Assembly: GCA_017988335.1 (NCBI GenBank)
Contig: JAGNRZ010000012.1
Coordinates: 1-34,321, forward strand
Length of the DNA stretch: 34,321 nucleotides
Direction: 5' to 3'
Source: Ferruginibacter sp.
GTDB taxonomy: Bacteria; Bacteroidota; Bacteroidia; Chitinophagales; Chitinophagaceae
The translations under genes were made by a program, and so were the position numbers. The notes beneath the pieces are model-generated. The model saw nothing but the letters and a program-made list of their open reading frames with translations. It searched no databases and was not told the DNA's origin. Positions 1 to 34,321 of this stretch are shown in pieces (positions within the stretch are counted from its first letter, which is position 1; every line of letters begins with the position of its first letter).

Positions 1-116
1 ATTCAATTTTATGTGATTCATCTTTAACCGTTTCTACTTTTTCTGTTGATAATAATTTAATTGAAGCAGGGCCCGATCATACCGTGGTAAATTTATTAAA
101 ATTAAGACTACTATGA
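1..116 (+). CDS. C-terminal end of an unknown gene cut by the window edge
   Basis: The frame whose codons start at base 3 is open from the window edge to a TGA at 114-116, giving 37 codons that end in Leu-Lys-Leu-Arg-Leu-Leu. The other two forward frames stop within the first 30 bases. In DNA this AT-rich an open frame of that length is suggestive but not conclusive. I do not recognise the peptide and assign no function. The 97 bases between it and the next gene show no clear promoter or terminator. It could also be chance. Confidence 0.35.
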   Translation, partial: SILCDSSLTVSTFSVDNNLIEAGPDHTVVNLLKLRLL

Positions 117-213
117 AATATTACTTTTATTGAATTAATAGAACAACTTTTTTAGACAAATACAATAAACAATCCCCTTTTTCGTTATTTAATATATCTA
201 ATATCAAATAAAA

Positions 214-663
214 ATGAAAAAATCTACTCTACTACTATTTTTTTGCTGTATTGTATTGTTTTTAAGCACTTTATCTTCTTGCGAAAAAGATGAATCAATT
301 GCAACAAGAAGCAAAGATCAACTTATTGTAGGTAATTGGGAAATTAATAGAATACAGCTAAAAATATTTCAAGGTGGTGTATTTGTAAAAGACACTATAC
401 TAAAACAAAACCCACGCCCAAAAAACTATGTAATGTTTGGAAGTGGTGGCAACTTTGAATACAAATGGAATTTGGAGGCTACAGATAAAGGTACATATCA
501 ACTTAAAGGAGCCGATTCAATAATTACAAATGCAATACCAGATGCCCATCGTTTTAAATTATTAATGCTTACAGAAGATTTACTAACGCTTAAAACTACT
601 TGTACCGACGAGCCTATGTTTACAGGGTCGGTTGTTGAAAAATACTATACATTAATACGATAA
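214..663 (+). CDS. Lipocalin-like lipoprotein
   Basis: This 149-residue protein starts with a lipoprotein signal peptide: a Lys-Lys start, a hydrophobic stretch to about residue 20, and the lipobox LSSC with the acylated Cys at 23. The mature part opens with IVGNWEINRIQL, the Gly-x-Trp motif typical of lipocalin-like families in Bacteroidota. It continues as alternating beta-strand-like segments (FGSGGNFEYKW, KGTYQL, LLTLKTTC). Such proteins are small beta-barrel or half-barrel lipoproteins of the cell envelope whose ligands are mostly unknown. The ATG follows an A-rich leader with no Shine-Dalgarno, as usual in this phylum. It is apparently a single-gene unit, followed 24 bases later by a strong hairpin terminator. 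The fold is likely from the motifs; ligand and role cannot be read from the sequence. Confidence 0.75.
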   Translation: MKKSTLLLFFCCIVLFLSTLSSCEKDESIATRSKDQLIVGNWEINRIQLKIFQGGVFVKDTILKQNPRPKNYVMFGSGGNFEYKWNLEATDKGTYQLKGADSIITNAIPDAHRFKLLMLTEDLLTLKTTCTDEPMFTGSVVEKYYTLIR

Positions 664-687
664 ATAAAATATAACCCAAAGTAACAG

Positions 688-720
688 GCACTTTCAATTG
701 AAAGTGCTTTTTTGTTTTTT
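688..720 (+). terminator. Intrinsic terminator after the lipocalin-like gene
   Basis: Bases 688-707 form a perfect palindrome (GCACTTTC AATT GAAAGTGC: 8-bp stem, 4-base loop). A T-rich run interrupted by one G follows directly at 708-720. This is a textbook rho-independent terminator for the rightward gene. The leftward TonB receptor gene converges on it and its stop codon lies at 720, so the hairpin may also protect that transcript, although on that strand it has no U-tract. Confidence 0.85.
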
Positions 721-3074
721 TAAAACTTAAAATTCCAAGTTACAGCAGGTATTATTGGGAATAACGATACTTGCTTGCCCTGCACTTTTAATGTACCATC
801 CAAAGGACTACCAGTTTGATCAAAGTAAATAAAGTATGGATTTTGACGACTATAAGCATTGTAAATACTAAACACCCATTCACTTTTCCACTTTCTATTT
901 TCGTTTTTCTTTGGGGTTAATATGGCAGATAAATCAAGCCTATGATAGCTTGGTAAACGATATTCGTTTATACGGCTGTATTCTTGTGTAAGCACACCTC
1001 CTACTATATAAAAACGCTGAGGTAATGTGGCAGCATTACCGCTACCATATACAAATGTGGCGGCAAATTTCCATTTTTTATTAAGCTCATACATGGCTAC
1101 TATGCTCATGTCATTTCGTCTATCATACTTAGTAGGGTATTTTTCGCCAAAATTTAGGTTAGGAAATTTTCTCCATGTCCAACTTAAGGTATAACCCACC
1201 CATCCTGTTAATTTTCCTCTTGTTTTATTTACAAAAAACTCTGCCCCATAGCTCCAACCCTTTCCAAACGTAAAAAAGTTCTCTGTATCTTCTAATGTAT
1301 TAGGTGTGTAACCCTCTTGATATTCAATTTGGTTTTGCATATCCTTGTAGTACACTTCTACAGAGGTTTCGTACATATTGTTTTTAAAGTTTTTGAAAAG
1401 CCCTACAGCATATAACCAGCTAATTTGAGGTTTTACTTTATAAGTGCTAGGCACCCAAATATCGGTAGGCAAAGTAGTACCAGCATTACTTACTAAGTGT
1501 ATGTATTGTAGGTTACGAGTTACTGAAGCCTTAAGAGATGTTTCGTCGTTAAAGGCATAACGCAAGGTTAATCTAGGTTCTAAACCACCATAAGTTTTAA
1601 CCGGCTTGCCTTTTTTATATTCTACACTATCCAATCTATTTCCATCAATGTCTGTATCATAAATTTTAAATGGTCCAATTTGTTGAAACCAACTGTATCG
1701 TAACCCTGCATTTATTTTAAACATATCACTTACTTCCCAATCATCTTGAAAATACACAGCACCTTCGTGTGCATATTTAACCTGTGCATTATTGGGTTTA
1801 AACACAACCGAATCTTGCCTACCACTTACCACAGAAGGAGTAAATTTATGATAAGTGTATAAGGCTCCAAATTTTACTTTATGCCCTGTAAATGGATACA
1901 AATCAAAATCTTGCTTTAAGCTAATATCTCTAATGCCTGATGCTAACTTTACCGAAAAATTATTTTGAGCTGCGTTAAAAGCAAAATTATAATCGTTGTA
2001 AACTGCTGTGGTATTACCAAATAAACGTTTGTTAAATACATGATTCCAACGCAATGTACCTGTAGCATTACCCCAAGGAATATTTACATCTAAACTTTGT
2101 CTGCCATTTTTAAAATCAAATACATCTCTACCAAAATAGCCGCTTAAATACACCCTATCTTTTTCACTTATTTTGTAGTTAACCTTTGCATTTAAGTCAT
2201 AGAAAAAATAGCCTGAACCATAGAACTGGCTTGTCTTTTTGATGAAGGGCTTAGTCAACGCATCTATATACGTTCTTCTGGCACTTACTATAAAACTGGC
2301 TTTATCTTTTTTAATAGGGCCTTGTAATGATAGTCTGCTTGCTATTAAACCAATGCCACCATCTACCTGAAATTTTTGATTATTCCCTTCCTTCATAGAA
2401 ATATCTAACACACTACTTAATCTACCACCATATTGTGCTGGCATACCGCCTTTAATTAAGGATACATTTTTTATGGCATCGCTATTAAAAATAGAAAAGA
2501 AACCAAATAAATGCCCAGTATTGTAAACTGGTGCATCATCCAATAAAATTAAATTTTGATCGGGGCCACCGCCACGTACATATATACCTGCACTACCTTC
2601 GCCTGCATTACGTACACCTGGTAAAAGTTGCACCGTTTTTAATAAATCAACCTCACCCAAAAAAGCTGGAATAGCCTTTATTTGCTCAATAGGTAAAGTA
2701 AACTTACCCATTTGGGCAGTTTTTACATTGTTATCTCTTTTTTTGGCAGTAACTACTACGGCTTCGCTAACTTTTGCTTTGGGAAGTAAATCAAAATTGT
2801 AAACAATATCTTTAGTTAAATTAATTTGTATAGCTGTAGGTTGAAAACCAATGTAAGAGGCAATAAAAATATACTCCCCTTCATCTAAACTAATGGAGTA
2901 AAAACCATACTGGTTACTATTAATACCTTTTGTTTTGCCTTGCACAGCAATAGTAGCATTTATAAGCGTTTCACCACTTAAACTATCTTTTACATAACCA
3001 CTTAATGTATATCTTTTTTGGGCAGTACTTGAAATTGAAAGCAGCAATGCTATCAATACAACAAAAATTTTCAT
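720..3074 (-). CDS. TonB-dependent outer-membrane receptor with carboxypeptidase-like N-terminal domain
   Basis: About 784 residues. A Sec signal peptide (residues 1-19, ending SSTAQ) is followed by a carboxypeptidase regulatory-like beta-sandwich (about 22-105, with SGYVKDSLSGE and YGFYSISLDEGEY). Then comes a TonB plug (about 125-230, with LLPGVRNAGEGSAGIYVRGG, LLDDAPVYN and AQYGGRLSSVLD) and a 22-strand-type barrel ending in the aromatic C-terminus VTWNFKF. The protein takes up an unidentified ligand through the outer membrane using TonB energy. No SusD partner lies next to it, so it belongs to the stand-alone receptor type. I place the start at the ATG at 3074; a TTG one codon upstream is possible. 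The next gene upstream on the same strand encodes a DUF3347 protein, separated by the heptamer array, so co-transcription is possible. Ligand unknown; proximity to DUF3347 hints weakly at a metal. Confidence 0.9.
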   Translation of the reverse strand: MKIFVVLIALLLSISSTAQKRYTLSGYVKDSLSGETLINATIAVQGKTKGINSNQYGFYSISLDEGEYIFIASYIGFQPTAIQINLTKDIVYNFDLLPKAKVSEAVVVTAKKRDNNVKTAQMGKFTLPIEQIKAIPAFLGEVDLLKTVQLLPGVRNAGEGSAGIYVRGGGPDQNLILLDDAPVYNTGHLFGFFSIFNSDAIKNVSLIKGGMPAQYGGRLSSVLDISMKEGNNQKFQVDGGIGLIASRLSLQGPIKKDKASFIVSARRTYIDALTKPFIKKTSQFYGSGYFFYDLNAKVNYKISEKDRVYLSGYFGRDVFDFKNGRQSLDVNIPWGNATGTLRWNHVFNKRLFGNTTAVYNDYNFAFNAAQNNFSVKLASGIRDISLKQDFDLYPFTGHKVKFGALYTYHKFTPSVVSGRQDSVVFKPNNAQVKYAHEGAVYFQDDWEVSDMFKINAGLRYSWFQQIGPFKIYDTDIDGNRLDSVEYKKGKPVKTYGGLEPRLTLRYAFNDETSLKASVTRNLQYIHLVSNAGTTLPTDIWVPSTYKVKPQISWLYAVGLFKNFKNNMYETSVEVYYKDMQNQIEYQEGYTPNTLEDTENFFTFGKGWSYGAEFFVNKTRGKLTGWVGYTLSWTWRKFPNLNFGEKYPTKYDRRNDMSIVAMYELNKKWKFAATFVYGSGNAATLPQRFYIVGGVLTQEYSRINEYRLPSYHRLDLSAILTPKKNENRKWKSEWVFSIYNAYSRQNPYFIYFDQTGSPLDGTLKVQGKQVSLFPIIPAVTWNFKF

Positions 3075-3086
3075 CAACTATATTTT

Positions 3087-3118
3087 TGTACGATGTACGA
3101 TTTAGGTGTACGTAGTAC
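3087..3118 (+). repeat. Heptamer repeat TGTACGA x2 plus degenerate units
   Basis: TGTACGA occurs twice in tandem (3087-3093, 3094-3100). It is followed by TTTAGGTGTACGTAGTAC, which keeps the GTAC core but is degenerate. The element lies 12 bases upstream of the receptor start codon, in its leader. The same heptamer occurs on the opposite strand at 10837-10843. Confidence 0.7.
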
Positions 3119-3150
3119 TATTTAAAATAACTTTACTATCCAAAAAATTC

Positions 3151-3258
3151 CATCAACCATCAACCATCAACCATCAACCATCAACCATCAACCATCAACC
3201 ATCAACCATCAACCATCAACCATCAACCATCAACCATCAACCATCAACCATCAACCAT
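3151..3258 (-). repeat. 15-copy perfect heptamer array (CATCAAC / GTTGATG)
   Basis: Fifteen perfect tandem copies of CATCAAC span 3151-3255, plus a partial CAT. On the minus strand, the strand of both neighbouring genes, the array reads TGGTTGA repeated. It begins 3 bases after the stop codon of the DUF3347 gene and ends about 75 bases before the TonB receptor start. Every unit carries an ATG and a TGA on the minus strand, so it can encode only four-residue peptides there. On the plus strand all frames are open and give an artefactual HQPSTIN heptapeptide repeat. Perfect identity of the copies implies recent expansion, so copy number probably varies between strains. Confidence 0.97.
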
Positions 3259-3261
3259 TAC

Positions 3262-3873
3262 CTACTTCCCTTCCAAAGTTTCCTTTACCTCACCGCAATG
3301 CAACATAGTACCTTTAAACTCGGGGTGATTTTTTCCCATGTAAGGATTCATAATTTCTTTTGTGCTACTAATCCAATTGGCAGGCTTATCTTCTCCAAAA
3401 GCCATTGGACAATTTTGCCAGTAAATAGTAGCTCCTGTATAATTAATTGATTTGAATGCAGGATAAAGACTTTCGCTAATCATGCTAAAATCTTTACGCA
3501 TTTCTAAAATTTCTTTTTGTGTTAATAAAGATGCAGCATTTGCTTTGGCATCACTAAAAAACATTTTTGCATTTTGAATTACGGCTGCAGAATCATCTTT
3601 TAACTCATTGAAATCAACACTATCAACTAGAGCTATAAATTTGTTGCAATTTTCTTTTACTTTTAAAGTATCTGCATCAATAAACGCATTTTGCATACCA
3701 AAATAAGCAGTCATCATATTAGCCACACTAGTATTAAACTTATCAGAGTGTTTTTTTACTGCAATAGCAGCCTGCTTTTCGCCACTTGGTTTACTGTCGC
3801 TTTTTCTAATTAAAAACCAATACGCTGCAAATGCAGCCACTGCTAAAAGCAAAAAAATTGAAGCCTTTTTCAT
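3262..3873 (-). CDS. DUF3347 family protein, possible metal-binding periplasmic or membrane-anchored protein
   Basis: This 203-residue protein has an N-terminal hydrophobic segment (about 5-21), which acts as an uncleaved anchor or a signal peptide. A mostly helical domain follows, and the C-terminal motifs are those of DUF3347: IYWQNCPMAFG at 150-160, NPYMG at 176-180 and MLHCGEV at 190-196. The Cys, Met and His residues (C155, M157, M190, H192, C193) are the pattern that makes this family a suspected copper or heavy-metal binder. DUF3347 domains are also found near or fused to CusB-type efflux proteins. A TAnnTTTG promoter box lies 16 bases upstream. The leftward neighbour is a TonB-dependent receptor, so the two may form a metal-handling unit. 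Family assignment is firm; metal specificity is inference. Confidence 0.8.
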   Translation of the reverse strand: MKKASIFLLLAVAAFAAYWFLIRKSDSKPSGEKQAAIAVKKHSDKFNTSVANMMTAYFGMQNAFIDADTLKVKENCNKFIALVDSVDFNELKDDSAAVIQNAKMFFSDAKANAASLLTQKEILEMRKDFSMISESLYPAFKSINYTGATIYWQNCPMAFGEDKPANWISSTKEIMNPYMGKNHPEFKGTMLHCGEVKETLEGK

Positions 3874-3888
3874 ATATTAAAATTTGTA

Positions 3889-3896
3889 CAAAAATA
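3889..3896 (-). promoter_or_regulatory. -7 promoter box TATTTTTG for the DUF3347 gene
   Basis: The minus strand reads TATTTTTG, an exact match to the Bacteroidota -7 consensus TAnnTTTG, 16 bases before the ATG at 3873. I see no convincing -33 TTG element. It is divergent from the box at 3938-3945. Confidence 0.5.
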
Positions 3897-3937
3897 GGAT
3901 ATAACAGTAAATCCTTTATAAAGTTTAACGTTTACGT

Positions 3938-3945
3938 TACTTTTG
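3938..3945 (+). promoter_or_regulatory. -7 promoter box TACTTTTG for the ABC-F gene
   Basis: This is an exact TAnnTTTG match followed by GCCGCTGAAAAAA. It would give a leader of about 100 bases before the ABC-F ATG at 4054, much longer than the short leaders of the other boxes in this window. The leader contains the two opposed heptamer arrays described next. Confidence 0.45.
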
Positions 3946-3962
3946 CCGCTGAAAAAAGGTAA

Positions 3963-4052
3963 TGGTTCATGGATAATGGTTCATAGTTGTTAAACTTTAT
4001 AGAACTTACTCCATTGGATTACTATGAACAATGAACAATTAACTATCAACTA
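3963..4052. repeat. Two opposed degenerate heptamer arrays in the ABC-F leader
   Basis: On the plus strand 3963-3990 reads as four heptamers: TGGTTCA, TGGATAA, TGGTTCA, TAGTTGT. On the minus strand 4052-4025 reads TAGTTGA, TAGTTAA, TTGTTCA, TTGTTCA. The arrays face each other, and GTTCATAGT at 3979-3987 is the exact reverse complement of 4021-4029, so the leader RNA could fold. The right array ends one base before the ATG at 4054. The units resemble the TGGTTGA array at 3151-3258. Confidence 0.7.
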
Positions 4053-4053
4053 A

Positions 4054-6030
4054 ATGCTTTTAGGTTTACAAAACGCCACATTTGAATTTGGGGCAAGAAC
4101 AATTTTTGAAAACGCCACTTGGCATATACAACCCAATGAACGTATTGGATTAATTGGCTATAATGGTACAGGAAAATCTACCTTATTAAAGGTTTTAACT
4201 GGGCAATATAGCCTAAGTGCAGGCACTGTAGAAAAAGGCAGAGAAACTACTATTGGTTTTTTACATCAAGATTTATTGAGCTTTGATACGGAAGACAGCA
4301 TTTTGCAAGTAGCTATGGGTGCTTTTGAAAGAGTTTTACAAATTGAAAAAGAATTAGAAGACTTAGCAAAAGAGCTAGAAACAAATCCTACTGATGAATT
4401 GGGAATAAAGTATGCAGATTTATTGCATGAAATGGATGTACTAGATGGCTACAGTGTACACCACAAAACCGAAGAAATTTTACAAGGCCTAGGTTTTAGT
4501 AATGCAGATGTTCACCGCCCCTACAAAGAGTTTAGTGGAGGTTGGCGTATGAGAGTGTTATTAGCCAAAATGATTTTGATGGCACCTGATGTACTGTTAC
4601 TGGATGAACCTACCAATCACTTGGATTTACCTAGTATTGAATGGCTAGAAAAATATTTAATACACTATAAAGGCTCGGTAGTAATTGTAAGTCATGACCG
4701 TTTTTTCTTAGATAGAATGGTAAATAAAATTGTAGAAATTTATCAGCAAGAGTTACATATTTATAGCGGCAACTATACCTACTACCAAACTGAAAAGGCT
4801 GTACGTATTGAAATGCAAAAACGTGCCTTTGAAAATCAACAAGATTATATACGCCAGCAAGAACGGGTTGTAGAACGCTTTAAAGCCAAAGCTAGTAAAG
4901 CCGCTATGGCACAAAGTATAATTAAAAAATTAGATAAAATTGAACGTATTGAAGATACCAATTTAGAACGCCCAAATATTAAAATAAACTTTAGCATTGA
5001 CAAACAACCCGGAAAAGTTTTATGCACAGTAAAAGATATTAGCAAAAGTTTTGGTACTACTAAAATTGTGCAAAATACAGGTGCAGAAATTAATAGAGGT
5101 GATAAAATAGCTTTAATTGGTGCTAATGGAAAAGGAAAATCAACCTTATTAAGAATTGTAGCAGGTGTAGAGCCTTTTGAAGGTGGTGAACGAGTTTGGG
5201 GGCATAATGTGGTAGATGCTTTTTATGCTCAACATCAATTAGAAGCGTTGAATATTGAAAACCCCATTTTAGAAGAAATGGAAAGAGCTGGTAGTGGCAA
5301 AACTACCCTAGAGCTTCGTACATTAATGGGTTGTTTTTTATTTGGCGGAGATGATATTGATAAAAAAATTAAAGTACTTAGTGGTGGTGAAAAAGCTAGA
5401 GTAGCTTTAGCCAAAACTATTGTAAGTAAAGCCAATTTTTTATTGTTGGATGAGCCTACCAATCACTTAGATATGCACTCTGTAGAGTTGTTAATTGAGG
5501 CGTTAAATAAATATGAAGGCAGTTTTATTTTAGTAAGTCACGATAGATATTTTGTAAGCAAAACAGCCAATAAAATTTGGGAGATAGACAACTACGAAAT
5601 AAAAGAATTTAATGGCGGCTACGATGAGTGGATGGAATGGAAGGAAAGACAGGCGGCTAATGCTGTTGCAGGGGATAAAGTAAATAGTGTAAATAAAGTA
5701 GAAAAGGTAAATAAAGTAATAGAAACTGTAGTAACACCAACAGAAACCCCTAAGCCCCAAACAGCCCAGCCTATAGATAAAGAGCTTAAGAAAGAATTAC
5801 AAAAACATAAAAACCGTTTTACACAATTAGAGGATAAAATTGCAGCTATAACTAAAACAAAAGCAGATTTAGAAGCACAATTAGCACAACCCGATGTTTT
5901 AGCCGATAGAACTAAATTTGTAGTAGCAGAAAAAGCCTATAACGATGCTGTTTTAGAATTAACTATTTTAAATGGCGAATACGAAACTGTATTTGAAAAG
6001 GTGATGGAGTTGGAAGAGAAGATGGGGTAA
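4054..6030 (+). CDS. ABC-F family ribosome-associated ATPase (Uup/YheS-like)
   Basis: A soluble 658-residue protein with two ABC ATPase domains and no membrane segment. Domain 1 has Walker A GYNGTGKS (35-42), signature FSGGWRMR (about 160) and Walker B LLLDEPTNHLD (about 180-190). A charged helical P-site linker (about 255-305, QQDYIRQQERVVERFKAKAS) follows. Domain 2 has Walker A GANGKGKS (about 355), signature LSGGEKARVALAK and a second LLLDEPTNHLD. The C-terminal coiled coil (about 585-655) is the extension of Uup- and YheS-type members. ABC-F proteins act in the ribosomal E site; some relieve stalling and others give antibiotic resistance. The spacer before the coiled coil contains five in-frame nonamers at 5680-5724 encoding VNS-VNK-VEK-VNK-VIE, an unusual repeat insertion. 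Housekeeping translation factor is likelier than a resistance protein because the linker is of the ordinary type. Confidence 0.93.
   Translation: MLLGLQNATFEFGARTIFENATWHIQPNERIGLIGYNGTGKSTLLKVLTGQYSLSAGTVEKGRETTIGFLHQDLLSFDTEDSILQVAMGAFERVLQIEKELEDLAKELETNPTDELGIKYADLLHEMDVLDGYSVHHKTEEILQGLGFSNADVHRPYKEFSGGWRMRVLLAKMILMAPDVLLLDEPTNHLDLPSIEWLEKYLIHYKGSVVIVSHDRFFLDRMVNKIVEIYQQELHIYSGNYTYYQTEKAVRIEMQKRAFENQQDYIRQQERVVERFKAKASKAAMAQSIIKKLDKIERIEDTNLERPNIKINFSIDKQPGKVLCTVKDISKSFGTTKIVQNTGAEINRGDKIALIGANGKGKSTLLRIVAGVEPFEGGERVWGHNVVDAFYAQHQLEALNIENPILEEMERAGSGKTTLELRTLMGCFLFGGDDIDKKIKVLSGGEKARVALAKTIVSKANFLLLDEPTNHLDMHSVELLIEALNKYEGSFILVSHDRYFVSKTANKIWEIDNYEIKEFNGGYDEWMEWKERQAANAVAGDKVNSVNKVEKVNKVIETVVTPTETPKPQTAQPIDKELKKELQKHKNRFTQLEDKIAAITKTKADLEAQLAQPDVLADRTKFVVAEKAYNDAVLELTILNGEYETVFEKVMELEEKMG
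5680..5724 (+). repeat. GTAAATAAA nonamer repeat inside the ABC-F gene
   Basis: Five contiguous nonamers: GTAAATAGT, GTAAATAAA, GTAGAAAAG, GTAAATAAA, GTAATAGAA. They are in frame and encode Val-x-Lys-like triplets in the flexible spacer between the second ATPase domain and the C-terminal coiled coil. Closely similar nonamers occur at 11856-11900 in rnr and at 18475-18501. Confidence 0.85.
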
Positions 6031-6040
6031 CAAAAATTTC

Positions 6041-6068
6041 GAATTTTTGAATTGTGAATTTTGAATAA
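6041..6068 (+). repeat. Short degenerate heptamer array (TGAATTG-type)
   Basis: After GAATTTT come three heptamers in phase: TGAATTG (6048-6054), TGAATTT (6055-6061), TGAATAA (6062-6068). It lies 10 bases after the ABC-F stop codon. Low-complexity AT-rich DNA can mimic this, so I rate it below the other arrays. Confidence 0.45.
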
Positions 6069-6096
6069 ATTGAGCTTTACATCAGTAAATTAAGCA

Positions 6097-6453
6097 ATGA
6101 AAAAGTTATGTACAATATTATTTCTAGTCTTTTTATTAGTTATTAATACTAAAGCTCAAAAACTTCCTAAAGGAGGTACATATTTTTTAGATTTTATTGA
6201 TATGGAATATCAAGGCAAAAAGTATGGTACTTGCAAAGCCGTTGTAAAAGGTAATAGAATTAAATTGTATGTTGTAAAAGGTTGTTATCAAAAGCCAGGA
6301 ATGTTAATAGAAGAAGGCATTTTATTAATCCATAAATCCGGCAAAATAATAATTGGGGGAAAGAAAACTGATAGAAATGCCACAGAAATTGGCGGATGTA
6401 GCGATGGCCCTAGAATTATTGATTTTAAAAAGAAAAGATATGAAACTTGCTAG
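6097..6453 (+). CDS. Small secreted protein of unknown function
   Basis: A 118-residue protein with a clear Sec signal peptide: Lys-Lys, a hydrophobic core to about residue 18, and a probable cleavage after TKAQ at 21. The mature part of about 97 residues is basic. It is rich in Gly and beta-branched residues and holds four Cys residues (in GTCKAV, KGCYQK, GGCSDG and the terminal ETC), which could form two disulfides in the periplasm. I do not recognise the family. The SGNH hydrolase gene starts 21 bases downstream on the same strand, so the two are probably co-transcribed and may both act outside the cytoplasm. No promoter box of the TAnnTTTG type is visible upstream; read-through from the ABC-F gene is possible. 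Confidence 0.65.
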   Translation: MKKLCTILFLVFLLVINTKAQKLPKGGTYFLDFIDMEYQGKKYGTCKAVVKGNRIKLYVVKGCYQKPGMLIEEGILLIHKSGKIIIGGKKTDRNATEIGGCSDGPRIIDFKKKRYETC

Positions 6454-6474
6454 TTTTTTTAATTTTAACATGCA

Positions 6475-7194
6475 ATGAAAAATAAATACAAAATATTTTC
6501 TCTTATTTTATTAGTTATTTTAGTGTCAATAATAATTAAAGAGAACTACATTCCCAGATTAAAACAAAAACTATTTTCCGATACTAGCTTAACATACTTT
6601 ACAAATAGCCCTTATTACAAAGAAAAACTTAGTAAATATGACATTTACAGTAAGCAAGCCAATATTGTAATGCTAGGCACTTCATTTACAGACGATATTG
6701 ATTGGAACGAATTATTGAATAGAAATGATGTAATTAATAGAGGTATTGGTGCTACTACTATTGCTACCATGCTTGATAGAATGCCCTATGTACTAAAACT
6801 AAAGCCTAAAATATGTTTTATTGAAGGTGGTATTAATGATATAGATAATAATATTTTACTTGATACTTCTATAAAGCAATTGGAAACAATTGTAGATATT
6901 TTACAAAAAGATTCGATAACAGTAGTACTAACCGCTATAACTTATTTAGCGGATATAGCCCCCAACTATAAAAAACGAAATGAAAAAATTACAGCCTTTA
7001 ATTCTGAACTTTTAAAATTAGCAAAGCAAAAAAACTGTACCCTTATTAATACAAATACAACAATGGCTCCCAATAATTTACTACGTAAAGATTTATGCAA
7101 GTACGATGGATTACATTATTTACCTGCTGCATATTTATTGTGGAAACAAGAGATTGAGAAGGTATTGAAAGCAAAGGGATATAAGCCTATTTAA
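6475..7194 (+). CDS. SGNH/GDSL-family hydrolase, membrane-anchored
   Basis: A 239-residue protein with an N-terminal hydrophobic segment (about 7-22) that anchors it in the inner membrane or acts as a signal. All four SGNH blocks are present: nucleophile Ser70 in LGTSFTDD, Gly90 in INRGIGATT, Asn121 in GGINDID, and Asp211/His214 in YDGLHY. It is therefore predicted to be an active esterase or deacetylase acting in the periplasm, for example on acylated sugars or lipids, but the substrate cannot be told. It follows the small secreted protein by 21 bases. Its last 8 bases overlap the 3' end of the convergent DUF2027-Smr gene, leaving no room for a separate terminator. Length and motif order are typical of single-domain SGNH hydrolases. 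Confidence 0.85.
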   Translation: MKNKYKIFSLILLVILVSIIIKENYIPRLKQKLFSDTSLTYFTNSPYYKEKLSKYDIYSKQANIVMLGTSFTDDIDWNELLNRNDVINRGIGATTIATMLDRMPYVLKLKPKICFIEGGINDIDNNILLDTSIKQLETIVDILQKDSITVVLTAITYLADIAPNYKKRNEKITAFNSELLKLAKQKNCTLINTNTTMAPNNLLRKDLCKYDGLHYLPAAYLLWKQEIEKVLKAKGYKPI

Positions 7195-8197
7195 ACCAAA
7201 TTTCCGTAGCACCAAAACCATACAAATGATGGTATTGGTTTACAAATGTTTTTACTTCTTTTTTTGTTTTTAATATCTCATGTATTTCATCTCTAAGCAC
7301 ACCCTCTCCTACACCATGTATAATTATTAAATTGGGCTGCCTATGAGCCACTGCTAAATCATAAAACTTTTCAAAGGTTTTTAATTGTAAGCTTACAATT
7401 TCAAAATTACTCATGTGCATATAACTATCTGTAATTTTTTCTATGTGTAAATCCACTACACTCCTTGCAGGCTCTAAATGCTGGCGTACTTTACTGGCAT
7501 CGTAAATTTTAAAACCAGCATTGCCAAGTTTGCTTAAATCAATTTTTTCTTCTTCAACTTTATTAGGGTAAGTATCAAACAATAAATAACCAAACGCAGC
7601 CTCGTTTTTAAGCTGTATTTCTTCTATCTTTTTAAACAGTTGTTTAGCTTTAAGTTTTAAAGATGTTTCGTAAAAAGGAGCTTTTGTTTTGTCTTCGTTT
7701 TTTAAAGAAAACTCAAAATCAAACCTTGGGCTATCGCTTAAGTCCTCAAAAGCCATATCATGCAAGTAAAAATCAGCAAAAGGTTCAATGGTGTTTTTTA
7801 ATTGAAATACACTATCACCACCTATCATGCAATTGTAGGTAAAGTGGTATGGGGTATGGCTTTGATTGATGATATGAATTTTTAATTTTTCCACTACATC
7901 ATCATCAAAAATATCTTTATCAAATACAGGCAAAAAATTTAGAATAACGCCTTCTTCTTTTTTGGGTTGAGTTACTACTTTTTCTTTACGTACTTGGTCA
8001 ATATAAACCTTCTTTTTTTCTACAGGCTTTTTTTGGGTAAACATTTTAAAGTAAGGAAAATCTATTTGCTCCATATAAGCCGGAAACCGAACTCCTTTCA
8101 CTTCAATCATCACCATTTTTTCGTTAATAATTTCAACTACTTGGCCTTCTTCATCTGTAAGTAGTACTATTATTTTGTCGCCTATTTCGTATTTCAT
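7187..8197 (-). CDS. DUF2027 and Smr domain protein
   Basis: A soluble 336-residue protein. The N-terminus (about 1-60, starting MKYEIGDKIIVLLTDEEGQV) is the small beta-rich DUF2027 module; a Lys-rich spacer and a beta-rich middle domain follow. The C-terminal Smr domain (about 245-336) carries both hallmark motifs, DLHIEK at 249 and HGVGEGVLR at 294. Smr domains, first seen at the end of MutS2, are nucleases or nucleic-acid-binding modules; some cleave mRNA at stalled ribosomes. The combination with DUF2027 is a Bacteroidota architecture often loosely annotated as a MutS2-like protein. A TAnnTTTG box lies about 24 bases upstream. The gene converges on the SGNH hydrolase gene with an 8-base overlap. 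Domain assignment is firm; the role in DNA recombination versus RNA quality control is open. Confidence 0.88.
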   Translation of the reverse strand: MKYEIGDKIIVLLTDEEGQVVEIINEKMVMIEVKGVRFPAYMEQIDFPYFKMFTQKKPVEKKKVYIDQVRKEKVVTQPKKEEGVILNFLPVFDKDIFDDDVVEKLKIHIINQSHTPYHFTYNCMIGGDSVFQLKNTIEPFADFYLHDMAFEDLSDSPRFDFEFSLKNEDKTKAPFYETSLKLKAKQLFKKIEEIQLKNEAAFGYLLFDTYPNKVEEEKIDLSKLGNAGFKIYDASKVRQHLEPARSVVDLHIEKITDSYMHMSNFEIVSLQLKTFEKFYDLAVAHRQPNLIIIHGVGEGVLRDEIHEILKTKKEVKTFVNQYHHLYGFGATEIWFK

Positions 8198-8220
8198 ATT
8201 CTCCTATCCTAATTAGGTGG

Positions 8221-8228
8221 CAAAGTTA
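8221..8228 (-). promoter_or_regulatory. -7 promoter box TAACTTTG for the DUF2027-Smr gene
   Basis: The minus strand reads TAACTTTG, an exact TAnnTTTG match, 24 bases upstream of the ATG at 8197. No clear -33 element is visible. The rest of the spacer up to 8489 (about 290 bases) holds no recognisable gene or hairpin, only an ACCGCAGAGAAAAGAGG stretch reminiscent of Bacteroidota intergenic repeats. Confidence 0.5.
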
Positions 8229-8489
8229 CATGATTTATTCACCGCAGAGAAAAGAGGAAAAAGACCTACCTGTCGGCATACAGATTTTTTTGTAGAATAT
8301 GTAAGAGGTATTGCTGATATTTTTTAGAACTACGATAACTTTACTTTATAACCTTATCCAGTTTGCTAAAAGGTATAATGAATTGATTTAATAATTGGAT
8401 ATTAATGTTTACTATTTATTTAAACCTTGTATTCAAAAAGACCGAATATTACTAGAAATACATTTATAAACAGCTATATTTAACAGCAC

Positions 8490-9026
8490 TCAAACATAAA
8501 TTTTGGTCATAGCATCTTGTTCTATTTCTATTTTTTTTGAGCTTAGTTGTATAACTTTCTGAATAAAATTTGCTAAAATATTTTTATCAAATACATTTCT
8601 TGCTATTACTATTGTTTTCTTGTTTTTAAAAAATAACTTAAAAGAATCAGTAAATGGCAAGAAGTGAATGGATTCGAGTTCTTCCAAGTCGAATTCTTTA
8701 ACGTACCATCCATTGTAAATTAACTTAGTGTCTCTAATTAAATATGATTTGTAATTAATTTTTTTTGCCAGAAGGTATTCATAAAATAGTACCGATATAC
8801 TAAAAATTGAGAAAATTGTAAACCCTATATCACTCCAATTAGTTAAAATAATAATTAAAAGGAAGACGACCCAAATAAAAGTCTTCCAAGACAATTCATT
8901 TCTCTTTTCTTCAATTGCAAAATCAAAGTCAAAAACTCTGCTTGATACCTTCTTTTTAAGATAAGTACCCACTAAAAGGGAAACTACTAAAAACGATATA
9001 GCTACAATATAAAAAAAGGCGTTCAT
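8490..9026 (-). CDS. Small membrane protein with a possible PH-like C-terminal domain
   Basis: 178 residues. Three hydrophobic segments (about 4-22, 48-63 and 67-86) suggest three membrane spans. The cytoplasmic C-terminal half (about 95-178) reads as alternating short beta strands (SYLIRDTKLIYNGWYVKEF, ESIHFLPF, FKLFFKNKKTIVIARN) and a final amphipathic helix (ILANFIQKVIQL). That layout resembles bacterial PH-domain membrane proteins that report on their own surface or bind partners, but no diagnostic motif is present, so the function is unknown. It starts 18 bases after the stop codon of the amino-acid permease gene on the same strand and is probably its operon partner. The stretch downstream (8198-8489) shows no terminator. 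Confidence 0.65.
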   Translation of the reverse strand: MNAFFYIVAISFLVVSLLVGTYLKKKVSSRVFDFDFAIEEKRNELSWKTFIWVVFLLIIILTNWSDIGFTIFSIFSISVLFYEYLLAKKINYKSYLIRDTKLIYNGWYVKEFDLEELESIHFLPFTDSFKLFFKNKKTIVIARNVFDKNILANFIQKVIQLSSKKIEIEQDAMTKIYV

Positions 9027-9044
9027 AGTATAGTCACTTACAAT

Positions 9045-10757
9045 TTAATTACCACCAGCCAATTTACTCTTCTTATATCCATACATAAAATAAACCAACA
9101 AGCCAATGGCTAACCAGCCCATAAACCATGCCCAGTTAGCTGCCGTCATACCTGTAAGCAAGTACAAACAAGTAGTTAAGCCCAACAATGGAATTAACGA
9201 CCAGTTTTTTATAAATGCAAGGGCAGAAAGAATGATACAAGCCAACCAGAAAATAATGGCTGAAATATTAAAGGTAAGGTTCACATCTTTTCCAGAAAAA
9301 TTAAACAAGCTGCTGAAGTAATTAGGTGAAAATATGGCTAGTAAAGCAATTGCTCCTGCTACTATTAAAGGAAAAATAAACTTACTATTAATGTAAGGCA
9401 GGTTAAATCTACCTTCTGTTTTTTCTTTACGTGGTATTAATAAAACACCCCCACACACTAGTACAAAAGCAAATAGTGTGGCAATACTTGTAAAATCAAG
9501 TACAAAGGTTTTATCTGTAAACAAAATTGGTAAACCTACCACTACACCTGTTACAATGGTTGCAAAACTTGGGGTTTTAAACTTAGGGTGAATTTTTTGA
9601 AATATAGGTGGCAACAAACCATCTCTACTCATGCTCATCCAAATACGAGGTTGTCCCATTTGAAATACAAGTAACACACTTGTCATGGCTACTACTGCAC
9701 AAATAGACACTAAAAACTGCATCCACCCTACATTTAAGTTTTGCTTTTCAAAAATAAAAGATAGAGGATCGCCTACACCATCAAAATTTTTGTAATGCAC
9801 AGCACCCGATAATACTAACGTTAGCAAAATATAAACTACTGTACAAATCACTAACGAATAAATCATTCCTTTTGGTAAATCTCTTTGTGGATTTTTACTT
9901 TCTTCTGCCAATACACTTACTGCATCAAAACCTATATAGGCAAAGAATACACCTGCCACTGCCGCCATTACCCCACTAAATCCATTAGGCATAAATGATT
10001 TTACGCCTTCGTCATTAGCAGGTGTCCAGTTAACAGTTAATCCATTTGAAAAAACAAAATAACCGCCAACTAAAATAACTAAAGCCACCACTGCCATTTT
10101 TAATACTACCATTACATTGCTAAAGTTTCTACTCTCTTTAATTCCTCTATAAACCAAATAGGTAATTAATACATTAATAACCAATGCAGGTAAATCAAAA
10201 ATTAAACGTAAACCACCTAACATAGGTGCTGTATTCCAAGCATTAATATCATCTGCATTTCCGCTACTTGCCACTGCATTTTTTGCTTCGCTATGGCTTG
10301 TGCTTAACCAATGTGGAATATGCACTCCTACTTTATCTAAAAAAGATGTGAAATAATCACTCCAGCTAAAGGCTACATAAATATTACCAATGCTATATTC
10401 CATTATTAAAGCCCAGCCAATTATCCAAGCAAATAATTCGCCAAAACTAGCATAAGCATAAGTGTATGCACTACCTGCTACCGGAATACGACTAGCAAAC
10501 TCACTATAACAAAATGCAGTAAATGCACAGGCAATGGCTGTAATTATAAAAAGTACAACTACTCCAGGTCCGCCATTAAAAACAGCACCACCAAGGCTAC
10601 TAAAACTACCAGCACCTAAAATAGCTGCAATACCAAAAAAAGTTAAATCTCTTACTGTTAATACTCTTTTTAATCCACCGCCTGCACCATGGGTATCATC
10701 GCCACCTTCGGATAAAATAGTTGATATTTTTTTTGTTCTAAATAATGAATTAGACAT
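9045..10757 (-). CDS. APC-superfamily amino-acid permease (cationic amino-acid transporter type)
   Basis: A 570-residue polytopic inner-membrane protein with about 12-14 hydrophobic helices. The first helix carries the APC substrate-site motif as FGIAAILGAGSFSSLGG. Helix 3 has YSEFASRIPVAGSAYTYAY, and the consensus sequence after helix 6 is FFAYIGFDAVSVLAEE followed by SKNPQRDLPKGM. These are hallmarks of the cationic amino-acid transporter branch of the APC family, which imports amino acids with protons or by exchange. The usual Gly-Ile at the unwound helix-1 site is Gly-Ser-Phe here, so the substrate may not be cationic. Length is above the roughly 480-500 usual for this branch because of extended loops (about 140-160). 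It lies downstream of the polyprenyl synthase gene by 112 bases and just before a small membrane protein. Confidence 0.9.
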   Translation of the reverse strand: MSNSLFRTKKISTILSEGGDDTHGAGGGLKRVLTVRDLTFFGIAAILGAGSFSSLGGAVFNGGPGVVVLFIITAIACAFTAFCYSEFASRIPVAGSAYTYAYASFGELFAWIIGWALIMEYSIGNIYVAFSWSDYFTSFLDKVGVHIPHWLSTSHSEAKNAVASSGNADDINAWNTAPMLGGLRLIFDLPALVINVLITYLVYRGIKESRNFSNVMVVLKMAVVALVILVGGYFVFSNGLTVNWTPANDEGVKSFMPNGFSGVMAAVAGVFFAYIGFDAVSVLAEESKNPQRDLPKGMIYSLVICTVVYILLTLVLSGAVHYKNFDGVGDPLSFIFEKQNLNVGWMQFLVSICAVVAMTSVLLVFQMGQPRIWMSMSRDGLLPPIFQKIHPKFKTPSFATIVTGVVVGLPILFTDKTFVLDFTSIATLFAFVLVCGGVLLIPRKEKTEGRFNLPYINSKFIFPLIVAGAIALLAIFSPNYFSSLFNFSGKDVNLTFNISAIIFWLACIILSALAFIKNWSLIPLLGLTTCLYLLTGMTAANWAWFMGWLAIGLLVYFMYGYKKSKLAGGN

Positions 10758-10816
10758 GTTGGTTTTGGTTTGAACTAGAAAATTAAGAAAATAATTGTAT
10801 TAATGGAAAAATAATA

Positions 10817-10858
10817 GTGTTAGATTATTTAAAGCATCGTACATCCAACATCTAACAC
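10817..10858 (-). terminator. Possible terminator or hairpin after the polyprenyl synthase gene, containing heptamers
   Basis: GTGTTAGAT at 10817-10825 pairs with ATCTAACAC at 10850-10858: a 9-bp stem around a 24-base loop. In the leftward transcript it is followed by TATTATTTTT. The downstream arm is part of a heptamer run on the minus strand, TGTTAGA-TGTTGGA-TGTACGA (10857-10837). The large loop makes it a weak terminator, so the permease may still be co-transcribed. Confidence 0.4.
10837..10857 (-). repeat. Heptamer array TGTTAGA-TGTTGGA-TGTACGA
   Basis: Three contiguous heptamers on the minus strand share TGT and a terminal GA. The third is identical to the units at 3087-3100. It starts about 12 bases after the stop codon of the polyprenyl synthase gene. 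Confidence 0.65.
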
Positions 10859-10869
10859 AGTACATAACC

Positions 10870-11835
10870 TTAACTCTCCCTCTCCATCAAATACATAGCT
10901 AAATCGAGTAGTGGCTTTTTACGAACGGAAAGCACTGCTACATCTTCTAAATTTTTAAGGGCGGCTTGGTAATAATTGCCTTTTAATTGATTTGCCCATT
11001 CATCAACTCCGCAAGCTTTATATAAGGATAACATTTGCTCAATTTTATCATCATTGTTGGAGGTAAGCAAATTTTCTATCTGTTGTTTTTGAGAAGCATC
11101 TGCAACTTCTAAAGCATGTAGCAATAAAAATGTTTTTTTATTGGCTAATATATCGCCTCCTACTTGTTTGCCAAATTTATCGGGGTTGCCAAAGGCGTCT
11201 AAATAATCGTCTTGTATTTGAAAAGCAATGCCTAAGTTTTTTCCAAAGTTGTAAATGTGTTGCTGATTACCTTCGCCAGCACCGCCAATTATTGCACCCA
11301 ACTGTAAACTTGCAGCTAGCAATACTGATGTTTTCAACGTAATCATTTTAATGTACTCCTCAATTCCAACATCATTTCTGTTTTCAAAATCCATATCTAT
11401 CTGTTGCCCCTCACATACTTCTTTGCTAGTTTTATTAAATAGGCTTATAATTTTTTGTACATAGCCCATATCTATTCTGGTTAAATAATCGTAAGCTTGA
11501 GCAAACATTACATCACCAGCTAGTAAAGCGGTAGCATCACCATATTTTGCATGTACCGTTTGCATACCTCTACGCAACGGTGCTTTATCCATAATATCGT
11601 CGTGTATTAAACTAAAGTTGTGAAATAGTTCAATAGCCGAAGCCACCTGCCAAGCATCATTATTTATTTCATCAAATAATTCGTTACCCATTAATACACA
11701 AACAGGGCGTACTCTTTTACCGCCAATGGCTAAAATATATTGAGCAGCATCGTATAATGTTGTTGGTTGTTGAGGAAAATGTCGTTTATTAAATTTTTCT
11801 TCAAATTGTTTGGCTAACTCTAAAAAAGAATACAT
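10870..11835 (-). CDS. Trans-polyprenyl diphosphate synthase (farnesyl/geranylgeranyl type)
   Basis: A soluble 321-residue all-helical enzyme that condenses isopentenyl diphosphate with allylic diphosphates to make isoprenoid precursors for quinones, carotenoids or lipid carriers. The first Asp-rich motif is DDIMD at 79-83, followed by KAPLRRG. The second is DDYLD at 209-213 in AFQIQDDYLDAFG, followed by GGDILANKKTFLLL. There is no insertion in the first Asp-rich motif and Phe74 sits five residues before it. In the family this arrangement is associated with type I geranylgeranyl synthases, so a C20 product is slightly favoured over C15. The start codon lies 2 bases after the rnr stop, so the two are translated from one message. 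Exact chain length cannot be fixed from sequence alone. Confidence 0.9.
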   Translation of the reverse strand: MYSFLELAKQFEEKFNKRHFPQQPTTLYDAAQYILAIGGKRVRPVCVLMGNELFDEINNDAWQVASAIELFHNFSLIHDDIMDKAPLRRGMQTVHAKYGDATALLAGDVMFAQAYDYLTRIDMGYVQKIISLFNKTSKEVCEGQQIDMDFENRNDVGIEEYIKMITLKTSVLLAASLQLGAIIGGAGEGNQQHIYNFGKNLGIAFQIQDDYLDAFGNPDKFGKQVGGDILANKKTFLLLHALEVADASQKQQIENLLTSNNDDKIEQMLSLYKACGVDEWANQLKGNYYQAALKNLEDVAVLSVRKKPLLDLAMYLMERES

Positions 11836-11837
11836 GT

Positions 11838-13847
11838 TTATTTTTTCTTTGCTTTACTACTTACTTTATTTACTCTAGTTACTTTCTCTACTTTACTTAC
11901 TTTTCCATTCACCCATTCATAATCTAATTGTCGCTTACCTAAATTGGCTGCCACTACTTTTATTTTTACCTTATCTCCCATTCTAAACTTTTGCTTTGTT
12001 CTCAATCCTACTAAAGCATAGTCGGCTTCATCTAATCTAAAATCATCGTAATCACTTAAATGCTGTACCGATACCATGCCTTCACATTTATGCTCTACTG
12101 TTTCTACAAAAAAGCCAAAAGCCGCAACACCACTTATTATTCCTTCAAACTCATCTCCTAAAAATTGCTGCATAAACTCAACTTGCTTATATTTATTTCC
12201 AGCCCTTTCTGCTTCCATTGCCTTACGTTCTTTATCGCTACAGTGCTTACACTTCTCATCCATTTTTTTATCAAGCTTCAAATTTTTATCTAGGCAATCT
12301 TGCAAAATGCGATGTACCATTACATCAGGATATCTACGTATGGGTGAGGTAAAATGGCAGTAGTGTTCAAAGCCTAATCCATAATGCCCAATATTTTCAG
12401 AAGTATAAATTGCTTTTGCCATAGTACGAATGCCCAATTGCTCTAACACATGTTGCTCTGGCTTACCGTGTACTTCTTTTAATAATTTATTAAAGGATTG
12501 GGCTACCGCTTTTTCATCCTTCATATCAAACTTGTAACCAAATTTTTTGGCAAATGCTACAAATGGTTTTAGCTTTTCCTCTCCTGGAGTATCATGTATT
12601 CTATAAGGGAATGGTATTGGCTCTTTATTAATTTTTATTTTAGAAATGTATTCGGCCACAGTTCTATTAGCCAATAGCATAAACTCCTCGATTAACTTAT
12701 GAGCTTCTTTACTTTCTTTAACCACTATGCCTAGTGGCTTACCATTTTCATCTAATTTAAAACGTACTTCTTGCGATGAAAAATTTATAGCCCCATTATT
12801 AAATCTTTCTTTTCTAAATCGTTGTGCTAAATCATTCAGCAATAAAATAGGCTTAAAATGAAGACCTTCTTTTCTTTCTATAATTTCTTGTACTTCTTCG
12901 TATGTAAATCTATGATTACTGTGTATTAAAGTACGTCCAATCCACTTATGTTTTATCTCTCCTTTATTAGTAATTTGAAAAACACAACTAAACGTATATT
13001 TATCTTCGTGAGGTCGTAAACTACAAAGCTCATTACTAATTTTTTCTGGCAACATAGGGTTTACCCTATCTGGCAAGTACACACTTGTTGCTCTTGCATA
13101 AGCACTTTTATCCAAAACCGAATCTTGTGTTACAAAGTGGCTAACATCGGCAATATGCACCCCAATTTCGTAACAACCATTATCTAAATTTCTAATAGAA
13201 ATAGCATCGTCAAAATCTTTGGCATCTACAGGGTCAATGGTAAATGTAAGTATGTCTCTAAAATCTTTTCTTTTTCTAATTTCTTCCCTAGTAATTTTAT
13301 CCTCCAACACATTTGCAGCTTTCATTACATCATCATCAAAGCCAATAGGAAAACCTGCATCAATCAAAATTTCTTTCATGGCAAAATCGTTAATATTTTC
13401 TGCCGTTATTACATTAAGCACTTCTCCTTCTGGTTTTTTATCTGCCTTATCCCACTTCACTAATTTTACTATTACCCTATCGCCATCAACTGCACCATTT
13501 ATTTTTTCTGATGGAATAAAAAAGTCAGGCATTAGCTTTTCGGTATCTGCAGTAAAAAAAGCAAAATTTTTACTTACGCTTATACTTCCAATAAACTGGG
13601 TTTGCTTACGCTCAACTACTTCAACAATTTTACCTTCCTTTCTTTGATGATCGCTTTTATGCTTATCTACTTCTACCCTTACCACATCGCCATTAAAAGC
13701 CATACCAAAATCATTGGGTTTTACTTTAACATCTTTATCTTGCCCTTCTACAATTACAAAACCCATACCGCTGCGGCTTATATCAAGTACACCTTTAAGT
13801 AAGTTTTTGTGAGTTGTTTTCTTAGTAGTTTTTTTATTTTTACTCAT
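11838..13847 (-). CDS. rnr: Ribonuclease R (RNB family 3'-5' exoribonuclease)
   Basis: 669 residues, shorter than the 813 of Escherichia coli because the N-terminal helix-turn-helix region is absent. A cold-shock-type RNA-binding domain (about 18-75, SRSGMGFVIVEGQDKDVKV) and a second OB region precede the RNB catalytic domain (about 190-520). Its active-site Asp cluster is clear in DPVDAKDFDDAI, and HYCHFTSPIRRYPDVMVHR marks the distal part. An S1 domain (about 565-645, EGIISGVAAFGFFVE) follows. The enzyme degrades structured RNA in the cytoplasm. The C-terminal tail after YEWVNG is a nonamer-encoded run, VSK-VEK-VTR-VNK-VSS, then a basic SKAKKK end. The ATG directly follows a CCCC/GGGG palindrome. 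It is the first gene of a unit with the polyprenyl synthase. Confidence 0.95.
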   Translation of the reverse strand: MSKNKKTTKKTTHKNLLKGVLDISRSGMGFVIVEGQDKDVKVKPNDFGMAFNGDVVRVEVDKHKSDHQRKEGKIVEVVERKQTQFIGSISVSKNFAFFTADTEKLMPDFFIPSEKINGAVDGDRVIVKLVKWDKADKKPEGEVLNVITAENINDFAMKEILIDAGFPIGFDDDVMKAANVLEDKITREEIRKRKDFRDILTFTIDPVDAKDFDDAISIRNLDNGCYEIGVHIADVSHFVTQDSVLDKSAYARATSVYLPDRVNPMLPEKISNELCSLRPHEDKYTFSCVFQITNKGEIKHKWIGRTLIHSNHRFTYEEVQEIIERKEGLHFKPILLLNDLAQRFRKERFNNGAINFSSQEVRFKLDENGKPLGIVVKESKEAHKLIEEFMLLANRTVAEYISKIKINKEPIPFPYRIHDTPGEEKLKPFVAFAKKFGYKFDMKDEKAVAQSFNKLLKEVHGKPEQHVLEQLGIRTMAKAIYTSENIGHYGLGFEHYCHFTSPIRRYPDVMVHRILQDCLDKNLKLDKKMDEKCKHCSDKERKAMEAERAGNKYKQVEFMQQFLGDEFEGIISGVAAFGFFVETVEHKCEGMVSVQHLSDYDDFRLDEADYALVGLRTKQKFRMGDKVKIKVVAANLGKRQLDYEWVNGKVSKVEKVTRVNKVSSKAKKK
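11856..11900 (-). repeat. GTAAATAAA-type nonamer repeat inside the rnr 3' end
   Basis: On the minus strand: GTAAGTAAA, GTAGAGAAA, GTAACTAGA, GTAAATAAA, GTAAGTAGT. Five in-frame nonamers encode the Val-x-Lys tail of RNase R. They have the same core and frame as the run in the ABC-F gene at 5680-5724. Confidence 0.85.
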
Positions 13848-13850
13848 AAC

Positions 13851-13872
13851 CCCAAACCCCTAAAGGGGCTTT
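13851..13872. repeat. CCCC-TAAA-GGGG palindrome abutting the rnr start codon
   Basis: CCCCTAAAGGGG at 13857-13868 lies within CCCCAAACCCCTAAAGGGGC. On the rnr strand it reads AGCCCCTTTAGGGGTTTGGGGTT and ends directly at the ATG. It could form a small hairpin covering the ribosome entry site. It is related in style to the CCCCCTGAAGGGGG elements at 22508 and 22604. Confidence 0.6.
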
Positions 13873-14043
13873 AATTGTGTTTTGTTATTAAAATATTTGT
13901 TTGTCGCCAGTTGTATTTTTTTCAGCTTCATTGGCAACAGCTGTTTATTATTTTTTTTCTTTTAGTAAAGAGATAAAAAATAATCACCCTAGTACTATAT
14001 ATCTTTATTCAACTTTTATATTAGTGTAAATTAAAAGCACAAA

Positions 14044-14068
14044 TAATTTGTGATAATCTATGTAATCT

Positions 14069-14071
<3 letters not shown>
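14044..14071 (+). repeat. TAATCTGTG-type nonamer repeat before the MFS gene
   Basis: TAATTTGTG (14044-14052), one extra A, then TAATCTATG (14054-14062) and TAATCTGTG (14063-14071). The outermost possible GTG start of the MFS gene (14069) lies inside it. A related ATC(T/A/C)G nonamer run occurs next to lepA at 32370-32397. Confidence 0.6.
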
Positions 14072-16706
<2,635 letters not shown>

Positions 16707-16713
16707 ACAATAT

Positions 16714-17730
16714 ATGAACAGAAGAAAATTTTTAAATCTTTCAGCTTTAGCAGCCCCATTAATTCTTACCAAAAAAACTATTGCAAATAATTTACAAGGT
16801 GTAAACAAACCTATTGTTGTAAGTACTTGGGATAGTGGTATGCCTGTTAATGAAGCAGCATGGAAAATTTTAGGTAAAGGAGGCAGCTCTATTGATGCCA
16901 TTGAAGCAGGTGCTATACATATTGAAAATGAAATTAATTGTTGTGTAGGGTTAGGTGGTTACCCAGATAGAGATGGTATTGTAACACTTGATGCCTGCTT
17001 AATGGATCATAACGCCAACTGCGGTGCTGTAGCTGGTTTAGAGCGAATTAAACATCCTATTTCTGTAGCTAGAAAAGTAATGGAAAAAACACCACATGTT
17101 ATTTTGGTAGGCAATGGTGCACAACAGTTTGCTGTGGAAAATGGCTTTACATTAGAAAGTGGTGAGCTATCGCAAGATGGAAAAAATGCGTATGCTGAGT
17201 GGCTTAAAAAAAGTGAATACAAGCCTATCATCAATATTGAACGGAAAAAAGAAAACGGCCCTTTTGCACCTAATTTTTTTGAAGATGGAACTGCTAATCA
17301 TGACACAATGGGATTAGTAGCCATGGATGCAAAAGGTAATTTAAGTGGCGGTGTTACTACTAGTGGCATGGCATTTAAAGTGCATGGCAGAGTTGGCGAT
17401 TCTCCCATTATAGGTGCAGGCTTGTTTGTAGATAATGAAATAGGAGCCGCTACTAGCAGCGGTGTTGGCGAAGAAGTTATTCGTATTTGTGGCACTCATT
17501 TAGTTGTTGAATTTATGCGGCAGGGATATAGCCCAGAAATGGCTTGCAAAAAAGCAGTTGAACGTATTGTAAAAAGAGATAGAAAAAAAGCAAAAACATT
17601 GCAAGTAGGTTTTTTAGCCCTAAATAAAAAAGGGCAATATGGTGGGTATGCAATACAAAAAGGTTTTGTATTTAGTGTAAAAAGCAAGAGTGAAACTAAA
17701 ATGTATGAATCAAAATTTTCAATTAGTTAA
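16714..17730 (+). CDS. N4-(beta-N-acetylglucosaminyl)-L-asparaginase (glycosylasparaginase)
   Basis: A 338-residue Ntn-hydrolase precursor. An exported-type N-terminus (NRRKFLNLSALAAPLIL) targets it to the periplasm. The mature part begins with VVSTWD at 36-40, the Trp-containing substrate loop. The autocleavage site is NHD/TMG, making Thr198 the N-terminal nucleophile of the beta chain. Arg226 and Asp229 in HGRVGDSPIIGAG and the following ATSSGVGEE complete the family pattern. It hydrolyses the GlcNAc-Asn bond left after proteolysis and deglycosylation of N-glycoproteins, releasing a 1-amino sugar (then GlcNAc) and aspartate. Length matches the Elizabethkingia enzyme class. Its stop codon overlaps the cutC start as TAATG. 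Confident assignment. Confidence 0.92.
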   Translation: MNRRKFLNLSALAAPLILTKKTIANNLQGVNKPIVVSTWDSGMPVNEAAWKILGKGGSSIDAIEAGAIHIENEINCCVGLGGYPDRDGIVTLDACLMDHNANCGAVAGLERIKHPISVARKVMEKTPHVILVGNGAQQFAVENGFTLESGELSQDGKNAYAEWLKKSEYKPIINIERKKENGPFAPNFFEDGTANHDTMGLVAMDAKGNLSGGVTTSGMAFKVHGRVGDSPIIGAGLFVDNEIGAATSSGVGEEVIRICGTHLVVEFMRQGYSPEMACKKAVERIVKRDRKKAKTLQVGFLALNKKGQYGGYAIQKGFVFSVKSKSETKMYESKFSIS

Positions 17731-18455
17731 TGGAACATAAACTTGAAGTAATAGGATTTGATATTAATGGATGTATAGCTGCTGAAAGAGCTGGAGCCGA
17801 TAGAATAGAGTTATGTGCAAGCCCTGCCGAGGGTGGAACAACACCATCTTATGGTTTAATTAAACTAGCAAAGGATAAATTAAACATTGATGTTTTTCCC
17901 ATTATAAGACCTAGAGGTGGAGATTTTTTGTACAATGATGAAGAATTTGAAGTAATAAAGTCGGAAATAAAAGTTTGTAAAGTTTTTGGTTGCAATGGTG
18001 TGGTTATTGGCATGCTTAATGCCAATGGAACAATTGATAAAGAACGATGCAAACAATTGGTGGCTTTAGCTCATCCTTTACCAGTAACTTTTCATAGAGC
18101 ATTTGATAGAGTAATAGATGCAGCACAAGCATTAGAAGATGTTATAGAAATTGGTTGTAAACGAATTTTAACTTCTGGTTTAAAGCCAACAGTAGTAGAT
18201 GGAGCATCTACCTTAACACAATTAATTAAACAAGCCAATAAAAGAATAATAATCATGCCCGGCAGTGGTGTTAGAAGCGATAATATTGAAGCATTAGCTA
18301 AATCTACAGGTGCAATTGAGTTTCATACATCTGCAAGAATGTTAGTTGAAAGCAACATGAATGCAACTAATGTTGATATGAAGGAAGAATTAAAATCTGT
18401 TGCAGTTGATGAAAATGAAGTAAAAAAGATAAAAGATATTTTAAATAATTTGTAA
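17730..18455 (+). CDS. cutC: CutC family TIM-barrel protein
   Basis: A soluble 241-residue protein, the usual CutC length. Family hallmarks are LEVIGFDINGCIAAERAGAD, RIELCASPAEGGTTPSYGL, IIRPRGGDF, VTFHRAFDR and MPGSGVRSDNI with EFHTSARM near the end. The fold is a TIM barrel. CutC was named for a copper-tolerance phenotype, but in Escherichia coli that phenotype was later traced to the small RNA MicL encoded within the gene, so the protein's own activity is unsettled. Here it sits between glycosylasparaginase and a phosphatase-superfamily gene, with TAATG stop-start overlaps at both ends, inside an amino-sugar operon. This context favours a sugar- or metabolite-processing role over copper handling; that is inference. 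Confidence 0.92.
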   Translation: MEHKLEVIGFDINGCIAAERAGADRIELCASPAEGGTTPSYGLIKLAKDKLNIDVFPIIRPRGGDFLYNDEEFEVIKSEIKVCKVFGCNGVVIGMLNANGTIDKERCKQLVALAHPLPVTFHRAFDRVIDAAQALEDVIEIGCKRILTSGLKPTVVDGASTLTQLIKQANKRIIIMPGSGVRSDNIEALAKSTGAIEFHTSARMLVESNMNATNVDMKEELKSVAVDENEVKKIKDILNNL

Positions 18456-19537
18456 TGAAATTATCAAAAGCCACTTTATTTACTCTATTTACATTATTTA
18501 CTTTCATTGCAGCTGCACAAAAAGTTGAGAATATAATTATTATTACAACAGATGGCTTAAGGTGGCAGGAGTTATTTGGAGGCATGGATAGTGCAATTGC
18601 AAACAACGCTAAATATAACCAAGGTGATAGTAGTTTGCTATTTGAAAAATACTGGGCAGCCACTGCACAAGAAAGGCGTAAAAAGTTATTACCATTTTTA
18701 TGGAGTACAATACAACAAAATGGGCAATTACATGGCAATAGAACAATTGGCAATAAAGTAGATGTAGCCAATCCGTATTGGTTTAGTTACCCTGGCTACA
18801 GCGAAATTTTTACTGGCTATGTAGATACTTTAGTTAATAGCAATGAGTATAAAGCTAATCCAAATACTACCCTGCTTGAATTTTTAAACAAACAAAATAG
18901 TTTTAAAAACAAAGTAGCTGCTTTTGGTGCTTGGAATGCATTTAATAGAATTTTAAATGAAGAAAGAAGTGGCATTACAGTAATTAATGCATTTGAAAAA
19001 TCTCCCTTAAAAAATAACAATGCTATTTTATTGAATAAGGTATTGGAAGATAGCTATAAGCCTTTTGGAGAAGCAGAGTGTTTAGATGTATTTACACACT
19101 ACGCTGCAATGGATTATTTGAAAATAAAAAAACCTAAAGCATTATATATTTCTTATGGCGAAACAGATGAGTGGGCTCACAGTGGGCAATACAGAGATTA
19201 TTTGAATGCTGCAAACCAAGTGGATAAATGGATAGAAAGCATTTGGAATTACATACAATCTACCCCACAATACAAAAATAAAACGGCTTTATTTATTACT
19301 ACAGACCATGGAAGAGGTGATAGCATTAAAAAAGAATGGACAAGCCACAATAATAAAATTGTAGGGGCAAATGAAATATGGTTTGCTGTTATGGCACCAG
19401 GCATACAAACAAAAGGCGAAGTAAAAACGAATACTCAACTTTATCAAAAACAATTTGCTCAAACGATGGCAAATCTATTAGGGCTTACGTTTACTTGTGA
19501 ACACCCGGTAGGTGAAAAAATTAATTTGAATGAGTAG
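18455..19537 (+). CDS. Alkaline-phosphatase-superfamily hydrolase (exported)
   Basis: 360 residues. The signal peptide (1-21, ending IAAAQ) is unusual: residues 8-16 are Leu-Phe-Thr three times, encoded by nonamers at 18475-18501. The mature protein shows the metal-hydrolase pattern: Asp33 in IIITTDGLRW, a likely Ser116 nucleophile in YPGYSEIFTGY, a second metal cluster in GETDEWAHSG (about 225-235) and TTDHGRGD (about 275-282), and a late His in WTSHNN. This is the arrangement of phosphodiesterase, phosphatase, sulfatase and phosphonate-hydrolase relatives, all acting on ester bonds outside the cytoplasm. Substrate unknown; in this operon a sulfated or phosphorylated glycan remnant is plausible. 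Its last 17 bases overlap the convergent kinase gene. Confidence 0.85.
   Translation: MKLSKATLFTLFTLFTFIAAAQKVENIIIITTDGLRWQELFGGMDSAIANNAKYNQGDSSLLFEKYWAATAQERRKKLLPFLWSTIQQNGQLHGNRTIGNKVDVANPYWFSYPGYSEIFTGYVDTLVNSNEYKANPNTTLLEFLNKQNSFKNKVAAFGAWNAFNRILNEERSGITVINAFEKSPLKNNNAILLNKVLEDSYKPFGEAECLDVFTHYAAMDYLKIKKPKALYISYGETDEWAHSGQYRDYLNAANQVDKWIESIWNYIQSTPQYKNKTALFITTDHGRGDSIKKEWTSHNNKIVGANEIWFAVMAPGIQTKGEVKTNTQLYQKQFAQTMANLLGLTFTCEHPVGEKINLNE
18475..18501 (+). repeat. Nonamer repeat TTTATTTAC inside a signal-peptide coding region
   Basis: TTTATTTAC, TCTATTTAC, ATTATTTAC in tandem. The first unit is the exact reverse complement of GTAAATAAA, the core unit of the ABC-F and rnr runs. Read in this orientation and frame the DNA encodes Leu-Phe-Thr repeats, which here form the hydrophobic core of a signal peptide. 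Confidence 0.8.
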
Positions 19538-20537
19538 TATAGGCGATAAATTTCTTTAGCAACTCTATTTGATTTCCTGCTCTTACCAAATTATGTGTAG
19601 GATATTTACAACCGTAATAAATATCATTATTTAAATAGTCGGTTAAAAAACGTAAGGCCTGCATATAAATAATATATTTACCAGCAAAGGCAAATGATAG
19701 CTTTTCTGTACTAGTTAACTCCTCCTCCATTTCACTTAAATACCCATCCACAATGGCTTTATAAAATTGAGGCCTAATTTCAATTTTTGTAAAATCTGTT
19801 TCTTCTTCATTAACAGGGCTTAAGTATGTTCTAAACATATCTCCAACATCGCTTATGAAATAACCCGGCATTAGGGTATCTAAATCAATTACACAAAGCC
19901 CTTTGTGTTGCTCATCAAAAAGCACATTGCTTATTTTTGTGTCGTGGTGTGTAACTCGTATTATAAAATCGCTTTTTCTTTCTTCAAATTCATCAATAAT
20001 ATTTTTTTGTTGAAGAAGATAATTTATTAACTCTTCAGTTTCCTTTTTTCTTTCCTCATTACCATGTTGCATGGCTTCTAAAAATTGTTCAAACCTAAAT
20101 TGCAAATTATGAAAATTAGGCAATGTAGTTTTTAAGGATGTAGCATTAAAGCCTTTTAATTTTTTGGTGAATTTGCCAAACTGTTTTGCGGCTTCAAAAG
20201 CTTGCTGTGCATCAGTTACAACATTAATAGTATGTGAGTTTTCAATATAAGTAAATAGCCTGTAATAGTCATTACCATGTTTTATCATAGCATCATTACT
20301 TATAGCCTTTATAGGTGTTGTAAATAAGTAGTCAGGGTAATGCTCTTGTAAATAATTGCTTACCAAATCTATATTAAAAGCAATATCGGTAGGCGTTTTA
20401 AATACATTACTATTAATTTTTTGTAATACAAATTTTTTATCTACTGTCGTAATTAGCCATGTGCTATTTATCAATCCATTACCCAAAGGCTGTGCAGAAA
20501 ACTCCGTAATGTTATATTGCTTTAAAATTTCTAACAT
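19521..20537 (-). CDS. APH-fold sugar kinase, NahK-like (N-acetylhexosamine 1-kinase type)
   Basis: A soluble 338-residue kinase of the aminoglycoside-phosphotransferase fold. The N-lobe begins with QPLGNGLINSTWLI, the Gly-rich loop, and holds Lys40 in FVLQKIN. The catalytic loop is THHDTKISNVLFD (His198, Asp199, Asn204), and the metal-binding segment is VIDLDTLMPG (Asp218/Asp220) followed by ISDVGDMFR. The long Thr-Lys-Ile-x-Asn and Leu-Asp-Thr-x-Met-Pro-Gly pattern is that of N-acetylhexosamine 1-kinase rather than antibiotic kinases. NahK phosphorylates GlcNAc and GalNAc at C1 during glycan salvage. It is transcribed towards, and overlaps by 17 bases, an operon for N-acetylhexosamine release, which supports that role. 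Choline or homoserine kinase-like activity cannot be excluded. Confidence 0.8.
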   Translation of the reverse strand: MLEILKQYNITEFSAQPLGNGLINSTWLITTVDKKFVLQKINSNVFKTPTDIAFNIDLVSNYLQEHYPDYLFTTPIKAISNDAMIKHGNDYYRLFTYIENSHTINVVTDAQQAFEAAKQFGKFTKKLKGFNATSLKTTLPNFHNLQFRFEQFLEAMQHGNEERKKETEELINYLLQQKNIIDEFEERKSDFIIRVTHHDTKISNVLFDEQHKGLCVIDLDTLMPGYFISDVGDMFRTYLSPVNEEETDFTKIEIRPQFYKAIVDGYLSEMEEELTSTEKLSFAFAGKYIIYMQALRFLTDYLNNDIYYGCKYPTHNLVRAGNQIELLKKFIAYTTHSN

Positions 20538-20571
20538 AAATACTAAATTCGTTTAAATAAATTAGTTTTCA

Positions 20572-20604
20572 AAACCTATAAGGTCTTAAATACATTATAG
20601 GTTT
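20572..20604. promoter_or_regulatory. 10-bp inverted repeat between divergent genes
   Basis: AAACCTATAA at 20572-20581 and TTATAGGTTT at 20595-20604 are perfect inverted copies with a 13-base spacer. They lie in the 86-base gap between the leftward kinase gene (start 20537) and the rightward helical-repeat gene (start 20624). The position suits an operator for either gene. It could also form a leader hairpin for the rightward one, whose TTG start lies 20 bases after it. Confidence 0.45.
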
Positions 20605-20623
20605 ATTTAAAAGCAGTAATAAC

Positions 20624-21136
20624 TTGAAAATAAAGGAAGCCATATTAGCCGAACATTCTAAAGCACAATGTGTTAAAATTGTAAATTTTATTGGCAATAA
20701 TCAACAACGCTTTGATGAATTATTTAAGCTGTTTATTTCTGATGAATATAGACTTGTGCAAAGGAGTGCATGGCCAGTAAGTTATTGTGTAATTGCACAT
20801 CCTAATCTTATCACAAAACATTGGAAAACACTCATACAAAATTTAAATAAGCCTAATATACATGAGGCGGTAAAACGAAATACATTACGTTTTTTACAAG
20901 AAGTAGAAATCCCTGAAAAATATCATGGGCAACTAATGGATTATTGTTTTACTTATGTAAATACACCTACCGAACCTATAGCTGTAAAGTGTTTTGGCTT
21001 GTCTGTGTTGCACAATTTAGCTAAAATTTATCCTGATATTAAGCCAGAATTAAAAACTACCATTGAAAATATACTACCTTATGCAAGTGCTGGTATAAAA
21101 AGCAGAGCTACCAAAATTTTGAAAGAAATAAAATAA
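20624..21136 (+). CDS. Small HEAT-like alpha-helical repeat protein
   Basis: A soluble 170-residue protein, almost entirely helical. Helix pairs of about 35 residues recur (ILAEHSKAQCVKIVNFIG, EYRLVQRSAWPVSYCVIA, EAVKRNTLRFLQEVEIP, PIAVKCFGLSVLHNLAKI, ASAGIKSRATKILKEI), typical of HEAT or armadillo-like scaffolds that bind other proteins. The mention of 'Arg-Ser-Ala-Trp-Pro' and similar conserved-looking surface residues gives no catalytic clue. No ATG is available: the first in-frame start is TTG at 20624, and the next Met lies beyond residue 100. So a TTG start is likely. It stands alone: divergent from the kinase gene and convergent with the NDH-2 gene 17 bases away. Function unknown; the fold is inferred from helix periodicity. 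Confidence 0.7.
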   Translation: MKIKEAILAEHSKAQCVKIVNFIGNNQQRFDELFKLFISDEYRLVQRSAWPVSYCVIAHPNLITKHWKTLIQNLNKPNIHEAVKRNTLRFLQEVEIPEKYHGQLMDYCFTYVNTPTEPIAVKCFGLSVLHNLAKIYPDIKPELKTTIENILPYASAGIKSRATKILKEIK

Positions 21137-21153
21137 CTGTAACCAATATTAAA

Positions 21154-22434
21154 TCACTTTGCGTCTTTGTTGCTTTGCGGTAAATTTTTAAATATTAAAC
21201 GTAAGCTTTGATCGTATGTAAAATAATTATACAACCAATTTATAAATACAAATAATCTATTTTTTACGCCCAGTATCAACATTAAATGTAAAAACATCCA
21301 AATAGCCCATGCTACAAAACCACCTAAACTTACTTTCGGCTTTGGCATATCAACTACGGCAAGGTTTCTACCCACAGTAGCCATGCTTCCTTTGTCATTA
21401 TAAGCAAAATCTAAAAAATTATCTTCGCCACTTTTCATTTCTAATCGGTACAAATTTTCTGCAACCATATCTGCCATTTGCATAGCTACAGGTGCTACTT
21501 GTGGATGCCCGTTAGGGTAAGCAGGTTCTTCCATATAAGCCACGTCGCCAATGGCATAAATATTTTCGTTATCTAATACCTGACATCGTCTGTTTACTTT
21601 TATTCTATTCCCTCTAGCTAATAATGTTTTATCAATACCTTCTGGTACATTACCTTTTATACCTGCAGCCCAAATTACTAAGTTGGTTTTAATTTCTTCA
21701 TTCAAATTAGTAACTAAAACTTGGCCATCATAACTCACCACTTTAGTATTAGTTTTTAATGTTACACCCAGCTTTTGCAAATACTGCATACTTCTATCAC
21801 TACTTTTAGGCTGCATCATTTCTAGTGTTTTTGCACTGCCTTCAAATAAGTAAATATTCATCTTACTAAAATCAAGCTCAGGAAAATCTTTATGCAGTAC
21901 AAATTTTTTCATTTCGGCAATTGCTCCACTTAGCTCTACGCCTGTAGCACCGCCACCTACAATACAAATGTTTAAATAGCCATCTATATTTTGTGTTGCT
22001 TGTAATTCCGTAGCACTTTCAAAGTTTTGCAAAATTTTATATCTAAGATTCAATGCTTCAATAGTACTCTTCATCGGCAAAGCATGTTCTGCCAATTGTG
22101 CATTATTAAAAAAGTTTGTATCAGCACCAGTAGCAATAATTAGTTTATCATAATATACATCGCCAAAATCGGTAACCAATTTATTTTCGTTAGATAAAAT
22201 TTGTCTTACCTCTCCTAACCTAATTTTTACATTTTTACTTTTTTGAAAAATCTTTCTTAACGGAAAGCTAATATTGCTAGCATCTAGTCCTGCTGTAGCT
22301 ACTTGGTAAAATAAGGGTTGAAATTGATGGTGATTAACTTTATCGATTAGGGTAATATCAAAACCAGCTTTATTTCTAAGTTTACGAGCCAATTTTAAGC
22401 CTCCAAAACCAGCTCCTATAATTACGAGTTTCAT
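21154..22434 (-). CDS. ndh: Type II NADH:quinone oxidoreductase (NDH-2)
   Basis: A 426-residue flavoprotein. The N-terminal FAD-binding motif is VIIGAGFGGLKLARKL (4-18) and the second dinucleotide (NADH) motif is CIVGGGATGVELSGAIAEM (about 163-180). NIYAIGDVA marks the FAD-contacting C-terminal motif, and QPLFYQVATAGL is characteristic of NDH-2. The tail (about 365-412, VAWAIWMFLHLMLILG) is amphipathic or hydrophobic and holds the protein on the cytoplasmic face of the membrane. It oxidises NADH and reduces menaquinone without pumping protons. A TAnnTTTG promoter box lies 21 bases upstream. The last nine residues, LPQSNKDAK, are encoded by an octamer repeat (21157-21180), so this end seems to have been acquired from repeat DNA. 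Confidence 0.93.
   Translation of the reverse strand: MKLVIIGAGFGGLKLARKLRNKAGFDITLIDKVNHHQFQPLFYQVATAGLDASNISFPLRKIFQKSKNVKIRLGEVRQILSNENKLVTDFGDVYYDKLIIATGADTNFFNNAQLAEHALPMKSTIEALNLRYKILQNFESATELQATQNIDGYLNICIVGGGATGVELSGAIAEMKKFVLHKDFPELDFSKMNIYLFEGSAKTLEMMQPKSSDRSMQYLQKLGVTLKTNTKVVSYDGQVLVTNLNEEIKTNLVIWAAGIKGNVPEGIDKTLLARGNRIKVNRRCQVLDNENIYAIGDVAYMEEPAYPNGHPQVAPVAMQMADMVAENLYRLEMKSGEDNFLDFAYNDKGSMATVGRNLAVVDMPKPKVSLGGFVAWAIWMFLHLMLILGVKNRLFVFINWLYNYFTYDQSLRLIFKNLPQSNKDAK
21157..21180 (+). repeat. Octamer repeat CTTTGCGT at the 3' end of ndh
   Basis: CTTTGCGT (21157-21164), CTTTGTTG (21165-21172), CTTTGCGG (21173-21180): three octamers in tandem, read CCGCAAAG-CAACAAAG-ACGCAAAG on the coding strand. 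They encode the C-terminal tail of NDH-2 up to the stop codon at 21154-21156. Such CTTTGCG runs are familiar from Bacteroidota intergenic DNA. Confidence 0.75.
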
Positions 22435-22454
22435 CTTTTGTGATTTTTACAACA

Positions 22455-22462
22455 CAAAGATA
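22455..22462 (-). promoter_or_regulatory. -7 promoter box TATCTTTG for ndh
   Basis: The minus strand reads TATCTTTG, an exact TAnnTTTG match, 21 bases before the ATG at 22434. No -33 TTG at normal spacing is visible. Confidence 0.5.
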
Positions 22463-22496
22463 CAATGTTTTCAATAATTTTTGAAAATATAATAAG

Positions 22497-22628
22497 ACCC
22501 CCCTCCGCCCCCTGAAGGGGGAACTGGGAGATTTTAAATTTAAGATTTTTTTCTTGTATTAAGCTTGCTTTACAAAAAGGATATTGAAGATTATAAACCA
22601 ATTCCCCCTTCAGGGGGTTAGGAGGTTC
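22497..22628. repeat. Pair of inverted ~30-bp palindromic elements between serA and ndh
   Basis: CCCCCTGAAGGGGG at 22508-22521 and CCCCCTTCAGGGGG at 22604-22617 are exact reverse complements, each itself nearly palindromic. Similarity continues outward: the left copy reads GCCCCCTGAAGGGGGAACTG and the right one, on the minus strand, ACCCCCTGAAGGGGGAATTG, with C-rich flanks on both. About 82 AT-rich bases lie between. The right copy starts at the serA stop codon. The pair could fold into a long cruciform or RNA hairpin terminating serA transcription, or be a tiny non-coding mobile element. Confidence 0.75.
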
Positions 22629-23867
22629 TTAATACAACAACCTCACCTTAATAGTATGCTTCACACTCTTCAATAATTCCAATGCATTTTTACTAATACT
22701 TTTATCTACATCAAGCACCACATAACCAATACTGTCGTTGGTTTTAAGGTATTGAGCCAGTATGTTTATTTTATTTTTGCTTAGCGTTGTATTTATTTCA
22801 CTTAATACACCTGGTACATTATTGTGTGTATGCAAAATACGGTGTGTCCCCTCTTGAGGAGGCAACGCCAATGCAGGCACAGTGTGGCTGCCTGTTGTTA
22901 TTCCTTTTTCTAAATAATTAAATAGTTTAGCACTTACATCATCGCCAATATTTTGTTGTGCCTCTTGTGTGCTACCACCCACATGTGGTGTAAGCAATAC
23001 ATTAGGCAAGTCTTGCAACGGTGTTCTAAAAACATCACCATTTTTTTCTGGCTCTACAGGAAAAACATCCACCGCAGCACCACCAATTTTTCCATCGAGT
23101 ATGGCTTTACGTAACGCTTCTAAATCAACCACCTCTCCTCTTGCATAATTAATTAAAATAGCTCCTTCTTTAAAATATTTAAGGTTAGTTTTGTTAATCA
23201 AATTCTTTGTAGTAGCCAATTCTGGCACATGTAGCGATACTATATCTGCCTTACTCACCACTTCTTTCAAACTTTTTTTATCAGTAGCATTACCAAGCGG
23301 TAGCTTAGTTTCGGTATCATAAAAAATTACTTTCATACCCAAGCCTTCTGCCAATACACTTAACTGGCTACCAATATTTCCATAACCAATTATCCCTAAG
23401 GTTTTTCCTCTTAATTCGTAACTACCCGTAGCATCTTTCATCCATTTACCTTCATGTGCCGCTTTATTTTTGTCAATAATTTTTCTAATCAACATTATAC
23501 TTGCCCCAATTACCAATTCGGCCACACTCCTAGTATTACTGTAAGGTGCATTAAAAACAACTACTCCGTTTTTGGTAGCCGCTTTTAAATCTACCTGATT
23601 TACTCCAATACAAAAACAACCAATGGCTTGTAATTTTGTAGCAGCATCTAGCACTTTTTTTGTAATAAGTGTTTTACTTCTTATGCCCAGTAAATGCACA
23701 TCCTTTATAGCTTTTATCAATTCATCTTCACTTAATGCCCCATTTATTTTTTTTACATTAGCATACCCTGCATTAGTAAATTGTTTTACTGCCACATCGC
23801 TTATATTCTCTAAAAACAATATGTTTATTTTTTCTTTAGGGTAACTAGTAATTTTTTTTTCTGCCAT
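22629..23867 (-). CDS. serA: D-3-phosphoglycerate dehydrogenase
   Basis: A soluble 412-residue enzyme with the length and layout of the short SerA type. The substrate domain is 1-115 and about 310-335. The NAD-binding Rossmann domain carries IIGYGNIGSQ (159-168) and Asp184 at the end of strand 2 for NAD preference. The catalytic triad is Arg243 (NYARGEVVD), Glu272 (VFPVEPEK) and His295 (LTPHVGGST). The C-terminal ACT domain (about 343-412, NNVPGVLSEIN) normally binds serine for feedback inhibition. It oxidises 3-phosphoglycerate as the first step of serine synthesis. A TAnnTTTG box lies 23 bases upstream. It stands upstream of ndh on the same strand, separated by a palindromic element and a separate ndh promoter box, so it is likely its own unit. 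Confidence 0.95.
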   Translation of the reverse strand: MAEKKITSYPKEKINILFLENISDVAVKQFTNAGYANVKKINGALSEDELIKAIKDVHLLGIRSKTLITKKVLDAATKLQAIGCFCIGVNQVDLKAATKNGVVVFNAPYSNTRSVAELVIGASIMLIRKIIDKNKAAHEGKWMKDATGSYELRGKTLGIIGYGNIGSQLSVLAEGLGMKVIFYDTETKLPLGNATDKKSLKEVVSKADIVSLHVPELATTKNLINKTNLKYFKEGAILINYARGEVVDLEALRKAILDGKIGGAAVDVFPVEPEKNGDVFRTPLQDLPNVLLTPHVGGSTQEAQQNIGDDVSAKLFNYLEKGITTGSHTVPALALPPQEGTHRILHTHNNVPGVLSEINTTLSKNKINILAQYLKTNDSIGYVVLDVDKSISKNALELLKSVKHTIKVRLLY

Positions 23868-23889
23868 AATTTTAACACCGTATTTTGCA

Positions 23890-23897
23890 CAAATATA
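23890..23897 (-). promoter_or_regulatory. -7 promoter box TATATTTG for serA
   Basis: The minus strand reads TATATTTG, an exact TAnnTTTG match, 23 bases before the serA ATG at 23867. It overlaps the upstream, probably non-coding, extension of the rightward beta-lactamase-like frame. This supports a start for that gene at 23921. Confidence 0.5.
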
Positions 23898-23920
23898 TCA
23901 AATCTATTTTTTGCTTACTT

Positions 23921-25264
23921 ATGATACCAGCTTCAGTTCTTCGTAGCATCATCGTTGTGTCACTCACTTGTACGGCATGCCTATGTGCATCAATAATGCT
24001 ATCTTCTTGTAATATTGCTACCGATACAAAAGCAAAAACTACTTCTACTACCCCAAAAATTAGATTAATAAATCTTCCTTCGCCAACTCCCTTACCAAAA
24101 GCCGAAGGCGATAGATTAAAACAAGCTTGCCAACAATGGTACGATACGGTTTTAGCCCTTAAAGATTTTCATGGCGGTATAATTGTGGCCAAAAATGGTA
24201 ATGTAGTTTTTGAAAAATACAACGGTACAGCCCATTTTGGCGGCAACGATTTAATTACAGATACCACAGCATTACACATAGCTTCTGTTTCCAAAACATT
24301 TACAGCCATGGCTGTACTTAAGCTTTGGCAAGATGGTAAGCTGCATGTAGATGATGAGTTTAGCAAATATTTTCCTCAATTTAATTATGCAGGAGTTACC
24401 ATACGTACACTACTTAATCACCGCAGCGGTTTGCCAAACTATACTCACTATATGGAGCATATAGGCTGGGATGTTAGCAGAATAGTTACTAATCAAGATG
24501 TATTAAATACATTAATCACCAATAAATCTACCTTAATAGATATTGCACCACCAAATACAAAGTTTAGTTACTGCAATACCAACTATGCTTTGCTTGCTTT
24601 ATTAATAGAAAAAGTAAGTGGAACATCTTACGGTACTTATTTATCCAATACATTTTTTGCACCATTGCAAATGAAACACAGCTATGTATTTAATATTGCA
24701 GATAGCCTAAAAGCCCCACCCAGCTACGATTGGAAAGGCAGACTAATGCCTTTTAATTATTTAGATGCTGTATATGGCGATAAAAATATTTATACCACAC
24801 CAAAAGACTTGCTGCTATGGGACAGGTTATTAAGCAGCAACGAAATTTTTATTAATCAAATATTAAACGAAGCCTATAAACCTTACAGTAACGAAAAGCC
24901 AGGTATAAAAAATTATGGTTTAGGTTGGCGAATGAATATTTATGATAACAACAAAAAAATAATTTTTCATAATGGTTGGTGGCATGGCAGTAATGCTGTG
25001 TTTATTAGATTGTTAGATGAAAAAGCCACCATAATTGTTATTGGCAATAAATTCACCAGAGCCATTTATCATGCCAGAGTATTGGCTAATTTATTTGGAG
25101 ATTACTACGCCCCAGAAGAAGAGGAAGAAGGCGGGGACTCAAATAAAACTACTGATAGCCTTACAGTAAACCCTAGCAACAAACTTTTGCTTAACAAACC
25201 AAAAGTATCCAAAAAGGACTCCATTTTTATTGAAAAATTTAGAGATAAAAACAAAAGGCAATAA
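23921..25264 (+). CDS. Serine hydrolase of the beta-lactamase / penicillin-binding-protein family, lipoprotein
   Basis: 447 residues from the ATG at 23921. A TTG at 23885 would add 12 residues, but it overlaps the serA promoter box. The N-terminus is hydrophobic and ends in a lipobox LSSC with Cys30, so it is a lipoprotein. The class C-like catalytic motifs are complete: Ser122-Val-Ser-Lys125 (ASVSKTF), Tyr217-Cys-Asn219 (SYCNTNY) and His350-Asn-Gly352 (HNGWWHGS). Family members are D-Ala-D-Ala peptidases, esterases or peptidases; few are true beta-lactamases. The C-terminus carries an acidic Glu-rich patch and a Lys-rich tail. It is divergent from serA and followed by a palindrome at 25285. 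Cell-wall or peptide hydrolysis in the periplasm is likely; substrate unknown. Confidence 0.85.
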   Translation: MIPASVLRSIIVVSLTCTACLCASIMLSSCNIATDTKAKTTSTTPKIRLINLPSPTPLPKAEGDRLKQACQQWYDTVLALKDFHGGIIVAKNGNVVFEKYNGTAHFGGNDLITDTTALHIASVSKTFTAMAVLKLWQDGKLHVDDEFSKYFPQFNYAGVTIRTLLNHRSGLPNYTHYMEHIGWDVSRIVTNQDVLNTLITNKSTLIDIAPPNTKFSYCNTNYALLALLIEKVSGTSYGTYLSNTFFAPLQMKHSYVFNIADSLKAPPSYDWKGRLMPFNYLDAVYGDKNIYTTPKDLLLWDRLLSSNEIFINQILNEAYKPYSNEKPGIKNYGLGWRMNIYDNNKKIIFHNGWWHGSNAVFIRLLDEKATIIVIGNKFTRAIYHARVLANLFGDYYAPEEEEEGGDSNKTTDSLTVNPSNKLLLNKPKVSKKDSIFIEKFRDKNKRQ

Positions 25265-25284
25265 TTTTGAATACAGAGGGTAAA

Positions 25285-25311
25285 ATTTGTTGATAATTAT
25301 CATCAACAAAT
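25285..25311. terminator. 10-bp perfect hairpin between the beta-lactamase-like gene and susC
   Basis: ATTTGTTGAT (25285-25294), loop AATTATC, ATCAACAAAT (25302-25311). It starts 20 bases after the stop codon of the upstream gene and ends 62 bases before the susC ATG. It lacks a strong T-tract, so as a terminator it would be weak. Its position also suits an operator controlling the susC operon. A loose promoter candidate (TTG at 25321, TAACTTAC at 25346-25353) follows it. Confidence 0.5.
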
Positions 25312-25373
25312 ATCACTTAATTGTCATTTCATTGTAAAAATGTACTAACTTACAGTTACCAAAATATGTAAAT

Positions 25374-28300
25374 ATGAGCAAACTTTTATCCAGAATAGCT
25401 ATTCTGCTATTCGTTTTATTTCCACTATTTGCTATCGCACAAACATCAATTTCGGGTAGGGTTCTAAACGAAAAAGATGGCTCACCTATTGAGGGTGCTT
25501 CCGTAGTAATAAAAGGAAAAGGTGGTGGCACAAAAACCGATGCCAATGGAAACTATACTATTAATGCTAATAGTGGAGATGTGCTAGTAATTACTTCTGT
25601 AAATTTTAGAGGGCAGCAAGTAAAAGTGAAAAATGGCGTCGCCACTACAGTTCGTTTGTTAAATACAGATGGCATTATGAGTGATGTTGTTGTTATTGGT
25701 GCTATGGACATCAAACGTAACTCTAGAGAAATGGGTTATGCTGCACAAACTGTTGGGGGTAATGAAATACAAGAAACACAACGGGAAAACTTTGTAAATG
25801 GTTTAGCAGGTAGAGTTGCAGGTGTAAGCATTACACCTACTAGTGGTAATGCCGGAGCCAGTACCAATATTGTTTTAAGAGGGTACAATTCCTTAGCACT
25901 CAGTAACCAACCATTATTTGTTATTGATGGAACAATTGTTGACAATTCTGTAATTGATGAAAATAGCAGTGGTGGTGTTGGATTAGGGCTTGTTGAAGCT
26001 CCAGTTAGTGGTACAAGAGCTGTTAATCAAACTTCTAATAGAAATAATGACTATACTAACAGAATGGGTGATATAAACCCAAATGACATTGAAAGCATTA
26101 CTGTACTTAAAGGACCTGAAGCTACGGCACTTTATGGTAGTCAGGCAGCGTCTGGTGCAATAATTATTGTTACCAAAAAAGCAAAATTAGTACAACAAAA
26201 GAAATTTAGAATTACAAATATAGCCTACGACAATAATTTTAGAATGCAGTTTGCCACCCGTTTTCCAGATCTTAATACCGACTATGGCATGGGAAGCAAT
26301 GGAAGAGTTGATAGCGTATTTTCTTACTTTGGTCCTAAATTAGCACCTGGCACTCCTAAAACTGATCAACTAAAAGAGTTTTTTAAAACTGGATTTTCGC
26401 AAACACATAATTTAGTATTAGATGTTGGCAACAAGTTCACTAGTTTTAAAATATCGGGTTCTTATTTTAATAATTCTGGTGTAGTCCCAAATAATTCATA
26501 TAAAAGATATACTTTAAGAATTACAAATACAACCAAAATAAGCAAATATTTAGACATCACCCCTGCTATAACCTTTACAAGAAGTACAAACAGTAAACCA
26601 ATACGAAGTAGCAATGGTTATTTAACTACATTAATGAGATGGCCTTCAAACGCTAATCTAAATAATGTATATAATTCAAATGGGACAAAATATGAATTGT
26701 TTCCTGCTGGCGATGCTAATGAGGAGTTTGATAATCCATTTTGGAGTGTACAAAATAATAGAAGTTTTGATGAATTAAATAAAAAAAGTGCAACACTTGC
26801 TATAAATATTTATCCGTTTAAGTGGTTAAATTTAAGTGGAAGATTTGGATATGAAGCATATAACAATGATGGGTGGACATTTTATCATCCTGAAACTTAT
26901 TTATACACAAAAGCAAGAGGTGGCTCACAAGATAATTATTACAGAAAATATACTGGTTACAATCACACTATTACAGCTACTGCAAAAAAATCGATTGGTA
27001 AATTTAATGGCAGGTTAATGGGTGGTACTATGTGGCAAGATTATAAAAATCAAGCATGGTCTATTTATGGAGAAAGAATTGCAGACCCAATTACTGGTGC
27101 TTTTGATGTTACAAAAATTGGAGATTCTAGCATAACAAATCCTATTACAAGAAATCAATTGTACAGAAATAATACTTTTAAAGACTATAATTATGTACTA
27201 TCAAGGCAATTAGCTTTTTTTGGCGAACTTGCAATTAATTGGAATAACATAGTTTTTCTTAACTACACCCATCGTTTTGAAGAAGGTAGCACTTTACCAA
27301 AAATTAACAGAAAAGTAAGCTACCCTGCAGGTTCTGTAAGTGTAATATTTACCGACCTAATTAAACCACTTAAAAAAAGCAATTTCTTAAGCTACGGAAA
27401 ATTAAGAGCTTCGCTAGCTAGTACTGCAAAAGCCAACTCTCCTTTCTCTAATCAATCTGCATTTACATTACAAACAAGTAGCGGTGGTGGTTTTGCATAT
27501 GGCTTTACTAACAATAATTTTTATTTAGGTCCAGAAAAACAGAGTACTTATGAAACAGGTTTAGAACTTCGGTTCTTTAAAAACAAAATATCAATTGATG
27601 CTACTTATTATAACACTTTAAATGAAGATCAAATTTTAGAAGGACTAAGAACGAGTTATGGTACAGGATTTATTTTAAATACCTTAAATCTTAGTAGTAC
27701 AAGAAATCAAGGAGTTGAAATTGCAGCAAATATTAAATTGTTTCAAAAGAAGAATTTTACATGGAACTTAGGTTTAAATTTTAACAGAAGCTGGAACGAA
27801 CTTTTAACAATGCCAAGTAATCTTCCTGAATTTTACATTTCCGACACCTGGTTATATGGTAATGCTAGAGCTGGTTTAAGAAGAGGGCAGCCTACTACAG
27901 GTATTACTTCTTGGGGTTATCAACGAAATAATAAAGGTGACATTTTGATAGATCCTACTACTGGTTACCCTTTAGTTGATAACAATTTTTTAGTTAGAGG
28001 GGATAGAAACCCAGATTTTACATTAGGTATTAATAACAATTTAAAATATAAAAATTGGTCGTTAAATATGCTATGGGATTTACGTGTAGGGGGTGATATT
28101 TTTAATGGTAATGAATTATTTTTAACTACAATTGGTCGTAGCCAAACTTCAGCAAATAGAGAAACTCCACAGGTAATTAAAGGAGTATTTAAAGATGGTT
28201 TAGAAAATACAACCACTCCCACAGTTAATAATATAGTTCTATATCCTTACTTAAATCAGGGCTTTTATACTGGAGGCAGTATTTCATCAGTTTATACCGA

Positions 28301-28577
28301 AGAGTATTTTATTGAAAAAGATGTAAACGCTTTGAGATTGAGAGACATAACACTTAGCTTCAATTTTAAGGATATTATTAAAAAGAATAAATACATTAAA
28401 TCATTAACCGCATTTGCAACTGCAAACAATTTACTACTTATTAGTAATTATACGGGTGCCGATCCTGCTGTAAATGGCACTACGCCTGGCACAAGAGGTG
28501 TAGGTGCATTTGGCTTTGATTATGGCACACTAGCAGAACCTATAAGTTTAAACCTAGGCATAAGAGCTTCATTTTAA
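25374..28577 (+). CDS. susC: SusC/RagA-family TonB-dependent transporter
   Basis: 1067 residues, normal for SusC. The signal peptide is 1-22 (LFPLFAIAQ end). A carboxypeptidase-like regulatory domain (about 24-105) opens with SISGRVLNEKDGSPIEGASV and includes KTDANGNYTINA. A short link then leads to the TonB plug (about 118-275), with NIVLRGYNSLALSNQPLFVI and ESITVLKGPEATALYGSQAA. The rest is a large barrel ending in SLNLGIRASF with the terminal Phe needed for outer-membrane assembly. With its SusD partner it forms a lidded importer for oligosaccharides or peptides. It starts the operon susC-susD-DUF4397. No glycoside hydrolase, sensor or anti-sigma gene lies nearby, so this is not a complete polysaccharide utilisation locus and the substrate is unknown. 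Confidence 0.95.
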   Translation: MSKLLSRIAILLFVLFPLFAIAQTSISGRVLNEKDGSPIEGASVVIKGKGGGTKTDANGNYTINANSGDVLVITSVNFRGQQVKVKNGVATTVRLLNTDGIMSDVVVIGAMDIKRNSREMGYAAQTVGGNEIQETQRENFVNGLAGRVAGVSITPTSGNAGASTNIVLRGYNSLALSNQPLFVIDGTIVDNSVIDENSSGGVGLGLVEAPVSGTRAVNQTSNRNNDYTNRMGDINPNDIESITVLKGPEATALYGSQAASGAIIIVTKKAKLVQQKKFRITNIAYDNNFRMQFATRFPDLNTDYGMGSNGRVDSVFSYFGPKLAPGTPKTDQLKEFFKTGFSQTHNLVLDVGNKFTSFKISGSYFNNSGVVPNNSYKRYTLRITNTTKISKYLDITPAITFTRSTNSKPIRSSNGYLTTLMRWPSNANLNNVYNSNGTKYELFPAGDANEEFDNPFWSVQNNRSFDELNKKSATLAINIYPFKWLNLSGRFGYEAYNNDGWTFYHPETYLYTKARGGSQDNYYRKYTGYNHTITATAKKSIGKFNGRLMGGTMWQDYKNQAWSIYGERIADPITGAFDVTKIGDSSITNPITRNQLYRNNTFKDYNYVLSRQLAFFGELAINWNNIVFLNYTHRFEEGSTLPKINRKVSYPAGSVSVIFTDLIKPLKKSNFLSYGKLRASLASTAKANSPFSNQSAFTLQTSSGGGFAYGFTNNNFYLGPEKQSTYETGLELRFFKNKISIDATYYNTLNEDQILEGLRTSYGTGFILNTLNLSSTRNQGVEIAANIKLFQKKNFTWNLGLNFNRSWNELLTMPSNLPEFYISDTWLYGNARAGLRRGQPTTGITSWGYQRNNKGDILIDPTTGYPLVDNNFLVRGDRNPDFTLGINNNLKYKNWSLNMLWDLRVGGDIFNGNELFLTTIGRSQTSANRETPQVIKGVFKDGLENTTTPTVNNIVLYPYLNQGFYTGGSISSVYTEEYFIEKDVNALRLRDITLSFNFKDIIKKNKYIKSLTAFATANNLLLISNYTGADPAVNGTTPGTRGVGAFGFDYGTLAEPISLNLGIRASF

Positions 28578-28595
28578 ACTTTAAAAATTAAAAAT

Positions 28596-30227
28596 ATGAA
28601 AAAGATAAAATATTTATTTGCAGCAATACTACCAATGTTAATTATTACTGCTTGTAGTAAACAATTAGATGAAGCATACCCTAATCCAAATACACCAGTA
28701 AAAGTAACACCTAAGGAGCTTTTACCCGCCATTCAATATCAAATGGCACTTAATATACAAGAAGATTATATGTATGTAGGTACTACAGCACAAGTATTTG
28801 CATTGCGCTATCCATTTGGATCAGGGTCTGCAACACTAACTAGAGATATTACCATAACTAGACATGAAAGGCATGGCTGGTGGCCGGGTGTAGATAATAG
28901 TGGTGGTATTTGGAGAATGCACTACTGGAATATTGGAGAAAACTTAAATAAAATGGTGCTGTGGGCTGGTGACGAAAATTTGTATGATTATATTGGTGTA
29001 GGTCAAGCTATTCAAGCTTGGAGTTGGTTGGTATTAACAGATTATCATGGTGAAGCTATTTTAAAAGAAGCATTTAACCCAAGTAAGCTAGAATTTAAAT
29101 ATGATACCCAAGAAGAAATTTATGCAGAAGTAAGAAGGCTTTGTGGATTAGCTATTCAAAATTTGGATAAACCCGTTACTAACTCTGATTTTGCATCTGC
29201 TGATACATGGATGTATGGTGGAGATAAGGCTAAATGGAAAAAATTTGTTTATGGCATTATGGCAAGGTCTTACAACCACTTAGCCAATAAATCAATTTAC
29301 AAACCTGACAGTGTGATTTACTATTGCAATTTGGCAATGCAAAACCCAAGTGAAGATGCTGTTTATAAATATGTAGGAGGAAGTGTAAATGCTCAAAATA
29401 ATTATTGGGGTCGTTTTAGAGCCAATAATGTAAACCTTCGCCAAAGTAAATTTATTACTGAATTAATGAAAGGTACATTAGGAGCTGGCACAACGTTTAG
29501 CGGCGTAGATGACCCAAGAAGATGGTATATGCTTTCAACAGGAACAGGTGCAGACGTAAATAATATGTTTGGTATTGAAGCTTGTAAGGGAGAAGGAACA
29601 TTAGCTACATCACAACGCCCAGTAAATTTTTATGGTGCAACAGTTATCCCTGGGGTTGATACTGCTCGTTTTATATTTAAAGATGATGCTGAATTCCCTT
29701 TCATGACTAGTAGTGAAATACAATTTATGAAGGCAGAAGCAGCATTTAGAAAAGGAGACAAAACTACAGCCCTGGCTGCTTATAAAAAAGGTATTGAACA
29801 GCATTTTGATATGTTAATTATGAAGTATGACAGAAATATTAGGGCTGGCAGAAGCATAAATACCGGTACTAGAGATGCGTTTGTAACCAACCCATCTGTA
29901 GTTCCTTCTAATGCAAACAATCTTACAATGAGCATGATAATGCAACAAAAATTCATTGCTCTTTGGGGTTACAATATTATAGAGGCTTGGGCAGATTTAC
30001 GTAAGTTTAATTATACCGATATTGACGCAGCCACTGGTAGGCAAGTATTTGATGGCTTTGTTCTCCCTAGCGGTTTAGACTTATGGCCTGAAAATGGTGG
30101 GAAACCCAGCTACCGTGTAAGGCCACGATGGAATTCTGAGTATGTATGGAATTTAGCAAATTTGGCAGTTTATGGCGGTGATAAAGTAGATTATCACACT
30201 TACAAGCAATGGACTATGTTACCTTAA
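28596..30227 (+). CDS. susD: SusD/RagB-family nutrient-binding outer-membrane lipoprotein
   Basis: 543 residues. The lipoprotein signal ends in IITAC with acylated Cys20. The mature protein begins with the SusD-like pattern KQLDEAYPNPNTPVKVTPKE and is mostly helical, with tetratricopeptide-like helices (ENLNKMVLWAG, YIGVGQAIQAWSWLVLTDYHGEA, KWKKFVYGIMARSYNHLAN). It also carries the conserved FPFMTSSEIQFMKAEAAFRKG block and a C-terminal NGGKPSYRVRPRW segment. This is the SusD-like_2 type often annotated as a SusD/RagB family protein. It caps the SusC barrel from outside and captures the substrate. It starts 18 bases after the susC stop, behind an A-rich leader. Length and architecture are typical. 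The ligand cannot be inferred, because no catabolic enzymes are encoded next to it. Confidence 0.93.
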   Translation: MKKIKYLFAAILPMLIITACSKQLDEAYPNPNTPVKVTPKELLPAIQYQMALNIQEDYMYVGTTAQVFALRYPFGSGSATLTRDITITRHERHGWWPGVDNSGGIWRMHYWNIGENLNKMVLWAGDENLYDYIGVGQAIQAWSWLVLTDYHGEAILKEAFNPSKLEFKYDTQEEIYAEVRRLCGLAIQNLDKPVTNSDFASADTWMYGGDKAKWKKFVYGIMARSYNHLANKSIYKPDSVIYYCNLAMQNPSEDAVYKYVGGSVNAQNNYWGRFRANNVNLRQSKFITELMKGTLGAGTTFSGVDDPRRWYMLSTGTGADVNNMFGIEACKGEGTLATSQRPVNFYGATVIPGVDTARFIFKDDAEFPFMTSSEIQFMKAEAAFRKGDKTTALAAYKKGIEQHFDMLIMKYDRNIRAGRSINTGTRDAFVTNPSVVPSNANNLTMSMIMQQKFIALWGYNIIEAWADLRKFNYTDIDAATGRQVFDGFVLPSGLDLWPENGGKPSYRVRPRWNSEYVWNLANLAVYGGDKVDYHTYKQWTMLP

Positions 30228-30254
30228 TTTAATTAAAAAAATAAAATATTAAAT

Positions 30255-31064
30255 ATGAGAAAATATCAATCATACTTTTTGCTTTTTGCTTTAATAGGAT
30301 TCACATCCTGCAATAAAAATAACTTAAATGATATTGCATTAACAAGCAATCCTACTAATGACAAAGCGTATGTAAAATTTATCAATTCTTATACTGCATT
30401 AACACCAAGTATTGGTACACCAGCCAATGGCCCAAATGTAGATTTTTATGTTAATGGGGCAAAAACTAATGGTGCTGCAGGTACAACAGCAGTTCCACTT
30501 GGTATTGGAGTACCTTATGGCTCTATTTTTCCTAATATAAGTAGTGGATATATACAAACCCCAAGCGATGTAGTTAATATTAAAGCGGTTTTAAATAGAC
30601 CTACTGGTGGAGGTTTACCTTCTGATACAATAGCTAATTATAATTATAGGTTAGCTGCTGGAGGATATTATACAATACTATTAAGTGATGTAAACCCTAA
30701 CCCAACACCAGCAACACCTAACATGATGTTAATAGGGGAAAGTATTGCAAAACCTGCATATGGGTTTTTCAAGTTACGATTGTTAAATATGTATGTAAAT
30801 AATCAAGCTTTAGAATTATATAATTCTACTTCTGCTACTGTTATTACTTCAGGCATTGTGTATAAAAATTTATCAAATTGGATTGAATTACCATTACATT
30901 CTGTTAGTAATGTATATCAAATTAGAGTAGCAGGTACTACTACAGTTTTAGGTGCTTTCACAGCATTTACACCCAGCAATTTACGTTCTTATACATTTTG
31001 GATAAGAGGTAACCCTGCGGTAACGGGAAGACCAATTGCTGGAACTATTTTTACTACTTGGTAA
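30255..31064 (+). CDS. DUF4397-domain surface lipoprotein
   Basis: 269 residues. The lipoprotein signal ends in FTSC with Cys19. The mature protein has two Ig-like beta-sandwich repeats of the DUF4397 type: the first around AYVKFINSYTALTPS and NVDFYVNGAKT, ending with YNYRLAAGGYYTILLSDV, the second around FFKLRLLNMYVNNQALELYN to SYTFWIRGNPA. The family is common as the third gene after SusC/SusD pairs in Bacteroidota and is thought to be an accessory surface protein, perhaps a ligand-binding or spacer lipoprotein. It starts 27 bases after the susD stop and is closed by the terminator at 31124. Function is not established; operon membership is clear. Confidence 0.85.
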   Translation: MRKYQSYFLLFALIGFTSCNKNNLNDIALTSNPTNDKAYVKFINSYTALTPSIGTPANGPNVDFYVNGAKTNGAAGTTAVPLGIGVPYGSIFPNISSGYIQTPSDVVNIKAVLNRPTGGGLPSDTIANYNYRLAAGGYYTILLSDVNPNPTPATPNMMLIGESIAKPAYGFFKLRLLNMYVNNQALELYNSTSATVITSGIVYKNLSNWIELPLHSVSNVYQIRVAGTTTVLGAFTAFTPSNLRSYTFWIRGNPAVTGRPIAGTIFTTW

Positions 31065-31123
31065 AAATTTAAGTACTGTACTAAAAAAGATTGGTGGTTT
31101 TTTAGATTAAACCCCTACGATAA

Positions 31124-31165
31124 ATAAAAGAGGCTGTTTTCTACACAGCCTCTTTTATATTTATT
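31124..31165 (+). terminator. Strong intrinsic terminator of the susC-susD-DUF4397 operon
   Basis: ATAAAAGAGGCTGT (31124-31137), 7-base loop TTTCTAC, ACAGCCTCTTTTAT (31145-31158), followed by ATTTATT. A 14-bp perfect stem whose right arm supplies the U-run. It lies 60 bases after the DUF4397 stop codon. Confidence 0.9.
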
Positions 31166-31190
31166 GGGTAGCTTCAATGCCTAAAAAAAC

Positions 31191-31388
31191 TCAATGTTTA
31201 GAATTAGTTTCTGAAGTAGAAGATATACTATTTAATGAAGTTAATTCGATAATCCTTTGTTTTAATCCTCTATGCAGGTCTAATTGGTTTTTCAAATGAA
31301 TCGTAGAGTGTTGTTTATCATTATGTGCTTTTATTAAATGAATATATCCACTAAAGCCCTTAACTCTTTCCCAGCAACGTATGTAGGT
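31191..31388 (-). pseudogene. Possible remnant of a coding sequence in a 440-base gene-poor gap
   Basis: The gap 31065-31502 holds the operon terminator and otherwise no intact gene. On the minus strand 31388-31191 is open for 65 codons without an ATG and reads like protein (WERVKGFSGYIHLIKAHND, then HLKNQLDLHRGLKQRIIEL, and a Ser-rich tail). Neighbouring frames just upstream also look protein-like (LRTLKILPKTPERVNLHTLL), as expected of a frameshifted, decaying gene. I cannot name the family. A chance open frame is possible. A 40-codon plus-strand ORF at 31177-31299 overlaps it and looks less convincing. Confidence 0.25.
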
Positions 31389-31502
31389 TTACTCTTTCAG
31401 GCGTTTTTGGAAGTATTTTTAAAGTTCTCAATGTAATAAAGATAAATAATTTTACTCATTTATGTAAAATATCATCCCCTGCATCTCATACAAAACAGCA
31501 GT

Positions 31503-32183
31503 ATGTTAAAAATATCTATCCCCACACCTTGCCACGAAGATTGGAACGCAATGATACCAAATGCACAAGGCAAACACTGTAATGCATGTGCTAAAACTGT
31601 GGTTGACTTTACTAGTATGACGGATGATGAAGTAAAACATTTTTTACTAAACCGTAAATCTGAAAAACTATGTGGCAGATTTAGAAACGAACAGCTACAT
31701 CGCATAACCATTAATTTACCACATAACATTTTCTATATACCTATGCCATTATGGAAAAAGTATTTAGCCGCTATATTAATTGTATTTAGCACTACATTGT
31801 TTAGTTGCGATACACATTTGAAAGGAGAACCCATTATAAAAGAAGAATCTGCTGTACTAGGTGGAGCAATGGCTATCATCAACACTAAAGATACTTTACC
31901 AACAGATACATCAAATTTCATAGTACTACCACATCCTTTACCACCGCCACCACCTACAACTGGTGTAATGTATATTGTTCCAACTGAGATACAAGGCAAC
32001 ATTGCTATTAAACCAATTGAACCTTTGGTTGAGCAAGGTATAATTGCAATAGTTGATACACCAAAAATTGAAGAAAAGTATAATAAAGTAGGTGAAGTAT
32101 TATTTATTGAAAAAGATTCAGCCTCAATAAAAAACAATAAATCAAAAGACTCTGCTAACTGTAACAAAAAAATATTTTTGTAA
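31503..32183 (+). CDS. CHEDWN-motif Cys-rich membrane protein of Bacteroidota
   Basis: 226 residues. The N-terminal domain (1-75) carries IPTPCHEDWNAMIPNAQGKH, CNACAKTVVDFTSM and LCGRF, with Cys10, His11, Cys26, Cys29 and Cys57. The CxxC and flanking Cys/His suggest a zinc- or iron-sulfur-binding module in the cytoplasm. A hydrophobic span (about 87-101) ends in LFSC, which looks like an internal lipobox at Cys102. The rest (103-226) is a Pro- and Thr-rich extracytoplasmic segment (LPHPLPPPPPTT) and a Lys/Ser-rich tail. I recall this N-terminal domain as widespread in Bacteroidota, sometimes joined to TonB-like or carboxypeptidase-like C-terminal domains, but know no function. It is monocistronic: followed 15 bases later by a strong hairpin, preceded by a gene-poor gap. 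Confidence 0.75.
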   Translation: MLKISIPTPCHEDWNAMIPNAQGKHCNACAKTVVDFTSMTDDEVKHFLLNRKSEKLCGRFRNEQLHRITINLPHNIFYIPMPLWKKYLAAILIVFSTTLFSCDTHLKGEPIIKEESAVLGGAMAIINTKDTLPTDTSNFIVLPHPLPPPPPTTGVMYIVPTEIQGNIAIKPIEPLVEQGIIAIVDTPKIEEKYNKVGEVLFIEKDSASIKNNKSKDSANCNKKIFL

Positions 32184-32197
32184 GATTGTTATTACTC

Positions 32198-32230
32198 AGA
32201 CTACCGTAGTTTTAAAAACTACGGTAGTCT
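32198..32230. terminator. Strong hairpin between the CHEDWN gene and lepA
   Basis: AGACTACCGTAGT (32198-32210), loop TTTAAAA, ACTACGGTAGTCT (32218-32230). The 13-bp stem extends to 16 bp if the T/A bases pair. It begins 15 bases after the CHEDWN stop codon. There is no U-tract, so it may terminate by another route or protect the 3' end. Confidence 0.6.
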
Positions 32231-32300
32231 TACAAAGAGCCGCAGTTTGCTATTAAAAAACTAGTTATGATTTATTTGGAAAGGCTGAATAAAAATTTTT

Positions 32301-32320
32301 TGTACAAGAGTGCGACGCCA
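32301..32320 (+). repeat. 20-bp repeat, copy 1 of an inverted pair flanking lepA
   Basis: TGTACAAGAGTGCGACGCCA is the exact reverse complement of 34285-34304. It is GC-richer than its surroundings. Within the short open frame 32267-32377 it encodes Tyr-Lys-Ser-Ala-Thr-Pro. Confidence 0.85.
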
Positions 32321-32369
32321 TTAAAGTTGATTAAAGAAATAGGTGTTGGGATAATAAATATCCACTGTT

Positions 32370-32397
32370 ATCTGTATTAATCAGCATCATCCGTGTC
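32370..32397 (+). repeat. ATC(T/A/C)G-type nonamer run next to lepA
   Basis: ATCTGTATTA (32370-32379, one base long), ATCAGCATC (32380-32388), ATCCGTGTC (32389-32397), ending 7 bases before the lepA stop codon at 32405. It is the same style as the TAATCTGTG run at 14044-14071. Confidence 0.5.
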
Positions 32398-32404
32398 TCC
32401 AATT

Positions 32405-34195
32405 TTAATCATCCAACTTCAACACCGCTAAAAATGCTTCTTGTGGTACTTCTACATTGCCAATTTGCTTCATACGCTTTTTACCTTCCTTTTGCTTTTC
32501 AAGTAATTTACGTTTACGGCTAATATCACCACCATAACACTTAGCCGTAACATCTTTACGCATAGCACTAATATTTTCTCTTGAAATTACTTTAGCTCCA
32601 ATAGCGGCTTGTATAGCTATTTGAAACTGCTGACGAGGTAATAATTCTTTTAATTTTTCACAAAGCTTACCGCCAAAATGCTGTGCTCTACTGCGATGTA
32701 TTAATGCACTTAAGGCATCTACCTTTTCGCCATTTAATAAAATATCCATCTTTACAATATCGCTTGGCCTCATATCAATAGGGTGATAATCAAATGAAGC
32801 ATAACCCCTAGTTTGCGATTTTAATTTATCATAAAAGTCGATAACGATTTCGGTTAGCGGCATTTCAAAACTAAGTTCTATTCTTGTAGGCGATAAATAA
32901 TGCTGGTGTGTAAGCATTCCACGTTTGCCAATACACAAGTTCATTATATTGCCAATATAATCTGGCTTGGTAATAATTTGTGCTTTAATAAAAGGTTCGT
33001 CAATATGATCAATCCTTGTAGGGTCGGGCATTTCGGTGGGGTTATTTACCACTATCGTTTCGCCTTTAACCGTTGTTGCTACAAAACTTACGTTGGGTAC
33101 TGTAGTAATTACAGTTTGGTTAAATTCTCTTTCCAAACGCTCCTGTATAATTTCCATGTGCAGCAATCCTAAAAAGCCACAACGGAAACCAAAGCCTAAG
33201 GCTTGTGAAGTTTCTAATTCAAATGTTAACGATGCATCATTCAATTGCAATTTTTCCATACAATCTCTCAACTCTTCAAACTCATCTGTTTCTACCGGAA
33301 AAATTCCAGCAAAAACCATGGGTTTTACATCTTCAAATCCATCAATACGGCTTTGTGTAGGGTTTATTACATTAGTTAATGTATCACCTACTTTTACTTC
33401 TTTAGCATTTTTTATTCCAGTTATAATGTAGCCCACATCACCACAATGCACACTATTTTTTGCCTCCATCCCTAGTTTTAAAATACCTACTTCATCAGCA
33501 AAATATTCTTGGTCGGTACTAAAAAATTTTACCTTATCGCCTTTTTTAAGGCTACCACTAAATATTCTGTAATAGACAATTATACCTCTAAAACTATTGA
33601 AAACACTATCAAAAATTAGTGCTTGTAACGGAGCATTAGGGTCACCACTAGGTGCAGGAATGCGATTAACAATCGCTTCTAAAATTTCATCAATACCAAT
33701 TCCACTTTTACCGCTGGCTAATAAAATATCTTCTTCTTTACAACCAATCAACTCAATAATTTGATCTTTTACTTCGGGAATCATGGCCCCATCCATATCA
33801 ATTTTATTGATAACGGGTATAATTTCTAAATCGTTTTCAATAGCCAAATAAAGGTTTGAAATAGTTTGTGCTTGAATACCCTGTGTAGCATCTACCAACA
33901 GCAATGCCCCTTCACAAGCGGCTAACGCCCTACTTACTTCATAACTAAAATCCACATGGCCGGGTGTATCAATAAGGTTTAAAATATATTCTTGACCCTT
34001 AAACGGATAGTTAATTTGAATGGCATGACTTTTAATCGTAATCCCCTTTTCTCTTTCCAAATCCATATCATCAAGCACTTGTGCCTGCATATCTCTACTG
34101 CCAATAGTAGCTGTATGTTCTAACAGTCTATCGGCCAACGTACTTTTTCCGTGATCAATATGGGCAATTATGCAAAAATTTCTAATATTCTTCAT
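32405..34195 (-). CDS. lepA: Elongation factor 4 (LepA) GTPase
   Basis: 596 residues, the standard LepA length. The GTPase domain has G1 AHIDHGKST (11-19), G2 around [11 protein letters not shown]3 DTPGHVDF and G4 NKIDMDG. An EF-Tu-like domain 2 follows (about 190-280), then the two EF-G-like domains ([20 protein letters not shown] is diagnostic), and the LepA-specific C-terminal domain with [20 protein letters not shown] and the end [19 protein letters not shown]. It binds ribosomes and affects translocation, initiation or ribosome assembly. A TAnnTTTG box lies 26 bases upstream. An unassigned open frame entering from the window edge ends in a TGA that overlaps the lepA start as ATGA, and a 20-bp repeat flanks the gene in inverted orientation. 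Confidence 0.97.
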
Positions 34196-34220
34196 GTAAG
34201 TAGCCTCAATTTTAAGTGTG

Positions 34221-34228
34221 CAAAGGTA
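34221..34228 (-). promoter_or_regulatory. -7 promoter box TACCTTTG for lepA
   Basis: The minus strand reads TACCTTTG, an exact TAnnTTTG match, 26 bases before the ATG at 34195. No -33 element at normal spacing. Confidence 0.5.
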
Positions 34229-34284
34229 GTTGATTTTAGGGAGATTTTTTGGGTAATCATCAATTGTACAAAGCCCATCTTCAT

Positions 34285-34304
34285 TGGCGTCGCACTCTTG
34301 TACA
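34285..34304 (-). repeat. 20-bp repeat, copy 2 of an inverted pair flanking lepA
   Basis: On the minus strand it reads TGTACAAGAGTGCGACGCCA, identical to 32301-32320. An open minus-strand frame from the window edge through an ATG at 34305 to a TGA at 34192-34194 covers it and again encodes Tyr-Lys-Ser-Ala-Thr-Pro. Whether that frame is a gene cannot be decided here. Confidence 0.85.
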
Positions 34305-34321
34305 TCAGTAAGCTATAGGGC

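Follow-up and report, generated by a model that had tools for sequence, protein, structure and literature searches.

The nonamer runs in this stretch of Ferruginibacter sp. DNA are probably detached arms of a hairpin element of the intervening-sequence (IVS) type that lies outside rRNA, with gene-less mini-hairpins and solo arms as its derivatives; we infer that the element spreads and that its protein binds the arms. Two of the 13 nonamer places in this genome are inverted arrays on either side of a single four-helix-bundle gene (contig C200), and three are in the window, the whole 34,321-nucleotide stretch that was analyzed.

Nonamer arrays in the window and in the genome

According to the original prediction, one nonamer repeat is built into three unrelated proteins and read in two orientations. 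All three runs are present (Table 1), and the third has its unit on the minus strand, such that the plus-strand gene, a metalloenzyme-superfamily match, translates it as MKLSKATLFTLFTLFTFIAAA (LFT three times) in a signal-peptide-like start. The window also contains matches to the arm units of two other four-helix cassettes of this genome, L229 on contig C102 (arm unit TTGGTGG) and L238 on contig C91 (arm unit TGTACGATGTTAGATGTACG). The overlapping pair of L238-unit matches lies directly downstream of the stop codon of a minus-strand ORF (10870-11835), which we take to be prenyl-synthase-like. No Rfam match was obtained at the gathering score in the window or in four array loci.

Table 1. Repeat arrays and arm-unit matches in the window.
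Feature	Position	Strand	Context
Nonamer array, 5 units, GTAAATAAA type	5680..5724	+	Translated VNSVNKVEKVNKVIE, linker of ABC-F gene 4054-6030
Nonamer array, 5 units	11856..11900	-	Translated VSKVEKVTRVNKVSS, C-terminal tail of RNase R (11838-13847, minus)
Nonamer array, 3 units	18475..18501	-	Opposite plus-strand gene 18455-19537
Heptamer array, CCATCAA x15.6 (TTGATGG on minus)	3150..3258	-	21/24 match to L229 arm unit TTGGTGG
Weak match, 16/20, to L238 arm unit TGTACGATGTTAGATGTACG	3087..3106	+	
Two overlapping matches (17/20, 16/20) to L238 unit TGTACGATGTTAGATGTACG	10838..10864	-	

Searching the 3.08 Mb draft genome with GTAAATARAGTARATARAGTARA at up to 2 mismatches returned 24 matches, which merged into 13 places, compared with 0 matches for the reversed pattern; at up to 3 mismatches, the counts were 43 and 7. 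Chance, including chance from codon bias, is thus rejected for this genome, while the prediction that such runs would be "many genome-wide" proved too strong for 13 places with three of them in one window. The same pattern gave 17 matches at up to 2 mismatches in 58 other genomes, 11 of them in G018, versus 14 for the reversed pattern, and is therefore at background level outside G018. In the search at up to 2 mismatches, 33 of the 35 other members of the genus had no match. Across 394 genomes of the family, a 26-nt nonamer pattern was positive in 23 and its reversed counterpart in none.

Seven of the 13 places lie outside ORFs or reach only the last codons of one. The other six lie in ORFs, where they are read without stops; the protein regions concerned are a linker, a loop, a tail and signal peptides, and reading frame and strand vary among the copies. 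We compared the RNase R and ABC-F loci of 30 of the 39 genus genomes for each gene, our own included. Apart from our own sequences, the aligned set comprised 29 tails of RNase R and 29 linkers of ABC-F, and none of them has the V-x-K triplets encoded by the nonamers; protein-level conservation is therefore rejected, in agreement with the original prediction. The predicted insertion fared less well. The nearest named relative (L108; RNase R 84% identical), whose genome has 0 nonamer matches, has a different RNase R tail of similar length, so that a simple insertion into RNase R is not shown. Furthermore, both regions, the RNase R tail and the ABC-F linker, are variable among all relatives examined (the linker across all 30 genus loci), and therefore no net insertion is shown.

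An S23p gene between nonamer arms

The gene between the inverted arrays on contig C200 encodes P0001, a protein of the 23S-rRNA intervening-sequence or S23p family (TIGR02436, 95.3 bits with a cut-off of 24; PF05635, 112.4 bits; PDB 2gsc, E = 3.3e-9). The cassette is located in a phenylacetate-type operon, between a PaaI-type thioesterase gene (profile above cut-off) and a PaaY-like gene (best match, below cut-off). Its arms, which have an arm-to-arm score of 33, are predicted to form a closing stem when the cassette RNA is folded (z -3.1), and five chosen mini-hairpins have predicted folding z values of -3.8 to -9.4. P0001 had no match in the phage collection searched, and the genes near the S23p cassettes examined are ordinary genes.

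Nine members of a set of 30 orthologues (64-100% identical) are all located upstream of a PaaY-like ORF and all have nonamer-like arms, whereas orthologues of ~55-66% identity are mostly adjacent to other genes. Arm-to-arm scores of these nine nonamer cassettes range from 9 to 33; we count the three below 16 against our reading, together with the orthologue of a pattern-positive genome, G220, whose arms are not nonamers. For the 30-member set as a whole, own-partner arms scored only moderately better than others (18.9 versus 12.6, median rank 4.5 of 29), with matched scores being lowered because the gene was misplaced at two clipped loci, L318 and L330.

The nonamer pattern and the cassette protein also coincide at the level of genomes. 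In a comparison that takes no account of phylogeny, the pattern was present in 9 of 15 genomes with an orthologue of at least 60% identity versus 14 of 379 others (8 of 15 without the match of G148, whose sole match is its cassette). The 6 of 15 genomes that have such an orthologue and no pattern match speak against the element. Nonamer counts comparable to those of our genome were not found in cassette-free relatives, with the exception of G176, which has 65 matches yet nonamer arms at 0 of its 4 S23p genes, a further adverse observation. Six-frame reading between a distant array pair of G176 (L440) revealed no evident S23p relic.

Inverted arms at S23p genes

Using HMM-derived gene coordinates and an arm threshold score of at least 20, we found matching inverted short-tandem arrays at 37 of 70 S23p genes (2 of 72 were dropped at contig ends) versus 7 of 274 other ORFs. 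Mismatched flank pairs reached this score in 1.4% of 4830 cases, and for 55 of the 70 genes the own partner arm was among the three best-scoring ones. A replicate set, for which 30 of 40 S23p matches were taken and one was dropped at a contig end, had matched arms at 13 of 29 genes versus 0 of 812 mismatched pairs, and a phylum-wide best-match set (30 loci of a longer list) had them at 9 of 30 versus 10 of 870. Among plasmid S23p genes, most of them cyanobacterial (8 of 11 records; three further Riemerella records were omitted), 6 of 8 scored at least 20, and in 7 of 8 the own partner arm outscored all mismatched ones. Counted against a general association are the genes under the threshold in the main, replicate and phylum-wide sets (33 of 70, 16 of 29 and 21 of 30, respectively); the S23p gene of Calothrix L491 has no arms. 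Cassettes with arms were seen in Bacteroidota, Cyanobacteria and Gemmatimonadota.

Arm similarity reached at least 18 in 47% (upstream) and 65% (downstream) of pairs from different genomes whose proteins are at least 60% identical, compared with 0.2% of pairs whose proteins show no match. The 7-9 nt unit tends to be common to orthologues, while other S23p subgroups have other 7-9 nt units, and close orthologous cassettes in relatives have similar units at the same site across genera.

Solo arrays of resident units

The arm units of resident cassettes are found again as solo arrays elsewhere in the genome. In 711 kb, which includes contigs chosen for nonamer matches or S23p genes, there were 8.1 places per own unit, 1.8 per unit of orthologous foreign cassettes and 0.31 per other foreign unit. 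In 305 kb, consisting of 40 contigs picked by number without regard to repeats, the corresponding values were 2.1, 0.5 and 0.04 (own versus foreign, p = 4e-7, or 3.5e-6 when the L229 unit is excluded). Places less than 100 nt apart were merged for these counts; per-strand counts of own units before merging were 8.5 and 2.25. Arrays of TTGGTGG are unchanged by reversal, which invalidates the reversed-query control for the L229 unit. The L237 unit gave a weak difference in one count (46 matches versus 25 reversed) and a clean one in the merged count (9 versus 0). Three of the eight own units, the nonamer included, were absent from the 305 kb sample, which weighs against the association.

Across the loci examined, 69 of 82 distinct nonamer arrays are outside ORFs, and 45 of these 69 start between -20 and +25 nt from a same-strand stop codon, compared with 54 of 438 random intergenic positions. 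These post-stop arrays are single arms or gene-less mini-hairpins, some of them preceding terminator-like hairpins. Since arrays often start right after a stop codon, the nonamer peptides are by-products of the element. The predicted dispersed, lineage-specific repeat is retained, whereas peptide addition as the point of the element is not, only 6 of 13 places being in ORFs.

Discussion

We favor an IVS-type element living outside rRNA. Its arms would pair in RNA (or single-stranded DNA) to form a stem around the S23p gene, and the S23p protein, which is related to the DGR accessory protein Avd, would recognize the arm unit of its own cassette. The arms, and hairpins that lack the gene, could then spread in trans, with slippage lengthening or shortening the arrays. 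Copies would survive between a stop codon and a terminator or between operon genes. Occasionally they would also survive within a protein (in a linker, a loop, a tail or a signal peptide), since 9-nt units leave the frame intact and four of the six frames contain no stops. Against the proposal, the loci examined revealed neither an insertion event nor an empty site, and neither target duplications nor polymorphism between strains.

More tentatively, S23p/four-helix proteins could be the trans-acting half of widespread self-spreading elements that have no known transposase or recombinase, with each lineage recognizing its own 7-9 nt unit. Many unexplained bacterial short tandem arrays might then be solo arms, and the 23S rRNA IVS a special case that landed in rRNA.

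The arrays could instead be RNA elements of 3'-UTRs or intercistronic regions that serve the host in stability, termination or translational control, with S23p proteins as regulators and the cassette domesticated rather than selfish. The location of arms right after stop codons, in some cases before terminator-like hairpins, and the strong predicted hairpins agree with this, as do the regulator-binding roles proposed for other heptamer families in excerpts of PMC4679880 and PMC2700814. The retention of cassettes at a single operon position across several genera likewise fits a domesticated regulatory element and counts against a spreading one. However, the copies within protein regions such as signal peptides, the patchy distribution, and the different neighbors of the ~55-66% identical orthologues make such a host function rather unlikely. 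Local slippage on short seeds is a well-known process, and units that are tandem and degenerate with varying copy numbers are consistent with it, the S23p gene being incidental or preferring to insert into existing arrays. We consider this improbable, since own-cassette units recur in the genome and foreign ones do not, left and right arms match far above mismatched pairs, and units are common to close orthologues across genera. Still less credible is a peptide-adding, expanding nonamer selected for its encoded residues: the six stop-free places in ORFs would suit it, but the other seven, the differences in frame and strand, the 69 of 82 arrays outside ORFs and the link to the cassette all speak against such selection. 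That AT-rich codon usage, signal peptides of low complexity and linkers rich in lysine produced the runs by chance can practically be dismissed given 24 matches versus 0 reversed and 33 of 35 other genus members without matches, even though the LFT-type signal peptides of some relatives (L220 in G459, L221 in G417) may be native and other genomes are at background outside G018.

Compared with known systems, an element with detached arms is closest in parts to several. The 23S rRNA IVS of Coxiella burnetii contains an S23p ORF, around which terminal inverted repeats close a stem; tandem heptamers precede the S23p start in strain-dependent number, and a mobile origin is discussed (excerpts of PMC4990558, where S23p proteins are stated to have no known function). 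The nonamer cassette resembles it in its S23p family protein and in terminal inverted repeats predicted to be able to close a stem. Unlike that IVS, it lies between protein genes (PaaI-type and PaaY-like) and not inside 23S rRNA, it has 7-9 nt tandem arrays on both sides, and solo arms and gene-less hairpins are dispersed in the genome. REP/REPIN-RAYT systems likewise have a gene between inverted repeats and solo copies elsewhere that are matched to the resident gene, but the partner gene here encodes a four-helix protein of the S23p family (TIGR02436/PF05635) rather than a Y1 HuH transposase, and the arms are tandem arrays rather than single palindromes. Rickettsia palindromic elements are similarly dispersed, in frame in unrelated proteins and between genes; they are long palindromes without tandem units and, to our knowledge, have no partner gene.

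The TAACTGA heptamers of Beggiatoaceae, Cyanobacteria and Bacteroidetes are also dispersed short tandem arrays, mostly intergenic near gene boundaries with some in ORFs, and patchy across phyla; unlike S23p cassettes, they have no partner gene described in the excerpts of PMC4679880, and its main text contains "intervening" and "S23" 0 times. The heptanucleotide multicopy elements of Geobacter metallireducens, interpreted as regulator-binding or RNA elements, comprise runs of four to five heptamers that lie both in genes and between them, with some classes paired. They likewise have no partner gene described in the excerpts of PMC2700814, whose main text contains "S23" and "four-helix" 0 times. 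In full-text literature that covered few subscription journals and no preprints, we found no description of S23p genes with inverted tandem arrays outside rRNA.

The association would tie puzzling bacterial short tandem repeats to a partner protein, with matching between unit and protein. It makes testable both the binding of the protein to its arm and binding as the driver of spread, RNA processing or regulation, and it shows how arms become part of a coding sequence, be it in a tail, a linker, a loop or a signal peptide.

Nonamer places in the genome

The three nonamer runs of the window were confirmed in the positions and with the encoded residues that the original prediction had given them (Val-Asn/Glu/Ser-Lys in the ABC-F linker and the RNase R tail, and Leu-Phe-Thr in the signal-peptide region of the gene at 18455-19537). 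When the whole draft genome (3.08 Mb in 261 contigs, the window being contig C173) was searched for GTAAATARAGTARATARAGTARA with up to 2 mismatches, 24 matches were obtained, which merged into 13 places (see table), while the reversed pattern gave none. The same search of 58 other genomes returned 17 matches, 11 of them in G018, a genome of the same genus, versus 14 for the reversed pattern; G018 aside, these matches are background. Named loci led to another 19 genomes, one of which, G066, gave 6 matches and 0 reversed. These forward and reversed counts rule out both AT-rich codon usage and common signal-peptide composition as the source of the nonamer numbers. In G018 (loci L039-L043), intergenic nonamer arrays were mixed with a longer dispersed CTATGTGTCCTATGTTCCTATGTGGTC-type repeat.

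RNase R had matches of up to 84% identity, many of them in Ferruginibacter MAGs, so the genome probably belongs to Ferruginibacter. RNase R tails and ABC-F linkers varied freely in alignments of 30 loci each, our own included, and the nonamer repeat was absent from the 29 other tails and 29 other linkers. The tail at the nearest named relative locus (L108) was of similar length and different sequence.

Places of the nonamer in the genome and of other arrays in the window
Feature	Place	Context
Nonamer in ORF, read VNK	5680-5724	ABC-F linker
Nonamer in ORF, read VNK	11856-11900	RNase R tail
Nonamer in ORF, read VNK	C30	386-aa membrane-protein-like ORF without Pfam match
Nonamer as LFT, opposite strand	18475-18501	signal-peptide-like start
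Nonamer as LFT, opposite strand	C10	signal-peptide-like start, histidine-phosphatase gene
Nonamer as LFT, opposite strand	C229	signal-peptide-like start, lipoprotein-like ORF
Nonamer outside ORFs or reaching last codons only	C2, C172, C218, C41, C221, C200 (two)
CCATCAA x15.6, perfect heptamer array	3150-3258	arm unit of resident S23p cassette L229 (21 of 24); near start of gene 720-3077, presumably TonB-type
Weak matches to arm unit of resident S23p cassette L238 (16-17 of 20)	10838-10864	just past stop of ORF 10870-11835 (minus)
Weak match to L238 arm unit (16-17 of 20)	3087-3106
Imperfect heptamer array	4021-4052	ends just 5' of ABC-F start codon
18-nt ACTACCGTAGTCTTAAAA-type unit in tandem	32200-32236; locus L205:6395-6437	unrelated to nonamer

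An S23p gene between nonamer arms

The two arrays on C200 are mutually inverted and lie on either side of a gene for a 129-aa protein. This protein is a four-helix-bundle S23p, of the family found in 23S-rRNA intervening sequences (95 bits for TIGR02436, whose cut-off is 24), and its nearest solved structure is 2gsc. We call an S23p gene between inverted short-tandem arrays (arms) a cassette, and an array away from any cassette a solo. In the predicted fold of the C200 cassette transcript, the arms form the closing stem (z -3.1). A PaaI-type thioesterase gene lies upstream (TIGR02286, above cut-off), and the gene downstream matches PaaY best in NCBIfam, at 232 bits where the cut-off is 320. 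Nine orthologues inspected first (64-100% identical) all had a PaaY-like ORF next downstream and nonamer-like arms of the GTAWATARA type, which were degenerate (arm-to-arm scores 9 to 33). Across the full orthologue set (55-100% identical), a PaaY-like ORF came next in 12 of 30; most of the remaining 18 had GTTGATAAG-like arms, and several precede genes that we take to resemble zwf or typA.

Matching arms across S23p genes

To score arms, the 250 nt downstream of a gene were reverse-complemented and aligned locally to the 250 nt upstream. The set comprised 72 S23p genes from this genome (10) and seven relatives, and 70 of these genes had usable flanks. The mean score was 21.3, compared with 12.0 for 274 other ORFs, and scores of at least 20 were reached by 37/70 S23p genes versus 7/274 other ORFs. 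Mismatched flanks of different S23p genes reached this score in 1.4% of 4830 pairs, and for 55 of the 70 genes the own partner flank was among the three best. The replicate, in six more family genomes, gave 13/29 genes versus 0/812 mismatched pairs. A phylum-wide search found the S23p family in 206 of 296 genomes, and 9 of its best 30 matches scored at least 20, versus 10/870 mismatched pairs.

Eleven plasmid records matched, and the S23p genes of eight were analysed. Six scored at least 20, and seven (five of six cyanobacterial genes and those of Gemmatirosa and Riemerella) outscored every mismatched partner; no arms were found in the flanks of the Calothrix plasmid gene. Four plasmid genes have neighbours from a single system on both sides, all in the same orientation (cas6/cas4 in two cases, cas10/cmr3, and an iron-sulfur pair), and a fifth is flanked by ribonucleotide-reductase genes in the opposite orientation. 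The cas cases (cyanobacterial plasmid loci L489, L490 and L493) place an inverted-array S23p gene inside CRISPR-Cas operons.

The arm unit varies among S23p subgroups (e.g. TTGGTGG, GTTTAGAGG, TTAATTGG-like and TGTACGATG-like), and orthologues from different genomes tend to have a common unit. Arm similarity was at least 18 in 47% (upstream) and 65% (downstream) of pairs whose proteins were at least 60% identical, in about 20% of pairs at 50-60% identity, and in 0.2% of pairs without a protein match. At L270 (G243:C6:15000-22200), with L261 and L246, three consecutive S23p genes within about 4 kb each have a different arm unit (GTAAATAAA, GTTAAAAGG and TAATTGG types).

Solo arrays and resident cassettes

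Solo arrays follow the resident cassettes of their own genome. Arms of up to 24 nt were searched with up to 4 mismatches in 711 kb (23%) of this genome, a sample partly chosen for its arrays, with places merged within 100 nt and each cassette's two arms counted. The eight own units averaged 8.1 places, 24 units of orthologous foreign cassettes 1.8 and 52 other foreign units 0.31 (reversed queries: 0.9, 0.1 and 0.25). In 305 kb from 40 contigs picked by number, these means were 2.1, 0.5 and 0.04 (reversed: 0.5, 0 and 0.1), and own units differed from foreign units (p=4e-7; p=3.5e-6 with the L229 unit removed). Own reversed matches came from the L229 unit, which is identical when read backwards. 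Three of the eight own units, the nonamer included, had no place in the 305 kb sample.

A 26-nt nonamer pattern was positive in 23 of 394 family genomes and its reverse in 0. Positives comprised 9 of the 15 genomes with an orthologue of the nonamer cassette at 60% identity or more, versus 14/379 others (p=6e-9 in a test that ignores phylogeny). G148 was positive at the cassette alone, and taking it out leaves 8/15; in G220, one of the nine, the orthologue has other arms. The strongest exception, G176, had 65 matches and nonamer arms on none of its 4 S23p genes, indicating that a resident nonamer cassette is not needed today; past loss of such a cassette is possible. Several G176 nonamers (e.g. 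at loci L439-L445) are near-perfect mini-hairpins at gene ends.

The loci analysed contained 82 distinct nonamer arrays. Of these, 69 lay outside ORFs (120 codons or more), and 45 of the 69 started -20 to +25 nt from a same-strand stop, compared with 54/438 random intergenic positions. An inverted partner lay within 120 nt for 26 of the 82. Several arrays were near-perfect mini-hairpins or single arms between a stop and a terminator-like hairpin, and in some cases the array itself supplied the stop codon. Five mini-hairpins that we selected had predicted folds with z of -3.8 to -9.4.

Interpretation

The cassette anatomy is that of an intervening sequence (IVS), with the S23p ORF within a stem of terminal inverted repeats. 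In contrast with rRNA IVSs, the cassettes here lie between protein genes and solo arms are dispersed. A report on the Coxiella IVS describes tandem heptamers ahead of the S23p start in strain-dependent number (PMC4990558), which fits this IVS reading. A 2023 paper (PMC10053308) points out a resemblance between PF05635 and Avd, a protein of diversity-generating retroelements, and this likeness hints at a possible RNA-linked route of spread. The ABC-F and RNase R peptides would be left-type arms translated in the only sense frame that is open, and the three signal peptides would come from right-type arms lying a short way into their genes. Some use of the element is favoured by cassettes retained at one site across genera, and spread by solos that differ between genomes; putative use and spread may both hold.
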